A stretch of 64,000 nt of DNA from Leptolyngbya sp. Heron Island J (lineage in GTDB: Bacteria; Cyanobacteriota; Cyanobacteriia; Phormidesmidales; Phormidesmidaceae), in contig NZ_AWNH01000036.1 in NCBI RefSeq assembly GCF_000482245.1, positions 1-64,000 on the forward strand. Reading direction: 5' to 3'. Under the pieces are notes generated by a model, which saw only the letters and a program-made list of their open reading frames with translations, had not been told where the DNA came from and did not search any database. Shown piece after piece: positions 1 to 64,000 of the stretch. Position 1 is the stretch's first letter; every line of letters begins with the position of its first letter. The position numbers were made by a program, and so were the translations under genes.

Positions 1-236
1 CCTTTCGCTGACCTATCTATGTCGCAACCTAAGGCCGGTTCACTTATCGTTTATCCGCGGATACTTCCTCTCACCGGGGCACCGAATTGGGGCTCTCAGT
101 TCCCTTCGGCTTTATCCATCGCTTCACACCCCATCGTTACCGATGACGCATGGATGAATTGAGGACTCACCTAGACACTGGTTTGGCTATTGCAATGTTT
201 CACAACAGCACTCGTTCGAGCGACTTCGTGTCGCAC
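1..236 (-). mobile_element. Group II intron, 5' end (runs off left edge)
   Basis: Read on the minus strand, the stretch starts with GTGCGAC at 236–230, which fits the GUGYG 5' splice-site consensus of group II introns. It continues with elements that look like intron domain I: a GGTAACGATGGGGTGTGAAG stretch, an AAGCGATGG box, a CGAAGGGAACTGAGAG stretch and several short paired segments, with no open reading frame. The flanking 5' exon ends in a small hairpin GGATA-AAG-TATCC (244–256) seven bases before the putative splice site. The reverse transcriptase/maturase and domains V–VI would lie left of the window. The identification rests on resemblance only. Confidence 0.6.
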
Positions 237-260
237 AGGCTTGGGATACTTTATCCTATT

Positions 261-294
261 GCTGCCCCGGTTTGCATCACATAATCGGGGCAGC
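261..294. terminator. Strong hairpin next to intron insertion point
   Basis: Perfect 9-bp stem GCTGCCCCG / CGGGGCAGC with a 16-nt loop. It has no T-run on either side, so it is a weak fit to a Rho-independent terminator. It lies 25 bp upstream of the intron in the intron's orientation. Some group II introns target DNA just beyond terminator-like hairpins, which may explain the placement (inference). Confidence 0.4.
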
Positions 295-401
295 TAAATT
301 TGAGCTTTGGTTTCTTACCGAGCTGCCAGACTGTAGGTGTTTAGCTACAGCTTTCAAACGCGGTAACGGTTTAACAACTCTAGATTTGGAGACCAAAGCT
401 T

Positions 402-650
402 ATGTTTCTCGATATGACTCAGGGCGCTGTTGCGTCCACATTATCTGTTAGTACCGCACCATTGCCCGACCACCAATACGAAACGGTGCGCCATCTGCTG
501 TTTGGCAGCCTTACTGCCGTGCGACTGACCATTCAAGACCTGCACAAAAAACGCTACGCCGAGCCCAACGACTGGAGTAAACCCATCTCCACCGGACGCC
601 CCAATGAGGTCATGGCCATTTTGACCAAACGTGTGGCTATCAAGCCATAG
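402..650 (+). CDS. Conserved cyanobacterial small protein, unknown function
   Basis: 82-aa protein with no signal peptide or membrane segment. The start ATG has a GGAG Shine–Dalgarno at 388–391, ten bases upstream; a second ATG at 414 would also fit. The core from about residue 23 (HQYETVRHLLFGS, then TIQDLHKKRYAEPNDWSKP and GRPNEVMAILTKRV) looks like a short family widespread in cyanobacteria. No function is assigned. Charged, tryptophan-containing and soluble, it may be a small regulatory or binding protein, but nothing in the sequence proves that. It faces clpC convergently. Confidence 0.7.
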   Translation: MFLDMTQGAVASTLSVSTAPLPDHQYETVRHLLFGSLTAVRLTIQDLHKKRYAEPNDWSKPISTGRPNEVMAILTKRVAIKP

Positions 651-878
651 GCGAGGCATAAACTGGGTACGTTTTGCGATCGCAACAGGCCGCAAAATCT
701 TCAAAGAGAGCTTCTCGACCAAAGCCACCATGGATCTAATCGCAGCCCAAAACCTGCACTGCGGCTGGATACTGTCAGCCATTGTTGAACCGACAACAAC
801 ACTGTTGTTCAACAAATTACTGACCCACTATCCAGCCACAGTAGCTTCCTAGATAAAAAGCCTCAGACAGCCCAATCC
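651..878. other. Intergenic region with inverted repeat
   Basis: No supported gene. It holds an inverted repeat TTGTTGAAC (782–790) / GTTCAACAA (807–815) with a 16-nt spacer, which could act as a weak bidirectional terminator between the small gene and clpC. Overlapping open frames on both strands have no recognisable content. Confidence 0.35.
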
Positions 879-3338
879 CTAGCGTCTAACCCCAACCAGT
901 GCTGGTTGTTTAGAAGACCTAACCAAAACTTGAGCATCATCATCTAGATCAAAGATAGCCGTATCGCCATCGGCAATGGTTCCAGCTAACAGAGCCTCTG
1001 CTAGATAATCTTCAATTAGACGAGAGATAGCACGACGCATAGGTCGAGCACCGTAGGCCTGATCATACCCTTCATTCACCAGATGTTTCCTAAAAGCATC
1101 AGTAAGTTCTAGGGAGATATTGCGCTCAGTTAGACGGGCAGTCACTTGAGAGAGCAAAATATCGGCCACCTGAGCCACCTCACTCTTAAGCAGCTGACGG
1201 AAGACAATGATCTCGTCAATACGATTCAACAACTCAGGTCGGAAGAACTGCTTCATTTCTTCATTGACCAGGTTACGAATGTTGTTGTAGCGAGAGGTCA
1301 TCTCGTCATCGACGTTGAGTTCAAAGCCGAGGCCGCCACCACCCTTTTCAATCACCTTGGAACCAATGTTGGAGGTCATGATGATCAAGGTGTTTTTAAA
1401 GCTCACCTTGCGCCCTTTGGAATCGCTCAGATGGCCATCATCTAGCAGCTGCAACAGAATATTAAATACATCGGGATGGGCCTTTTCAATCTCATCGAGC
1501 AAGATCACGGTGTAGGGCTTGCGCCGGACGGCCTCGGTGAGCTGACCACCCTCGTCATAGCCTACATAGCCTGGAGGAGAGCCAATTAGCTTAGAAACTG
1601 ACTGAGGCTCCATAAATTCCGACATGTCAATGCGAATCATGGCGTCCTCTGCGCCAAAGACAGCCTCAGCCAGGGCTTTGGCTAGCTCCGTTTTACCCAC
1701 GCCGGTGGGCCCCGAGAAGATCAGACTGGCAATGGGGCGATCGGGATTCCGCATGCCTACGCGAGAGCGGCGTATCGCTTTGGACACGGCTTCTACGGCT
1801 TCATTCTGCCCCACTACTCGCTTATGAAGGGTGTCTTCTAGATGCAGAATCATAGCGGATTCTGACTCGGTCAGGCGGCTAACCGGGACGCCAGTCCAGG
1901 AGGCAACAATATCAGCGATGTCTTCATCGGTCACTTCGGGATGAGGCGTACCATTGGGCACTAGCTCAGCCAATAATCCTTGTTCCCGAATCCGGAGAGC
2001 GGCCATGTCATTGAATGACTGGCTTTCCAATCGATCCGTAATCTCAGTTTGAACCTGACGCAGCTCTGTGCGCTTATCTCCAGCTGGAATTTTCTGTGAG
2101 TAGCGCAGCCGCACCCGTGAACCGGCTTCGTCAATTAGGTCGATGGCCTTATCGGGCAGGTGACGGTCGTTGATATAGCGATCTGCCAGAGTAGCAGCGG
2201 CTTCCAGGGCAGCATCGGTAATGGTCAAACGGTGGAACTGTTCGTAACGGCCTCGCAAACCACCAAGGATTTCCAGGGTATCTTCAACGGAGGGGGGGGC
2301 TACGGTCACCCGCTGGAAACGACGCTCCAGGGCGGCGTCCTTCTCGATGTACTTACGATACTCTTCTAGGGTGGTGGCTCCGATGCATTGCAGCTCACCT
2401 CTGGCCAAGGCAGGCTTGAGCAGGTTGGCTGCATCCATGCTGCCTTCTAAGGAACCGGCACCGACTAGGGTATGAATCTCGTCAATCACCAGGATGATGT
2501 CCTGGGATTCGCGAACTTCGGACAGTACCTGATTGAGCCGCTCTTCAAAGTCGCCTCGGAAACGGGTGCCCGAGACTAGCATGGCTAGGTCCAGACTAAT
2601 CACCCGACGTTCAAATAAGGCTTCAGGGACATCCTGGTTGATAATGCGCTGGGCCAAACCTTCTGCGATCGCAGTCTTACCCACCCCTGGCTCACCCACC
2701 AGGACGGGATTATTCTTAGTACGCCGACCCAGAATTTGCACTACTCGCTCAATTTCCTCAGCGCGACCAATCACGGGGTCAAGCTTACCTGCAGCTGCCA
2801 GTTCCGTCAGATCCGTGCTGAATTCCGCCAAAACGCCACTGCGCTTCGATGTTTGGCTAGATTTTTCACCATCACGGGAGCGACCACCCGCAGGTACCGC
2901 AGACACCTCACCAATGGTACGAATCAGTTGGGTACGTACCTGGTTGGGGTCTACTCCCAGGTTATTCAGAACGCGATAGGCAACACTCTCCACGTTTTGA
3001 GTCAAACTCAGTAGCAAGTGCTCAGGTTCAATATAGGGATGATCCAGCTTGCGAGCTTCCTGAAACGCCTGCTCAAAAACTTGCTTAACCTTGGGCGTAA
3101 AGGGAATCTCTGTCGGACCATTGCCCGAGCCACGCCCAATAATTGATTCGACTTCAGCCCGAGAATTTGCCAGGTTGACTCCAAAATCGCTTAATACTCG
3201 CGCAGCAATGCTAGAACCTTCCTTCACAATCCCCAGTAGCAGCTGTTCACTACCAACGAAATTATGACCCAGGCGTCTTGCCTCTTCTTGGGCTTGCATG
3301 ATCACCGCAATTGCCGCATTGGTGAAATGTTCAAACAT
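879..3338 (-). CDS. clpC: ClpC, AAA+ unfoldase of the Clp protease
   Basis: HSP100 chaperone that unfolds substrates and feeds them to ClpP/ClpR in the cytosol or at the thylakoid. At 819 aa it has the usual ClpC length. A double Clp-N domain occupies residues 1–150. AAA-1 carries Walker [10 protein letters not shown] near residue 215 and Walker B VIDEIH. A UvrB/UvrC-like middle region follows near 420–480 (short M-domain, as in ClpC rather than ClpB). AAA-2 carries [10 protein letters not shown] near 550 and an arginine finger region, followed by the C-terminal D2 domain ([12 protein letters not shown]). The gene is monocistronic, with convergent neighbours at its 3' end and about 540 bp of non-coding DNA upstream. 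Nothing looks damaged. Confidence 0.97.
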
Positions 3339-3875
3339 GTTTTATGGACCTCTGCCGGGATATGGAGTCGAAACCTATAAGAGAAACAAACTCAAGTAAT
3401 TTGGTGTAAACCAAGATTACTGTAGACATTAAGTTTTTTAACTATGTAATAAAAATATACCCATCTTCGAGCATCTCGACAGCCTGGAGAGCCGAATTTG
3501 GGTAAGTGGGGTAATCCGTATAGCCCTGTAGGCAACGGATATGGTTTCAGTTTGCCCGAAGGATAAAAGAATTTATAGGAATAAGAATAAACAGGTGTCG
3601 AATCTCCATGATCCACGCAACGTGGATAAAAAGTTTATAAAGAAGGCAGATTCTTACCTGTCTCTGCGGGGCTATGGGCAGAGGGGCCTTAGGACTAGCG
3701 TCTAGGGTTAAGTTATGAACTTTTACAGGTGATATTGGGCCGTTGACATATCGACAGCCATAAAGCTTGTCTATCCCTGCCAGCCGGGTCACCGTGGCCC
3801 CATCTTGCAGCAGACCGTCTAATTTCTATTGGTAAAGCAAATAATAAGGAGTAATCCCAGTCCCATTTAGCCGGG
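3339..3875. other. 537-bp non-coding region upstream of clpC
   Basis: Contains the clpC leader and promoter (minus strand), which I cannot place exactly. A hairpin CCATTTA (3863–3869) / TAAATGG (3877–3883) overlaps the stop codon of the next minus-strand gene and may be part of its terminator. On the minus strand at about 3690–3830 there is an open stretch reading LDGLLQDGATVTRLAG and GCRYVNGPISPVKV that looks protein-like. It has no start or full-length frame and may be a gene remnant. Confidence 0.4.
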
Positions 3876-4400
3876 TTAAATGGTGTCAGCTTGCACAGTC
3901 TGACAAGTCTCTAAAATGTGCTCGTCAATTTCAGAGAGCGCTTCAATCCGAGTAAATCCATTAATGCTAAATTCGGCCCCTGCCTGACCCGCCGCCAGAA
4001 CAGGCTGGGTTTGAACGGCCAGGGAGTATGGATGACTGGTTTGCTCGTAGCTATCAATCACGGTTAAATCCAAACGCGTGGATGAAATATCGCCAGAAAA
4101 ACAATCGAACGAAGAACTGGGCATGTAAAATCCACCGACAGTCTGACGACCCGTTACCTCAAACACCATATAGATAGAACCAGGCTGCGCCGCCGCCGGG
4201 GACTGACCATATAGATACACACCATCAGCGAGCGGTGCACTTGACTCTGAATTAGCAAAAGCAATAACAGGAGCTAAGCCACTTAGCAACGTAGCACCCA
4301 GAACAACCAGAGCAGACTTGACGAATTTCGGACAACGGGGGTGAACTGACAAATGAGTCATGGGATACGTGATTACACCTCTTACATGTTCAGTATTCAT
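3876..4400 (-). CDS. Secreted protein of unknown function
   Basis: 174 aa. A signal peptide or N-terminal anchor lies at about residues 26–50 (KFVKSALVVLGATLLSGLAPVIAFA), with a likely signal-peptidase cut after AFA near residue 49. The mature part is about 125 aa, rich in Ser, Gly and Thr, and has two Cys (FDCFSG and LETCQTV) that could form a disulfide. The motif GVYLYGQSP...GSIYMVFEV is typical of small cyanobacterial exported proteins of unknown role. A shorter start at Met14 is possible. It is divergent from the ABC-class ATPase gene. Function is not recognisable. Confidence 0.75.
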   Translation of the reverse strand: MNTEHVRGVITYPMTHLSVHPRCPKFVKSALVVLGATLLSGLAPVIAFANSESSAPLADGVYLYGQSPAAAQPGSIYMVFEVTGRQTVGGFYMPSSSFDCFSGDISSTRLDLTVIDSYEQTSHPYSLAVQTQPVLAAGQAGAEFSINGFTRIEALSEIDEHILETCQTVQADTI

Positions 4401-4593
4401 GAAGCTCAGAATTAACTAAGTGATGCCTCTGGACCTCACTGATGACGTTCAACACAGGCTGATGTGATTGCTGTCACAACTGACCGTATTGCTTGGAATT
4501 TGGGACTTATACAGGTTTGATCCGATTGGCAAAACCCGCTTTAACCGTAAAATCATGGTTGCTTGGCCCCATGCTGATCCCACGCCAACTACC

Positions 4594-6309
4594 ATGCCAA
4601 CGATGACGTCACACCACACTCTTGGGCAGCAGTTAGAAACGCTTGATGGTCGCAGCTACTCTGCCTATAAAAGTCTGAAGGGAAAATATGCATTTCCTGA
4701 CTTTAAACTCACCCTGGCCCATATTCAGGGAGATCCGTTTGCATCCCCTAGCCGCGTCCGCATCTGGATCAGTCATGGGTGTAGTCGGTGGCCCCAAGAC
4801 TACTGGCGTGACCAGGCCCGTCGCGTCGCTCTGGCAGATTTTTTGCATCGCAAGATTAGTGATGCTATTCCCAAGATTGAGCAACGTCGGGGGTCAGGCA
4901 AAAGCGGTCGTTTGATAGTGGCGTCCACCAGTCAGACAATCCTGGCCCGCACAGCCCTCCAGGTTACCCCCGAGGGGATCGAGCTACGTCTGGCTGTGGG
5001 GCTACCTGCCTTTGGCCGGAGAATTGCTGGTTATGGGGCCAGGGAGTTGCTGACTCAGGATATACCTCAGCTGGTGGCTGCCACTCTGCACCATCAGCCC
5101 CAGTGGAGTCAGGCCCTTGAGCAACATATTGCCACTGTCGAAGATGCCAATGCCCTGAGACAGCAGCTTTCTGCCCACAATCTGGTGGCCTTTATTGCTA
5201 ACGGTGCAATTTTGCCCAGACGTAGCGGTGTGGATGCACAGCCTTTGGCGGCAGCCATTCCTTTCCAATCACCCAGCTCCCTGGAGATTACTCTGCAAAC
5301 CCCCCATGCTGGCTCGATCACGGGTTTGGGAATTCTCCAGGGGGTTACTCTGATTGTTGGCGGTGGCTACCATGGCAAATCGACGGTGCTCAAGGCGATT
5401 GCCCAGGGAGCCTATAATCACATTCCTGGTGACGGTCGTGAACAGGTGGTGGCTGCTGGGGCGACGGTCAAAATTCGGGCGGAAGATGGTCGTAGCGTGA
5501 CGGGGGTAGATATTTCGCCGTTTATTGATCGGTTACCCCAGGGGATTTCTACCCAAGCTTTTAGTACGACGAATGCCAGCGGCAGTACCTCCCAGGCGGC
5601 CAATATTTTGGAGGCGATCGAGGCGGGGGCGCAGGTACTGCTGATTGACGAAGATACGGCGGCAACAAATTTGATGATTCGCGATCGCAACATGCAAACC
5701 TTAATCACAAAAGATAAAGAACCGATCACCCCATTTATCGACAAAGTCAGACAGCTGTATACCGATCATGGTATTTCTACGGTGCTGGTGATGGGCGGCA
5801 GCGGCGACTATTTTGAGGTGGCCGATCGGGTGATTGCCCTGGATAACTACATGGCCCAGGATGTGACGGCTCAAGCCAAAGCGATCGCTGCTGACTACCC
5901 GAGCGATCGCAGCGCAGAAGGCGGTCAACAGTTTGGCACCATCACCCCACGACAGATTCAGCTGCCGCAATTTAACACCGATCGTAAACCGGCCAAAGTC
6001 AAAACCCAAAGTCTCACTACCTTAACCATCGGTTCAGAGGACATCGACCTGCGCGGCATTGAGCAACTGGTGGAACCAAACCAAACCAGGGCCATTGCCC
6101 ATGCCATTCTTATCTGGCAACAACAAGAACGAGCACACCCACTGCAGGCCCTCTTAGACGACATCATGGGCTGGGTAGAGCGCCAGGATTTTGACGCCTT
6201 ATCTCCCTATCCCATGGCCGATCTCAGTGAATTCCGTCGTCATGAACTTGCCGCTGTGATCAATCGGCTGAGAAATCTCAGGGTGATTGCGGATCAATCG
6301 GCTGAGTAA
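4594..6309 (+). CDS. Predicted ATPase of the ABC class
   Basis: Soluble ABC-fold ATPase of the family often annotated 'predicted ATPase of the ABC class' (Pfam ABC_ATPase). I see LDGRSYSAYKSLKG at the N-terminus, a Walker A written GGGYHGKST (about residue 256 of this reading), an ABC-signature-like stretch SGSTSQAANILEAIEAG, and Walker B VLLIDEDTAATNLMIRD. There are no membrane segments, and the true substrate is unknown for the family. The frame is open to a TTG at 4468, but homologous sequence begins near LGQQLETLDG, so ATG 4594 (or 4603) is preferred; neither has a clear ribosome site. 571 aa from 4594, complete. Confidence 0.88.
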   Translation: MPTMTSHHTLGQQLETLDGRSYSAYKSLKGKYAFPDFKLTLAHIQGDPFASPSRVRIWISHGCSRWPQDYWRDQARRVALADFLHRKISDAIPKIEQRRGSGKSGRLIVASTSQTILARTALQVTPEGIELRLAVGLPAFGRRIAGYGARELLTQDIPQLVAATLHHQPQWSQALEQHIATVEDANALRQQLSAHNLVAFIANGAILPRRSGVDAQPLAAAIPFQSPSSLEITLQTPHAGSITGLGILQGVTLIVGGGYHGKSTVLKAIAQGAYNHIPGDGREQVVAAGATVKIRAEDGRSVTGVDISPFIDRLPQGISTQAFSTTNASGSTSQAANILEAIEAGAQVLLIDEDTAATNLMIRDRNMQTLITKDKEPITPFIDKVRQLYTDHGISTVLVMGGSGDYFEVADRVIALDNYMAQDVTAQAKAIAADYPSDRSAEGGQQFGTITPRQIQLPQFNTDRKPAKVKTQSLTTLTIGSEDIDLRGIEQLVEPNQTRAIAHAILIWQQQERAHPLQALLDDIMGWVERQDFDALSPYPMADLSEFRRHELAAVINRLRNLRVIADQSAE

Positions 6310-6369
6310 GAGGAAACATGTTGTCGCGAGGGGTAGTCGGTCCATGCAGGTGGGCACGTTGAGCTAGAC

Positions 6370-6579
6370 GTGTCTTTTTATACTGCTGACCCGATGAGTT
6401 CTACGCAACATCCCCAAGCACCCAACTGCAAACGTCCACGGATTAAATGGGCCTGGTTGACCCTCAGCTGTGTGAGTCTCTGTGCTGGCTTTTTACATCT
6501 GGCCATGGTGGATATGACAGGTGCTGTGCAGCTGTCACAGCAGCCAACCGAGCAGCAGCTAACCGAGCAGCAGCCATAG
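6370..6579 (+). CDS. Possible small single-pass membrane protein
   Basis: 69 aa from GTG 6370, or 61 aa from ATG 6394. It has one hydrophobic segment at about residues 27–47 (WAWLTLSCVSLCAGFLHLAM) after a basic stretch, and a Gln-rich tail built from a duplicated 13-bp DNA unit (aaccgagcagcag). It sits in a 276-bp gap and is convergent with the carotenoid oxygenase gene. No good ribosome site is seen, so it is uncertain that it is expressed. Confidence 0.35.
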   Translation: MSFYTADPMSSTQHPQAPNCKRPRIKWAWLTLSCVSLCAGFLHLAMVDMTGAVQLSQQPTEQQLTEQQP

Positions 6580-6585
6580 GGCAGG

Positions 6586-8028
6586 CTAGCGGGGTTGCCA
6601 GGTGCCATGAAACCCAAAGGGAATAATTTCCGGCAGGGCTAACACGCAGACAGGACCAGCCGCCAGGTTATCTGCCGAGAAAATCTGGAGAGTGCTCTGG
6701 TCTTGATTGCCATCAAAAACAACGGTGAGCAGCCAGCCAGTGCCTTGGGGGCCTGGCACATAGACAGGTTCGACGGGATAGCAGCCGCTGGCCAAGGTGA
6801 CTTGATGCAGTTGGCCCCTGTCGGGGTCTAAACGGCCAATGCTGTCAAAGTATTCTTCGTTGCGATTCTGAGATTTATAACAAAAGCAGAGAGACTGGTG
6901 ATGCTGCCCCACATCCTGGGGAGATATGATCGGAAACTCGCATTCGAGGTCAGACAGAGGCTCATTGGATAGCACGCTACCTGCGATCGCATCTAGCCGC
7001 AATCGATATAGCCTGGATGACACCTGGGTTTTTGGATAGCCCGTGACAACCTCTTTGAGCCACTGATTGGTGTCAAAGTTGGCATAACGCACGTAGTCGA
7101 TCACCACTGTACCATCAGCGGTTTGATATCCGTTGCCAAAGTGCCACTGATACCAGGGATCGGTCTCAAAGCGCGAGACTGCTTGGAGGGTATGACGATC
7201 AACAACAATAATCTGGGTGCCATACTGGGGTCGCCACTGCATAGCATCGCTAAATCCCTTAGTTCCCAACAGAATCGGTAAAACCGACAAGACTACAGGC
7301 GGCACGACAAAAACTAGATAGGCTCCTGCTATGACAAAATCATGCACCAGGGCCGGGCGCGGCAGTGGAATCTGGCTTTGCTGATAAATTTGGCCAGACG
7401 CGTCACTGCGATAAAGCTGTAGATAGTTACGGGGACCAAAGACCACCCCAAAATTATAGATCTCTCCACTATGTGGGTCCGCTTTAGGATGGGCCGAATA
7501 GGGCTGACCAGGCTGAAGTGAGCCTAGATTCTCTAAACCCAGGGTTGCCAAAGTATCTAGATCTAAACTGTGGGGATTGCCCGCTTCCCAGAGCGCTAGG
7601 AGTTTATCTGGCAGGGCTAACACCGCAGTATTAGCCGCATTTTTGGGCTGAGCCCCCCAGCGTTTCCAAAAGGGGCCAGGAGCCATTTGTCCATAGCCAG
7701 CATAGAGAAAGTCGTCAGCGGCGGCTTCTGCCTGGAAACCCTGGGTTTGCACATAGCGATACAGGGCAGTGGCCTCCGCATCCCTAAAGTGAACCGCCAG
7801 GATACCCCCATCCCCATCAAACCAATGGTCAACAGACTGTCCTCCCCGCTGCAAACGACCGGCTCCATTGCGATACAGGCTACCTCGCAAATCGGCTGGG
7901 AGCTGCCCGCTGAGCACTGGTAGGGTAACTGGTCCAAATTCAACGGCAGGGGTGGCAATCGATCGCGACCAGAGAGGTTTACCTTGACTAAAGGTGTCAC
8001 GAACTTGGTCTCGCGTTGAGGTTGGCAT
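6586..8028 (-). CDS. Carotenoid (apocarotenoid 15,15') oxygenase
   Basis: RPE65/CCD family non-heme iron dioxygenase that cleaves a C=C bond of carotenoids or apocarotenoids to aldehydes such as retinal. At 480 aa it matches the Synechocystis ACO/Diox1 type. The four iron-binding histidines are visible: H180 (YSAHPKAD), H229 (ALVHDFV), H296 (WHFGNGYQ) and H474 (GFHGTW). The N-terminus carries the family's LPADLRGSLYRNGAGR motif. It lacks a signal peptide and has a hydrophobic patch (VVPPVVLSVLPILLG, residues 241–255), consistent with the membrane-dipping patch of the family. It is monocistronic, and the exact substrate cannot be told from sequence. Confidence 0.93.
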   Translation of the reverse strand: MPTSTRDQVRDTFSQGKPLWSRSIATPAVEFGPVTLPVLSGQLPADLRGSLYRNGAGRLQRGGQSVDHWFDGDGGILAVHFRDAEATALYRYVQTQGFQAEAAADDFLYAGYGQMAPGPFWKRWGAQPKNAANTAVLALPDKLLALWEAGNPHSLDLDTLATLGLENLGSLQPGQPYSAHPKADPHSGEIYNFGVVFGPRNYLQLYRSDASGQIYQQSQIPLPRPALVHDFVIAGAYLVFVVPPVVLSVLPILLGTKGFSDAMQWRPQYGTQIIVVDRHTLQAVSRFETDPWYQWHFGNGYQTADGTVVIDYVRYANFDTNQWLKEVVTGYPKTQVSSRLYRLRLDAIAGSVLSNEPLSDLECEFPIISPQDVGQHHQSLCFCYKSQNRNEEYFDSIGRLDPDRGQLHQVTLASGCYPVEPVYVPGPQGTGWLLTVVFDGNQDQSTLQIFSADNLAAGPVCVLALPEIIPFGFHGTWQPR

Positions 8029-8086
8029 TGCGGCTGGTCAAGGGTATGAACATTAACCAGTATAAAGAGGTGGGCGCTCAACTTGC

Positions 8087-9091
8087 CTAGGATGAGATGA
8101 ACGCTTGCAGCTCCTGTTGTAGTTTTTGATACAGTTGAGTCTGGGCCTCATCTAGCGTTTCTCGGGCCGCTTTACGCTTTTGTAAACTATAAAGCAGTGC
8201 GAGATTACGTAGCTTTTGGGCATCAGCACTCGCTGTGTCAAACTTGGGCGGTCTGACCGTGTCATCTAGTTGTCCCTCCATCGTGCTGAGGACAGTGGCT
8301 ACTTTCTGGTGTTTGAGGGCCAGGGCTTCGTTGCTACCGACGCGAATGGGGATTGGTACCACTTTAACAACAACATAATCGTGGGGAACAGGTCGGGTCG
8401 GGTCGTCTGCAACCAGGGGTTTTAGCTGTAGCTTATGCAGTTTAAACTTGGCACCATCCACCAGCGTTTTGAAGAAAATATAGGCCCCGTAGCGTAAACG
8501 CGCCTCGCCTTCTCCTCCGACTCCATAGAGATCTAGATTGCTAAAAAAGATGCGATCGCTTTGTTTTCTAAAGGTGTTGACATCCTTAATCACATCGTAG
8601 GCAATCCCCCCAAAGGGAACCAGGGAGCTTAAGACCATACCAAAAGTATTCTTGATGACCCTGAGACCCTTGCCAATCTTACCGTTCAGGCTAATCTTAC
8701 CCGGCAGTTCCATGACCTCGATTTCCAGATGGACCCGGTCGAGTTTGGAATAGTTCTCTTGACCGTAAATATACTCACACAACAGATTGCTGATCACGAT
8801 GCCAGCGGGAACATCGTTGGCAAACAAGTTAATTGCTTCTACAACTGGGGCGTTGCCATACTTAAGTCGCGATCGCACCAGCAAATCGTTATTACTTTTG
8901 CGATCGTGCTTTTCAACAATCAACAGACTTTCCAAGGTCACCAGAAACGAATCCTCTTCTTTTGCCAGCGGGTCGTCGTCAGCTGGTTTCATGTCTGCCG
9001 GTCTCAGCGGTGCCCCTCGCTCCGCATCCAACTCGTTCAGAGGTACAAACCAATGGGCGGCGGGGTGAAAGTTGTCAGTGGCGATTTCCAT
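8087..9091 (-). CDS. Protein of unknown function (334 aa)
   Basis: No family recognised. Residues 1–45 are acidic and proline-rich. The middle (about 60–215) is beta-rich with an amphipathic or hydrophobic stretch (TFGMVLSSLVPFGGIAYDVI, near 150–170) and a glycine-rich YGVGGEGEARLRYG motif. Residues 285–334 form a helical, Lys/Gln-rich, coiled-coil-like tail. There is no signal peptide. It lies 58 bp downstream of the carotenoid oxygenase start region and 202 bp downstream of an EEP nuclease gene on the same strand, so co-transcription with the latter is possible but not shown. Codon use looks native. Confidence 0.7.
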   Translation of the reverse strand: MEIATDNFHPAAHWFVPLNELDAERGAPLRPADMKPADDDPLAKEEDSFLVTLESLLIVEKHDRKSNNDLLVRSRLKYGNAPVVEAINLFANDVPAGIVISNLLCEYIYGQENYSKLDRVHLEIEVMELPGKISLNGKIGKGLRVIKNTFGMVLSSLVPFGGIAYDVIKDVNTFRKQSDRIFFSNLDLYGVGGEGEARLRYGAYIFFKTLVDGAKFKLHKLQLKPLVADDPTRPVPHDYVVVKVVPIPIRVGSNEALALKHQKVATVLSTMEGQLDDTVRPPKFDTASADAQKLRNLALLYSLQKRKAARETLDEAQTQLYQKLQQELQAFISS

Positions 9092-9293
9092 AGTGTTTTA
9101 CATCCACAGACAGTGTGCAAAGCGTTTAACCCAATGCCGTAACCGCCCGATGGTCTCAAAAAATCAACAAAATTAACGATATTAGACGATGCTGCCTCTC
9201 TTTTCAGCTTACCCGCGCTTTTAGCAACCAGAGAGCAGATTTTAGGTATCTTCACCTGTTTCCCAGCCCATAGGCTACAAGCGGCCAATGCCG

Positions 9294-10328
9294 CTATCTC
9301 CGGGCAGGCCGATATTCAAACCGCGCACACACCACTCCGTGGTCTGAAGACCCATCTTCCTGATGGTTGTCCCAGTTGAGATGATCATTGCTGACATCCA
9401 TGCCCTTAAACGCCCACAGCCGCTGGCGAGAATTGTCATAAAATTCTTGAGAGACCAAAATGTGGTCCAGGGACTCTCGAAAATTTTGATAAATGTGGGT
9501 ATAGAACACGTTGCGATCGCTACGGTACTGCTGTAGTCGACTGACGGCGTAGAGATCGACATCGCTGCCACCCTGTTGTAAACCACTGAGGATATAGTTG
9601 GGCTGCCCCGTCAAAATGTTGAGGGTATTGCTGTTTTCACCATCATTCAGATCGCCGAGCACCACCACTGGCTCATTCGTATTTTTCATCTGCTCAGTGA
9701 GAATCATTTTTAGCGCCGTTGCTTCTGCGGTGCGGCGAATGGTGGAGATAGCTGCACCGAGGGCTTCACCATGCTGTCTGTAGTATTCATCGTCTGCCCG
9801 ATACCAGCCTTCACGATAGACTTTGGTGGGAGCCTTCGACTTAAAGTGAGCCACGTAGACAGAAATCGGAGCAGATTGTGTGTGCGCCTGCACCTGAAAA
9901 TGGAGTACTGGTCGAGAGAATCTATTTACACTGACTGAGATATCAGAGGTTTGGGCATCATCGCCACCGCTTTGCAAAATAAATTTCTCAGGAAACGCTT
10001 CAATCCAATGGGGTTCACCCACCAGCAAATCTTTGCGTACTGCACCAGCGCAGACAATCCGCTGACCGGCATGATTTTTAGGCGCTAGCAGCTGATAGTC
10101 GTTTAACTCTTCATGGTTAAAGATATCTTCTAAAGCCCCTAGATGCCACAGCTCCTGGAAGCCCCAAACATCAGCCTTGTGGTCGAGAATTGTGCGACGG
10201 CTCCACTCTAGCTTGCGCTGATAGGCTGCTTGATCCCAACCGTCTTTATCTGAATAAACTCTCAGACCCGGACGGTTAATGTTGTACAGATTAAACGTTG
10301 CAATGGTGAACTGGGTACGTCTGGCCAT
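9294..10328 (-). CDS. Endonuclease/exonuclease/phosphatase (EEP) family protein
   Basis: 344 aa, DNase I-like fold. Motifs in order: FNLYNINRPG (Asn, metal region), WGFQELWHLG (metal-binding Glu), YVAHFKSK (His), VVLGDLNDGEN (Asp/Asn), LDHILVSQEF (Asp), SSDHGVVCARFEY (catalytic Asp-His). Family members hydrolyse phosphodiesters in nucleic acids, sphingomyelin or inositol phosphates; the substrate here is not evident. There is no signal peptide, so it is probably cytoplasmic. The next downstream gene on the strand is the unknown 334-aa protein. Confidence 0.88.
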   Translation of the reverse strand: MARRTQFTIATFNLYNINRPGLRVYSDKDGWDQAAYQRKLEWSRRTILDHKADVWGFQELWHLGALEDIFNHEELNDYQLLAPKNHAGQRIVCAGAVRKDLLVGEPHWIEAFPEKFILQSGGDDAQTSDISVSVNRFSRPVLHFQVQAHTQSAPISVYVAHFKSKAPTKVYREGWYRADDEYYRQHGEALGAAISTIRRTAEATALKMILTEQMKNTNEPVVVLGDLNDGENSNTLNILTGQPNYILSGLQQGGSDVDLYAVSRLQQYRSDRNVFYTHIYQNFRESLDHILVSQEFYDNSRQRLWAFKGMDVSNDHLNWDNHQEDGSSDHGVVCARFEYRPARR

Positions 10329-10465
10329 GACGGTGATTACAGATAATGCTAGAAATCAGACTATTTGAGCAATTTTGCCACTCTTTTCTAACCTCTACAG
10401 TGCCAGAGTTTGAGATTTCTGACCTGGTCTATAGATTTAGCAACATGTCTGGCCTTCATGGGCGA

Positions 10466-10960
10466 TTATTGTGGGTTTCTGCGGGATTTTATCCGTTTCT
10501 GTGGCGGCAGAGGATTGACAATTTCGTAGGGGGCACTCCATTCGGTAAACGATAGCTGTAGCCCGGTCAGGGGCAACCGAATATCGTTTAGAGTCAGCTG
10601 ACCAAAGCGCTCTTGCTGTTGACGATGTTGCTGTTGGCGATGTTGCCAGCGATGATAGTTGTGATAAGTACGGTGACAGGAACCGCAAAGAACAACCATG
10701 GCCTGATGGGCAGAGGATGCTGTTGTTTCAACCGGCTTGAGAACACTGTAGCTATGTTTGGCAACCTTGGTTAGATGCAGGGTCCAGCGGCGGGGGTGGG
10801 CTGCGATCGCATCTCTCTCATTACCAATCCTGACCGCAAACTCATCTAACGATTCATCATGACGCCGACAGTGCCGTCCACATGCCTTGCACTGCCAACC
10901 CGCCGCTTGCTTTAGAGCAAGGGCCTGAGGCAGTTTGGCATTTTTGCTGGACGATGGCAT
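10466..10960 (-). CDS. HNH-endonuclease-like protein
   Basis: 164 aa. Two zinc-knuckle pairs, CKACGRHC (about residue 23) and LCGSCHRTYHNYH (about 92–104), bracket a basic region with HLTKVAKHSY, the spacing seen in HNH nucleases. The C-terminal part is Gln/His-rich (HRQQQHRQQQ) and then hydrophilic. It may act as a DNase or nicking enzyme, but the middle catalytic His is only tentatively placed. Monocistronic, between the EEP gene and a kinase. The ATG is chosen because the cysteine core follows after a short basic N-terminus. Confidence 0.65.
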   Translation of the reverse strand: MPSSSKNAKLPQALALKQAAGWQCKACGRHCRRHDESLDEFAVRIGNERDAIAAHPRRWTLHLTKVAKHSYSVLKPVETTASSAHQAMVVLCGSCHRTYHNYHRWQHRQQQHRQQQERFGQLTLNDIRLPLTGLQLSFTEWSAPYEIVNPLPPQKRIKSRRNPQ

Positions 10961-11040
10961 TTAAGTCGCAACACACTGTTCTGCGCCATAGCTTAGCGCT
11001 AAATGGCCATTTTGCCAGGGGGTGAGCGAAAAAATATAGC

Positions 11041-12741
11041 CTAACGAGACTCAATTACCCGCACAAAATCAGACCCCACAATGCGAGGCTGACCATCAAC
11101 CAACTGCACCGTAAATGTCCGTGCTTCCCGTTGCATTGACCCATCAGCATATATATAAGTATTCTGCCCCAAAAACTCGATGGTGTCTGACGTTTGGGAT
11201 TGCACCTGTAAATTTTCGACAGAAACTTGCTGAAACTTTTGAAAGAAATTGGGGTTAAACTGCTGAGCTACCCTGCCACCGATTTGAGTTCTTGCCTGCT
11301 CCCAAGACTGACTGGACAGATAGTCATAAAAAGTGGCCACAGCGGTTTGGGCCGTAGTTGGGTTTAAGGCCCCTGTTTCCGGTGGCTCCGCTGAAGCCGT
11401 TTCCCCAGGGGCAGGGTCTGCTGGCTCCACCGGTGGAGCTGCAGTCACAATTTCCTCTGGTTGTTCGGTTTCAGTATTTTCATCCAGGGGTTCAATGGGA
11501 ACTGCTGGAGTAAACTCTTCCGTTGCAGGCTCAATGGGAGCCGCTTCGGTCACTGCAGAAGGCTCGCTGGAATTGGTCTCTGCAGGTAGAGAGACGGCAG
11601 GCGGTGTTGACGTCGAGACCGTAACCTCAGGATTACTAGGGGCTGCCGAGGTACAAGCGCGTCCAATTAACAGACCAAGACCCAAAATAGCAGCACCAGC
11701 AGCAATGGCGGGCATCTTTCTGGGTGAGGGTGGTGGTGATGACACCACTTCCGTCGCCATAGAACTTTTCGGACGGTTGGCCACAGGTGACGGTTGAGGA
11801 GGGCGGGCCATCGCAGGGACCGTCACCTGAGTAGGTGGCGGGGCCACAGGTCTATTGACCGGCGGCCTGTAGGCAGCATTATTCAGCGCTGATGGTAGCG
11901 ACTGCAGAGCGTTCAAGGTCGCTTTTGCCGTAGGATACCGAGCCCGAAAGTCGTAGCGTACCATGGTATCCAAAATCGTCATCAGCTCCAGCGGAATGTG
12001 GGGCGCATAGTGATGCCAGTCCAGCTCTCCGGTTTGGGCATTGGGTGCAAGCTGTTTGGGGGAACGACCGGTCAGAGCCTGAATACCCATAATGCCGACG
12101 GCATAGACATCACTGCTGAACTGAGGCTGACCAGCCAGTTGCTCACTGGGCATGTAGCCCTGGGTGCCAATGGAAATGGTGTGGCTGACGCCGGGACTTG
12201 ATGCAGCCAGTTGGGTACCCGCGCGTTTGACAGCGCCAAAATCAATCACAACGATGCGATTATCGCTGTGTCTGCGGATCAGGTTTGAGGGTTTCAGGTC
12301 TCGGTGAATCACCCGATGTTCATGGACAAAGGCCAGTGTGTTTAACACATCCTTAAGAAAGTCCACTACCTTAGGCACATCCCAGGGAGCGAGTTCAAAT
12401 TCGTCTGCCAAGGAATGGCCTTCTATCAGCTCTTGGGCCAGATAAAACTCTTTATTATCTTCAAAGTGAGCCAGCAGGTGCGGAATCTGGACATGGGACC
12501 CCAGCTGATATAGCACTTTGGCTTCTGTATCAAACAGACGGCGGGCGACCTGCAACCGCTGTGCATCGTCTACCTGCGGTTTGAGCTGCTTGATTACACA
12601 CAGGGGATGCCCCGGCAGGTGTAAGTCCTGGGCTCGGAAGGTTTGACCAAAGCCTCCGGTGCCTAGTTGTTCTACGATTTTGTACCGACCGCCTAGGGGC
12701 TGGTCTGATCCGGGGCGGGATCGTAAAAAGTTTAGAGCCAT
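11041..12741 (-). CDS. Hanks-type Ser/Thr protein kinase, membrane-anchored
   Basis: 566 aa. The kinase domain at residues 15–280 has glycine loop LGTGGFGQTF, ATP-binding Lys in CVIKQLKP, catalytic loop HRDLKPSN, DFG in VIDFGAVKR and activation segment SIGTQGYMPSEQ. All key residues are present, so it should be active. A Pro-rich linker leads to one transmembrane helix (about 340–362, AIAAGAAILGLGLLIG), then a long Pro/Glu/Thr-rich spacer and a C-terminal domain of about 110 aa (TFYDYLSSQSWEQARTQIG onward) resembling an NTF2-like sensor fold, outside the membrane. The kinase domain is closely similar to that of the kinase at 18470–20410. Confidence 0.92.
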   Translation of the reverse strand: MALNFLRSRPGSDQPLGGRYKIVEQLGTGGFGQTFRAQDLHLPGHPLCVIKQLKPQVDDAQRLQVARRLFDTEAKVLYQLGSHVQIPHLLAHFEDNKEFYLAQELIEGHSLADEFELAPWDVPKVVDFLKDVLNTLAFVHEHRVIHRDLKPSNLIRRHSDNRIVVIDFGAVKRAGTQLAASSPGVSHTISIGTQGYMPSEQLAGQPQFSSDVYAVGIMGIQALTGRSPKQLAPNAQTGELDWHHYAPHIPLELMTILDTMVRYDFRARYPTAKATLNALQSLPSALNNAAYRPPVNRPVAPPPTQVTVPAMARPPQPSPVANRPKSSMATEVVSSPPPSPRKMPAIAAGAAILGLGLLIGRACTSAAPSNPEVTVSTSTPPAVSLPAETNSSEPSAVTEAAPIEPATEEFTPAVPIEPLDENTETEQPEEIVTAAPPVEPADPAPGETASAEPPETGALNPTTAQTAVATFYDYLSSQSWEQARTQIGGRVAQQFNPNFFQKFQQVSVENLQVQSQTSDTIEFLGQNTYIYADGSMQREARTFTVQLVDGQPRIVGSDFVRVIESR

Positions 12742-13085
12742 AGGGGTAAGAAGTCAGGGGGAGTAAGTGGCTGTAGTGATCGGTATCGGACAAATATACT
12801 TCGGTGACGTCTTTATCTGAGGTTACAGGATCTGCAGGGGACTCTATATTTTTCTCTAGGGTGACTGATGAATCTTGATAATATTCATATTTTTCACTTA
12901 TACAAGGGGGGCAACCGTTGTTGATAAATAGGTGCCTCTTTGTGCGTGGTTTCTAAGGTACACAGCACAAGATTATGACTCTAGGTCGGTGCAGCGCTTT
13001 GGATAGATAAACTCTATGGTCAACTTAGGGAGTGTCTATGGGTAAGGCGTAATGGTCCAGCGCTGACCAGTCAGTTGGCAAATAA

Positions 13086-13112
13086 AAACCCCAGTGATAA
13101 ACACCGGGGTTT
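13086..13112 (-). terminator. Rho-independent terminator reading leftward
   Basis: Stem AAACCCCAGTG / CACCGGGGTTT (11 bp with one G·U pair) and loop ATAAA. On the minus strand the stem is followed by TTTTTATTT, the U-run. No minus-strand gene ends close to it: the nearest upstream minus gene (MscS) ends 2.6 kb away at 15685. Confidence 0.65.
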
Positions 13113-13198
13113 GGGTAATACGTAGAATTTTCAGCTAGACCCACTTAATATGCCTGCTTAGCGAAGAAAACTATCGCAACTGAGTAAAAGTACTTTTG

Positions 13199-13204
13199 TA
13201 TAAT
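13199..13204 (+). promoter_or_regulatory. Candidate -10 element TATAAT
   Basis: Perfect TATAAT 30 bp before the GTG of the interrupted gene, just after a palindrome AAAAGTACTTTT (13187–13198). No convincing -35 box at the right distance, so confidence is modest. Confidence 0.4.
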
Positions 13205-13233
13205 TGGCAGCATGATAATAAACGTGAATAAGC

Positions 13234-13974
13234 GTGAGTAGTATTGATTGGTTTAACCTGACTGCCAGTAGCGCAAGTATTGTTGGTCTAGTTTTAGCTG
13301 TAGTCGGCATATTGTTAGCGATTTACTTCTTTGTCAGAAGCAATAACGTAAAATCATTAGCCTATACATCCAAAACTGTTCAATTTATAGATGCCATACC
13401 TGGTGATAAACTTTTAAGCTTGACTTTCAATGGCCAGCAGATCAATAAAATATCGCTCACCAAAATAGCTGTTTGAAACAATAGCAACAATGTTATTGAA
13501 GAAAGCGATTTTGCTCGTCTAAGGCCACTCATTATTACTATGGAAAATCCTGATTTAGAACTAGACACATACAAGATATATAGTGGAGAAGAAACTAATA
13601 ATTTAAGATTTCTAAGGCTTGAAAATAAATCAATAAGACCTTTATTTGATTATTTTGGCCCAAGAGAAGGATTTATTGTTACAGTTCTACATCAAGGCGA
13701 TACAGAGACAGAATTTAGTATCCAAGGTGTTTTCAAGAACAAGGCACACAACAAGATAAGATATGAAGCAATTTCAGATGACTTAGAGTCTTCTTTCAGA
13801 ATAAATCCATTTTTGTCATTTCCATTTATGTTTTTACCTATATTGGAGAAATATCTGAATTACATTGCGACTATGTTATACAGAAGGTTAACAAAACAAC
13901 CCATTTGGTTGGACAAGTTTAGATCGGATGATTGGTCTATAGGCGAAGAAAATCTTATCAATTGGGTTCAATAA
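13234..13974 (+). pseudogene. Membrane protein gene interrupted by in-frame TGA
   Basis: One reading frame from GTG 13234 to the stop at 13974 (246 codons) is open except for a TGA at 13474–13476 (codon 81). The first part has a transmembrane segment (SIVGLVLAVVGILLAIYFFV, residues 15–34) followed by a beta-rich region. The part after the stop continues the same frame as NNSNNVIEESDFARLRPL, the pattern 'iWN.gN..I..sDfa..rPL' that I associate with such proteins, so TGA probably replaced a TGG tryptophan codon. A second hydrophobic stretch lies at the C-terminal third (SFPFMFLPILEKYLNYIATM). The two halves could be translated separately (ATG 13540). AT-rich, unlike its neighbours; function unknown. 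Confidence 0.7.
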
Positions 13975-14103
13975 ATAAAAAATATACTTGATTTAGTAAG
14001 ATTCTTTATTCTCATATTTACTATCTAAATGTCATTTGATTCTATTTCTATGATCAAAAATATTAGCTAATCAGTCAGTTTCATGTATAAGAAATAAATT
14101 TAT

Positions 14104-15294
14104 ATGAGTGATCTTCAGCCATTGTTTTCAGTTACTTTCCCAACAGGTGGATATAACCCTGAAATATCAATAAATGGTCAAACTCTAGATAAAGAGAAAG
14201 CTTCTTTTGATATTGAGTTTGAGCAAGGTAATCCTAACTATGCTCATATAGCCATAAATGATCGTAAAATTTACGGAGATATAGTTAATCATCCAATTTA
14301 TCGAATACTTCTGGGTATCAGAAGTTTGACTTTTAATTCTCCACCTGGTCTAAATTTTGAATTCGAAAGTTTTCGATTTTATCGTTTTAGTTTAATGCCA
14401 CATAAAGCAAGAGGAAAATTCAAACTGAAGTTTGAATTTCATCTTGACATGTTAGAGCACAATTCTATTTTTTTGTCCGCAAGAGAGTTCTTAAATAAAT
14501 TTACTATTCTTATTGGTGATAATGCGTTCATTTCAAAACATTTACAAAATATAGATTTAGATTCTGATGAAGATGCACTTAAAGAAGCAATATATACAGT
14601 GACTACAAAATGGAGGAATGACTCTGAAAAACCTCTGAGATACATTGTCGACAGTTATCTTGAAATCTTTAAAAGAGCATATAAGTTAATACTAGAAGAA
14701 CAGAAATCGTCCTTAAATCATGATTCTTTGACTGAGAAATTCAACTTTCCACCAGAAGTTAAAACGGCATGTGAGCAATACCTTTTGTATTTTTCAGAGT
14801 TCTTAAAAGATATTGGCATTGAAGTAACGGCTAGTATTACTGAAGAAGTTGAAAATGTAATTCTTGCAGTTGAACCTAAAAACAAGGAAGAAGCATTAGA
14901 AAATATAAGCCAACTTCTACAACTCTATTTGCAGCTACCCACTAGTTCTGTAGTTAATTCATATCAGCCAGCATCAGAACTCAGCTTTCCAGCACAAAAA
15001 CTACAAGCTCAAGTTCTACAACTGCAAAGCCAATTAGCCTTAGCGAATGCAGAAAAACAATATTTAAATGCAACTATTCAACAGCAGAGTAATTTAATTG
15101 CTCAACAGGCTCAAACTATACAAAGTCAGCAATTTACGGCTCAAGTATTAGTGGATTCACTTCAAAAGCAGGAAGACGATGAAGAAGAGTTGGTAGGAAA
15201 AATCATACGGATCAAGGATTATGAGGCGGGTCCAGTTTCTATTGGGCTTCCTGAATTACTGAGAAGGCTAAAAGCGTTGTTTGGCAGTAGTTAG
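14104..15294 (+). CDS. Unknown protein with C-terminal coiled coil
   Basis: 396 aa, no family recognised. Residues 1–110 are beta-rich and aromatic (FPTGGYNPEISINGQTL, then FEFESFRFYRFSLMPHKARG). Residues 110–250 are mostly helical with many charged residues. Residues about 295–350 form a Gln/Leu-rich coiled coil (QKLQAQVLQLQSQLALANAE, then IAQQAQTIQSQQFTAQVL), followed by an acidic patch EDDEEEL and a short C-terminal segment (GPVSIGLPELLRRLKALFG). There is no signal peptide. Like the interrupted gene 130 bp upstream it is strikingly AT-rich, with A/T third positions, which suggests recent horizontal transfer. It could be a structural or effector protein; no function is claimed. Confidence 0.75.
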   Translation: MSDLQPLFSVTFPTGGYNPEISINGQTLDKEKASFDIEFEQGNPNYAHIAINDRKIYGDIVNHPIYRILLGIRSLTFNSPPGLNFEFESFRFYRFSLMPHKARGKFKLKFEFHLDMLEHNSIFLSAREFLNKFTILIGDNAFISKHLQNIDLDSDEDALKEAIYTVTTKWRNDSEKPLRYIVDSYLEIFKRAYKLILEEQKSSLNHDSLTEKFNFPPEVKTACEQYLLYFSEFLKDIGIEVTASITEEVENVILAVEPKNKEEALENISQLLQLYLQLPTSSVVNSYQPASELSFPAQKLQAQVLQLQSQLALANAEKQYLNATIQQQSNLIAQQAQTIQSQQFTAQVLVDSLQKQEDDEEELVGKIIRIKDYEAGPVSIGLPELLRRLKALFGSS

Positions 15295-15684
15295 GTAGCC
15301 TCGTTAGGCATACATTCTTGCTTTGTTAGGTCAAATATAGTGATGCCTAGGTGACTGCATAAACAATTTCGGTTGAGCAAGTAGGTCTACAAGAGTCCTC
15401 CCTTACTAAGGGTAGGTGCCGTAGGCGGAGGGGTCTCGACTGTTTGCGCTAGTTATCCAGACCCCTCCCTGACGGTTCCCCTTGCCAAGGGGAACCAAAT
15501 ATCATCAAGCATCTCAAAACGGCAGATTATCTACAAGCAATCAGGGCTCTTCTGGAAGACTTTTCCTTTTTAGCCGCACTTTCAAAAATTCAACAAAAAC
15601 CTAATTGATAGCTGGAAGCTTTGCTTCCTTAAGGTTTTCAAAATCCCTTAAAACTGTTGAAAAACTCTTCGCAAACCTCGATCA
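15295..15684. other. Non-coding region (390 bp) with dispersed repeat
   Basis: No gene. It contains the repeat at 15395–15496 and, near the right end, a small hairpin GGAAGC-TTT-GCTTCC (15614–15628) that may help end the MscS transcript on the minus strand. Confidence 0.5.
15395..15496 (-). repeat. Dispersed palindromic repeat, copy 1
   Basis: About 100 bp. Its reverse complement matches the element at 37755–37853 in both arms: CCCCTTGG.AAGGG near one end, and CCCCTCCGCCT..GG.ACCT.CCCTT.GTAA.GGAGGAC at the other. Each arm can fold on itself. Non-coding; resembles the short mobile-type repeats scattered through cyanobacterial genomes. Confidence 0.7.
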
Positions 15685-17679
15685 TCAGTTTTGATAGAAC
15701 CGATAAAGAACCTGACTATCCTCAAAGTCTTGCCCCTCTATTTCTGCAATAATCAGACCTTTATGCAAAAGCCATTGACCTACTAGCATTGCCCCATCAT
15801 GGGTGTAGTCCCGCTTTTGCTCCAGCCAATCCACAGCATCTGTTCCTGTAAAGTAGGTAGGCTGAGTCAATTCAGTCTCCTCGGTCTCTGGCTGCTCTGG
15901 ATGAGCCTGCAGTTCAATCCCGTATGGCCCCTGCATCGCCTCAGCTAACGCTTCCAGATCGAGATTAGCTAACAGATCCGGTAGCGGTGACGACTGTTCT
16001 GTAGTTTGTTCAACCGGTGCTTCGGCTGATAGGTCGGCTGACGAGAGCGATAGCGAGCTGGGCTGAGTGCTAGCCTGACCAGATATACCAATAGCCTGTT
16101 GTTTGAGTAGTTCCAAAATCTCGTCTAGCTGGGGCGATCGCAAATGCAGATCCTGTTGAGGAAACGGCACCTCAAGGCCATGACGTCGCAGACTATCTTC
16201 GATCGCATAGTTCAAATCACTTTTCACCCGAAACTGTTTGCGCGGGTCACCAGTCCACACCATAATCTCAAAATTGAGCGAACTATCCCCAAAACTTTGA
16301 AACCAGATCTCTGGTTTCGGGCGTAGCAACACTTCCGGATGTCGTTTGACCGCTTCCAATAACGCAGTTTTTACCTGGGCAATATCAGACCCATAAGCCA
16401 CACCCACCGGCACCCGCAGCCGAGAAACCGGATCGCCATGGCTCCAGTTGATCACCTCGCTTTCTAAAAACCGTGAATTTGGCACAATAATAGTGACCTG
16501 GTCGAGAGTATTAATCTCCGTACTGCGGGCTCCCACCTGTTTGACAATACCCACCAGGTCACCAATTTTGATAAAGTCTCCTACCTGAATCGGGCGCTCC
16601 AGGGTGATGATAAAACCACTAATAAAGTTGTTGGTGATGTTTTGTATACCAAAACCAAGACCTACACCTAGCAGACTGGCTAAAATGGCAAGAGAACTAG
16701 CGTCTATGCCCAGGATCTGGAGCAGCACTATCACCCCTAAAAAGAGCAGGCCATATTGCACCAGGATGCTGAGAATATCCTGGAGTCGGGGTTCTATCCG
16801 GGCTCTTTGCAATACATAGTTACGGAAAAGTTTGGAGATTACCTGGGCCGCCGACCACAGACCAATGGTGAGGGCCAACAGCAGCAGCAGGTTCAGGGCC
16901 GAGTACTGGTTATCCCCCAGGGCAATATTATTGGCAGTGAGCAGTGTAGAAACCGTATGACGCCAGCTGCGTAGCTGTGGAAACAGATCGGTAATGTAAA
17001 TGGCAACAATCAGCCACAGACCTACTTTTAGACCGATTAACCCCAGTCGCCAAAAGAATTTAGCTGGCTCTTCCCAAGCGGTTGAGGCATGGTTGGGGGA
17101 GAGAAACCATTGGTTTAAAGCCCGAGTAGCGCGGCGACCGACAATGCGCAGGAGCAGATGGATGGCGATCGCACCCCCTAACACCACCAGCCCATAAAGC
17201 AAGGCCCGCTGCAAATAGGCTGGACTGCGTTCTCGCTGGCCATCGCGCAGGGCCTCTTCCAGGAGGCGAGCCCAGTCGTTTGCCTGTTGCTCCAGCTGAT
17301 AGCCAGGGGTCTTTAGATCAACCTCTGTTACTGTTGCTAGCAGGACTCCCCGACTTTGCAAAGTAACTAGACCCGTTTCCTCAACAATAACCACCTCAAT
17401 TTCAGGCGGTTCAGGTTTTTGCACCTCTTCCTGCAGCCGCTGATTAATGCTGCGGGCACGAGCGGCGGCTGTAAAATTGCCAACTCCCTGGATGTCAAAA
17501 ACGCGACTACCATTGACCACAACCTTCGCTGTTGGCTCCCTGAGCGGAGATGGCTGCGATCGCACCGGGGAGCTCAAACCTAGCCAAATGCAAACCATCA
17601 GGGCCAGACCGAGCCAAACCCAGGGTTTAAAGCGGCGTAGCAGGCGTTTAGACCGTCGTGGAAATCTCAAGGGCACCAA
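15685..17679 (-). CDS. MscS-family mechanosensitive channel with DEP-like C-terminus
   Basis: 664 aa. An N-terminal signal/anchor segment (residues 17–36, VWLGLALMVCIWLGLS) precedes a periplasmic domain of about 120 aa. Four or more membrane helices follow between about 155 and 350. The pore-lining TM3 motif LGVGLGFGIQNITNNFISGF and RPIQVGDFI identify the MscS beta domain, and the cytoplasmic vestibule continues to about 500. After a Ser/Pro-rich linker the last 65 residues (TYFTGTDAVDWLEQKRDY, then LVGQWLLHKGLI and VLYRFY) read like a DEP domain. The start is TTG 17679 (or GTG 17676), 32 bp inside the upstream FHA gene, so the two are translationally coupled. Role: turgor or ion release, perhaps gated by phospho-signalling (inference). 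Confidence 0.9.
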   Translation of the reverse strand: MVPLRFPRRSKRLLRRFKPWVWLGLALMVCIWLGLSSPVRSQPSPLREPTAKVVVNGSRVFDIQGVGNFTAAARARSINQRLQEEVQKPEPPEIEVVIVEETGLVTLQSRGVLLATVTEVDLKTPGYQLEQQANDWARLLEEALRDGQRERSPAYLQRALLYGLVVLGGAIAIHLLLRIVGRRATRALNQWFLSPNHASTAWEEPAKFFWRLGLIGLKVGLWLIVAIYITDLFPQLRSWRHTVSTLLTANNIALGDNQYSALNLLLLLALTIGLWSAAQVISKLFRNYVLQRARIEPRLQDILSILVQYGLLFLGVIVLLQILGIDASSLAILASLLGVGLGFGIQNITNNFISGFIITLERPIQVGDFIKIGDLVGIVKQVGARSTEINTLDQVTIIVPNSRFLESEVINWSHGDPVSRLRVPVGVAYGSDIAQVKTALLEAVKRHPEVLLRPKPEIWFQSFGDSSLNFEIMVWTGDPRKQFRVKSDLNYAIEDSLRRHGLEVPFPQQDLHLRSPQLDEILELLKQQAIGISGQASTQPSSLSLSSADLSAEAPVEQTTEQSSPLPDLLANLDLEALAEAMQGPYGIELQAHPEQPETEETELTQPTYFTGTDAVDWLEQKRDYTHDGAMLVGQWLLHKGLIIAEIEGQDFEDSQVLYRFYQN

Positions 17680-18247
17680 CTTCCGGATTAGAGATATTTA
17701 GAGAGGATTCTGCTGGGTCAGAGTCAATCGTAGGCCGAGCCCGGTTGAGTAATACCTGGGCAGCAAACCACAGACCAATCCCGAGCAGTAGCAAAACACC
17801 TCCCCCCAAGACCCACCCCAAAATCGCATTAGGTTCTGTAGCCATCTCACTTTTAGCAACGTGGCTATACTCACGATTCAATTCAGTAGAGTTAGCATCC
17901 GTGTCATTGACAATCACAGCCGTTAGTTTAAAAGGACCAATCCTAATGGTGTCTTTGGTCCTCAATGCTTGACCCGTTTGCTGAATTAATCGACCGTTGA
18001 GAAATGTGCCGTTAGCACTTTTGTCTGCAATATGTAGCTGCCGATTGACCATGGAAATAATGGCGTGGCAGCGCGATACCTGTTGGTGGCTCAACTCCAG
18101 ATGAGATACCGATTGATGGTCTAGCTGGGTGGGCATCTTGCTGGCCTCACGGCCAATAGCAACCGGCAGCTGACGTGACGCATACTGGGATTCTCCAGTG
18201 ACCGGATCTTCCCAATTTAGTTGAATAACGACCGGCTTACCTGACAT
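17648..18247 (-). CDS. FHA-domain protein with C-terminal membrane anchor
   Basis: 199 aa. An FHA domain at about residues 25–110 has IGRE (phosphate-loop Arg), LSHQQVSRCHAII (Ser/His of the consensus SRxH) and DKSANGTFLNG (the NG turn). Such domains bind phosphothreonine peptides. One transmembrane helix follows (about 142–166, ILGWVLGGGVLLLLGIGLWF), then a short polar tail. The 3' end overlaps the MscS gene by 32 bp, so they form an operon. It is divergent from the TPR-containing kinase at 18470, a plausible source of the phosphothreonine signal. Confidence 0.92.
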   Translation of the reverse strand: MSGKPVVIQLNWEDPVTGESQYASRQLPVAIGREASKMPTQLDHQSVSHLELSHQQVSRCHAIISMVNRQLHIADKSANGTFLNGRLIQQTGQALRTKDTIRIGPFKLTAVIVNDTDANSTELNREYSHVAKSEMATEPNAILGWVLGGGVLLLLGIGLWFAAQVLLNRARPTIDSDPAESSLNISNPEVGALEISTTV

Positions 18248-18469
18248 AGGGATGTCTGTTCTTAACTACACGACTCGTTTGAGGTCAATCTTACTGTATC
18301 CAATGTCGCCCAAGTGGTCGGTCACCAGGACTGTCTATTGGCCAGTCTAGTTCCTACGTAGAATCGCTAGGTTAACACTGTCCATCTGCCGATTGACTGA
18401 TTCCCCGCTCGTGTCGAGGGTATGGGGCATTGAGACCAATGCAAGCATAACTGCTCTGGGGACTGCCAC

Positions 18470-20410
18470 ATGAACCTGATGCAATTACTGGGTGTTAAAT
18501 CCAAACAAACACTTGGAGGCCGCTACAAACTGATCCAACCTTTGGGTCAGGGAGGTTTTGGCCATACCTTTTTGGCGACCGACTTACATTTGCCCGATCA
18601 TCCCACCTGTGTGATTAAGCAGCTTAAGCCTCATCTGCAGGATACTGCCAGCTTAAACACCGCCAGACGGTTGTTTGAAACCGAAGCCCGAGTGCTTTAT
18701 CAGCTGGGGGAGCATGACCAGATTCCACGGTTGTTGGCCCACTTTGAAGATGGTCAAGAATTTTATCTGGCCCAGGAGCTGATTGAAGGGGACTCGCTGT
18801 CTGATGTGATCCGCTCGGGACAGCTCTGGTCGGAAGCCAGGGTGCGGCACTTGCTGACTGAGATTCTGACACCGCTGGCGTTTGTCCATGAGCAGGGGGT
18901 GATTCATCGGGATTTGAAGCCGTCTAATTTGATTCATCGACGGGCGGATGGTCATATGGTGCTGATTGACTTTGGGGCAGTGAAGCAAGTCAGCGAAAAC
19001 CGTAACAACGGTGAGGTCACTCGGACGATTTCTATTGGCACTCAGGGGTATATGCCCAATGAACAACTGGCGGGCAACCCCTGGTTTAGCAGCGATATTT
19101 ATGCTGCGGGTATGATTGCTCTCCAGGCGTTGACGGGCACATCCCCCCATTTGCTAAAGCGTGATGTTCGCACCAGTGAGGTGCTTTGGCAAAGCCCGGA
19201 TTTGGAGCTTAGCGACGGCTTCCAGACGGTGCTGTCTCGTATGGTGCGCTATGACTATCGCGATCGCTATGCCACGGCAGCGGATGTGTTAGCCGCTCTG
19301 CAGTCATTGCCAGCCATAGCGAGTGAACCCATTGCCACCAGATCCACGAGCTTGCCAACCCAGGTGGTTGCCCCGGCCAGCCCCTCCCAAAATGAACCCT
19401 CCCAACATGAAATTGATACAGCCCCGTTGCCCTCCTCCCCAACGGTAGCGGCGGAAAAATTGGGGCTGCCGGTGGTGACCCAGTCTCTGCAGACCCTGAC
19501 TAAAGCCACAGCGGCTGTGCCCTCCATGCTGGCCCACAACCGGCGCTCACTTTTAGGATTGAGTGTTGTGACTGTGGTGGCCCTGGGGCTGGTGCGCAAT
19601 AGCCAAACATCGGCCAACCTGTTTTCTCAGCCTGCAGCCATCCCAAACGTAGAACTGTCTTCATCTGAGTCGGCCAATACCACCACCACGCCAGCGGCAG
19701 ACAGTGCGCCTGAACCGACAGCAGCAGCGCCACCCACTGAAACGTCGGCTGAACCAACCTCCGAAACATCGACTGAATCACCCACCGCAACGCCCGCTGA
19801 ACCATCGGCGACTAATGCCCCGCCCACTGCTGCTGCTCCCAAACCCAATGTGGATGAGCTATTGGCTAAAGCTGATCAACTGCGCGATCGCAACCAGTAC
19901 CAGGAGGCCATCCAGACCTACACCCAACTGCTGGAACAAAACCCGGACCAGGTGGCAGGTCATTGGGGTCAGTGCTATAGCCTGAACCAGCTGCATAACT
20001 ATGGTCAGGCCATTGCCGCTTGCGATCGCGCCCTGGCCATCGCACCTGACAACCCCCAGGCCCTGTGGAGTAAAGGCTATGCCCTGGAACAACAGGGACA
20101 ACCCCAGGCGGCGCTAGCACTCTATGACCAAACCCTGGCACTAGACCCGGACTACACCGAAGCCTGGAATAATCGCGGTGGCATTTTGCTCAAACAGCAG
20201 CGATTCCAGGAGGCATTTGACGCCTTTGATCATGCCCGTAAGCTGGACCCAGACTTTGCCCAGGCTTGGAGTAATCGCGGGGCAGCCCTGTGGGGGCTGA
20301 GGCGGTTTGACGATGCGATCTCGTCCATTGACAAAGCCATTGAACTACAGCCAGACTATCCAGAAGCTCAGGCCCTACGAGAACAAATTCGTCAGAAGTT
20401 AGGTCGCTAA
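18470..20410 (+). CDS. Ser/Thr protein kinase with TPR repeats
   Basis: 646 aa. The kinase domain (residues 16–285) has LGQGGFGHTF, CVIKQLKP, HRDLKPSN, LIDFGAVKQ and SIGTQGYMPNEQ, all intact. A Pro/Ser linker contains a hydrophobic stretch (RSLLGLSVVTVVALGLV, about 363–380) that may cross the membrane. A long Thr/Pro/Ala/Glu-rich spacer follows, and then at least four TPR units (about 465–640: LLAKADQLRDRNQYQEAIQ, GKGYALEQQGQPQAALALYD-type, WNNRGGILLKQQRFQEAFDA, WSNRGAALWGLRRFDDAISS). The TPRs probably bind partner proteins. A GGGGA ribosome site lies 9 bp before the ATG. Paralogous to the kinase at 11041. Confidence 0.93.
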   Translation: MNLMQLLGVKSKQTLGGRYKLIQPLGQGGFGHTFLATDLHLPDHPTCVIKQLKPHLQDTASLNTARRLFETEARVLYQLGEHDQIPRLLAHFEDGQEFYLAQELIEGDSLSDVIRSGQLWSEARVRHLLTEILTPLAFVHEQGVIHRDLKPSNLIHRRADGHMVLIDFGAVKQVSENRNNGEVTRTISIGTQGYMPNEQLAGNPWFSSDIYAAGMIALQALTGTSPHLLKRDVRTSEVLWQSPDLELSDGFQTVLSRMVRYDYRDRYATAADVLAALQSLPAIASEPIATRSTSLPTQVVAPASPSQNEPSQHEIDTAPLPSSPTVAAEKLGLPVVTQSLQTLTKATAAVPSMLAHNRRSLLGLSVVTVVALGLVRNSQTSANLFSQPAAIPNVELSSSESANTTTTPAADSAPEPTAAAPPTETSAEPTSETSTESPTATPAEPSATNAPPTAAAPKPNVDELLAKADQLRDRNQYQEAIQTYTQLLEQNPDQVAGHWGQCYSLNQLHNYGQAIAACDRALAIAPDNPQALWSKGYALEQQGQPQAALALYDQTLALDPDYTEAWNNRGGILLKQQRFQEAFDAFDHARKLDPDFAQAWSNRGAALWGLRRFDDAISSIDKAIELQPDYPEAQALREQIRQKLGR

Positions 20411-20550
20411 GTGGAGCTCGTTTTTTTGTGCAGTCCCCTGATGTGACTCTAGGACCTGTTCAGGTGAGATGGCCTCTTTGAGTCTAAGTATCAGCAGCTA
20501 AATCACTGTATCCTGTAGGTCATCATGAATCTTGTAACGCGCTAGATCCT

Positions 20551-21471
20551 GTGACTAACCACCGAACCCTAGCCATCGACTTTACTCAAGAGACATCTGT
20601 ACTTGATGTTTATCCTGATAAACCACTGCTTTCTAGCAAAGATTTATCTTGGCAAGGAATTCATCTTGGCTATTACTGTCAACCGCCTCACGAGACGCCA
20701 GAGTATCGGCCAAAGCAGTGTTTGATCAGCATCCATCTCGGTCAGCCACTGACCCTACAGCAGGCCTGGAAAAACGGGCTCGCTACTAACGAATTTCAAA
20801 CCTACGGTAGCGTTAGCATTTATCCAACTACTCATTCACTCAAAGAAACTTGGAACGCGGATGCAGAATATGTTGAGATTTACCTAACCCCTACACTGTT
20901 TTCGCAAATTGCCTATGAATCGCTCGATGCAGATCGTTTAGAAATTCTGCCTCAACCTAATATCCGAGATCCACTTATTCAACAGCTTGGTCTCTCGCTC
21001 AAAACGGAGCTAGAAAGTCGGCACATTGATACATCAGTCATAGAAGCTAACAAGACTCGCCTGTTAGCTGAGTCCATTTCCTCAGTCCTGGCCATTCATT
21101 TGATCAAGACGTACTCGTCACAACTGCCGGTGATCCGAGACTATTCAGATGGGTTGCCCAAACATAAGCTGCAGCTTGCGGTCGACTATATTTATACACA
21201 CCTAGCGACAGATATCTCTCTCGACGAGCTGTCTCAAACGGTCGGTATGAGTATGCACCATTTCTCCAGGTTGTTTAAGCAGTCATTAGGGTGCTCTCCC
21301 TATCAGTACGTTTTAAGGTGTCGCGTTGAGCGGGCCAAGCGGCTGTTACTCCAAAGGAAGCTAAGCATTGCAGATGTTGCGCTGGCAGTTGGGTTCTCTA
21401 GCCAGAGTCACTTGACACAGCACTTTAGACGTCAAGTTGGCGTTACACCGAAGCGGTTTCTCAAGCAATAG
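20551..21471 (+). CDS. AraC-family transcriptional regulator
   Basis: 306 aa. The N-terminal part (about 1–190) is a poorly conserved sensing domain. The C-terminal 100 residues hold two helix-turn-helix motifs: DISLDELSQTVGMSMHHFSR, followed by LFKQSLGCSPYQYV, and LSIADVALAVGFSSQSHL, followed by HFRRQVGVTPKRFL. The start is GTG 20551, since the ATG at 20525 runs into a stop. It lies 99 bp upstream of a MATE exporter on the same strand, with a perfect palindrome in between, so it probably controls that exporter. Confidence 0.9.
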   Translation: MTNHRTLAIDFTQETSVLDVYPDKPLLSSKDLSWQGIHLGYYCQPPHETPEYRPKQCLISIHLGQPLTLQQAWKNGLATNEFQTYGSVSIYPTTHSLKETWNADAEYVEIYLTPTLFSQIAYESLDADRLEILPQPNIRDPLIQQLGLSLKTELESRHIDTSVIEANKTRLLAESISSVLAIHLIKTYSSQLPVIRDYSDGLPKHKLQLAVDYIYTHLATDISLDELSQTVGMSMHHFSRLFKQSLGCSPYQYVLRCRVERAKRLLLQRKLSIADVALAVGFSSQSHLTQHFRRQVGVTPKRFLKQ

Positions 21472-21520
21472 CAAGAACCTGATAAAAAGCGCGAAGAGCT
21501 GATATACCTGTATTTTTAAG

Positions 21521-21558
21521 GTTCGTATCTTAAAGACACGCCATATTTAGATACGAAC
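21521..21558 (+). promoter_or_regulatory. Inverted repeat before MATE gene, candidate operator
   Basis: GTTCGTATCT (21521–21530) and AGATACGAAC (21549–21558), a perfect 10-bp inverted repeat with an 18-bp spacer, ending 12 bp before the MATE start codon. It could be the AraC regulator's operator or an mRNA hairpin that masks the ribosome site. It lacks a T-run and is not a normal terminator. Confidence 0.5.
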
Positions 21559-21570
21559 TTTAGAGACATC

Positions 21571-22950
21571 GTGACTATTCTTTTATCTTCTTCGGTTCGG
21601 GCTGAAGTGCGATCGCTATTTAAGCTGGCCATTCCCCTCGTGAGTGCCCAAATGGCCCAGGCTGCAACTGGCTTCGTCGATACTGTGATGATGGGCCATT
21701 TGGGATGGAAAGTTTTAGCGGCGGGCGGACTTGCCTCTTTCACCTTTCAAGTGGTTCTCAACACACTCAGCGGCGTTGTCATGGGGGTAAGCCCACTAGT
21801 GGCTGAAGCCTATGGTGCAGGTTGCAAAGCTCGGATAGAGCAGGTAACGAGACAGGGGCTTTGGTTGACAGCAGGTGTATCGGTTTTAGCGATGTGGACA
21901 CTCTCCCAGGCCAACACCCTCATGTTATGGCTAGGACAAACACCAGAGACAGTCACCTTAGCAAGTCGCTACCTCGACTTTATTTTGTGGGGTCTGTTTC
22001 CTGCCGTTGGTTTTGCGATGCTCAGAGGCGTGGTATCCGGACTGTCCCAAGCTCGCATGATTATGTTCATCGTGATCGGCGGGACGCTCTTCAACATTAT
22101 GGCCAACTATGTTCTAGGCTTTGGCAAGTTCGGCTTTCCACGGATGGAACTAGCCGGATTAGCCCTAGCGAGTGCGCTCTCCTGGTGGGGTATGTTTGCT
22201 GCGCTGATCATCTATCTGCTCAAGCATCCAGAGCTAAAAGCCTACCGTTTATTTCAAAAATGGTATCGCCTGAGAGTAGATCTGTTGAAAGTGCTGATAG
22301 TTGTTGGAGCACCCATTGGCATCTCTATCTTTTTTGAGTATGGTCTAGTTCTAGCAATAACTTACCTGATGGGAATTCTGGGTACTGATGTTTTAGCCGC
22401 CCATCAGATTGCGCTGCAGACGGGGCTGATGGTTTTCATGATTCCGCTGGGTATGTCATTTGCGACAACTGCTCGGGTCGGTCAGTGGTTTGGTCGTCGC
22501 GATCTAAAGGGAACCGAGCGAGCGGAGCGCACTAGCATTGGCATTATCCTTGTCACAGCAGTCTTAGTGGCCAGTGTCTTAATGATCTTTCGTGAACAGA
22601 TCGTAGGACTCTACATAGACATTAGCGAGCCTGAGAACAGAGACGTTCTCCGACTAGCGGTGCCGATGCTCATGGTAGTGGCCATTGGTCATATCTTTGA
22701 CGCCGTGCAAAAGACCACATTAGGAGCGCTCTATGGCCTTCAAGATACTCGTATTCCAGCAATAGTCGGTATCGCTGCGTTTTTAGGCGTTGGCTTACTG
22801 AGCGGCTATGGGTTGGGCTTTATCGTTGGCTTCGGTGGTGTGGGTCTGTGGAGCGGCTACTACTTAGGTAGTGTCACGGCTGCTGCGATCTATATCTGGC
22901 GCTTTAAGCGATTAGTTACTGAAAAAGCTGGTAAGACCACTGTTGCTTAA
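21571..22950 (+). CDS. MATE-family multidrug/toxin exporter
   Basis: 459 aa with twelve predicted membrane helices in two similar halves. Motifs include PLVSAQMAQAATGFVDTVMMGHLG at the N-terminus (quoted in two parts, PLVSAQMAQAATGFV and DTVMMGHLG) and LAAHQIALQTGLMVFMIPLG in the second half, both characteristic of the NorM/DinF type. It exports cationic drugs or metabolites across the inner membrane in exchange for Na+ or H+. The start GTG 21571 lies just after a palindrome. Preceded by the AraC regulator, which suggests inducible export. Confidence 0.92.
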   Translation: MTILLSSSVRAEVRSLFKLAIPLVSAQMAQAATGFVDTVMMGHLGWKVLAAGGLASFTFQVVLNTLSGVVMGVSPLVAEAYGAGCKARIEQVTRQGLWLTAGVSVLAMWTLSQANTLMLWLGQTPETVTLASRYLDFILWGLFPAVGFAMLRGVVSGLSQARMIMFIVIGGTLFNIMANYVLGFGKFGFPRMELAGLALASALSWWGMFAALIIYLLKHPELKAYRLFQKWYRLRVDLLKVLIVVGAPIGISIFFEYGLVLAITYLMGILGTDVLAAHQIALQTGLMVFMIPLGMSFATTARVGQWFGRRDLKGTERAERTSIGIILVTAVLVASVLMIFREQIVGLYIDISEPENRDVLRLAVPMLMVVAIGHIFDAVQKTTLGALYGLQDTRIPAIVGIAAFLGVGLLSGYGLGFIVGFGGVGLWSGYYLGSVTAAAIYIWRFKRLVTEKAGKTTVA

Positions 22951-22993
22951 GGAAACAACATTAAAGAGCCTAGAATTCCATATTAAAGAGATA

Positions 22994-23040
22994 GCAGATA
23001 GTTTGAAGCGTATAGTAGTGGTACGTTTCAAACTATCTGC
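22994..23040. repeat. 19-bp perfect-stem hairpin downstream of MATE gene
   Basis: GCAGATAGTTTGAAGCGTA (22994–23012) pairs with TACGTTTCAAACTATCTGC (23022–23040) with a single G·U pair and a 9-nt loop. The stem is long for a terminator and no T-run follows, so it may be a transcription-end structure or a miniature repeat. Confidence 0.55.
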
Positions 23041-23135
23041 AATAAATTGTACGTTGACTAGACACCAGCAGCCTGCATTAGATGCATGAGTACACCTAAT
23101 GCAGGACGACCCGCCATACCCCCTAGAAAACTTTC

Positions 23136-23354
23136 CTAAAACTGAGCCCTATTACCAGCGCCATAGGTAGAGGCCAGCAGATCAAAGATCTGATCAAGCT
23201 GCTCCAGGCTAATCAACCCATCCTGCCATAGGACTATGGGAAAGAGACTGGTATCTTGATCGCTTTGTTGTAATGCTGATGCGATAGATTTCTCTGGCAC
23301 AGCAAGTTCATCCCGTAAAAACTTGAGCAACCGGGTATTCGGAAATATCTTCAT
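23136..23354 (-). CDS. DUF2949-family small protein
   Basis: 72 aa from ATG 23354, which has an AGAGGA ribosome site 9 bp upstream; a longer in-frame reading starting at 23390 would overlap the previous gene. The pattern MKIFPNTRLLKFLRDELAVP, then SIASALQQSDQD and FPIVLWQDGLISLEQLDQIFDLL, matches the cyanobacterial DUF2949 family, whose function is unknown. Its start overlaps the stop of the DUF1830 gene (ATGA), a sign of translational coupling. Confidence 0.8.
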   Translation of the reverse strand: MKIFPNTRLLKFLRDELAVPEKSIASALQQSDQDTSLFPIVLWQDGLISLEQLDQIFDLLASTYGAGNRAQF

Positions 23355-23661
23355 CGGCTGTGATCCTCTTGATGTGCTACACGATGACAAGGAATCTTGT
23401 CAGACAAAATTGAGCTAATCGGAGAGCCCGTATGAATTTCTAAGTGATCGTTTCGATCAGCTTCAAAGATAAGCCTGGCCTGAGGCATGATCATTCGTTC
23501 GAGAAAATTACTAGAGACATCTGCCACCCGAACAATCTGAAACCGTGTACTGGTGTTAACGTAGCAGCATTGAATTCGGTGATTAAACTGAGGCTGTGCC
23601 TGCTGTTGGCAAGATGATTTTAAAACGGTGGAGTTGAGTTGTTTTTTTGAATTACGTTCAT
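23351..23661 (-). CDS. DUF1830-family protein, frameshifted near its start
   Basis: The minus strand from about 23565 to 23351 encodes IQCCYVNTSTRFQIVRVADV, then SSNFLERMIMPQARLIFEA and LEIHTGSPISSILSDKIPC. This is the core of the cyanobacterial DUF1830 family, and it stops with TGA overlapping the next gene's ATG. The frame has no ATG/GTG/TTG upstream of the core. An ATG at 23661–23659 begins a different frame that joins the core frame if the A7 run (plus strand T7 at 23642–23648) gains one base. This is either transcriptional/translational slippage, a young mutation or a sequencing error. Function of the family is unknown. Confidence 0.65.
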
Positions 23662-24139
23662 AATCTTCTGTGGGTTACTAATCATACTCCTCTTGCTGTC
23701 AGAGAGAACAACAAGTTCCCTACTGGCAACGAGAGCGCAATTTAGCAACCTCAGTGAGGTAATTAACGCTGACCATAGCTAGTGCCTAGCTACCAACGGA
23801 TTTACCCTAGCGGTAGGAGATGTGGATTGTATGTTGGTGGATTTTGATCAGCAGCTCCGCAATAACTTAGAAACAACACTTTTGTAGACCAAATAAGATA
23901 AGACGTATCCGTCATTATCTCAATGGCATCACTCCTCACACTGTCTATAGATGTTCCCGTGGCAGACTCTGTCAATAGAGTCGAGAACTCTACTTTAAAC
24001 AACACTGATGTTGTTTAAAGCGATAGTGACTACTTTACCAACAAATTCTTTGCTAACGTCAGGCGTCTATCATAAAGTTTTATAACGGATCGGTATATAC
24101 AACTCTCCATAGGATGTCTGTATTTCCCTAATAGGCTTT
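23662..24139. other. Non-coding region (478 bp)
   Basis: No gene supported. Contains the perfect hairpin at 23993–24020. The right end borders an IS630 remnant, so part of this DNA may be decayed insertion sequence. Confidence 0.4.
23993..24020. repeat. 12-bp perfect hairpin
   Basis: CTTTAAACAACA (23993–24004), loop CTGA, TGTTGTTTAAAG (24009–24020). AT-rich stem with no T-run beyond it. Could be a terminator-like element or a relic of the nearby insertion sequence. Confidence 0.45.
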
Positions 24140-24352
24140 ATGCGCTTGAAAGCGATAAGTGGGCACAACGCGGTCTTTCTGTTTGAGTTGCCGATCGCTT
24201 CGCCAGAACTCAATCTGATTACGATCCTTTGGCGCTTTATGCAGTATGAGTGGATCGAGATCATGGCCTATGAGAGCTGGCACAGTCTGAAAAATCACGT
24301 CGAAGCCATGCTCATAGGGTTGGGAAAAGACTGTGTCATTAAGTTTGCATGA
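24140..24352 (+). pseudogene. IS630-family transposase, C-terminal remnant
   Basis: A 70-codon frame reads FELPIASPELNLITILWRFM, then QYEWIEIMAYESWHSLKNHV and VIKFA. This is the C-terminal end of IS630-type DDE transposases (consensus LPPYSPELNPIEILWRFxKYEWI), including the last acidic residue of the DDE triad in the SPELN.I..LW motif. The N-terminal two thirds and the terminal repeats are missing, so the element is dead. Confidence 0.75.
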
Positions 24353-24369
24353 CTACTTAGCAAGTCGGT

Positions 24370-25002
24370 TTAATCTGGCTGAGCTAAGGGAGACTTACCG
24401 CCCACAGCACTGGTTGGCAGCACCCACAGCAAAGCAAAGCCAGTGATGATGCCATAGACGGCCCACCCTTTACTTTCCACAATGCCAATGAGTGTACTCG
24501 GGAGGGTTTGGCAAACGCTATGACAGATGAGCGCACTAACAGCGCCGTGAAGAGCAGCCCCCAGGCAGCTTGCCAACAGCCAGACACCAATAGTACGCAG
24601 CCGGTAGCGAGCATGGTAGCTCAGAATCATTCCCTGGGCGATGGCCATACAGATAATGTACATCGGCTGATTAATGAAATTTAGCCAGAAGATCTCCCCA
24701 GTGCTTGTTGCTGCTGACGACAAAACTCCAGGTATTATTGGTGACACCAAAATTCCTATCATGGTGCTGATGATCCAGCCCAAGGCACTGGCGACTGGCC
24801 AGAGGGTCCAGCGTAGTCCTTTAGCATTTAACCATCTGAATATCAGCCATTGTGACGTCCCCAGAATGGCTCCCGACAACAACAGCGTTGCCATAAACTG
24901 AGCCCCGTTATTTTCTAGAAATCCCACTAAAAATCCACCAATGGCATTAGCCAAAATCCAGGCTAAAAATAATTTTGTTTTTTGTGTGTGCCAGACGATC
25001 AT
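24370..25002 (-). CDS. Polytopic membrane protein of unknown function
   Basis: 210 aa from ATG 25002, which has AAGGAG about 10 bp upstream; the longer frame to 25080 has no such site. About five to six hydrophobic helices: FLAWILANAIGGFLVGFL, MATLLLSGAILGTSQWLI, WPVASALGWIISTMIGILV, MYIICMAIAQGMIL, VWLLASCLGAALHGAVSALI, WAVYGIITGFALLWVLP. The Trp-Leu...Gly pattern ('GTSQWLIFR', 'LGWIIS') is common in cyanobacterial integral membrane proteins without known role. Monocistronic or co-transcribed after the hydrolase. Confidence 0.75.
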   Translation of the reverse strand: MIVWHTQKTKLFLAWILANAIGGFLVGFLENNGAQFMATLLLSGAILGTSQWLIFRWLNAKGLRWTLWPVASALGWIISTMIGILVSPIIPGVLSSAATSTGEIFWLNFINQPMYIICMAIAQGMILSYHARYRLRTIGVWLLASCLGAALHGAVSALICHSVCQTLPSTLIGIVESKGWAVYGIITGFALLWVLPTSAVGGKSPLAQPD

Positions 25003-25122
25003 GCTGAACTGTCTCCTTATGTAGTTTTTTGTCGTTTTTTTCAAGACGGTGAGCGACTGTGCGATCGCAACTAACTGCAATGGTGAGAACCGGCAGTTGG
25101 CCGGCGCATTCTAAGAGATCTC

Positions 25123-25926
25123 TTAAAAATCTTTTCGTGGGGCACCCAAAAACTGGAGCACCTGAGTATTAAAATCTGTCGGATTCACCAGATTAGATGG
25201 ATCTATCGACTTTTCTAAGGTTACGAATGTAGCATTGGGTAAGGCATCGGCAATCTTTTGATTGATCCGAATAAAGGACGCTCCCAGATCAGCCCCAACC
25301 ATTACCAGGGCTGGGACAGTGACGGTTTTTAGCTGTTCTAAAACATCCACACGGTTTATGGCTTTTCTAGCCAAAATTAGCTGATTGAGGTCAGCATGCA
25401 AACAAACTTGACAAAAATAGTCTCGGGCAGTCTGGGTATGGTCAGCGCCATAGGTAGCGTCCATCATCTTGACCAACCATTGTTTTCCCAATAGTTTGAA
25501 TAGATTAAATCCAATGACTTGAGAGAGCCCCAACAGCTTTTCTGTCAGGGTACGCAGTTCTCCAAACGAGTCGGCAACAATGAGATTAGCAACGCGCTGG
25601 GGATACTGAGTGACAAATGATTGAGCAATCACACCACCCATGCTAACGCCCATGACTGTGCATGTTTCTATGGCGAGGTGGGTTAACAGCCAGTTAATTT
25701 GATTGTGCCAGTTAGATAGCTGTGGGGTCTTTAATTTAGACGATTGCCCATGGCCAAACAGGTCAGGTACAAGTAGATGAAACCCCGCATCTACATAGGT
25801 TTGCATTTGAGGTTGCCACATGGCATGGTCTGCACCGATGCCATGTAACAACAGTAGAGTTTCAGACGAACGATCGCCTAGTTCTATACAATAGGTTTTA
25901 CTATTGTCTGGGTTCTGGAATATCAC
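25123..25926 (-). CDS. Alpha/beta-hydrolase fold protein lacking the catalytic His
   Basis: 267 aa. The oxyanion HG is at LLLLHGIGADHAMW (about 24–37), the nucleophile elbow GVSMGG places Ser95, and the acid region VPALVMVGADL places Asp213. At the position where the family has GHxxNLExP with the catalytic histidine, this protein reads SIDPSNLVNP, so His is replaced by Asp242. It may be inactive as a hydrolase, use another base, or act as a binding protein. It has no signal peptide. It is divergent from the membrane protein at 26113, and the intergenic region carries a CCATGACAAAAGTCAT palindrome (reverse orientation). Confidence 0.88.
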   Translation of the reverse strand: MIFQNPDNSKTYCIELGDRSSETLLLLHGIGADHAMWQPQMQTYVDAGFHLLVPDLFGHGQSSKLKTPQLSNWHNQINWLLTHLAIETCTVMGVSMGGVIAQSFVTQYPQRVANLIVADSFGELRTLTEKLLGLSQVIGFNLFKLLGKQWLVKMMDATYGADHTQTARDYFCQVCLHADLNQLILARKAINRVDVLEQLKTVTVPALVMVGADLGASFIRINQKIADALPNATFVTLEKSIDPSNLVNPTDFNTQVLQFLGAPRKDF

Positions 25927-26040
25927 AATTAATGCCTTACGTAGAACTTTGAACCATAGCTCTCTTGAAGAAAGGGGCTAGAAACGTTAAGTGTCTTCTA
26001 GAGTGAAAATTAGTTCCATATCAAAAAGTCATGGCGACTA

Positions 26041-26056
26041 ATGACTTTTGTCATGG
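26041..26056 (-). promoter_or_regulatory. Shared palindrome, copy 1 (CCATGACAAAAGTCAT)
   Basis: ATGAC-TTTT-GTCAT, identical over 16 bp (as reverse complement) to copies at 32871–32886 and 34353–34368. Sits between divergent genes, 57 bp before the DUF5673-like gene and 115 bp before the hydrolase. Candidate operator. Confidence 0.6.
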
Positions 26057-26112
26057 GAATCTGAGGCTGGGGCTTTTAAGGTGGAAGTACTTGCCGATTT
26101 TAAAAAACTCCT

Positions 26113-26832
26113 ATGGCTTGGTTTTTTGGATATATCATTTTTATCGGTCTAGTTTTGGGGGCTGGCTACCTGATAGTAGCCAGAACAATGGGGCAACCCG
26201 TTGCCAAACGCAATATAGGCTATGCGTTGCCCTGGATGTTAGTCGGGCTGGCAATCGCCTTGATCCCTACCCTAGTCACCCTGGGAGGACCAACTATCTG
26301 GAACTCTTTCTACTTAACCTATGTGATTCTCACTGGCCTTTGGTTAATCAGCTGGCCCTTACGCAAACGCAAGGCAGGTGGGCTACTGCTCAATGCTGGC
26401 CGGACCTGGCACAATAAATGTCTGTTCTGGATTGGACTGGTCGAGGTGGTAGTTGCCGCAATTATTACCTGGATTTCATGGGTCTCGCTGACAGATTTTC
26501 CCAATGCTTCAAATACGGTTGTACACACATCTCTTAAAATTGCCTTTTGGTGGATGTTGGCTATTTTAATTGTCTCACTTGGTCTAAACAGACTTGAACT
26601 TAGAGAAAATGGCCTGTGCTTTTTATACAATTTTATTCCCTGGCAGCGCATGAAATCCTACGCTTGGGAGACAAACTATCCCAATACCTTAACCATTCGC
26701 TTGCAGCCCCGTATGGTTTTCTTACCTGGGATTATGAGCATTAGAGTCCCCGAAGCTCAGCGCGATCGCATCGATCAAATTCTCAAGGACTGTATCTCGT
26801 TCTCCCCACCTGATTCGTTGGCCCTTTCTTAA
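26113..26832 (+). CDS. Membrane protein with DUF5673-like C-terminus
   Basis: 239 aa. Helices lie at about residues 2–24, 37–60, 67–84, 107–130 and 143–160, and are followed by a cytosolic domain of about 75 aa reading RLELRENGLCFLYNFIPWQR, then WETNYPNTLTIRLQ. This is the pattern of DUF5673 ('universal-stress-like' PH-type domain, function unknown). No ribosome site is obvious before the ATG. Its promoter region holds copy 1 of the shared palindrome. Confidence 0.8.
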   Translation: MAWFFGYIIFIGLVLGAGYLIVARTMGQPVAKRNIGYALPWMLVGLAIALIPTLVTLGGPTIWNSFYLTYVILTGLWLISWPLRKRKAGGLLLNAGRTWHNKCLFWIGLVEVVVAAIITWISWVSLTDFPNASNTVVHTSLKIAFWWMLAILIVSLGLNRLELRENGLCFLYNFIPWQRMKSYAWETNYPNTLTIRLQPRMVFLPGIMSIRVPEAQRDRIDQILKDCISFSPPDSLALS

Positions 26833-26918
26833 CCCCTGATAACCCCTTAAAAGGTCAATGAGTATCATAGAAATCAGTCTCTAGAGACTAGTGTACAGCA
26901 AGTATTTAAGAGCACTCC

Positions 26919-28187
26919 ATGGTACTTAGACGAGAAAGAATTTGGCTCAAAGGATGCCTAATTGTGCTTTTAATTAGCCTATCTTTTGGCCTGATACATC
27001 GGTTGACCACACCAGCCGTATCACAGCAGCTAGAGTTGTTTGAGGCTGTGTGGAAAACGGTCAATGACAACTTTTATGACTCTGAGTTTAATGGTGTAGA
27101 TTGGTCAGCGATGGGAGAACAGTATCGGTCTCGTGTGGCTACCGCTGAGTCTCCTACAGAAAAAGTAGCTCTGATTAATCAGATGCTAGGTTCGCTGGAA
27201 ACATCCCATACGCATTTGTATACCCCAGAGGAACCGGCCTACTATCAGCTATTAGGCATTTTTTATCCACGTATACCTGACTTTGAAACTCAGTTGGCAG
27301 AGCGGTTTCCAGAGGGCAGGCTGGAATATGCGGGCATCGGCATTGTTACCCGTGAAAAGGCTGGCACAACTTTTATCAAGGCCATTTTTGAGGGTAGTCC
27401 TGCTGACAAGGCTGGGTTACAGGTGGGTGACCAAATTCTCAGTGTGGCCGGTCAGCCGTTTCATCCGATTCAATCGTTTTTAGGTAAGGCGGGGCAACCC
27501 GTTAACCTGCAGGTGCAGTCTACGTTAAACGCTAGCAGCCAGAAACAGGTTCCGGTCACACCTGTACTGTATGACGGCATCACCATGTTCTTAGAGGTGA
27601 TGGACAACAGTATTGAGGTGATTGAAAAGGCTGGTAAACAAATTGGCTATGTTCATATTTGGTCCTATGCAGGGGATCAGTATCAGGAAAAACTAGAGGA
27701 TGAGCTGCTGTATGGTCGCCTTAGTGAGGCTGATGCGTTGGTGCTGGACCTGAGAGATGGGTGGGGCGGTGCCCCCTTGACGGCCCTGAATCTGTATACG
27801 GCCAGAGGCCCGAGCTTGACCAGTGTTGGTCGCGATCGCACCCGTGTCACTCACCACAGTCAGTGGAAAAAGCCGGTGGTCATGGTGGTCAATGACGGCA
27901 GCCGCAGTGCCAAAGAGGTTTTGGCCTATGGTTTTCAGCAATACGACATTGGCCCGGTTGTGGGCACAACCACCGCTGGTGCTGTGACTGCCGGGCGAGC
28001 ATTTATCATGCCCGACGACAGTTTGTTATATGTGGCAGTGGCGGATGTGTATGTGGATGAAACTGTGCGTTTGGAGGGTGTGGGAGTAACCCCTGATGAA
28101 GTGATACCGTTTCCGATTGAGTATGCTCAGGGCAGCGATCCTCAAAAAGAACGTGCGATCGCAACTGCCCTGACATTGGCTCAATAG
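26919..28187 (+). CDS. S41-family (C-terminal processing-like) peptidase
   Basis: 422 aa. An N-terminal signal/anchor helix (about 9–26, GCLIVLLISLSFGLIH) is followed by a helical region, a PDZ domain (about 135–200, YAGIGIVTREKAGTT and DKAGLQVGDQILSV) and the S41 catalytic domain with YVHIWSYAG, LVLDLRDGWGG and the Ser region VVNDGSRSAKEVLAYGF, in which Ser and Lys would form the catalytic dyad. It is exported and membrane-attached, and trims or degrades extracytoplasmic proteins. First gene of an apparent three-gene operon (gaps of 21 and 38 bp). Confidence 0.92.
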   Translation: MVLRRERIWLKGCLIVLLISLSFGLIHRLTTPAVSQQLELFEAVWKTVNDNFYDSEFNGVDWSAMGEQYRSRVATAESPTEKVALINQMLGSLETSHTHLYTPEEPAYYQLLGIFYPRIPDFETQLAERFPEGRLEYAGIGIVTREKAGTTFIKAIFEGSPADKAGLQVGDQILSVAGQPFHPIQSFLGKAGQPVNLQVQSTLNASSQKQVPVTPVLYDGITMFLEVMDNSIEVIEKAGKQIGYVHIWSYAGDQYQEKLEDELLYGRLSEADALVLDLRDGWGGAPLTALNLYTARGPSLTSVGRDRTRVTHHSQWKKPVVMVVNDGSRSAKEVLAYGFQQYDIGPVVGTTTAGAVTAGRAFIMPDDSLLYVAVADVYVDETVRLEGVGVTPDEVIPFPIEYAQGSDPQKERAIATALTLAQ

Positions 28188-28208
28188 CCATCAACAGATG
28201 TATGCACC

Positions 28209-29342
28209 ATGGGCACTCGATTAGTTTTCCTAGACAATCTGCGCGTCTTTTTAACCATGCTGGTGGTGGCCCACCATGCGGCCCAGCCCTATGGTCCCAC
28301 CGGCGGAGCATGGCCTATTTTCAATCCAGAACGTGCAGCTATTCTCGGAGCCTTTTTCGCAGTCAATGCCGCATTTTTTATGGGACTGTTCTTTTTTATT
28401 TCCGGCTACTTGTTGCCCGCCGCCTATGCCCGCAAGGGAGCCCAACAGTTCCTACGATCTCGGTTTCGACGGTTGGGAATACCCCTGCTGGGTTTAAGCA
28501 TAGTTGTTTTTCCTCTGGTACTGTATAGCGTGCACGGAGCATCCGAGTCTTTTGTTGAATTTATCCTGCAAACCTATATTCAACCACTCAGCCTCGAAGT
28601 CGCTCATCTGTGGTTTTTGGTGCATCTACTGGTTTATGCAGTTTGTTATACCCTATGGCAACAGATGAATCGAACAGATGAACTGACCAGGGCTACACCC
28701 GAGGATCAGGGCTCTGTACCAGGGCATCGAACCATTTTGATCTATTTACTGGTGCTGAGCACCGTGACATTTATTGTTCGGATTGTCTATCCGATTGATC
28801 GCTGGGTGCAATTATTTGGCCTGATTCCAGCAGAAATTGCCCACCTGCCCCAATATGTTAGCCTTTTTGTCTTGGGAATTGTCGCTTACCAATACAATTG
28901 GCTCAGACGGATGGGTACCCTACAGGGATTGACCTGGCTAGGAATTGGGCTAGCTGCCGCAGGTCTGCGCTATGGCTACAGCATTGGCCGGGCCAGATAT
29001 GGGCTAGCTGATGTCATTGAAGGCGGTGGCTGGGACTGGCGCTCGGCACTATGGAGTGGCTGGGAAGCAACAATTTGTGTGGGACTTTGTATCGGGTTAG
29101 TAACGTTGTTTCGCAAAAAAAACGATTTTCAAAGCAAAATCCTCCGAATACTGTCCGATAATGCCTATATGGTTTATCTAATTCATCTTTTGCCGATTCT
29201 CTACCTACAATTTATGATTGATAGTATCTCCATTAGTCCCCTGGCTAAGTTTGGTATAGTCACGTTGGTGGGTCTGCCGCTTTGCTTTGGCTGTAGTATG
29301 CTGCTAAGAAGAGTGCCGTTTGTTAAATGGGTTGTTTTATAA
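28209..29342 (+). CDS. Acyltransferase 3 family membrane protein
   Basis: 377 aa, ten or more membrane helices. It opens with RLVFLDNLRVFLTMLVVAHH, the acyltransferase-3/OpgC-type N-terminus (D-N-LR and the conserved His). It would O-acylate a glycan or other envelope molecule on the outer face of the membrane; the acceptor is not predictable. It starts 21 bp after the S41 peptidase stop, so it is co-transcribed. Confidence 0.9.
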   Translation: MGTRLVFLDNLRVFLTMLVVAHHAAQPYGPTGGAWPIFNPERAAILGAFFAVNAAFFMGLFFFISGYLLPAAYARKGAQQFLRSRFRRLGIPLLGLSIVVFPLVLYSVHGASESFVEFILQTYIQPLSLEVAHLWFLVHLLVYAVCYTLWQQMNRTDELTRATPEDQGSVPGHRTILIYLLVLSTVTFIVRIVYPIDRWVQLFGLIPAEIAHLPQYVSLFVLGIVAYQYNWLRRMGTLQGLTWLGIGLAAAGLRYGYSIGRARYGLADVIEGGGWDWRSALWSGWEATICVGLCIGLVTLFRKKNDFQSKILRILSDNAYMVYLIHLLPILYLQFMIDSISISPLAKFGIVTLVGLPLCFGCSMLLRRVPFVKWVVL

Positions 29343-29380
29343 ACAAGCAATCTCAAGTTATTTTAGGAAGAATTTGTACT

Positions 29381-29626
29381 ATGACACCGCAAGAAGAACA
29401 ACGCCGTACCCTGTCTGAGTTGGGCTACCAATTTTTATTGGGTACCGCCCTTGGCCTCATATTTGCCCTGATTCCATTAGCCATCACGACACCGGCATTA
29501 ACGCTGTGGAATACGGTGGCCACTATTGTCATTGTTTTATTGTTTGGGTTGCTGTCTGTAACCTTTGGGAAAAAGTTTCTAAGCGCTCTGATGCAGTTTC
29601 TAGAATCGCTCCCTCCTGTGGCCTAG
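29381..29626 (+). CDS. Small two-helix membrane protein
   Basis: 81 aa from ATG 29381 with AGGAAG 10 bp upstream; the frame extends back to 29327 inside the previous gene, but that start has no site. Two membrane helices: FLLGTALGLIFALIPLAI and NTVATIVIVLLFGLLSV. The ends are polar (TPQEEQRRTLSELG). Unknown role, third gene of the S41–acyltransferase operon. Confidence 0.7.
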   Translation: MTPQEEQRRTLSELGYQFLLGTALGLIFALIPLAITTPALTLWNTVATIVIVLLFGLLSVTFGKKFLSALMQFLESLPPVA

Positions 29627-29668
29627 TAATATTGTCGTCATTGCTGAGCAGCGTGAGCAGCCTCCTGG

Positions 29669-30346
29669 CTAGCAGAGCCGTCCATCTTCAATGTGTAGCG
29701 TTCGCTCAGCAATATCAAGAATACGAACATCGTGGGTGACTAGTAAAACCGTGCAGTGTTGCTGGTGAGCCAGTTGCTGGATCAAGTTGACTACATCGCG
29801 TCCAGAATGGCTATCTAGAGATGCTGTGGGTTCATCCGCCAAAACAATTTTGGGCTGAGATACCAGCGCCCGCGCGATCGCAACCCGTTGTTTTTGACCA
29901 CCGGATAGCTGATCGGGATATTTGTGACCATGGTCATCCAGGCCAACCAATTGCAAAATTTGGTCAGTACGTCTGTGCCGTTCTGCCACGGATAGCCCAC
30001 TATGTAGTTTGAGGGCCATGCCAACATTCTCGGCAGCCGTCAGACAATCCAGTAGATTATGGGACTGAAAGATAAACCCAATCTGATTCCGCAGACGCAC
30101 CAGCTTCCGTTTGCGGACACCCCGCAGTTCCTGATCAAAAATTTTTAGACTGCCGGTTTGTACCGAGCGCAACGCCCCCATTAAGGTCAGCAAGGTGGTT
30201 TTACCACTGCCCGATGGTCCGGTTAGGAGAACAATTTCTCCTGGGTAGAGTTCCAGGTTAATATCTTGGAGTACCGAACGACGGAGGGTACTCTTACCAA
30301 AGCTGTGGTTGAGATTATTGATCCGAACGGTAGGAGAGATGGCCAT
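29669..30346 (-). CDS. devA: DevA-type ABC exporter ATPase
   Basis: 225 aa from ATG 30346, 4 bp after the devC stop; a frame-compatible ATG at 30361 would overlap devC. Walker A GPSGSGKTT, Q-loop FIFQSHNLLD, signature LSGGQKQRVAIARAL, Walker B IVLADEPTASLD, switch LLVTHD, all intact. MacB/LolD-like ATPase powering the DevC permease. In heterocystous cyanobacteria DevBCA exports envelope glycolipids; related sets in other cyanobacteria export peptides or unknown substrates. Last gene of devB–devC–devA. Confidence 0.93.
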   Translation of the reverse strand: MAISPTVRINNLNHSFGKSTLRRSVLQDINLELYPGEIVLLTGPSGSGKTTLLTLMGALRSVQTGSLKIFDQELRGVRKRKLVRLRNQIGFIFQSHNLLDCLTAAENVGMALKLHSGLSVAERHRRTDQILQLVGLDDHGHKYPDQLSGGQKQRVAIARALVSQPKIVLADEPTASLDSHSGRDVVNLIQQLAHQQHCTVLLVTHDVRILDIAERTLHIEDGRLC

Positions 30347-30350
30347 AGTT

Positions 30351-31565
30351 CTAAAAGACATCAGCGGGGTCAGCAGATTGAAGACGACGCATTGCGATCG
30401 CGCCCGACACATTGCACATCACCAGGGTGAGCATAAACACCTGGAGTGCTACTGTACTTTGCATAATCAGCGGAATGCGAGTCAGCGTTGTCAATATCTG
30501 ATAGAGCCCCAGGGAAGTAAAAAAACCAGGGATAAACCCTAAAACCGCTAACAATAGGGCTTCTAATAACACCACCCGCAACAAAGAGCCATCACTGTAG
30601 CCCATGGCCTTGAGGGTGGCATATTCTGGCAGATGATCGCTGATATCGGTATACAGTACCTGATAGACAATAACAATCCCGACAACAAATCCGACTATGC
30701 TGCCAAAGCCAAAAATAATCCCGATGGGGTCGTTTTGGGTAAATTGATGCTCTTTCTCAATCAGTTCATCCAGGGTCAACACAGCCACTTTATCAGAGGG
30801 GAGATGTGCCTGTAGCTGAGTTTTGACCGTTTCGATATCGCTGCCGGATTCTACGGTTAAGACCCCCAGAGTGATATGATTCAGGGCCGTTTCACCAAAC
30901 CACTGAATATAATTTAAATCACTCATGACCACAGTCCCTTTTTCAATCACGGTACTGCCCAGGTTAAATAATCCCACAACATAGACCCGTCGCCCTGCCA
31001 TCAGCGTCTGCACACTGTCTTCAGACTCTAACAGGGCTGGAATATCTCCCAACGAGGGCTGGGAGAGACGATCAAAGAAAACCGAATTGGCTGCACTGAG
31101 GTGTTCGCGCTCCTGATTCACCTCGGGAATATTCAGCACGGGCTGGGATGGATTAAAGGCAATCACCCGCACCTGATTACCAAAAACATCGCCACTGTCC
31201 TGATCCGCTGGCGTTTCGCCAAGCTGACTGGGGTCTGTCCAACTGGCCATATTGAGGTATAGCGGTGCCGCCGAGGCCACCCCATTGACGGCATTAGCCT
31301 GCAGCAGATAAGCCCGTGGTAGGGCAATTGGAATTCTCAGACTCGGGCTAAACGGCGATATCAAAAAGAGATCACCCTTCAGGTTTTCATGTAGGGTAGT
31401 TGTCCCATCGGCGATCAGACTCTGCAGCCCCATCATGGTAAACATGAGAATATTGGCAAAGCTAACTCCAGTGATGGCGACGGCAAGACGTACTTTTTGA
31501 TGAGATAGCTGCGCCCAGGCCAGGGGTTTTTCGAGCGGCAGAAGCGATCGAATTAGTTTATACAT
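30351..31565 (-). CDS. devC: DevC-type ABC exporter permease (FtsX/MacB-like)
   Basis: 404 aa from ATG 31565 (MYKLIRSLLPLEKPLAWAQL); the frame extends to 31598 inside devB. One membrane helix near residue 20–42 (LAVAITGVSFANILMFTMMG), a large periplasmic domain of about 230 aa, then three helices near the C-terminus (IGIIFGFGSIVGFVVGIVIVY; LLRVVLLEALLLAVLGFIPG; VFMLTLVMCNVSGAIAMRRL), the FtsX topology. It starts 19 bp after devB and is followed directly by devA. Confidence 0.93.
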   Translation of the reverse strand: MYKLIRSLLPLEKPLAWAQLSHQKVRLAVAITGVSFANILMFTMMGLQSLIADGTTTLHENLKGDLFLISPFSPSLRIPIALPRAYLLQANAVNGVASAAPLYLNMASWTDPSQLGETPADQDSGDVFGNQVRVIAFNPSQPVLNIPEVNQEREHLSAANSVFFDRLSQPSLGDIPALLESEDSVQTLMAGRRVYVVGLFNLGSTVIEKGTVVMSDLNYIQWFGETALNHITLGVLTVESGSDIETVKTQLQAHLPSDKVAVLTLDELIEKEHQFTQNDPIGIIFGFGSIVGFVVGIVIVYQVLYTDISDHLPEYATLKAMGYSDGSLLRVVLLEALLLAVLGFIPGFFTSLGLYQILTTLTRIPLIMQSTVALQVFMLTLVMCNVSGAIAMRRLQSADPADVF

Positions 31566-31584
31566 AGGGAAAAAGCAAACAACG

Positions 31585-32760
31585 TTATGATGCCTCAAGC
31601 TGAATGGCTACCCGTACCTGCATCCCGGTCAATGCGGCCACTTGTTCACTAGCCTGAGCGTCCAGCCGGACTTTAACAGTGACTACACGAGCGTTAACAT
31701 CCTGGGTTGGATTAGCCGCCTGCGCTTCACCAAAGTTGGCCTTGCCAATTTGTAAACCAATCTGTTCCACAGTGCCTGTTAGTTCTGTTGCTACACCGCC
31801 ATATTCGCTAGTAATCTTGACAGGCTGGCCCGATTTCACTTTGCGAATATCTGTTTCGTAGACTTCAGCAACTACCATCATCTGGTCAGTTTGGGCCAGT
31901 TCTACAATGCCCTGCTGAGTATTCACCTGTTCGCCAATCTGGGTATTGATTTTGAGAATTTGTCCGGCTACGGGGGAACGCACAAGCACATCGTCAAGGT
32001 CAGCCTGGCGCTGGGCTACTTGGATTTGGGCCTGTTCTAGCTGGGCGGTTGCGATCGCAATATCCTCTGGCTTTACCTGGGTCAGTTCCACCAATCTCGA
32101 TCTCGCTTCTGCAATTTGAGCCCTGAGGGTACGCTCGGTCTCTTCTTTTTCCGCCATCGCCACTGCCAAATCCGCCTGGGCCGTTTCATAATCTCGCTGA
32201 GCAATATCCAGTTCTGAACGACTGGTAGCACCCACAGAGGTCAGCTGCTGATAGCGTTGATAATGGGTCTGAGATTCTTGGAATGTGGCTTGAGCTCTAT
32301 TGATCGATGCTGCACGCTGCAGGGTTTGAGCCGCTAGCTGGGCCTCTAGCCGAGCGATAGTTGCCTGTTGAGTCTCAATTTCCGCCGGTTTAACATCACC
32401 AGTTTTTTGTTGGCTCAGCTCCGCCTGCCGCTGCCGCACCAGGGCATGGGCCGCCTGTAAATCCGCCTGTCGTCGTTCAGCCCCCTGCAATACCGCAATC
32501 ACCTGTTGGGCCTCGACCCAATCTCCCTCATTTACCCGAATCTCATTCACTCGACTATCTGCTGCATTAGACACCGATAGTCGAATCACTTCTCCCTTGG
32601 GCTCAATGCGCCCCAGAGCCACTACCGACTCAATTTCAACTTCAACGGGGGTAATGTCATCTTCGTTTGGTTGTGAATTAAAGGGCACATTACAGCCAGT
32701 GGAGAGCAGGGCCGTTAGCAGCAGGAACACACCCCAGCGAAATGATAGTTTGTGCAACAT
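31585..32760 (-). CDS. devB: DevB-type membrane fusion protein (HlyD family)
   Basis: 391 aa. A lipoprotein-like signal peptide (residues 1–23, LLTALLSTGC, lipobox Cys23) leads to a biotinyl-lipoyl half-motif (SVSNAADSRVNEIRVNEGDW, then VEAQQVIAVLQ), a long coiled coil at about 85–235 with many Gln/Ala/Glu, the second lipoyl half (VRSPVAGQILKIN) and a beta barrel. It bridges the DevC/DevA pump to an outer-membrane TolC partner not found here. First gene of devBCA. Its upstream region, shared divergently with the SnoaL-like gene, carries copy 2 of the palindrome. Confidence 0.92.
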   Translation of the reverse strand: MLHKLSFRWGVFLLLTALLSTGCNVPFNSQPNEDDITPVEVEIESVVALGRIEPKGEVIRLSVSNAADSRVNEIRVNEGDWVEAQQVIAVLQGAERRQADLQAAHALVRQRQAELSQQKTGDVKPAEIETQQATIARLEAQLAAQTLQRAASINRAQATFQESQTHYQRYQQLTSVGATSRSELDIAQRDYETAQADLAVAMAEKEETERTLRAQIAEARSRLVELTQVKPEDIAIATAQLEQAQIQVAQRQADLDDVLVRSPVAGQILKINTQIGEQVNTQQGIVELAQTDQMMVVAEVYETDIRKVKSGQPVKITSEYGGVATELTGTVEQIGLQIGKANFGEAQAANPTQDVNARVVTVKVRLDAQASEQVAALTGMQVRVAIQLEAS

Positions 32761-32870
32761 AGATACACTTGCAGAGTTTAGCGGATGAAGAGCGTTGTTA
32801 AAGCAATATAGGTGTTATATCGTGTCAAGCCAAGCGTATTTCTGTTTTAGCCAATGATGTTGAACAACGA

Positions 32871-32886
32871 CCATGACAAAAGTCAT
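32871..32886 (+). promoter_or_regulatory. Shared palindrome, copy 2 (CCATGACAAAAGTCAT)
   Basis: Here the symmetry extends to CATGAC-AAAA-GTCATG. It lies between divergent devB (111 bp from its start) and the SnoaL-like gene (92 bp from its start). Candidate operator. Confidence 0.6.
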
Positions 32887-32977
32887 GCAATTGTATGACT
32901 CCTGGCTGTGGGAAGAGTTAAGTCGGTTCGTTACGCTGTGAGTTCAATTAAACAAAACCGATCAGGAGACGGAAACA

Positions 32978-33397
32978 ATGGCGAAAGATCATGCAAATAT
33001 TGAATTGTTAAAACAGCTAGAAACCTACTTAGACAAAAATGATTTTGCCAATGCGTCAGTACTTTTCTCCAAAGGATTCGTTTGGCATTTTTTTAATTCT
33101 CAACTACCCAATATCCAGGGTGACTATGTCGGTGCAGACGGATTGCAAACATTCTTTGAAAAACTGGCCGTCGTCACTGGAGGGACGTTTCACGTTGAGA
33201 CAGTTGCTGTTATCCCGATTGGCAATGAGCTGGTTGTTACCCACGTACAAGACAGTATGACGCTAAAAGGGCAGCCCATTAAACTAGACGCTGTTGTTGT
33301 CTGGCGCATTGTAGATGGCTGTATTGCTGAAGCCTGGGACATTCCAGCCATACATACACTGCATACACCTCAGCCACCCATGGCGACCGCAGCGTAG
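32978..33397 (+). CDS. SnoaL/NTF2-like protein
   Basis: 139 aa, single NTF2-like alpha+beta cone: a helical start (IELLKQLETYLDKNDFANAS), then the strands GTFHVETVAVIPIGNELVVT and DAVVVWRIVDGCIAEAWDIP, a common ending of the SnoaL-like family. The pocket may bind a small hydrophobic ligand or be catalytic; no function can be assigned. A good AGGAG site lies 9 bp before the ATG. Divergent from devB, sharing copy 2 of the palindrome. Confidence 0.85.
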   Translation: MAKDHANIELLKQLETYLDKNDFANASVLFSKGFVWHFFNSQLPNIQGDYVGADGLQTFFEKLAVVTGGTFHVETVAVIPIGNELVVTHVQDSMTLKGQPIKLDAVVVWRIVDGCIAEAWDIPAIHTLHTPQPPMATAA

Positions 33398-33419
33398 ATC
33401 TTGGCAAGAAGCATCAATC

Positions 33420-33451
33420 ATTGCAGGGCGCACATCGTTGCGCTCTGCAAT
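33420..33451. terminator. Bidirectional terminator hairpin
   Basis: ATTGCAGGGCGCA (33420–33432) pairs with TGCGCTCTGCAAT (33439–33451), one G·U, loop of 6. Lies between the convergent SnoaL-like and beta-lactamase genes. Confidence 0.6.
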
Positions 33452-33455
33452 AGGC

Positions 33456-34295
33456 CTATAAAAGCCCAAGCATCTCAAAGCAATGCCGGGTGACTTCTGC
33501 CCTCAGGCTGGGATCTACCCCATCAAGCATATTGATATTGGTGGCAAAGAAATATACGTTGTTGTTTTGCTCCACATAGCCGACATACCAGCCGAGCTCC
33601 TCCGCCAGTGCCCAGCCTGTTTTGGCACGAATGGTATAGTCTGGCGTTTGTTCAACAATCATAATGTCTTTGACCATGGCCACTGTTCTTTCTGAGAATG
33701 GCAGGTCATTGTTGTACAGACGACGCAAAAACTGAATCTGTTGTTGAGGTGTGATCCGGATATCGCCCGTGAGCCAAAACGTGTCAATCTCGTCTACACT
33801 GCCGATGGTTTGATTGCCATAGTTAGCGTTAGCCACCCACTGTTGCATGCGCTCATGGCCAACACGACGGGCAAGCACCTGATAAAACCAGACGGCTGAT
33901 ATCTGAAACGCGGTTCTTAGATTCAGGTCACGGTTCCATGTGGGAAAACTTCTTTCTACGCCATCCCAGGTGAGAATTGCCAGATCGTTAGCGATAATGC
34001 CAGTCTCTAATGAAATCAGAGAATTGAGGATTTTGAAGGTGGAGGCTGGCAGGAAGGGGGTGGTATTGCGATCGCGATTGTGCTCATAGGTCACATCCTG
34101 ATTTTGGTCATAAATGATAATTGACCCTTCTACTCCCAGGTCTTGGAAATGTTGCGCGAAGTTAGGTTGTGCAACTTCTTGCTGGGCTTGGGCAATGGCC
34201 GTTGCCGGTGGAGAAGGTGTGGCAGCAAATGAGGGGAGCGCTACCAAACAGCTACCTAGAGTTAAACAGCCGAGCCAATGAGAAATATGCTTCAT
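33456..34295 (-). CDS. Class D (OXA-type) beta-lactamase
   Basis: 279 aa from ATG 34295 (the frame is open to 34361 but homology and the signal peptide begin here). Signal peptide at residues 1–25 (cut after SFA or FAA). Class D motifs in order: STFK at 85–88 (Ser nucleophile and carboxylated Lys), SAV at 133–135, YGN at 159–161, FWLTGDIRIT around 173–182, and KTGW at 225–228. All catalytic residues are present, so it should hydrolyse beta-lactams or act on peptidoglycan-like substrates in the periplasm. Convergent with the SnoaL-like gene; copy 3 of the palindrome lies about 60 bp upstream of the start. Confidence 0.92.
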   Translation of the reverse strand: MKHISHWLGCLTLGSCLVALPSFAATPSPPATAIAQAQQEVAQPNFAQHFQDLGVEGSIIIYDQNQDVTYEHNRDRNTTPFLPASTFKILNSLISLETGIIANDLAILTWDGVERSFPTWNRDLNLRTAFQISAVWFYQVLARRVGHERMQQWVANANYGNQTIGSVDEIDTFWLTGDIRITPQQQIQFLRRLYNNDLPFSERTVAMVKDIMIVEQTPDYTIRAKTGWALAEELGWYVGYVEQNNNVYFFATNINMLDGVDPSLRAEVTRHCFEMLGLL

Positions 34296-34352
34296 AAATG
34301 TGTCTAGCCTTAAAAGGGGCTGTTGCATGCTAGACCATTTACCGTTACAACT

Positions 34353-34368
34353 CCATGACAAAAGTCAT
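34353..34368 (+). promoter_or_regulatory. Shared palindrome, copy 3 (CCATGACAAAAGTCAT)
   Basis: Same 16 bp as copies 1 and 2, 58–73 bp upstream of the class D beta-lactamase start (minus strand). Candidate operator or activator site for that gene. Confidence 0.6.
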
Positions 34369-34486
34369 CAATTAATTCAGCTGTATGCGATGCCGTTTTA
34401 GATAATGGCTACTGTCAAAGAGGACGTGCCATTAACTTTGAAGTATGCGATCGCACTCAAATCCTTAGACCCAAGTATTTCACCAC

Positions 34487-35788
34487 CTATCCAAACAGAA
34501 TTGGCTTATTTTCTTTCCGTGCCTGATCCCCTGAATAGGGATAATCCAGCACCATATCCCCCTCTGGACTACGTAGCCGGATGGTGCCAGCCTTATTGCG
34601 TAATACACCTTGGCTTGTCGGGACAATAAACTTAAACACATCCCCCGGTGCCACCGCAATATCCGCCAGCTCAAAGCGGGTGCCATTAGGTGCTACGACT
34701 TGCCAACCCAGTAACGAAGCCGTCTGTTGAGACGCATTAATAATCTGGATAAATTCTCTGCCACCTTCTGGATTCTGGGGATTGACCATAGCGGCAACAA
34801 TCCTGAAACGACTAGACTCTGTGTTGCCAGGTGTTTGATCTTTATCCTGGTCCTCGTCTTTGTCTTTGTCTTTGTCATCGTCAATATCAATCACATCGGC
34901 TCGGCGAAACCGTGGGAAAAAGGTGCGGATGGCATTACGGTTGTTGTCCAGACGGTGTAAGTCAAGCTGATACTCAGCACCATTGATCCGGGTGATTTTA
35001 TTACTCTGGGTACGACACCTGACCAAGCCTAGGGCAATTAGCCCCTCAGGACTACAGCCAACAAAAAAGCCGCCAATGGGCTTATGCAAACGCTTAGTAT
35101 TGTGACTGCCATCACCTAGGGGAGCATGCCACGTTAATTCTAAGGTAACAACCTCAGGAACCAGCACTCCCTTTTCAGGTTCCTTTGCTTTTTCATATCG
35201 AGTACCCAAATACTGGATTCTATCTTGACCATCATGGCCAGGTATAACACTCTGGCCAGCATCATCTAGATGGTACTTATACCAAAAATGATAACCGCCA
35301 GCTTTACTCGCTTTACTGGATTGTTCTCCCACAAAAACATGCTCAAAGCCTGATGCATCTTGTTGACCACCAGCGGTGCCCATGTCAAACCAGGTCTCTT
35401 TGATCATGGCCGCCATCAGGCTTTGAGAAATGGTTAAATCCAGAGAAGCTTCTAAAAACTGTTGCGCCTTTTTAATCGGTGGAGTCGGTAGAATCGCATC
35501 AATAAAGTCCAGCTCTTCCTGGGTTTCCTCTGGGCTAACCTGTTCGCGTACGGCGCGCTCCAGGGCATAGTTATCAAAAATTCGCTCACATAGCTGATAG
35601 GTTTCCAACTTGTCGGCAGGGATAACCACTTCCTTTAGCACCTGGTGCTCAGAATCAACCTCAGTGGCGCGTTCATCCACAACAACATACCCCTGAGTCT
35701 CGTTCCTGGCTTCATCAGGTCTGAGGGCAGGCACCCCATTGCCACCCTGGTCCGCATCCCAGATTTCTTGAAAAATATTGTCTGACAT
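34487..35788 (-). CDS. EndoU-like endoribonuclease fused to a lamin-tail-like domain
   Basis: 433 aa. Residues about 60–265 match the EndoU (XendoU) fold: ASGFEHVFVGE (His150), AGGYHFWYKYHLDD (His167) and KPIGGFFVGCSPEGLIALG (Lys236), the same order and near-identical His-His spacing as the EndoU catalytic triad. These enzymes cut RNA after uridine using Mn2+. An Asp/Lys-rich linker (300–320) leads to an Ig-like C-terminal domain (328–433: VNPQNPEGGREFIQIINA, then LLGWQVVAPNG and PGDVFKFIVP) resembling bacterial lamin-tail domains. No signal peptide. AGGAA lies 6 bp before the ATG. No immunity or secretion gene is evident beside it. Confidence 0.82.
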   Translation of the reverse strand: MSDNIFQEIWDADQGGNGVPALRPDEARNETQGYVVVDERATEVDSEHQVLKEVVIPADKLETYQLCERIFDNYALERAVREQVSPEETQEELDFIDAILPTPPIKKAQQFLEASLDLTISQSLMAAMIKETWFDMGTAGGQQDASGFEHVFVGEQSSKASKAGGYHFWYKYHLDDAGQSVIPGHDGQDRIQYLGTRYEKAKEPEKGVLVPEVVTLELTWHAPLGDGSHNTKRLHKPIGGFFVGCSPEGLIALGLVRCRTQSNKITRINGAEYQLDLHRLDNNRNAIRTFFPRFRRADVIDIDDDKDKDKDEDQDKDQTPGNTESSRFRIVAAMVNPQNPEGGREFIQIINASQQTASLLGWQVVAPNGTRFELADIAVAPGDVFKFIVPTSQGVLRNKAGTIRLRSPEGDMVLDYPYSGDQARKENKPILFG

Positions 35789-36037
35789 GGTTATTCCTGC
35801 CTCATCTAGCAGGTACTGTTATGAAGTGATTAATAATTTTCAGTATGGAACTGACCATAAAGCTTTGTCATGCCCCTGATGGGTACTTTTTGCCACCCAT
35901 ACCAAATTTTCTGAAAAATCGTCATTAGAAGGAGATCTGGATTGGCCGGTCCTAAAAAGGCTCGCTACTATTGAGCCAAAGCAATTAAACCGCTAGGGTG
36001 TATAGGGCATGCCGGCACACGATAAAGCAAACCTAGA

Positions 36038-37711
36038 ATGCGATACCTGATCACCAGCGCACTTCCCTACATCAATGGAATTAAGCACTTGGGCAACCTG
36101 GTGGGATCGATGCTGCCCGCCGATGTGTACGCCCGATTTCTACGCCAAGAAGGCGAAGACGTCCTCTATATATGTGCCACTGACGAACACGGCACCCCAG
36201 CCGAAATTGCTGCCTTAGAAGCAGAGCTAGATGTAGCCGAATTTTGTACTCGTCAGTACCAGAAACAAAAAGACATCTACGAACGCTTCGGCCTATCCTT
36301 TGACTACTTTGGCCGCACCTCCGCCCCCGAAAACCACGAACTAACCCAGCACTTCTATCGCCAGCTAGCCGAACACGGCTTTATCGAAGAACGAGAAATC
36401 AGCCAGATCTATTCACTAGACGACGAACGCTTTCTACCCGATCGCTACGTTACCGGTACCTGCCCCCACTGCGGCTATGACAAAGCCCGAGGCGATCAGT
36501 GCGAAAACTGCACCAAGGTGCTGACACCTACCGAACTGATTGACCCCCGCTCTACCATTTCCGGCAGCACTAACCTGGAAGTCCGCAGTTCCAAGCATCT
36601 ATTTTTGCTGCTCGACAAACTCAGTGACGAAGTCCGCACCTGGGTCGAAAAACAAGAACAGTGGCCCACCCTGACCAAATCTATCGCCCTCAAGTGGCTC
36701 AACGAAGGATTGCAAAGTCGGGGCATCACCCGTGATTTAAGCTGGGGAGTACCCGTACCCGTCGACGGCTTCGACGGCAAAGTTTTTTATGTGTGGTTTG
36801 ATGCCCCCATCGGCTATGTGTCCGCCACCAAAGCCTGGGGCAACGCCACCGGCAACGACTGGGAGAGCTGGTGGAAAGGAGACGACATCCACTACACCCA
36901 GTTTATGGCCAAAGATAACCTGCCCTTCCACACCATCATGTGGCCTGCGACGATCCTGGGCAGTCGTGAACCCTGGAAGCTAGCGGACTACATCAAAGGT
37001 TTTAACTGGCTTAACTACTACGGCGGCAAGTTCTCCACCAGCTCCAAGCGTGGCGTCTTCCTTGATCAGGCCCTGGAGATTGCTCCCGCCGACTACTGGC
37101 GCTATATGCTGATGGCCAGCGCCCCTGAGTCGTCTGATTCTGCCTTTACCTGGGAGCAGTTTCAAAATCGGGTCAATAAAGAACTGGCGGATAATCTGGG
37201 CAACTTTGTCAACCGCATTCTCAAGTTCACTGCTTCTCGGTTTAGTAAAGAACTGCCTGAAGGCGGCACCCCTGGCGAAGCGGAAGCTGAGCTGCAAAAG
37301 ACCTGTCGTGAGCTAGTGGAAAAACTGCGGGGTCACCTGCGCAAGCAAGAATTCCGCCGCGCTACGGAAACCCTTAATGCCCTATGGACAGCGGGTAACC
37401 AGTATATTGACGTGCGTGCCCCTTGGGCTCTGTTTAAGACGGACAAAGAAGAAGCCGCTTTGGTGATTCGTACCTGTATTAATTTGATTCGGCTGTATGC
37501 GATCGCAAGCGCCCCCTTTATTCCCCACACCGCTGAAGCCCTTTACGACGCCCTCCAACTTACCGAGGACGAGCGCAACAGCTCCATGGCCGCTGCCACA
37601 GACTTGGCTATCCTGGCTGCCGGTCGCCCGTTTGAAGTCCCTGCGCCCTTATTCCAAAAGCTTGACGATGATCGAGTGACCGAGCTTAAGGCCCAGTTTG
37701 GAGGTGAATAA
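36038..37711 (+). CDS. metG: Methionyl-tRNA synthetase (KFSTS variant)
   Basis: 557 aa class I synthetase that charges tRNA-Met. HIGH-type motif HLGN (17–20) after SALPYINGIK. A zinc knuckle CPHCGYDKARGDQCENC near 145. Near residue 331 KFSTSSKRGVF stands in place of the usual KMSKS, a variant typical of archaeal-type and some secondary bacterial MetRS. The anticodon-binding helical domain is present (WTAGNQYIDVRAPWALFK), but there is no C-terminal tRNA-binding extension. It may be a second, horizontally acquired MetRS or the only one; the window cannot tell. Monocistronic. Confidence 0.93.
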   Translation: MRYLITSALPYINGIKHLGNLVGSMLPADVYARFLRQEGEDVLYICATDEHGTPAEIAALEAELDVAEFCTRQYQKQKDIYERFGLSFDYFGRTSAPENHELTQHFYRQLAEHGFIEEREISQIYSLDDERFLPDRYVTGTCPHCGYDKARGDQCENCTKVLTPTELIDPRSTISGSTNLEVRSSKHLFLLLDKLSDEVRTWVEKQEQWPTLTKSIALKWLNEGLQSRGITRDLSWGVPVPVDGFDGKVFYVWFDAPIGYVSATKAWGNATGNDWESWWKGDDIHYTQFMAKDNLPFHTIMWPATILGSREPWKLADYIKGFNWLNYYGGKFSTSSKRGVFLDQALEIAPADYWRYMLMASAPESSDSAFTWEQFQNRVNKELADNLGNFVNRILKFTASRFSKELPEGGTPGEAEAELQKTCRELVEKLRGHLRKQEFRRATETLNALWTAGNQYIDVRAPWALFKTDKEEAALVIRTCINLIRLYAIASAPFIPHTAEALYDALQLTEDERNSSMAAATDLAILAAGRPFEVPAPLFQKLDDDRVTELKAQFGGE

Positions 37712-37754
37712 ATGTGGTCAAGAGCCTTATGGTTCAAAACTGTCTAAGGTACAT

Positions 37755-37853
37755 TGTCCCCCTTGGTAAGGGAGACGACAGGGGGGATCGACCGATACGC
37801 TCATGACCGACAACCCCTCCGCCTGTGGTACCTCCCCTTTGTAATGGGAGGAC
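37755..37853 (+). repeat. Dispersed palindromic repeat, copy 2
   Basis: Inverted relative to 15395–15496. Shared blocks: CCCCTTGG.AAGGG and CAGGG.GGG.TC on the left; CCCCTCCGCCT..GG.ACCT then CCCTT.GTAA.GGAGGAC on the right. Lies between metG and the ABC substrate-binding gene. Confidence 0.7.
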
Positions 37854-37890
37854 GTTCTTAAAATCTTTCTCCTTAAAAAGCTAATTAACC

Positions 37891-38904
37891 ATGACACGCA
37901 CCCGCTTTTTAACCAAAACCCTAATCGCACCCGCTTTACTTTCAGCTACGCTGCTGGGCTGTGGCAACAACACTGTAACGGATGAAAACGGTGATCCAGC
38001 CGCGACGGAGGCTCCCCATGTCGCCGTTACCCAGATCGTGGAGCATCCGGCTCTAGATGCCGTCCGCGACGGGCTGCAAGACAAGCTTAAAGAAGCAGGA
38101 TACGACCAAGCCGATAACTCACTGAAGTGGACATGGGAAAGTGCCCAGGGGCAGGCAGCTAATGCAGCGCAGATTGCTCAGAAGTTTGTGGGTGATAATC
38201 CAGACCTGATTGTGGCGATCGCAACGCCTTCAGCCCAGGCAGTGGTAGGTAATACCGACACAATTCCGGTGGTCTTTTCGGCAGTGACTGACCCGGTAGC
38301 GGCTGAACTGGTGCCCAGCCTGGAAGCCTCTGGCGGCATGGTAACCGGCGTCAGCGATCTGTCCCCCATTGATGAACATCTGGCCTTGATTGCCGACATT
38401 GTGCCCGCCGCTAAAAGCATTGGTGTGATTTACAATGCCGGAGAATCTAACTCAGCCAGTCTGGTGTCATTGCTGAATCGAGAAGCAGAAGAACAGGGGT
38501 TTGTGGTGGAGGCAGCCACGGTGTCGACCTCAGCGGATGTGGTAACAGCGGCTGAAAGCCTGGTGGGTCAGGTGGATGCGATTTATGTGCCCACTGATAA
38601 TACGGTTGTCTCGGCACTCGAATCGGTGATTCAGGTAGGTAATGACAATCAGATCCCAGTGTTTGCTGGGGATACGGATTCGGTGGAGCGGGGTGCGATC
38701 GCAACCGCCAGCTTTGACTACTACGAAGTCGGTCGCCAAACCGGTGATATGGTTGCCCGCATTCTCGGGGGTGAAAACCCTGGCGATATGCCTGTAGAGC
38801 TAGCCAGTACCGTCGATTTAGCGATAAATCTAGCCGCTGCCGAAGCCATGGGTGTTACCGTACCCGATGCGATCAAAGACAGTGCCGATCAGGTCTTTGA
38901 ATAA
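37891..38904 (+). CDS. ABC transporter substrate-binding lipoprotein (TrpX-like)
   Basis: 337 aa. Lipoprotein signal peptide with lipobox LLGC near residue 28, then a two-lobed periplasmic-binding fold of the DUF534/TrpX family: VAVTQIVEHPALDAVRDGL, AQKFVGDNPDLIVAIATPSA and PVVFSAVTDPVAAELVPSLE. Members bind amino acids such as tryptophan or other small ligands; the ligand is not certain here. It belongs with the permease at 39640 and the ATPase at 40539, but an opposite-strand gene sits between. Confidence 0.9.
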   Translation: MTRTRFLTKTLIAPALLSATLLGCGNNTVTDENGDPAATEAPHVAVTQIVEHPALDAVRDGLQDKLKEAGYDQADNSLKWTWESAQGQAANAAQIAQKFVGDNPDLIVAIATPSAQAVVGNTDTIPVVFSAVTDPVAAELVPSLEASGGMVTGVSDLSPIDEHLALIADIVPAAKSIGVIYNAGESNSASLVSLLNREAEEQGFVVEAATVSTSADVVTAAESLVGQVDAIYVPTDNTVVSALESVIQVGNDNQIPVFAGDTDSVERGAIATASFDYYEVGRQTGDMVARILGGENPGDMPVELASTVDLAINLAAAEAMGVTVPDAIKDSADQVFE

Positions 38905-38912
38905 CAAATTTT

Positions 38913-38940
38913 GTAGGGGCACACCATGTTGTGTCCCTAC
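38913..38940. repeat. GC-rich hairpin repeat, left copy
   Basis: GTAGGGGCACA-CCATGT-TGTGTCCCTAC, an 11-bp stem with one G·U. It follows the substrate-binding gene, and its arm contains the stop codon of the convergent nuclease-like gene. The same design (GGGGC...CATGTTG...CCCCT) recurs at 39585–39608. Such repeats are common in cyanobacterial intergenic DNA. Confidence 0.6.
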
Positions 38941-39548
38941 ACGACCCTCGTATCCTTCAGCATCCCCAACAAAATCCCCAGCACAATTTCAACTGGGGGT
39001 ACAGCATAGTCAGCCAAATCAATTTCAACCGTTTGTCCCGATAAACGCAGAAAGCGCCAGAGACTGCCTGTGGTCACAGCACCATATACTGCAGTGATTG
39101 ACTGCTCATTTTCCTGATTAAACCGCTGAGCCGCCACAAGTTCAGCAATACACTGACCCAAACCAGGATTCAGATCCTCCTTTTTGGCCTCCACAATGAT
39201 CACCGCTGGAGCCTCAATTAAAAGCTGCTCCTGGGATTGGCTAATCAAAAAATCGCAAATGCCATTGAGACCAACGGACGGATCTATAGTAAAGTCTGTG
39301 CCTGAAAATAAACTAATCTGGCGCTCTAACCGTTCCCTAACTTCCACCAAAATAGGACTAATCAACAGTTCAGACCTGGCTTTCTCAGTACCTACAGCAA
39401 TAGCGATTGATAAATTTCGCTCCAGTGTCTGATTCAGGTAATCACTGGGCTGTACCGGCGGAAAACCCTGCAAAAACGAGCCAGTTTCAACTAACTGAAG
39501 CTCAAAATCAGTTTTTACTTTACGTAGAGTAAAGTCGCTGTAGGCCAT
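38937..39548 (-). CDS. PD-(D/E)XK-like protein inside an ABC operon
   Basis: 203 aa. Predicted nuclease-like core: GICDFLI (Asp) then AVIIVEAKKEDLNPGLGQCI, i.e. D...ExK of the PD-(D/E)XK superfamily, followed by the helix QCIAELVAAQRFNQ. Similar stand-alone proteins occur in many cyanobacteria without known role. They resemble restriction-type folds but may not cut DNA. It is on the strand opposite to the ABC genes around it and bounded by two related hairpin repeats, which suggests insertion. No partner methylase. Confidence 0.75.
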   Translation of the reverse strand: MAYSDFTLRKVKTDFELQLVETGSFLQGFPPVQPSDYLNQTLERNLSIAIAVGTEKARSELLISPILVEVRERLERQISLFSGTDFTIDPSVGLNGICDFLISQSQEQLLIEAPAVIIVEAKKEDLNPGLGQCIAELVAAQRFNQENEQSITAVYGAVTTGSLWRFLRLSGQTVEIDLADYAVPPVEIVLGILLGMLKDTRVV

Positions 39549-39584
39549 GAGACTAGGATATCCTTCGATAATCTAGTTTATCGT

Positions 39585-39608
39585 GGGGGCGCGGCATGTT
39601 GCGCCCCT
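39585..39608. repeat. GC-rich hairpin repeat, right copy
   Basis: GGGGCGC (39586–39592) / GCGCCCC (39601–39607), loop GGCATGTT. Related to 38913–38940 by its GGGGC...CATGTTG...CCCCT layout. Lies in the leader of the permease gene. Confidence 0.55.
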
Positions 39609-39639
39609 TGCCCATCTACGTGCTACCGCTTGTCTTTAC

Positions 39640-40509
39640 ATGTCTTTTGTCGCCTTTCTCGGAGCTATTGAAACCGGTTTGCTCTACGGCTTTCTCAGCC
39701 TGGGGGTATATCTCTCCTTTCGGGTACTCAAATTTCCAGACTTAACGGTAGATGGTAGCTTCCCTTTGGGGGCAGCAGTCGTAGCTACGCTCATTACCCA
39801 GGGCGTGAATCCTTGGGTGGCGACAGTAGTGGCTATGATGGCTGGGGCCCTGGCCGGGCTGTGTACTGCGTTTCTTAGCGTCAGATTTAACATCCTAAAC
39901 CTGCTGGCCAGCATTCTCACCATGATTGCCCTGTACTCGATTAATCTGCGCATCATGGGTCGTCCCAATGTGCCGTTACTCAATCAGCCCACCCTCTTTG
40001 ATGGCCTGGAAACGGTGCTGCCCATTTGGGTCCTTCTGCTGGTGGGTTTGGGACTCACAAAATTAGCGATCGACTTTTTCTTAACGTCAGATCTAGGGCT
40101 GGCCATGCGGGCTACGGGTATGAATCCGGTGATGGCCAGTGCCCAAGGGATTTATACCGATCGGCTGATTCTGTTGGGCATGGCGATGAGTAACGCCCTG
40201 GCAGCCTTATCAGGAGCATTGTTTGCCCAGGTCAATGGCTTTGCTGATGTGGCCTTGGGGGTGGGCACGGTAGTGGTGGGTCTGGCCACCGTTATTCTGG
40301 GAGAGGCAATATTTCCCAGTCGCACCGTCCGCTGGGCAACGCTGGCCGTAGTTTTGGGCTGTCTGATCTATCGCCTGGTGATTGCCATCGCCCTGAATGC
40401 AGATTTTCTAGGGTTACGGGCCCAGGATTTGAATTTAGTGACCGCCATGATCGTGGTGATGGCCCTGGTGTTGCCAAAGGCAAACCTGCTAGCTAAATTT
40501 AAGCGCTAA
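39640..40509 (+). CDS. ABC transporter permease (branched-chain/TrpY-like)
   Basis: 289 aa from ATG 39640 (the frame is open to a GTG at 39583 inside the hairpin, which is unlikely). Eight or so membrane helices of the BPD_transp_2 type: AIETGLLYGFLSLGVYLSFR, LKFPDLTVDGSFPLGAAVVA and LGVGTVVVGLATVILGEAIF. It pairs with the substrate-binding lipoprotein and the downstream ATPase (29-bp gap) to import a small solute, perhaps an aromatic amino acid. Confidence 0.9.
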   Translation: MSFVAFLGAIETGLLYGFLSLGVYLSFRVLKFPDLTVDGSFPLGAAVVATLITQGVNPWVATVVAMMAGALAGLCTAFLSVRFNILNLLASILTMIALYSINLRIMGRPNVPLLNQPTLFDGLETVLPIWVLLLVGLGLTKLAIDFFLTSDLGLAMRATGMNPVMASAQGIYTDRLILLGMAMSNALAALSGALFAQVNGFADVALGVGTVVVGLATVILGEAIFPSRTVRWATLAVVLGCLIYRLVIAIALNADFLGLRAQDLNLVTAMIVVMALVLPKANLLAKFKR

Positions 40510-40538
40510 ATGCTTTCCACTACCTACCCTACGAACAT

Positions 40539-41324
40539 ATGATTTCTCTAGCCGATATCGATGTCACCTTTAACCCTGGAACGCCCCTGGCAAAACCGGC
40601 ACTACTGGGGCTTAATCTCGATATTGCGGCGGGAGAATTTATTACGGTGATTGGCAGCAACGGTGCCGGTAAATCGACACTGCTGAATGTGATTAGCGGT
40701 GACACTGGGTGCGACCGGGGACGGATTATGGTGGAATCCCAGGATGTGACGGCCTGGCCCACAGCGCGGCGGGCCATCCTGGTGTCACGGGTCTTTCAAA
40801 ATCCGCTGGCGGGCTCCTGTGCGGAGCTGACGATTGAAGAGAATCTGGTGCTGGCGTTTCGGCGCGGCCAGCTGCGAGGGCTAAGACCGGCACTCAATCA
40901 TCGTTTGCGAGATCAGTTTCGGTCACGACTGGCCAGTTTGGAGCTAGGATTGGAAAATCGCCTATGCGATCGCATTGGTTTGCTTTCCGGCGGACAACGT
41001 CAGGCCCTCAGTTTGGTCATGGCGACCCTCGCCCCGGCCAAAATTCTATTGCTCGATGAACACACAGCGGCATTGGACCCCAAAACAGCTCATTTCATCA
41101 TGCAGCTCACTGCACAATTGGTCAGCGAGCATCACCTGACTACTCTCATGGTGACCCACAGCATGCGCCAGGCACTGGCCGTCGGTAATCGTCTGCTAAT
41201 GCTACACGAAGGTCGGGTGGTCTTTGATGCCAAAGCTTCTCAGAAAACAAGCCTAACTGTGAATGATTTATTAGAACGCTTTGCCAGCGATGGTCTCAGT
41301 GACGACAGTCTACTGTTGGGATAA
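40539..41324 (+). CDS. ABC transporter ATP-binding protein
   Basis: 261 aa. Walker A GSNGAGKST, Q-loop RVFQNPL, signature LSGGQRQALSLVMA, Walker B ILLLDEHTAALD, switch His in LMVTHSM. The D-E-H form of the Walker B end is typical for this TrpZ-type family. Follows the permease directly and completes the importer. Confidence 0.92.
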   Translation: MISLADIDVTFNPGTPLAKPALLGLNLDIAAGEFITVIGSNGAGKSTLLNVISGDTGCDRGRIMVESQDVTAWPTARRAILVSRVFQNPLAGSCAELTIEENLVLAFRRGQLRGLRPALNHRLRDQFRSRLASLELGLENRLCDRIGLLSGGQRQALSLVMATLAPAKILLLDEHTAALDPKTAHFIMQLTAQLVSEHHLTTLMVTHSMRQALAVGNRLLMLHEGRVVFDAKASQKTSLTVNDLLERFASDGLSDDSLLLG

Positions 41325-42001
41325 CAGCAATGACCCATAACGTCTCCCTCTGTCATAAGATGCCGGGTGGTAGCCAAGCTGCAATTCTTCAGGATGGGCG
41401 AAAGATAGAGAACGCGCCGTGGCTATAGTGCCTTTCACTCAGATTTCTAAGCTTAATCGTTACAAACTGGCTCAAAATAACGCAAATAGAGTCTAGAAAC
41501 TTAATAAAGTCACTCATTAAGCACCAGTCTCTTAAAAAAGAATTCATGACTTCTTCGTACTTTTGTCACGGATGATGCAGCCCAGCCCATGTAAACCAAT
41601 TACTCTAGACCTGAAATTAGCAAGCTCAAAATTAAAGTTAGAGATTACACTAGAAGAATAAAAATTAATTCTAATAAACGTTACATTACTTAAAATATGG
41701 TAGTCTAGATTTACTATTAAAGCAGCATCACTACTCAGTTAAGCAGCACGTATGGTTTTACCCCTGATTTAACGCTCGAACCATTGCCCTGTTCATTTAT
41801 GTAGTTGTCTTAAGTATTTGCAAATCTTCTCCTTGATTACGAAACATCTTGCGGACTCGCTACGACTGGTGTTTCAAGGGTTTTCAGGTATTTTTACTCC
41901 CATACGTTTTTGTTTGCCTTGCATCTGTGTACCGTGTCTTCCGCTGCTCTTTTCAATGGAGCATATTGATCTCTCTCTGTAGTCTGTGATTTCTCATATT
42001 T
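41325..42001. other. 677-bp non-coding region upstream of sigma factor
   Basis: No gene supported. AT-rich from about 41500 to 41750, and contains a half-palindrome ACTTTTGTCA (41559–41568) similar to half of the shared CCATGACAAAAGTCAT motif. Probably contains the promoter and a long leader of the sigma-factor gene, consistent with stress- or light-regulated expression. Confidence 0.4.
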
Positions 42002-42958
42002 ATGAAAGCTGCTCAAACATCCAGCGATTTAGTTCGCACATACCTTAAGGAAATTGGGCGAGTACCGCTATTAACCCACGAGCAAGAAGTTGTTTATGGG
42101 AAGCAGGTTCAAAAGCTCGTGGCTTTGCAGGTTTACAAGACTGAGCTTGAGGAACGTCTGGAGCGTGAGTCTAGCAAAGCAGAATGGGCTGAAGCCGCTA
42201 ATATTTCCCTAAATGAGCTAACTCGAGCCATTGATGCGGGTGAATTGGCCAAGCGTCGGATGGTGGAAGCCAACCTGCGTCTAGTTGTGTCCGTTGCGAA
42301 AAAGTACATTAAGCGCAACGTTGATTTGTTGGATTTAATCCAGGAAGGCACCATCGGGATGCAGCGTGGGGTGGAGAAGTTTGATCCACTCAAAGGCTAT
42401 CGATTTTCCACCTACGCTTACTGGTGGATTCGTCAGGCCATTACTCGTGCAATTGCGGAGAAGAGTCGGACCATTCGTCTACCGATTCACATCACCGAGA
42501 AACTCAACAAAATTAAGAAAGCGCAGCGTCAGTTATCTCAAAAGCTGGGTCGGGCCGCCACAGTGGCAGAACTAGCCGAAGAGGTGAGTCTGACGCCCAA
42601 GCAAGTACGAGATTATTTAGAAAAGTCTCGTTCTCCCTTATCTCTTGATCTGCGCATCGGTGATAACCAGGATACCAATCTAGGTGATTTGCTAGAAGAT
42701 CCGGGGCAATCCCCTGAGGACTATGCAACCCAGTCCTTGTTGCGTAAAGATTTAGATCGGTTAATGGCAGAGCTGACACCACAGCAGCAGCGGGTGCTCA
42801 ACCTCCGATTTGGTTTGGATGATGGCAAGCACATGACCCTAGCCAAAATTGGTGAACTGCTCAGCATCAGCCGCGAGCGCGTACGCCAAATTGAGCGTGA
42901 GGCACTGACTCGATTGCGCAAGCGTCAGGCGGATATGCGTGAATATTTAGCCAGTTAG
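42002..42958 (+). CDS. Group 2 sigma-70 factor (SigD-like)
   Basis: 318 aa, the length of SigD-type cyanobacterial group 2 sigma factors. Region 1.2 [20 protein letters not shown], region 2 with [36 protein letters not shown] and [15 protein letters not shown] (−10 recognition), region 3 [16 protein letters not shown], region 4 [20 protein letters not shown] (−35 recognition). No region 1.1, so non-essential type, recruited under stress or by light/nutrient signals (family knowledge). The ribosome site is not obvious. Ended by a clear terminator at 43047. Confidence 0.95.
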
Positions 42959-43046
42959 TGGGGAGATATTTCAGGCAACGCTGCATATGTAATAAGCCTA
43001 ATTGGCTCCTGTTAACGGGTTAAGGGTAGGTTGCAATCTAATCAAC

Positions 43047-43079
43047 AAAGGATGCGTAGCAGCGCATCCTTTGTTTTTA
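43047..43079 (+). terminator. Rho-independent terminator of the sigma gene
   Basis: AAAGGATGCG (43047–43056), loop TAGCAG, CGCATCCTTT (43063–43072), then GTTTTTAT. Textbook layout. Confidence 0.85.
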
Positions 43080-43104
43080 TGGTTAAGAACATAGGTGGGA
43101 GATT

Positions 43105-44088
43105 ATGGAAAATATGGCTGAATCACCGCAGGTATCAGCGCACCCAGTCGTAAAATTAATACCCAACGGACCTGAGATCCCCCCTCTGGGTGTTGGCACC
43201 TGGTCATGGGGAGATTCTTTATTTTGGCAGTATGGCAAGGACTATGGGGCCAGCGATGTCCAGCGGGCCTTTCAGGTATCCCTGGCAGCTGGGATTACCT
43301 TTTTTGATACGGCTGAGGTGTATGGTTTGGGTAAGTCTGAGGAATTACTGGGGCAGTTTATCCAAGCAACAGAAACTCCCGTCATGGTGGCAACCAAGTA
43401 TTTTCCTTTGCCATGGCGGTTTAAACCTCAGGCGGTTGCAGATGCCCTCACAGCCAGCTTGAAACGACTACAGCTGCCGACGGTAGCACTCTACCAAGTT
43501 CATTGGCCTTTCGACTTTTTGATGGGGCAGAAGGCTTTGATGAATGCTCTGGCGGATGAGGTCAAGCAAGGACGGATTCAGTCGATTGGTGTGAGTAATT
43601 ATTCAGCCAGTCAGATGCATCAGGCCCATGGCTACTTGGCTGAACGGGGGATTCCCCTGGTGGTTAATCAGGTGCAATATTCTCTTTTACATCGCAAGAT
43701 TGAGTCCAATGGCGTACTCAGTACGGCGAGAGATCTGGGGATGACTATTCTGGCCTATAGTCCCTTAGCCCAGGGATTGGTAACTGGTAAGTATAGGGTT
43801 GAGACTTACCAGACACCTGCCGGAGCCCGTCGTCTTGATCCTCGCTTTAGTAAAGATGGGTTGCGCAAAATTGAGCCCCTGATTAACGTGCTGCGAGAGA
43901 TCGGCAAGGGCCATGATAAAACACCGGCCCAGGTAGCGCTGAACTGGTTAATTGGTCAAGGCAATGTGGTGCCGATTCCAGGGGCAAAAAATGCTCAACA
44001 GGCAGAACAAAATGCGGGGGCATTGGGATGGTCGCTGACATCAGATGAACGGCAACAGATTAGCGAGGTCAGTGCTGCCTGGCGTTAG
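43105..44088 (+). CDS. Aldo/keto reductase
   Basis: 327 aa (beta/alpha)8 NADPH-dependent reductase. Catalytic tetrad visible: Asp and Tyr in FDTAEVYGLGKSEELL, Lys in MVATKYFPLP, His in LYQVHWPFDF. Then SIGVSNYSASQM and VNQVQYSLLHR, and the cofactor loop VPIPGAKNAQQ. Reduces aldehydes or ketones in the cytosol; substrate unknown, possibly methylglyoxal or chlorophyll/phytol-derived aldehydes. Monocistronic after the sigma terminator, with GGGAG before the ATG. Confidence 0.93.
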   Translation: MENMAESPQVSAHPVVKLIPNGPEIPPLGVGTWSWGDSLFWQYGKDYGASDVQRAFQVSLAAGITFFDTAEVYGLGKSEELLGQFIQATETPVMVATKYFPLPWRFKPQAVADALTASLKRLQLPTVALYQVHWPFDFLMGQKALMNALADEVKQGRIQSIGVSNYSASQMHQAHGYLAERGIPLVVNQVQYSLLHRKIESNGVLSTARDLGMTILAYSPLAQGLVTGKYRVETYQTPAGARRLDPRFSKDGLRKIEPLINVLREIGKGHDKTPAQVALNWLIGQGNVVPIPGAKNAQQAEQNAGALGWSLTSDERQQISEVSAAWR

Positions 44089-44119
44089 CTAGTTTGAAAA
44101 ACGGAGGAATAGCAGCTTC

Positions 44120-47100
44120 CTATTGTTTGATGGGGAGGGTAATTGTAAATGTGGTGCCCTGGCCTGGAACTGAATCATAGCCAATGGTACCGCTATGGGT
44201 TTCGGTAATGATCTGGTAACTAATGGATAAACCGAGGCCAGTGCCTTTCCCTACAGGTTTGGTGGTAAAGAAGGGATTAAACAGATATTCGCTGGCGTTT
44301 TGGCTGATGCCAGGGCCGTTGTCGGTAATTGCGATCGCAATGGCTGGTTGATTCAACTGGCTCAAAAACTGAGTTCGAATCACAATGGTACTGGGCTCAT
44401 GTTCCATCTGTTGCCAGGTGCGTTGTTGATCGCGTTCTTCTAGAGCATCCACTGCATTACTCAACAAGTTCATAAACACTTGATTGAGCTGTCCGGCATG
44501 GCATTCAATTTGTGGCAGCTCGCCATAGTCCTTCACCACTTGAATGTCCGGACGCCAATGCTGCGCCCGCAGACGAGTTTTGAGGATAGTCAGAGTACTA
44601 TCAAGTCCGTCATGCAGGTCAACCTGCTTAATTTCTGCCTCATCCAGCCGGGAAAACAACCGCAGGGATTTAATAATTTCTCGGATACGCTCAGTGCCCA
44701 CCTCCATAGATTGAAACAGCTTGGGCAAATCCTCTTTAAGAAAGTCCAGCTCAACTTCATCCATCATGGCCTGAATATCAGCGGGAGTCTGAGGATAATG
44801 GTACTGATAGCTCTCAATCAGGTGTACTAAATCGTGGGTGTAGTTTTTGGCATGGGTGAGATTACCATAGATAAAATTAACCGGATTATTAATCTCATGG
44901 GCTACACCAGCCACCATTTGGCCAAGACTGGACATTTTCTCGCTCTGCACAAGCTGAGATTGCGCCCGCTGTAGTTGATTCAGCAGTACTTCTAATTCCT
45001 GGGCGCGGGCCTCGGTTTGGGTCAATAAATCCGCCTGATTTAAGGCAATTTCTAATTGGGCAACAACCGATTTAAGCAGCTTGACCTCATCTGTTAGCCA
45101 GGGTCGGATCCCCTGGCTATGAAGACAAGAAATGATGCCAACTTGCCCAGATTCCGCCTTGACCGGCAGTACAAGCATGGATTTATTCCCTAAGCCAGTC
45201 AAAATCCTCTGGACCTCTGCATCATGAATAGTGTCAATATCATCCAATCGTAAAATTTGTTGGTCTAAGATTCTATCCGTCAGCGACCCAAAAATTGTGG
45301 CCGTATATCGACCAATAAAGCTAGGTAAATGAGGTGCCTGGACCTCTGCGATCACATCCCAATAGGTTTGGTCGTGGGTTTCGACATACCAGGCAAAATG
45401 ACAGCGGTCTACCCCCAGAAAAGCCTGAATTTCTCGAACCGCAGTATTAATAATGAAATCTAGATTGAGAGATGTCCGAATTTGGTTGGCAATTTGGTTG
45501 AGTAATTGTTCACGCTGAGCCTGTTGTTGAATCTTCTGATTTGAAGCAATTAGGGCTTTCTCAACCTGCATACGTTTTATTTCTGCACCGACACGAGCTG
45601 CAAAAATCTCTAAAATAAATACCTGCATCTCCACGCCTGCTTCCATGGGCTCAGTATTAATGACAGAGATATACCCCAAAAATTGATCGCTGGGGCCTAG
45701 AATCGGGATGCCCACATAACTTTCAGCATTGAGGTTAGCCAGTTCTTTGTCGTCGGGAAAATGTTTTTGAACTGAATGGCTATAGCGACAAACTGCATGG
45801 GTCTGAACAATATTGGCGCAGGGAGTGCCCACTAAATTGTATTCAAAGTTGTCGCCAAGGTCAGTATCATTCCAAAAGGCCACGGTTCTACCTAGCAGAT
45901 GGTCGCCAACGTCAATCACTTCGGCAATCAGAGCATAGCGCACACCTAAGGCCAGGGCTAAATGTTTAACGCAGGCCTGGAAAAATGCCTCACCGGTTTG
46001 GGCGGCGGTTCCTTTAACAATGGCATGGAGAGCTTGTTCCTGACGTTTCCGTTCGGCTTCTAGCTGCAGTCGCTGAGTAATGTCGCGCAGGATACATAGG
46101 GCATGGGGACGACCTTGATACAAAAACGGAATCCCCTTAATATCCAGCTCAATTAAGGTGCCATCACGATGGATATTCGTGGCATGAGCGCTGTAGGTAT
46201 GTCCGGCTTGTACAGCCGTCATCAACTGTTGATAAATATGCCGAGAATCGGGATGAACATAGGTTTCAGGTGAATGAGTGAGAAATTCTTGATAAGAGTA
46301 GCCGTGCATTTGATAGCAGGCTGGATTTGCCTCTAACAGTTTTCCAGTTTCCAGATTCAGAATTCCTAGGCCATCGGTAACAGTTTCAAAAATCTGACGA
46401 TATTGGGCTTCTTGCTGACGTAAGCGTTCTTCGGCCCGTTTACGATCGGTAATATCGCGAGAGACACCTACGGTGAGGATGATGTCCCCTTGGGAATTGC
46501 GAATTGCGGATTTGATGGTGTTAAACTGTCGAACTTCGCCATCATGACGGGTGACAGGTTCTTCTATTTCAATGGGTTGCCCTGATGTAAATACATGGGC
46601 ATCGTCACGGGTGTAGCGTTTTGTGTAGTCAGGAGGGTCAAAACCGACATTAATCTGATTCGGGAGATCCTGGTTAATGCCGTAGTAGTCTCGAAATGCC
46701 TGATTTGCCCAGACTATATGGGATTTCTCACGTTTTACCAACACCATATCCGTGATGGAATCGAGAATTTGCTGGTACTTAACTTCACTCTCCTGGACCG
46801 CTTGTTCTGCCGCTTTGAGATCACTAATATCTCGCATCACTGAGGACAAGAATTCGAGATTACCATCCTCATCTCGATGGGCCAAAATCACTTGGGAAAC
46901 AGGGAAGTCTCGACCACTTTGGCTGCGTAGATAGGACTCCCCTTGCCACATACCCGTTTGGATTGCCGTTGGCAGTGCTTCGGCCTCAATTTTTTTGAGG
47001 GTTTTGGCTGGATGACAGAATTGAATACTGGCCTGTTGCAAATCCTCTGGGGCAATTTCTAAGAGTGTTTGTCCGGCCTGGTTGAGGTAGAGGTGATTGC

Positions 47101-48139
47101 CCTGGGCATCCCAGATACCGACAATATCAGGGGTGGCTTCAAGGATTGATAGCAGCCGTCGCTGTTCTTTTTCGGCTTGTTTGCGATCGCTAACCTCAAT
47201 GATCAACCCGTCCCACACAATCGCATCATCTGGCTTGTGCTCTGGTCGGGCAATGGTTTGCACCCACTTCAGCTGACCACTGGGGGTAATAATCCGATGC
47301 TCGTGATGGAACCCCGACAGGGTCAGGGCAGAGACCTGGATGGCCTGCTCCAGGGCGTCGCGATCGCGATCGTGCACTAAATCAAAACACCGCAGGAAAT
47401 CATCCGGTTCCAGCTCATGGATATCACGACATCCTTCCGACACATAGGGAAATGAACGCGTGCCATCAGCCGCCAGCCGAAATTGAAAAATCAGCCCCGG
47501 TAAATTGGTCGCTAGCCGTTGCAAACGGGCCTGGCTAGTTTGTAGTTCCTGGGTTCTTTCGTCAACCCGCCGTTCCAATTCTTCATTGAGCTGTTTTAAC
47601 TGATTTTCGGCTTCAATCCGAGCCGTAATCTCCATAAAGGTGCCTAAAATGCCAACAACGCTACCTTTCGCATCATGAAGTGGAATTTTATTGGTTTGCA
47701 GCCAGGATTGACGACCATCCGCCTGGCGTATGGGTTCGATAATGCCTAATTCAGGGGTATCCGACTCCATCACCTGGAGATCGCACTGCCGGAACCATTT
47801 CGTTTCTTCCGGTTTCCAAGGCAAATCAAAATCAGTTTTGCCAATAATTTCCTCCGGGGAGTCTAAACCTGCAGCCTGACTAAACTGACGATTACAGCCG
47901 AGATAAACAGAGTTACGATCTTTCCAAAAGGCTGCTTCTGGCATATGGTCTAGAACCAGCCGCCAGGCCTGCTCAGAGGGTCGGGTTTGCACGTTGTGTA
48001 GCTGCTGACGCACCTGCTGCAGTTCTTGGATCGTTTGCTGATGGGTGGTTTGAGTCTCAGCTAATTGACGTTGTAGCTGACGATTTTCAGCCTCTAGCTC
48101 AGCCACTCGTTTCTGATATCTTTCCAAGTCGTCAGCCAT
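44120..48139 (-). CDS. Large PAS/GAF hybrid sensor histidine kinase
   Basis: 1339 aa, soluble, no membrane helix. In order: N-terminal coiled coil (residues 1–50), about five PAS domains with PAC segments (MPEAAFWKDRNSVYLGCNRQ, TRSFPYVSEG, ATPDIVGIWDAQGNHLYLNQ, ILDSITDMVLVKREKSHIVW, ETVTDGLGILNLETGKLLEA), then two GAF domains (about 690–850 and 890–1045). A His-kinase core has phospho-acceptor GVAHEINNPVNFI (His1081) and a C-terminal ATPase domain (NLLSNAVDALEE, ITDNGPGIS, GKGTGLGLSISYQII, GQGTTFTITLP). GAF motifs lack an obvious bilin Cys, so light sensing is not proven. No response regulator beside it. Confidence 0.95.
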   Translation of the reverse strand: MADDLERYQKRVAELEAENRQLQRQLAETQTTHQQTIQELQQVRQQLHNVQTRPSEQAWRLVLDHMPEAAFWKDRNSVYLGCNRQFSQAAGLDSPEEIIGKTDFDLPWKPEETKWFRQCDLQVMESDTPELGIIEPIRQADGRQSWLQTNKIPLHDAKGSVVGILGTFMEITARIEAENQLKQLNEELERRVDERTQELQTSQARLQRLATNLPGLIFQFRLAADGTRSFPYVSEGCRDIHELEPDDFLRCFDLVHDRDRDALEQAIQVSALTLSGFHHEHRIITPSGQLKWVQTIARPEHKPDDAIVWDGLIIEVSDRKQAEKEQRRLLSILEATPDIVGIWDAQGNHLYLNQAGQTLLEIAPEDLQQASIQFCHPAKTLKKIEAEALPTAIQTGMWQGESYLRSQSGRDFPVSQVILAHRDEDGNLEFLSSVMRDISDLKAAEQAVQESEVKYQQILDSITDMVLVKREKSHIVWANQAFRDYYGINQDLPNQINVGFDPPDYTKRYTRDDAHVFTSGQPIEIEEPVTRHDGEVRQFNTIKSAIRNSQGDIILTVGVSRDITDRKRAEERLRQQEAQYRQIFETVTDGLGILNLETGKLLEANPACYQMHGYSYQEFLTHSPETYVHPDSRHIYQQLMTAVQAGHTYSAHATNIHRDGTLIELDIKGIPFLYQGRPHALCILRDITQRLQLEAERKRQEQALHAIVKGTAAQTGEAFFQACVKHLALALGVRYALIAEVIDVGDHLLGRTVAFWNDTDLGDNFEYNLVGTPCANIVQTHAVCRYSHSVQKHFPDDKELANLNAESYVGIPILGPSDQFLGYISVINTEPMEAGVEMQVFILEIFAARVGAEIKRMQVEKALIASNQKIQQQAQREQLLNQIANQIRTSLNLDFIINTAVREIQAFLGVDRCHFAWYVETHDQTYWDVIAEVQAPHLPSFIGRYTATIFGSLTDRILDQQILRLDDIDTIHDAEVQRILTGLGNKSMLVLPVKAESGQVGIISCLHSQGIRPWLTDEVKLLKSVVAQLEIALNQADLLTQTEARAQELEVLLNQLQRAQSQLVQSEKMSSLGQMVAGVAHEINNPVNFIYGNLTHAKNYTHDLVHLIESYQYHYPQTPADIQAMMDEVELDFLKEDLPKLFQSMEVGTERIREIIKSLRLFSRLDEAEIKQVDLHDGLDSTLTILKTRLRAQHWRPDIQVVKDYGELPQIECHAGQLNQVFMNLLSNAVDALEERDQQRTWQQMEHEPSTIVIRTQFLSQLNQPAIAIAITDNGPGISQNASEYLFNPFFTTKPVGKGTGLGLSISYQIITETHSGTIGYDSVPGQGTTFTITLPIKQ

Positions 48140-48331
48140 CAGCCTTTTGCATGGGATAGAGCAGTTGGATTGCTAAATGATAGGCAGATGCGGTATTCGA
48201 TAGATTTTCCCTATTGTAAAATTAAAAAATCACTACAACACTAGATTCAATTATGGCCGCATCCTGCCGGTCGATACCTTAGTTGTTCGTGGGATTAGGT
48301 TCCTGATCCGCTATCTTGGAGAAAAATTACG

Positions 48332-49129
48332 GTGGCTGTCAATACATTATTAGAAACTGCCAACAAAACAGCCATTTTTGAAGTTTTAAGTCAGGTGCGA
48401 CGACAGCGAGTCAGTGATGGTGCAGAGACTGCACTGGTGACGCCGGATCTCAAACAGCTCATCTTAGTCTGGCCCCAGCTAGGGGATTTTGATAGCTTGG
48501 AATATGCCTGGTGGCTGCAGCGAGGGACAGAGCAACTCACTGAGAAAGGGCTGACAGTCAGAGCTGTGGGCATTGGCGATCGCAACTCAGGCAAAGCATT
48601 TTGTGCCTACACAGGGTTCCCCGAAGAGTCCCTATGGTTAGATCCCCATGGCGCTCTACATCAGGAATTAGGCCTCTATCCAGGACTGACGTGGACCTTA
48701 CCAGGGTTCAATCAACGTCAAAATGCCTGGCTGAATCTATTGCTAATGTGTGCGGGCATTGGCAGCCCCGGTACCCTGGCAGAGGTATTCCGTGGCTATC
48801 TTGGCGATCGCCATGCGCCTCAGCTCATTGAGGATGATGAAGTGGTGCAGGCCACTCCGCTACCCCCAATTAAAGGAGATTTTTTTAAGCGGGCTGGAGG
48901 CAAAGGGTTCCAGCGACCGTTTGAGTTAGCGACGCTGCGGCTGCGGAATATGGCCGAGGTACTGGGTAAGTGGAACACCTATGTCCCGGATGTGAGTCAC
49001 ATTACCCAGCGGGGAGCCACCTATGTGATTGACCAAGGTGAGGTGATCTATCAGCATTGCGATCGCAATATCCTTGGCTTTGCTAGTAATATGAGCCGTC
49101 CGCTTTCATTCCTGGAAGATCTCCCCTAA
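48332..49129 (+). CDS. Peroxiredoxin-like (AhpC/TSA-type) protein
   Basis: 265 aa. Thioredoxin-like fold of the cyanobacterial 'AhpC/TSA family' set (PRXL2-like): LKQLILVWPQLGDFDSLEYA, VRAVGIGDRNSGKAFCAYTG, LGLYPGLTW and GATYVIDQGEVIYQHCDRNI. Two Cys (AFCAY, QHCDR) could be redox active, but the classical peroxidatic TxxC motif is not in its usual place. The start is GTG 48332 with GGAG 10 bp upstream. Function is likely thiol peroxidation or redox sensing, unproven. Confidence 0.82.
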   Translation: MAVNTLLETANKTAIFEVLSQVRRQRVSDGAETALVTPDLKQLILVWPQLGDFDSLEYAWWLQRGTEQLTEKGLTVRAVGIGDRNSGKAFCAYTGFPEESLWLDPHGALHQELGLYPGLTWTLPGFNQRQNAWLNLLLMCAGIGSPGTLAEVFRGYLGDRHAPQLIEDDEVVQATPLPPIKGDFFKRAGGKGFQRPFELATLRLRNMAEVLGKWNTYVPDVSHITQRGATYVIDQGEVIYQHCDRNILGFASNMSRPLSFLEDLP

Positions 49130-49192
49130 GCCAACTCTGCTGACGTGATGGCAGCAAAGCCATATTAAACAGGGGAAAGCTTAAATTCAGGA

Positions 49193-50845
49193 TTAGACAT
49201 TGGCCAGGTGTCGATGCACAAACTGCACACATATCGAGCCTTCACCCACACCAGAAGCCACACGTTTTACCGAACCATGACGGACATCTCCCACCGCAAA
49301 AACCCCTGGCACATTTGTTTCTAACAAAAACCGATCTCGCTCTAGCGGCCAAGACAGCCCATGGGGAATATCCGGTCCGCTATAGATAAAGCCGCGCGGA
49401 TCTCGCTGAACAACGCCATCGAGCCAGTCTGTACTAGGAGTTGCCCCGATGAAGATAAATAATGAATTGGTCTTAAATGTTTTCACCTCACCCGTCTGAG
49501 AATCTTCGACCAAAATCTCTTCGAGCCGGTCGTTCCCTTTAGCCTCAACCACACTGTGAAACGGCATCACCTCAATGTTGTCAGTACCAGCAATCTGGTC
49601 AATTAAATACTGCGACATACTCTTGATCAGCGACTCACCTCGCACCAGCATCCGCACCTGGCGAGCATACTTCGAAAAGTACATAGCTGCCTGGCCTGCT
49701 GAGTTGGCACCGCCGACTACATACACATCCTCATCCTGACAGGCCGCTGCTTCAGTTTGGGCCGCACCATAGTAAACCCCAGCCCCGGTAAACTGTTCCA
49801 CACCTGGCACACTCAACCGTCGCCACGCCACACCCATGGCCAAAATCACGGTATGGCAGCTAATTTCACTGCCATCTGATAGCGTCACAATCCGGTAATT
49901 ATCCTCCAACCGAATGCCCCTTGCCTCCTGGGGGGTGAGAATTTCGACCCCAAATCGCTTGGCCTGGGTGACTGCGCGTCGAGCTAAATCACCACCGCTT
50001 AAGCCCACTGGAAACCCTAAATAATTTTCAATACGGGAGCTGGTACCGGCCTGCCCACCGGGAGCCTCCCGTTCAATCATCACCGTACGCAATCCTTCCG
50101 AAGCGGCATAGACCGCTGCCGCCAATCCTGCCGGGCCGCCACCCACTATCACCAGGTCATAAAACGGATTTGTCGCCGTCGTTTGCATACCTACCTGCTG
50201 AGCAAGATCAGCCGGGGTGGGCTTCACTAATTTCTCCCCACTGGGTAAAAGCACCAGCGGCAAACATGGGTTGTCCTTCTCTCCTGCATAGGTAACTAGC
50301 TGTCGAGCTTCCTGGTTTGATTCAATATCTAACCAGCGATAGGGTACCTGATTGCGAGAAAGAAAATCTCGCAGCGCATGGGAATCGGGCGACCAGCGAT
50401 CGCTAATCACTTTTACTCCCTGAAAAACCGGCTTAAATGTTGCTTGCCAGTCTTGTAACAGATCATCTAGGACAGGGTATAGCTTCTCCTCCGGCGGGTC
50501 CCAAGGTTTGAGTAAATAGTAATCTAGCTGTGCCATATTAATGGCATCGATGGCCGCATTGGTATCCGCATAGGCCGTCAACAATGCTCGCTTAGCCCTG
50601 GGAAAAATTGCTGATGCCTCGTTTAAAAACTCCACACCGCTCATACCGGGCATCCGCTGGTCAGCTAAAAATAGGGCCACCGTATTGCCGCGTAGCTTCA
50701 GCTGCTGGGTGGCGTCCAATGCTGTTGCCCCCGAGTCAGCCCGCACAATGCGAAAGCGCTCGCCGTACCGCTGACGCAGGTCACGGGCAATGGTTTGTAA
50801 TACGGCAGGATCATCATCAATCGTCAGAATAACAGGCTTATCCAT
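49193..50845 (-). CDS. Fused response regulator / thioredoxin-reductase-like flavoprotein
   Basis: 550 aa. N-terminal receiver (about 5–125: ILTIDDDPAVLQ, FLADQRMPGMSG with the phospho-acceptor Asp, LLTAYAD, YYLLKPWDPP), a glutaredoxin-like segment (about 140–215), then an FAD/NAD domain like thioredoxin reductase (DLVIVGGGPAGLAAAVYAAS, GGQAGTSSRIENYLGFP, VYVVGGANSAGQAA, VPGVFAVGDVR). The redox CxxC expected near the NAD domain is absent: the segment reads YYGAAQTEAAACQDEDVYVV, with a single Cys. Likely a signalling or NAD(P)H oxidase-type flavoprotein controlled by phosphorylation (inference). Confidence 0.9.
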   Translation of the reverse strand: MDKPVILTIDDDPAVLQTIARDLRQRYGERFRIVRADSGATALDATQQLKLRGNTVALFLADQRMPGMSGVEFLNEASAIFPRAKRALLTAYADTNAAIDAINMAQLDYYLLKPWDPPEEKLYPVLDDLLQDWQATFKPVFQGVKVISDRWSPDSHALRDFLSRNQVPYRWLDIESNQEARQLVTYAGEKDNPCLPLVLLPSGEKLVKPTPADLAQQVGMQTTATNPFYDLVIVGGGPAGLAAAVYAASEGLRTVMIEREAPGGQAGTSSRIENYLGFPVGLSGGDLARRAVTQAKRFGVEILTPQEARGIRLEDNYRIVTLSDGSEISCHTVILAMGVAWRRLSVPGVEQFTGAGVYYGAAQTEAAACQDEDVYVVGGANSAGQAAMYFSKYARQVRMLVRGESLIKSMSQYLIDQIAGTDNIEVMPFHSVVEAKGNDRLEEILVEDSQTGEVKTFKTNSLFIFIGATPSTDWLDGVVQRDPRGFIYSGPDIPHGLSWPLERDRFLLETNVPGVFAVGDVRHGSVKRVASGVGEGSICVQFVHRHLANV

Positions 50846-50980
50846 AGTGGGGGGCTAAAGTGGGGGGCTAATTCGTTGCTCGCATTCTTACAAATTCTAG
50901 GTATTCTTTGCATGAGAATGACTAGACTTTAATCATAAAAAGAATCAGCCGTTAGATACAGTCATTTCCTACCAAAACCG

Positions 50981-51790
50981 ATGGATGCGCGTACACAGTT
51001 TAAGCACCAGGGTCACACTATTCTGAAGCAGTTCTTGGGGGCGGATGAAATCCAACAAATCACCCGTATTGTTAACCGCATCTATGAGCAATGGCGGGCG
51101 GAAAATTATTATGCGCTAGTTGAGCAACAGCTCATCAACATGCACTCGCTCACCCATCCTCAATATTTCCAGGGCTGCGGTCAGGAACGAATTGAGTTTT
51201 TTGAACTGATCGCTTCGGTCAAACTGACTCATGCCATGCAACATCTCTTCAATACGGAGATCTATTTTCACAATACGCAACTCTTTTTTAATCCCCATAA
51301 CAATGAGAAACAACCTTACTGGCACCGTGACTTGCAATACAGTCCGATTACAGATGCTGTGCAAGAGGCTGAACACAACAATATGCTCAGCCTCCATATC
51401 CGCATTCCCCTGGTGGCCGAAAAAGGCGTGGAACTGATTCCCGATACCCACAACCGCTGGGATACCGAACTCGAAAAAAATGTACGGTTTGAACTAAATG
51501 GCCATAGCAATTCTGAAGCGTTGCCTGACTCTGTAATAATCGAGCTACACCCTGGAGATATATTAATTTTCAACGCCCAGATGATTCATCGAGGCAACTA
51601 CGCGCTAAATCCTACCCGCAAAGCGTTAGACCTCTGTTTAGGGAAGCCTCACCCTTTAGTGGAGGGGTTTTTAGACCCCATGGGGTTACCAACCGATGAA
51701 GAAATAAATCACATTCATAATCGCACCTGGTACGACCTGGCACGAGAGCTAGCCGCTACTCAATCTAAGAATAAAAGTGCCTACCTCTGA
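50981..51790 (+). CDS. Phytanoyl-CoA dioxygenase (PhyH) family protein
   Basis: 269 aa Fe(II)/2-oxoglutarate dioxygenase. The facial triad is visible: HxD in YWHRDLQYSP, distal His in AQMIHRGNYALNP, and the 2-OG-binding Arg in NPTRKALDL. The N-terminal half (ILKQFLGADEIQQITRIVNR) is typical of PhyH proteins, which hydroxylate acyl chains, amino acids or natural products. Substrate unknown. It is convergent with a 51-aa minus-strand ORF overlapping its last 10 bp. Confidence 0.88.
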   Translation: MDARTQFKHQGHTILKQFLGADEIQQITRIVNRIYEQWRAENYYALVEQQLINMHSLTHPQYFQGCGQERIEFFELIASVKLTHAMQHLFNTEIYFHNTQLFFNPHNNEKQPYWHRDLQYSPITDAVQEAEHNNMLSLHIRIPLVAEKGVELIPDTHNRWDTELEKNVRFELNGHSNSEALPDSVIIELHPGDILIFNAQMIHRGNYALNPTRKALDLCLGKPHPLVEGFLDPMGLPTDEEINHIHNRTWYDLARELAATQSKNKSAYL

Positions 51791-51936
51791 GCAGCCTGTT
51801 TGAAAAACGGTTTTGGGGCTTTAGATGTCAATGGACAAGACCAAGCCACCTGATGGCGCTCAAACCCATAGAGTTCTGCTAACTGCATGGGAGAGAGTTC
51901 TGGTACAACGCTGCTTTTAGAACGATTGTTGTTCAT
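51781..51936 (-). CDS. 51-aa protein, unknown
   Basis: Open frame of 51 codons with a strong GAGGGG ribosome site 6 bp before the ATG, more convincing than usual for random ORFs. Sequence features: Asn/Ser/Lys-rich start, LSPMQLAELYGFERHQVAW, SCPL with the only Cys, then a basic Lys/Pro/Phe tail (KAPKPFFKQ). No signal peptide or transmembrane segment. Overlaps the PhyH 3' end convergently by 10 bp. Could be a small regulator or a peptide precursor; no family recognised. Confidence 0.5.
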   Translation of the reverse strand: MNNNRSKSSVVPELSPMQLAELYGFERHQVAWSCPLTSKAPKPFFKQAAQR

Positions 51937-52106
51937 TTTGAACCCCTCAACTGAATTCTCGTGTCATCAATATGAAAGTCAAACTCTTACCAAGCAGGTT
52001 ATTAGTCAATTTGTATTTTTCAGGTCTGGCCGCTAAGTAAGGTGGTCATGCTTCAATATTAAGGATTGAGGCTCTCTTTTTCCACTTTTGGGTAAAACTA
52101 AGTAAA

Positions 52107-52133
52107 GACCCCCAAACTTTACGTTTAGGGGTC
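52107..52133 (-). terminator. Terminator of the chlL–chlN transcript
   Basis: GACCCCCAAAC / GTTTAGGGGTC (11 bp, one mismatch), loop TTTAC. On the minus strand it is followed by TTTACTT. A second small hairpin CCTTAA-N5-TTAAGG lies at 52140–52156, closer to chlN. Confidence 0.6.
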
Positions 52134-52238
52134 AGAACACCTTAAAAAAATTAAGGGTTATGTGTCTAGGGAGAGTTTTGGAAATATGTTTTGAGCCATG
52201 GGCTGCTGCAAGCCAGGGACGCTCTCTATGGCGGGTGA

Positions 52239-53780
<1,542 letters not shown>

Positions 53781-54137
53781 TTAGAGCCCTTCCAATCCTT
53801 CTAAAAGCGGAGGTTCTTCACCCGGTGAAGCATCCAACGTTGGGCCATCATCACCGTTGCCGTCCAACGCCATCTCGGGATCAAAATTTAGACCCAACAC
53901 CTCAACCAGGGCATCTTCATCGGAGTTGAGCTTATAGAACGGCACCATCAGGTTAGACAGTTTAGGTTCTATCGCATTGATGACCCCCAAAATTAGCAGC
54001 GAGGATGGCCGACGACCACCGTCAGGCGTTCTAACGGAGACGTTGCTCATCTGTAGCTCTAACCAGGCACGATTATCTTGTACATAGTTCAACCACTTTT
54101 CGCGGATGGCGGTGGTGAAATTCTCAAAAAAGGCCAT
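53781..54137 (-). CDS. DUF5331-family protein between chlL and chlN
   Basis: 118 aa, soluble and acidic. The N-terminal 80 residues (FFENFTTAIREKWLNYVQDN, then GRRPSSLLILGVINAIEPKL) match the cyanobacterial DUF5331 family, which typically sits between chlL and chlN. The tail (LDGNGDDGPTLDASPGEEPP) is disordered. The conserved place suggests a role in, or regulation of, dark protochlorophyllide reduction (inference). Confidence 0.85.
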   Translation of the reverse strand: MAFFENFTTAIREKWLNYVQDNRAWLELQMSNVSVRTPDGGRRPSSLLILGVINAIEPKLSNLMVPFYKLNSDEDALVEVLGLNFDPEMALDGNGDDGPTLDASPGEEPPLLEGLEGL

Positions 54138-54268
54138 ATCTTGAGACTGTTTCTAACTTGGCTGGCACGCAGCAATTTAGCACCTCAGCGTCAGAATGGC
54201 CAGTCTTTTGAGAAAATCAAAGGGAATAAAGGGTTAGCAACCTATCGGATCAACCAGAGAATGTTGAC

Positions 54269-55168
54269 TTAAACCATCATTAGGTCCATTTCATTTTGCT
54301 GAGGAGCCGCTGCCGGCGGGTTGAGATAGAAGTCTGACAGCAGTGAGAATAGCTCACGATCAGCCGCATCCTTAGGCACCACACCCTCAGGTTGCGCAAT
54401 CAGCTGATCAGCAATATTTAAATAGTACTGACACACTGGCTCCAGGGATGGGTCAGACTCAGCCATCTCAAACATGGTTTTACCCTTCACCCGTGAGACG
54501 CGGATATCTTCAATCAGAGGCAAAATTTCCAAAACCGGCATGGGTACGGCTTCGATGTACTTATCAATCAGGTCTCGCTTAGAAGTACGGTTGCCGATCA
54601 GACCTGCCAGCTTGAGCGGATGGGTGCGAGCTTTTTCCCTGACCGATGCCGCAATGCGATTGGCTGCAAACAGGGCATCAAAGCCGTTGTCAGTGACGAT
54701 CATGCAATAGTCGGAATAGTTTAAGGGGGCAGCAAAGCCACCACAGACCACATCGCCGAGCACGTCAAACAGAATGACATCATACTCATCAAAGGCATTC
54801 AGTTCCTTGAGCAGCTTGACCGTTTCACCCACCACATAGCCACCACAGCCAGCACCAGCAGGAGGTCCTCCAGCTTCTACACAGCTAACCCCGCCATACC
54901 CCTGGTAGATAACATCTTCAGGCCAGATATCTTCGTAGTGGTAATCCCGTTCCTGCAGGGTGTCAATAATCGTTGGAATCAAAAAACCCGTCAGGGTAAA
55001 GGTGCTGTCGTGTTTAGGGTCACAGCCGATTTGCAGGACTTTTTTGCCGCGTTTGGCGAGGGCGACAGAGATGTTGCAGCTGGTGGTGGATTTGCCAATG
55101 CCGCCTTTTCCATAGACCGAGAGTTTCACGCTCGTTGTCTCCTTTGGGTGAGTGGTCTCAGCGACCAT
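54269..55168 (-). CDS. chlL: ChlL, iron protein of light-independent protochlorophyllide reductase
   Basis: 299 aa NifH-like ATPase that delivers electrons to ChlN–ChlB at ATP cost. P-loop [27 protein letters not shown], the two [4Fe-4S] Cys in [15 protein letters not shown] and [17 protein letters not shown]. Complete. It leads the chlL–DUF5331–chlN group; the protein is oxygen-sensitive. The 420-bp upstream region should hold its promoter. Confidence 0.98.
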
Positions 55169-55588
55169 ATCTGTGGGCCATTGTGGGCAATAAGCGGAGT
55201 GTTGGATAGAGTATTGACAATTGTTTAAGGCAGAAAAATGACTTAAAAAGCACCATAAAAATTCAAGAAAGCTCCAATAGCTCTCTCAGACTTCCCAGAC
55301 TCTTTATAAATGCTTAAATCAAGTTTTAGGGTCTAATTCAATAAAATATCGATCAAAAAGCAAAATATCGCCAACATCCAACCCCCTTGCTGTTAAAAGG
55401 GTTGCATGTTTATTCAAGGGTTGATGCAAGGAATAACAACCATGAAGGCCACTAGCTTTCAAATCGGAACTGTCCTCTGTCTTCCTGGGGTTACCCACAG
55501 CTGACCTGGATTTGAGTCGGCTAATCTGACAGTTTTGGTTCAGATTATTGTTAAGAATCTTTTATTTGTAGAGACATAAAACAAAATG
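55169..55588. other. Non-coding region (420 bp) upstream of chlL
   Basis: No gene. AT-rich near 55200–55400. Should hold the chlL promoter (minus strand) and the 3' end of the unknown gene at 55589. I could not place a convincing −10/−35 pair. Confidence 0.4.
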
Positions 55589-56593
55589 CTAAGCATCTGT
55601 TTCGTCTTTTGAAGTTTTTTCAGCTTGATTGTGGGATAACCCGCTGAATTCATTACTAGCAGTGGCAAAACTGCCGGAGGTAAAAAAGACACTACTCACT
55701 GACAGTTCGTCCTCCCATTGGGGCTGAGTGATCTCGGTAATGGCATGATACTTAGCTCTAAACTCGGTAATTGCTTGCTTGATTTGTTGGGCGATGGCCA
55801 GCTCCGATTTGGCTGCGGACGGAGTTTGAAGCTGGCTTTCAAACAAGAGCGCCTTTATGAAGTCGCCTAGACTGTCTTGGCTATCTAAAGCAGGCTCGAC
55901 AATAATGTTGTGAGCTTTAAATACGTGACGAATTACGTCAGGACTGAGGTGCTGAAGTCTATTCTCTGGCGATAGGGAGACTAACTGAGCGCAGACAGCA
56001 CTGACTCCATCAGTGCGCATTATTTTTTGATATCGCACCAGTCGAGCCACAAACCTGGTCACTCCTTTGGGTACCTGTTCACCTAAGACAGGGATGGGTT
56101 GAGATAACTGAGTCCCAAAGGTTCGAAGCACGACGTACAACAAGTGTTTGCGCTCAACCAGACTGACGTTTAATTCCGGTCGAGCATCCTCTAGGAGAGC
56201 AACAGCCGCTTTGGTCAATACGACAAATTCCATGGCTGACAGTTTTGACGAAACCCGTTGTAAATAGGTGCGAATTCTCAGGATAAGCCTTGCTTCTAGA
56301 GAAGCTAAACGGGTTTTAGCCTGTTGAAGGATCGCTGTTGGAACAACTTGCCTCGTAGCCTCAACGGATGCCTCTAACTGCTGTAAACCATCGAGCTGAC
56401 GGCGATAATGGTCCAACTGTTGGATGAAGACATCAAAGTTTGGGTCGGTTATCCCCATCCCTATAGCTAAGGCTGCCAGCGTCGCCTGACTCTCCAATTC
56501 AGACGAGCGTGTACCGTAGGTTTGCTCAAACAGCTCAAAGGCTAGTAAAAGTCTATGAGCCTCAGGATTGAATATGGCTAGCGGGTCCGCCAT
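55589..56593 (-). CDS. Unknown protein in VUT-transporter operon
   Basis: 334 aa, largely helical and soluble, no signal peptide. Features: FNPEAHRLLLAFELFEQTYG, an internal region with many Leu/Gln (ILQQAKTRLASLEARLILRI), VVLRTFGTQLS and an acidic C-terminus (SKDETDA). I recognise no family. It begins 2 bp after the stop of the VUT transporter gene, which itself follows another gene by 2 bp, so the three are one operon. Confidence 0.75.
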   Translation of the reverse strand: MADPLAIFNPEAHRLLLAFELFEQTYGTRSSELESQATLAALAIGMGITDPNFDVFIQQLDHYRRQLDGLQQLEASVEATRQVVPTAILQQAKTRLASLEARLILRIRTYLQRVSSKLSAMEFVVLTKAAVALLEDARPELNVSLVERKHLLYVVLRTFGTQLSQPIPVLGEQVPKGVTRFVARLVRYQKIMRTDGVSAVCAQLVSLSPENRLQHLSPDVIRHVFKAHNIIVEPALDSQDSLGDFIKALLFESQLQTPSAAKSELAIAQQIKQAITEFRAKYHAITEITQPQWEDELSVSSVFFTSGSFATASNEFSGLSHNQAEKTSKDETDA

Positions 56594-56595
56594 AG

Positions 56596-57417
56596 CTATC
56601 TAAAGGGGATGGATGGCCTATCAACTGATGAGTCAAACACGGCAGACTCTAGATGCAGATACTTGGATAACCAGTAAACGCACAGATAAAATGGCCCCGT
56701 ATCCAACAGTGCCGCCACCAGCTTAAAGCCATAGCCATAGGCAATAAATAACAGTAGCTGAGTCCATAACTCTTGGTCAGGATCAATGGGCAAGACACCG
56801 GCAAAAAAGTGTGTAATCAGGACCACAGCTGAGGTATCCACCAGCTGGCTCACCAAGGTTGACCCGTTGTTCCGCAGCCACAGATACTTGCCCTGGGTCA
56901 GCTCCTTCCAAAAGTGAAACAGCTGCACGTCGACAAATTGAGCAGTTAGATAGGCCACCATCGAAGCGGTGACCGCTCCAAATGTCAGGTTGCGAATCTC
57001 AAAAAAAACAGGTAAGCGTCCGGCGACATCTCTTACGAGTTCTCCTGTGATTGGATCAATTGTCTCGAAGCCAGGTAAAACACCGCCTAGCCAGACAATA
57101 AAAATGATCCACAGGTTAAGCAACAGTCCTACCCACACCACCTGATTGGCACGCTGACGCCCATACAGCTCTGAGATTAAATCAGTACACAAAAATGTCA
57201 GTGGATAGGGCAAGGCTCCAACCGCCACCGTCACTGCAAAATCTTTCCAAGTGAAAACGTTGACAAACCGGCTGATGCCGAGAATGTTTAACATTCCCAA
57301 CGTGCCCAGAAACAACCCTGCTAGAACGAGAAAAACAACGGTACGGCGCTCTTGAATATGCTCGGGGACAAAACTGGGGGCAGCGTCCGAGATCGAGTCT
57401 TGTATGCTTGCTGTCAT
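56596..57417 (-). CDS. Queuosine-precursor transporter (VUT/YhhQ family)
   Basis: 273 aa with six to seven helices. VUT family signs: VAVGALPYPLTFLCTDLISE, then LYGRQRANQVVWVGLLLN, and FEIRNLTFGAVTASMVAYLT, ending with DTGPFYLCVYWL. Members import preQ0/preQ1 for queuosine tRNA modification or similar compounds. The loop with GVLPGFETIDPITG is unusually long. Middle gene of an operon with 2-bp gaps on both sides. Confidence 0.88.
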   Translation of the reverse strand: MTASIQDSISDAAPSFVPEHIQERRTVVFLVLAGLFLGTLGMLNILGISRFVNVFTWKDFAVTVAVGALPYPLTFLCTDLISELYGRQRANQVVWVGLLLNLWIIFIVWLGGVLPGFETIDPITGELVRDVAGRLPVFFEIRNLTFGAVTASMVAYLTAQFVDVQLFHFWKELTQGKYLWLRNNGSTLVSQLVDTSAVVLITHFFAGVLPIDPDQELWTQLLLFIAYGYGFKLVAALLDTGPFYLCVYWLSKYLHLESAVFDSSVDRPSIPFR

Positions 57418-57419
57418 TG

Positions 57420-57917
57420 CTAATCTGTACCACCCCAGGCCCAGCGTGGATTGCCCTCACGCATACCCTGAAAAATGATCACAGAGGTAAATCCATTGGG
57501 ATCGCTCATGCCAGTCATATCCAAAATTGCCCTGGCTTTGCCGTCGCTCAGCTGAACTCGAAGATAGGAATGTCCCTGGAAGTCTTCACCATCCAGGGTA
57601 GAAATTCCGGCTGTTGCTTCGCAGTCAGCATACTCAGGCTTGAGGGTGCCCACCCAAACAACGCTCAAATCATCTGCCTGGGCCACACTGATATCCGTCG
57701 CAATTTCGGCCAGTTGAATCATGCCGTCCGTTGCATATCCACCGGGAGAATAGGGTCGAGGCGTTTCATAGGCCACTAGCTTTTCAGGACAGCCAGTTAC
57801 GGATGAGTCTAGGGCCGGCAAAATAGTTAAGTCGGCTTTTCTGGCGAATGCGACACTCCCCAAACTACTCAACAGACTCAACGGCAGTGCCCACAGTAAT
57901 GCTTTGCTCAGATTCAT
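57420..57917 (-). CDS. Secreted protein of unknown function
   Basis: 165 aa. Signal peptide at residues 1–26 (ALLWALPLSLLSSLGSVAFA). The mature domain has three acidic patches and two Cys (TGCPEKL and ADCEATA). It contains VVWVGTLKPEYADCEATAGI, then FQGHSYLRVQLSDG and NPRWAWGGTD. I do not recognise the family. First gene of the operon with the VUT transporter, divergent from leuS. Confidence 0.75.
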   Translation of the reverse strand: MNLSKALLWALPLSLLSSLGSVAFARKADLTILPALDSSVTGCPEKLVAYETPRPYSPGGYATDGMIQLAEIATDISVAQADDLSVVWVGTLKPEYADCEATAGISTLDGEDFQGHSYLRVQLSDGKARAILDMTGMSDPNGFTSVIIFQGMREGNPRWAWGGTD

Positions 57918-57989
57918 CGATTCATTCTAGAGCTGTAGTTAATGCCTATTTTATATAGCTGATAGCGAATTCTGGCGGCGTCAGCCTAG

Positions 57990-58018
57990 AAAACCGTGTC
58001 ATTTTTTATGACGGTTTT
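57990..58018 (+). promoter_or_regulatory. Hairpin in leuS leader region
   Basis: AAAACCGT (57990–57997) pairs with ACGGTTTT (58011–58018), with a further inner pairing around TCAT/ATGA. Terminator-like, but 145 bp before leuS with no gene ending there, so it may be a leader structure or a terminator of an unseen RNA. Confidence 0.35.
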
Positions 58019-58163
58019 TAGGGTTGAATGCCTGACTAATGCCATCCAGATGGACAACAGACGACTAGAATTGATCATGCAATTCTGCAAGGTTGCTGAA
58101 ATCAAGCAACCGCAGATGTATCTAACAGAACATCTTTAATTAATTAGGAAGGGGAAACCAAAC

Positions 58164-60749
58164 GTGGAATCTCGATACAATCCGGCAGACATCGAGAAAA
58201 AGTGGCAGCAGCAATGGGCTGAACAGGGTCTAGATAAGACACCTGGTACCCCAGGGCAGAAAAAGTTTTATGCCCTGTCCATGTTCCCCTATCCTTCTGG
58301 CAACCTGCACATGGGGCATGTGCGCAACTATACGATCACCGATGTGATTGCCCGTGTGCGTCGGATGCAGGGGTATAACGTGTTGCACCCCATGGGCTGG
58401 GATGCCTTTGGTCTACCAGCAGAGAATGCGGCCATTGACCGGGGGATTCCCCCGGCTAAGTGGACGTATCAAAATATTGGTCAGATGCGATCGCAGCTCC
58501 AAGAGCTGGGGCTTTCCTATGACTGGGAGCGGGAAGTCGCCACCTGTTCCCCCGATTATTACCGCTGGACCCAGTGGATCTTTTTGCAGTTTTATCAATC
58601 CGGGTTGGCCTACCAAAAAGAAGCCGCCGTCAACTGGGACCCCATTGATCAAACCGTATTGGCCAATGAACAGGTAGATAGTGAAGGCCGCTCCTGGCGT
58701 TCTGGTGCCAAGGTAGAACGTAAGCTGCTACGCCAGTGGTTTCTCAAAATTACGGACTATGCCGATCAGCTATTAACCGATCTAGATCAGCTCGATGGCT
58801 GGCCCGAACGAGTGAAACTGATGCAGGCCAACTGGATTGGCAAATCCACTGGAGCCCATGTGGTGTTTACCACTGAAACTGGTGACGAGATCAAGATCTA
58901 TACCACCCGTCCAGATACTCTTTGGGGCGCATCCTTTATGGTGCTTTCGCCAGAGCACCCCTTGGTGGAAAAACTCACCACCGCTGACCAGGTGGATGCC
59001 ATTCAGGCCTACCAGGAGATGGCAGCAGGCATGAGCGAAATGGACCGCACGGCTGAGAATCGCGAGAAAACTGGCGTATGGACTGGAAGCTATGCCATCA
59101 ACCCGGTTAACGACCAGAAGATTCCCATTTGGATTGCGGACTATGTGCTGATGGACTATGGCACCGGTGCGATTATGGCAGTACCGGCCCATGACCAGCG
59201 GGACTTTGAGTTTGCCAAGAAGTTTGATTTGCCCATCCAGGTGGTGGTGCAGCCTGAGGATGAAACCTTGGACGCGGCCACCATGGCAGTCGCCTATCCC
59301 CACGATGGGGTGATGGTGAACTCGGGACCGCTTGATGGGATTGCCGCCGGTAAAGGCGAGGGTCAAAGTGTGCCCGCAGCGATTCAGTGGCTCGAAGATA
59401 ACAACAAGGGTGAAGGCACGGCCAACTATCGTTTGCGCGATTGGTTGATTTCCCGCCAGCGCTACTGGGGAGTGCCGATTCCGATGATTTACTGCGACAG
59501 CTGTGGCACGGTGCCAGTACCCGACGACCAGCTGCCGGTAGTTTTGCCAGAAGATGTGGAGTTTAGCGCTCGCGGTGGGTCTCCATTGGCGAAGATGGCC
59601 GATTGGGTCAACTGCCAGTGTCCCAGTTGCGGTGCCGATGCAAAGCGAGAAACCGACACAATGGATACGTTTATCGACTCATCGTGGTATTTCTTACGCT
59701 ATACCGATGCCAAAAACGAAGCCTTGCCGTTTGCCAAGGACACGGCGGATGAATGGCTAGCGGTTGATCAGTATGTGGGCGGGATTGAGCATGCGATTTT
59801 GCACCTGTTGTATTCGCGATTTTTTACTAAGGTATTGCGCGATCGCAACCTCGTCTCCATCGACGAACCCTTCCAGCGGCTGTTGACCCAGGGGATGGTG
59901 CAGGCGATCACCTACAAAAACCCCACCACTGGCAAATACATTGCCCCAGGCGACATTGCCGACCTCAATGAGCCCAAAGATCCTGAGACCGGCGACCCCC
60001 TCCAGGTGTTCTACGAAAAAATGTCCAAATCGAAGTACAACGGCGTCGAACCCCGAGCCGTGCTAGGTAAATACGGCGCGGACACCGCCCGTATGTTTAT
60101 CCTCTTCAAAGCCCCTCCCGAGAAAGATCTCGAATGGGACGATGCCGACGTTGAGGGTCAGTTTCGCTTCCTCAACCGCATGTGGCTGTTAGTTACCGGG
60201 TTTACTGAATCCCAGGGTCACCAACCCCGGATTACCGACATTGATGCCAGCAACCTCAGCAAAGTCGACAAAGACTTGCGTCGAGCCATCCATACCGCCA
60301 TTAAAGAAGTATCAGAGGACGTAGAAGCAGGCTATCAGTTCAACACGGCGATTTCTGAACTAATGAAGCTGAGCAACGCCCTCAAAGATGCCAAACAGCT
60401 AGACAGCGACATTTATGCTGAGGGTATTCAGACCCTGGTATTGCTATTAGCGCCCTTCGCCCCGCACCTGGCTGAGGAGCTCTGGCAGCAGATGGGCTTT
60501 AGCGAATCGGTCCATCGTCAAAGCTGGCCACAGTTTGAAGCCAGTGCTCTAGTGGCCGATGAGATTACCTTAGTGATCCAAATCAAAGGCAAAACCCGAG
60601 GTACCATCACAGTCCCAGCAGGCGCTAGCAAAGATGAGCTAGAGCAGTATGCCCGCGATTCTGACATCGCCCAAAAACATCTTGCCGGTAAAGAGATTAA
60701 AAAGGTGATTGTGGTACCCGGTAAACTGGTGAACTTCGTGGCTATTTAA
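58164..60749 (+). CDS. leuS: Leucyl-tRNA synthetase
   Basis: 861 aa class Ia synthetase. HIGH-type HMGH (49–52) after [10 protein letters not shown]1 editing domain present ([20 protein letters not shown], then [20 protein letters not shown], the T-rich region and the D in the proofreading site). KMSKS near residue 619 ([12 protein letters not shown]) and a C-terminal tRNA-binding domain. Start GTG 58164 with GGAAGGGGA upstream. Full length and ordinary. Confidence 0.98.
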
Positions 60750-60768
60750 CGGGGGCAGGTTTAAGAGC

Positions 60769-60797
60769 GCTCTAGCAGTCACCTCCACTGCTAGAGC
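60769..60797 (+). terminator. Hairpin after leuS
   Basis: GCTCTAGCAGT / ACTGCTAGAGC, perfect 11-bp stem, 7-nt loop CACCTCC. Only a weak T tail (CAATTCTT), so the terminator role is likely but not certain. Confidence 0.6.
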
Positions 60798-60925
60798 CAA
60801 TTCTTCTGCAGGGATGTTACAGATAAAACCTGCGATTAACTGTGATTAGGTGAATGTGCCCGATTGTGGTTATGATGAATGTTGCGATCGCGCATTATCC
60901 CATCCACTCGGAGCATTTCCTAGCT

Positions 60926-61246
60926 ATGGCTGCCGACTACATCACCGATGAAGCCGCTTTTGACACCCTCATCACCAGTAACCCCTTAACTGTTATCGAC
61001 TTTACGGCTTCCTGGTGTGGCCCTTGCAAGTTGGTTGGCCCGCTGATGGATCAGCTCGCCACAGAGTATGGCGATAAAATCACCGTCGCTAAGCTTGACA
61101 TTGACAATAATAAACCTGTTGCCAAACGCTTTGGCATCAAGAGCATTCCTGCTGTGCTGTACTTCAAACAAGGCGAGCAGGTGGATATCGTCATTGGCGT
61201 AAAACCTTACAGTGAATTTAGCACTACGCTAGAAAAACACCTTTAG
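60926..61246 (+). CDS. trxA: Thioredoxin
   Basis: 106 aa from ATG 60926, which has GGAG 11 bp upstream; the longer frame to 60854 adds an unconserved stretch. Motif TASWCGPCKLVGPLMDQLA carries the redox-active WCGPC, and the cis-Pro is in FGIKSIPAVLYFKQG. Cytosolic dithiol reductant; m-type or related. Follows leuS. A gap of about 200 bp to the next terminator-like hairpin is left unexplained. Confidence 0.93.
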   Translation: MAADYITDEAAFDTLITSNPLTVIDFTASWCGPCKLVGPLMDQLATEYGDKITVAKLDIDNNKPVAKRFGIKSIPAVLYFKQGEQVDIVIGVKPYSEFSTTLEKHL

Positions 61247-61883
61247 ATTAAATAGATTTAATAGTTCAGCCGTTATCTCCAGCAAAAATCAGCTATATCG
61301 CTTAAACGCTTAGCGCTGACGGCCACTAGACTGTGGGTATATCGATTAAACGAATGAATTAGTGAGAAATCACACCATTTTTCTCGCTTGACATAGAGCT
61401 GGTTTGTGTTCCCCTCTTTTCTTCATTCTCTGATACGTGTGTGTTTTCTGTCCCCCAATGAGCCCTTAGAGCTCATTGGGAATTTTTTTTGCGATCGCAT
61501 TCATCAAGATATCGGCCTGGAGCAGTAATATAGCTGTGTTAGTGTGCTTAAGCAGCTAATAAATTCCTTAAATATACTGATGTCGCTCCAGGTCAGCTGT
61601 ATATTTGGGCAGCCAGCTTACAGCCACTAGCTCGCTAACATGGCCGCGACATCCGGCGTCAGGTGTGTCCCTCCAACAGGCTGGGTAAACTATGACAGAT
61701 AACCTACCCCATCACCACACTGACAACCAAAACTCAAGGATGTTAGCGCTCAGCAGCTATTTGCGTAAACCTACCTAAGTATTTGTTCAACTTTATCGAT
61801 TTTTTAACAAATACAGCGAGTATCTAAGAAAATTCCCCCACCCTGTTTTTTGTGCCACTGCTGCCCACGCGTAGATCTACTAT
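61247..61883. other. 637-bp region with an orphan terminator and structured leader
   Basis: No protein gene supported. The terminator at 61454–61490 lies 208 bp after the thioredoxin stop. Between them there is a TTGACA (61388–61393) without a matching −10 box. The right part holds complementary tracts CCTGGAGC (61515–61522) and GCTCCAGG (61588–61595), which could pair in the leader of the Crp-like gene. A small RNA ending at the terminator is possible but not shown. Confidence 0.45.
61454..61490 (+). terminator. Strong Rho-independent terminator
   Basis: CCCAATGAGC (61454–61463), loop CCTTAGA, GCTCATTGGG (61471–61480), then AATTTTTTTT. Textbook terminator on the plus strand. The nearest gene to its left is the thioredoxin gene. 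Confidence 0.88.
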
Positions 61884-62591
61884 ATGACTACACTTAACCT
61901 GAAAAAGTCCATGCGGCCTGATCTCCTAAGTGAACTCTTTCCTCTTTTTAATGCCGCAAATCCCGACACCTTAACAGGTCTGTTATCCGCATCCACCGAA
62001 CTTAGCTATCCAGCCGGTCGCACCGTCCTCATGGAAGACTCCTGGGGCAATGCCATTTATCTGATTGTGGCTGGCTGGATTAAAGTCCGCCACGATACTG
62101 GTGGTGACTACGTGACCCTGGCCGTACTCGGTAAGGGCGATTTTTTTGGCGAAATGGCCATCCTTGACGAATCCCCCCGCTCTACCGATGTCGTCGCCCT
62201 GTCGCCCGTCAAATTGCTGAGTGTTCCAGCCCAACACTTTATCGACCTGCTGTTCCAAGATCACCATCTACACCACCGGATGCTGCAGCTGATGGTACAG
62301 CGCTTGCGCCATACCAATAGCCACTTTCAGCGACGACGTAAGCCAGCTGCCATCAAGCTAGCCCATACCCTCACAGCCCTGGCCGAAGCCTATGGCAGTC
62401 ACAAAGACACGGTGCCAGAAATTTTCAACCTAGCCATCGACGACCTGGCCGCCATTGCTGATATCCCCAAAGAGGATACCGCTAAAATTATGGAAAAGCT
62501 GCATGAAAAAGACTGGGTGGCCACTGACCAAGATGGGCAAACACTGCAGTTAAAGGGATTTAACCAACTGGCACAGCTAGCCCAGAAGTAG
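61884..62591 (+). CDS. Crp/Fnr-family transcriptional regulator
   Basis: 235 aa. Cyclic-nucleotide-binding fold (about 30–150: YPAGRTVLMEDSWGNAIYLI, GDFFGEMAILDESPRSTDVV). The GEMA...PRST phosphate-binding cassette supports nucleotide binding (cAMP type). A long helix follows, then a winged HTH (NLAIDDLAAIADIPKEDTAK). It could be a cAMP receptor protein or a paralogue. It has a long leader and no obvious ribosome site. Confidence 0.9.
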   Translation: MTTLNLKKSMRPDLLSELFPLFNAANPDTLTGLLSASTELSYPAGRTVLMEDSWGNAIYLIVAGWIKVRHDTGGDYVTLAVLGKGDFFGEMAILDESPRSTDVVALSPVKLLSVPAQHFIDLLFQDHHLHHRMLQLMVQRLRHTNSHFQRRRKPAAIKLAHTLTALAEAYGSHKDTVPEIFNLAIDDLAAIADIPKEDTAKIMEKLHEKDWVATDQDGQTLQLKGFNQLAQLAQK

Positions 62592-62763
62592 TAGGTCCAG
62601 AAGTAGCAGGGAAAAGCAACAGGGCAATGATTTCCCACTCCCTAATGCCAACTTCTCAGCCCTCTGATTACAGATCATTGCAACATATTGAAAAAATCTT
62701 GTTGTCCCAAGGTGTCCTTGAAAGTTAGGCAGATACTTAAGATGCCGTGCCGCACTGAACACC

Positions 62764-63255
62764 ATGGGTACCCAACTGCCTCCTTCGATTACACCTCGTC
62801 AGATGAACCTGCTACGCATTGTGCTAGCACTAGCCTGGGCTGATGGCAATCTAGCCAAAGAAGAAGCTGATGTCATGGTTACCCGCCTGAGTCAGGTTTT
62901 TGCCACTAACCCTGAATATCAGACTGCCATCAAACAAGAACTCCAAGGCTATCTAGTCCAGGATATTCCCCTAGACGAGCTGGTCCCCAAACTAACCACC
63001 GAAGCCGAAAAAGAGTTTGTCCTACGCCTGGGTTACGAAGTCATTAGCGCCAGTGCCCGCACCCCAGACGAAGACCTGATCAACCAAGATGAACAAGCTA
63101 CCTATCAACAGCTGGTCGCTCTGCTCAACTTGCCAGCTGGAACCGTCCAGCGAATTGAGCAAGCCGCCCAAACAGCGCTAGGACAAAACCAAGCGAAGGG
63201 AAGCAATGTAGTGGATTTGTTGACCTATCAGCTCCGAGAACATTTAAGCGTTTAG
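62764..63255 (+). CDS. TerB-like (tellurite-resistance-type) protein
   Basis: 163 aa all-helical. TerB/DjlA N-domain signature PRQMNLLRIVLALAWADGNL, then KEEADVMVTRLSQVF and a second helical half (EKEFVLRLGYEVISASARTP). TerB-like domains bind metals or membranes and act in stress responses; no exact role. Monocistronic, convergent with nadA. Confidence 0.82.
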   Translation: MGTQLPPSITPRQMNLLRIVLALAWADGNLAKEEADVMVTRLSQVFATNPEYQTAIKQELQGYLVQDIPLDELVPKLTTEAEKEFVLRLGYEVISASARTPDEDLINQDEQATYQQLVALLNLPAGTVQRIEQAAQTALGQNQAKGSNVVDLLTYQLREHLSV

Positions 63256-63297
63256 GGAGGGCAGGGCTGTTTGTCCTCCGATGGTATTCAAGAGAGC

Positions 63298-64000
63298 TTA
63301 AGCACTCATAGTCAACATCCGCTGAATCGGCAACAGCGCTTTCTGCTGAATGTCAGTCGGTAGGGTAATCTCTGGAGTGCGATTTTTCATCGCCAGATAG
63401 AGCTTCTCCAACGTGTTTAGTCGCATATGAGGACACTCATTACACTGGCAGTTAGCATCAGGGGGTGCAGGAATAAACAGCTTACAAGGTAGTTGCTTTT
63501 CCATCTGATGGATAATGCCAGGCTCGGTCACGACAATAAACTGCTCAGTCTCACTGCGTTCCACGTACTTGAGCAGAGCGGTTGTTGATCCAATAAAGTT
63601 GGCATGGCGCAAAATCGCTGCTTCACACTCTGGGTGAGCGACAATTTCAGCATTGGGATGCTCCATCTTTAGCTGCAGCATCTTCTTTTCCGAGAAGGTT
63701 TCATGGACGATGCAGCTGCCTTGCCATAGCACTAAATCACGCCCAGTCTGAGCTGCCACATAACGCCCCAAATTACGGTCAGGGGCAAAAATAATCGGCT
63801 GCTCCGGCGGAATTTGATTCACAATTTTGACAGCATTGGAGCTGGTGCAGATAATATCGCTCATCGCCTTAATTTCAGCGGTGCAATTAATATAAGACAC
63901 CACAATATGATCAGGGTGAGCCGCTTTGAACCGGGCAAACTCTGGCGGTGGACAGCTATCAGCCAGTGAACAGCCCGCCGCTAGATCTGGTAACAGTACC
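63298..64000 (-). CDS. nadA: Quinolinate synthase NadA (5' end beyond window)
   Basis: About 234 C-terminal residues; the start lies beyond position 64000. The frame is open across the right edge and reads [20 protein letters not shown], then [58 protein letters not shown] and the terminal [20 protein letters not shown]. Cys of the [4Fe-4S] cluster are in SLADSC-type, HPEC and CNEC motifs. Makes quinolinate from iminoaspartate and DHAP in NAD biosynthesis. Confidence 0.96.

Follow-up and report, generated by a model that had tools for sequence, protein, structure and literature searches.

Palindromic sites in a Leptolyngbya genome as candidate operators of a DesR-like regulon with a class D beta-lactamase and a DevBCA exporter among its targets

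Three identical copies of a palindromic 16-mer, CCATGACAAAAGTCAT, lie in the first 64,000 nucleotides of contig NZ_AWNH01000036.1 of Leptolyngbya sp. Heron Island J (the window). They are probably operators of a DesR-like regulon of the NarL/LuxR family, judging from the DNA sequences compared here; it would be run by a kinase–regulator system on contig C12 of the same genome and would cover a DUF5673–S41 peptidase–acyltransferase operon, divergent devBCA and SnoaL-like genes and a class D beta-lactamase. The genes of a DesK-like membrane kinase and its regulator form the C12 operon, unlinked to the window. In the mechanism that we propose, dimers of the phosphorylated regulator would occupy GTCAT-N8-ATGAC-N4-GTCAT, strongly at the palindrome and more weakly at the third half-site together with a degenerate GCTATGG arm. 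The regulator would then activate -10 boxes placed about 22–24 nt past the palindrome and about 32 nt past the third half-site, and would also activate its own C12 operon. Its targets in the window would be the DUF5673–S41–acyltransferase operon at site W1, devBCA and SnoaL on either side of W2, and the beta-lactamase at W3, by way of the palindrome only. The regulon probably also reaches beyond the window: on C105 to a YscW-domain protein, on C115 to a protein of 234 residues, and on C12 to the S9 peptidase whose gene diverges from that of the kinase. What the analysis observed is the sequence of the sites, where they lie, how they are conserved and how they are spaced; from this we infer binding, activation and a signal in the form of envelope, membrane or antibiotic stress.

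The three window sites and their proposed target genes

The copies occupy positions 26041-26056 (- strand, W1), 32871-32886 (+, W2) and 34353-34368 (+, W3), as the first-pass annotation had them. A search of the whole genome (8,063,028 bases, 119 contigs) returned these three exact copies, all within 8.3 kb of the window, and none elsewhere, so the 16-mer is not scattered genome-wide. It is the sole 16-mer with at least three occurrences in the window, where no further match appeared even at up to three mismatches; at that tolerance, 2 of 100 dinucleotide shuffles reached three matches. The reversed 16-mer had no match in the whole genome at up to one mismatch. The core, ATGAC-N4-GTCAT, is not rare: it has 21 copies in the genome, against 10 for the control, and by our own ORF calls (threshold of at least 250 codons) 11 of the 21 lie inside such ORFs, which is the chance level, and 10 are intergenic. 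At up to one mismatch the window holds four cores for a mean of 2.06 expected, which is not beyond chance. That lack of excess, and the 11 copies inside genes, would suit chance or a mobile or repeated DNA element. Against this stand the flanks, which differ among the three 16-mers, the conservation of orthologous positions in other species of the genus, and reversed controls at or near zero. Such an origin is thus very improbable, and we rejected it on the whole-genome counts, the controls and the flanks. A structured RNA was also rejected, Rfam giving no match at gathering score in 24000-36500.

At W1, the core palindrome ATGACTTTTGTCAT (26041-26054) is followed after 22 nt by a predicted -10 box, TAAGGT (26077-26082, +), at an offset seen across operators. 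The box would serve an operon whose first gene encodes a DUF5673-like membrane protein (26113-26832, +; PF18923, 24.9 bits, below the cut-off of 26.7). Probable further members are an S41 (CtpA-like) peptidase (26919-28187, +; PF03572), an acyltransferase of family 3 (28209-29342, +; PF01757) and a small protein with two helices predicted by hydropathy to lie in the membrane and no Pfam match (29327-29626, +). On the other side, a third half-site, GTCAT (26028-26032, +), stands 8 nt from the palindrome, completing an exact composite (C36:26028-26054). Beyond it lies a degenerate outer arm, CCATATC (26016-26022, position checked; GATATGG on the other strand), which resembles the GCTATGG-like consensus and would belong to the second half of the operator. 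The divergent gene encodes an alpha/beta hydrolase (25123-25926, -; PF00561); its control by W1 is uncertain, because no -10-like hexamer was found at the expected place on that side. As one site serves this DUF5673–S41 peptidase–acyltransferase operon, the claim that the 16-mer always precedes envelope-export or drug-handling genes goes too far.

W2, with its core palindrome at 32873-32886, carries a third half-site, ATGAC (32895-32899, +), again 8 nt away, in an exact composite (C36:32873-32899). A predicted -10 box, TACGCT (32932-32937, +), lies 32 nt past the third half-site, an offset likewise seen across operators, in front of the gene for a SnoaL-like protein (32978-33397, +; PF12680). 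In the opposite direction, 23 nt past the palindrome, the predicted devB box TAAAAC (32844-32849, -) has a final base other than the T of TANNNT and was excluded from the count of TANNNT matches. It would serve a devB-devC-devA-like operon (29669-32760, -), whose products pass the DevB, DevC and DevA family cut-offs (TIGR02971, TIGR01185 and TIGR02982), a feature in common with the DevBCA exporters of cyanobacteria.

W3 (core palindrome 34355-34368) has no third half-site. A box read from the sequence, TAGCAT (34327-34332, -), is predicted 22 nt past the palindrome, before the class D beta-lactamase gene (33456-34295, -; 287 bits to NF012161, whose cut-off is 250). All three copies had been placed in intergenic promoter DNA, and overall this stands; the 34353 copy, however, overlaps the beta-lactamase ORF if that is started at TTG (33456-34361). 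Because the ATG at 34295, ahead of a signal-peptide-like stretch, is the likelier start, this copy too is probably promoter DNA. Three features of the window fit the proposed regulon poorly: the palindrome-only W3, the aberrant devB box and the hydrolase side of W1.

A composite operator shared with a kinase–regulator operon

The third half-site had escaped the first-pass annotation; with it, two of the three copies, W1 and W2, belong to the larger operator GTCAT-N8-ATGAC-N4-GTCAT. Searched with the spacer NTTT, as GTCAT-N8-ATGAC-NTTT-GTCAT, the whole genome contains exactly three perfect copies, namely W1, W2 and one in the C12 kinase promoter, and the next best match has two mismatches. The C12 copy is unlinked to the window and precedes an operon of a DesK-like kinase and a NarL/LuxR regulator. 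The kinase combines HisKA_3 (PF07730) and HATPase (PF02518) domains, has DesK as its best solved relatives and, in a simple hydropathy scan, shows four hydrophobic segments before the H-box at 225. The regulator has a receiver domain (PF00072) and a LuxR helix-turn-helix (PF00196). An S9 peptidase gene lies divergently beside this operon, and neither desaturase nor ABC transporter genes adjoin it.

The same palindrome precedes DesK-like kinase operons on C12, C20 and C99 of this genome, which supports the earlier suggestion that a dimeric NarL/LuxR-type regulator acts on the window from outside it. The paralogous systems could share the site, a point against assigning it to C12: the sites might be of the same DesR-like class and be bound by the C20, C59 or C44 regulator, by a partner of the C99 kinase (which has no regulator beside it) that was lost or is unlinked, or by several of these. 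The genome has seven HisKA_3 matches and several regulators close to that of C12 (C20 66%, C44 51% and C59 52% identical), and the C20 and C99 kinase sites have ATGAC-N4-GTCAT in common. Even so, binding by a paralogue is unlikely, for no promoter other than that of C12 has the complete NTTT operator of W1 and W2. The spacers at C20 are CCAG/CTGG and that at C99 is TAAA, and C20-like loci elsewhere (L109, L113 and L114) have ACCA, CAGA and ACCT. Among 13 kinase promoters with an exact palindrome and a regulator at least 75% identical to that of C12, the spacer read toward the kinase is NTTT in nine and TTTA/TAAA in four.

Comparison with known operators

The first-pass annotation spoke of an undescribed regulon; the operator type is not new, since it fits the DesR class described in Firmicutes. 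PMC11034029 gives the DesR operator as ATGACA-N2-TGTCAT and the motif of pneumococcal RR11 as ATGACATTTGTCAT-N7-AGTGACA. Read in the direction of the kinase, the C12 site has the same palindrome as RR11, ATGACATTTGTCAT, and the third half-site of the RR11 motif begins at the same distance as in the C12 operator. W1, W2 and W3 carry ATGACAAAAGTCAT, whose inner A/T differs from the DesR motif on one side. Set against a DesR operator with a third direct half-site, C12, W1 and W2 have both parts and W3 the palindrome only. PMC11034029 also describes pneumococcal TCS11, a DesKR-like system, as positively autoregulated, with one specific target operon found, which besides TCS11 encodes four hypothetical proteins with two ABC transporters. 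The DesK/DesR homologues YvfT/YvfU adjoin ABC transporter genes, according to PMC7726353.

DesK/DesR of Bacillus subtilis and YvfT/YvfU resemble the system proposed here in pairing a HisKA_3 kinase with a NarL-family regulator and in the operator ATGACA-N2-TGTCAT. The targets known for them are either the des desaturase or a single neighbouring ABC transporter, whereas several unlinked targets are proposed here. Unlike DesK/DesR, moreover, the proposed targets include a beta-lactamase, peptidases and DevBCA, and the promoter layout is divergent and two-sided. Among solved proteins the C12 regulator is nearer to VraR (5e-46) and NarL (4e-36) than to DesR (2e-31), and this too counts against a DesR-like assignment. 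LiaR, VraR and CesR are alike in regulator sequence and in the theme of envelope stress, but the CesR box, given as TCAGHCTnnAGDCTGA in PMC4447274, is, by eye, a different palindrome from ATGAC-N4-GTCAT; a LiaR/VraR-type box was rejected on the same comparison, its TCAG...CTGA-type palindrome being different. The papers listed by our literature searches included neither NarL-type two-component control of cyanobacterial DevBCA nor a cyanobacterial account of this operator. The operator type, described for Firmicutes in the literature consulted, would be carried into cyanobacteria. For a cyanobacterial DevBCA exporter and class D beta-lactamase, the analysis puts forward a candidate regulator by name, an exactly defined operator and a list of targets, so that what induces such genes can be tested directly.

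Promoter geometry and conservation in relatives

In 27 non-redundant kinase promoters, cleaned from 38 aligned rows (L174, near a contig end, was misregistered and three rows were duplicates) and not phylogenetically independent, TANNNT lies 22-24 nt from the palindrome in 22, and the third half-site stands at a spacing of N8 in 16, or in 20 if N9 is admitted as well. A second set of 56 non-redundant composite operators, also not phylogenetically independent, was drawn from all loci, including those retrieved by searching for the operator itself. On the palindrome side TANNNT falls at 22, 23 and 24 nt in 11, 9 and 2 of them (22/56; other offsets at most 3). On the side of the third half-site it falls at 32 and 33 nt in 23 and 17 (other offsets at most 4), and a -10-like hexamer lies 31-33 nt from the third half-site in 41 of the 56. 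Both peaks persist, at 13 and 24, after a harder redundancy cut to 38 operators, and a GCTATGG-like consensus is seen beyond the third half-site.

Read from these predicted boxes, the -10 spacing is an activator geometry, often on both sides of the operator, and the proposed layout is checkable against transcription-start maps. With some 22-24 nt between the end of the palindrome and the -10 box, the palindrome would be centred near -42, where activators commonly sit next to RNA polymerase. The regulator might instead repress, or bind without regulating the genes named here: promoter-overlapping operators can repress, and the sites are close to the predicted -35 region. The inferred position near -42, and the positive autoregulation of TCS11 (PMC11034029), make this quite improbable.

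In support of the regulon proposed here, genomes of the genus have the three window sites at the same promoters. The W1 16-mer precedes the DUF5673 homologue in all five such genomes that have one, once with one mismatch, and the W2 site precedes four of four SnoaL orthologues; the site is thus conserved before orthologues within the genus. It is absent before one of the four same-genus beta-lactamase loci whose upstream sequence was examined. In other genera it is lacking before all 17 beta-lactamase homologues and all 6 DUF5673 homologues. Of 17 SnoaL homologues, 12 are without it. These absences count against the proposed regulon.

The palindrome fares differently before kinase genes. Within -400 to +60 of a kinase-sized ORF, it is exact in 26 of 43 cyanobacterial loci and present at up to one mismatch in 33, where "kinase" means any ORF of at least 250 codons ending near the regulator, 13 of 56 loci lacked one and do not enter the count, two loci titled Candidatus Gracilibacteria MAG (L078 and L100) are counted as cyanobacterial, and several loci may share one genome (e.g. 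Hyella). In some of the 43, tblastn with three kinase query types found no kinase. The reversed control in the same position gave no exact match and one at up to one mismatch; the rest of these loci (582 kb) held six exact palindromes, and the site preceded none of 22 non-cyanobacterial loci with a kinase-sized ORF. The 26 of 43 lend support to the annotation's idea of a small regulon. Among 115 relatives, 17 carry the exact composite with any spacer, at 34 sites in all, against none for the control. Across the phylum, 9 of the 386 genomes have the exact composite, with 11 sites of which three are in the present genome, against 2 for the control; a full operator common throughout the phylum was rejected on this count, and its rarity also tells against the preferred reading.

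Tentatively, and with somewhat less than even confidence, we suggest a cyanobacterial DesR-class regulon with a two-faced operator. Its two dimer sites, set back to back, would each lie some 22 nt from a separate -10 box, so that one element would activate two divergent promoters, typically those of the kinase–regulator operon and of a secreted or envelope hydrolase. In the genus of the window the regulon would have extended to the class D beta-lactamase, the DevBCA exporter and the peptidase operon, as an inducible defence against competitors' cell-envelope antibiotics or peptides. Among genes linked to the operators elsewhere, called beside the 56 composites by a mechanical rule, the largest groups are S9 peptidases and beta-lactamase-family hydrolases. 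DevBCA genes with the palindrome before devB lie beside such a two-component system at C20 of this genome and in L135, and DevBCA is also near the system in L120.

The window palindrome and its genomic context

The three copies of a 16-mer with the core ATGAC-N4-GTCAT that the first-pass annotation had placed at 26041 (W1), 32871 (W2) and 34353 (W3) were borne out, and this is the sole 16-mer with at least three copies in the window. All three exact copies in the 8.06-Mb genome lie inside the window, which covers the initial 64 kb of contig C36 (reversed control, 0); three further matches with one mismatch are at C12:166563, C105:22044 and C115:325376 (C, contig). The bare core occurs 21 times in the genome versus 10 for the control, 11 copies being within ORFs and 10 intergenic. 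A predicted −10 hexamer (TANNNT) lay 22–24 nt from the palindrome on at least one side at 7/10 intergenic versus 1/11 intragenic copies, the background rate for a single side being about 4%.

W1 (core at 26041) and W2 (32873) each carry a third half-site, giving the composite operator GTCAT-N8-ATGAC-N4-GTCAT. At W1, a predicted −10, TAAGGT, points toward the DUF5673-S41-acyltransferase genes, and on the hydrolase side no −10 hexamer was found at the expected spacing. At W2, we predict TACGCT for the SnoaL gene and a near −10, TAAAAC, for devB. With an NTTT spacer, the full operator is matched perfectly at exactly three genomic positions: W1, W2 and one on C12, before a kinase-regulator operon proposed to control the window sites. 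W3 (34355) is the palindrome alone, with a predicted −10, TAGCAT, toward the class D beta-lactamase gene, whose start is likely the ATG at 34295; its identical 16-mer and its geometry tie it to the set.

Elsewhere in the window, 34487–35788 (−) encodes an XendoU endoribonuclease domain (PF09412) protein with a weak lamin-tail-domain match. G+C drops to 0.43–0.38 at 12001–16000, where a Pfam scan of ORFs 13540–13974 and 14104–15294 gave no match.

Kinase-regulator operons preceded by the palindrome

The C12 palindrome (C12:166565) lies 64 nt 5′ of a HisKA_3 kinase gene, which is followed by a receiver and LuxR-HTH regulator gene; an S9 peptidase gene is divergent from this operon. A second copy (C99:1948) precedes another HisKA_3 kinase gene, DesK-like and divergent from an LTXXQ (Spy-like) protein gene (L022:1-1948). 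This kinase has no adjacent regulator and a transposase-like ORF fragment on its regulator side, and looks like an orphan. Palindromes at C20:19033 and C20:22352 precede a third, paralogous kinase-regulator operon and a devBCA operon, which cluster with a fasciclin/RTX-repeat protein (L058, C20:9000-26000). Both have a CCAG/CTGG spacer, possibly marking a separate specificity.

A contig scan with the C12 regulator as query confirmed 263 loci, from which the best 80 were kept; 56 were classed as cyanobacterial, 43 of these with a kinase-sized ORF just upstream. Between −400 and +60 of that ORF's start, the palindrome was exact at 26/43 and present with at most one mismatch at 33/43, and the reversed control gave 0 and 1, respectively. 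The remaining sequence of these loci held 6 exact palindromes in 582,352 bases. Among non-cyanobacterial loci of the same best 80 with a kinase-sized ORF, the palindrome was found at 0/22. One MAG contig titled Candidatus Gracilibacteria (L078, L100) carries two cyanobacterial-type systems, with the palindrome before one kinase, reflecting either mis-binning or transfer.

Operator architecture and linked genes

Among 27 non-redundant kinase promoters, the third half-site GTCAT lay 8 nt 5′ of the palindrome in 16 (8 or 9 nt, 20/27), and TANNNT occurred 22–24 nt past the palindrome in 22. Across 56 non-redundant composite operators, TANNNT peaked sharply on the palindrome side (11 at 22 nt, 9 at 23 nt; background mean 1.05, maximum 3) and on the third-half-site side (23 at 32 nt, 17 at 33 nt; mean 0.87, maximum 4). 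It was present at 22–24 nt on the palindrome side in 22 and at 31–33 nt on the other side in 41, on either side in 47 and on both in 16. Stricter redundancy removal (38 operators) left 13 with the hexamer on the palindrome side and 24 with it on the other. A GCTATGG-like stretch is enriched past the third half-site. It may form the weak arm of another dimer-binding site, and on that reading the distance from each dimer to its own −10 would be about 22 nt.

Mechanically called first genes were scanned against Pfam. The 50 on the third-half-site side included S9 peptidase (8), beta-lactamase PF00144 (7; a family other than that of the window class D enzyme), SnoaL_2 (4), Rce1-like (3) and HlyD (2), with S41, 6-aminopenicillanic acid acyl-transferase family, GDSL lipase and unrelated families as singletons; the 39 on the palindrome side included HisKA_3 (17) and HlyD (3). 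These serine hydrolases and exporters suggest a role in envelope, peptide or antibiotic defence. In four related genomes (L231-L234), composite operators with CGATC-rich N8 spacers lie just beyond the regulator gene end, before a small secreted-protein-like gene; a serine-hydrolase-like ORF is next in L233.

Conservation and relation to known systems

Two genomes of the same genus (G004, G005) keep the hydrolase-DUF5673-S41-acyltransferase-small membrane protein-SnoaL-beta-lactamase block with all three sites; devBCA was not found in the 18-kb stretches examined there. The site precedes DUF5673 homologues in 5/5 cases within the genus (one with 1 mismatch) and 0/6 outside, and SnoaL homologues in 4/4 genus orthologues and one in G035, 12/17 being without it. 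For the beta-lactamase, it is present at 3/4 genus loci with upstream sequence (G000, the genome studied here, G004 and G005; not G002), a count that leaves aside the G007 fragment without upstream sequence, and at 0/17 homologues outside the genus. With at most one mismatch, the 16-mer occurs at 36 places in 16/59 genomes (control, 3 places). The exact composite operator was found at 34 places in 17/115 relatives (control, 0) and at only 11 places in 9/386 genomes drawn phylum-wide (control, 2); thus, the system occurs mainly close to this lineage. The operator set is real, conserved and part of a putative two-component regulon, whose physical binding, direction of control and signal are predicted.

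According to PMC11034029, the DesR motif is ATGACA-N2-TGTCAT and that of pneumococcal RR11 is ATGACATTTGTCAT-N7-AGTGACA, and the cyanobacterial operator matches both. The LiaR/CesR box, as given in PMC4447274, is a different palindrome. In sequence the C12 regulator is closer to VraR than to DesR and, strictly taken, falls outside the DesR class by that measure. The best solved relatives of the C12 kinase are DesK. The operator fit and the kinase relatives therefore indicate a system that is DesR-like in its working.
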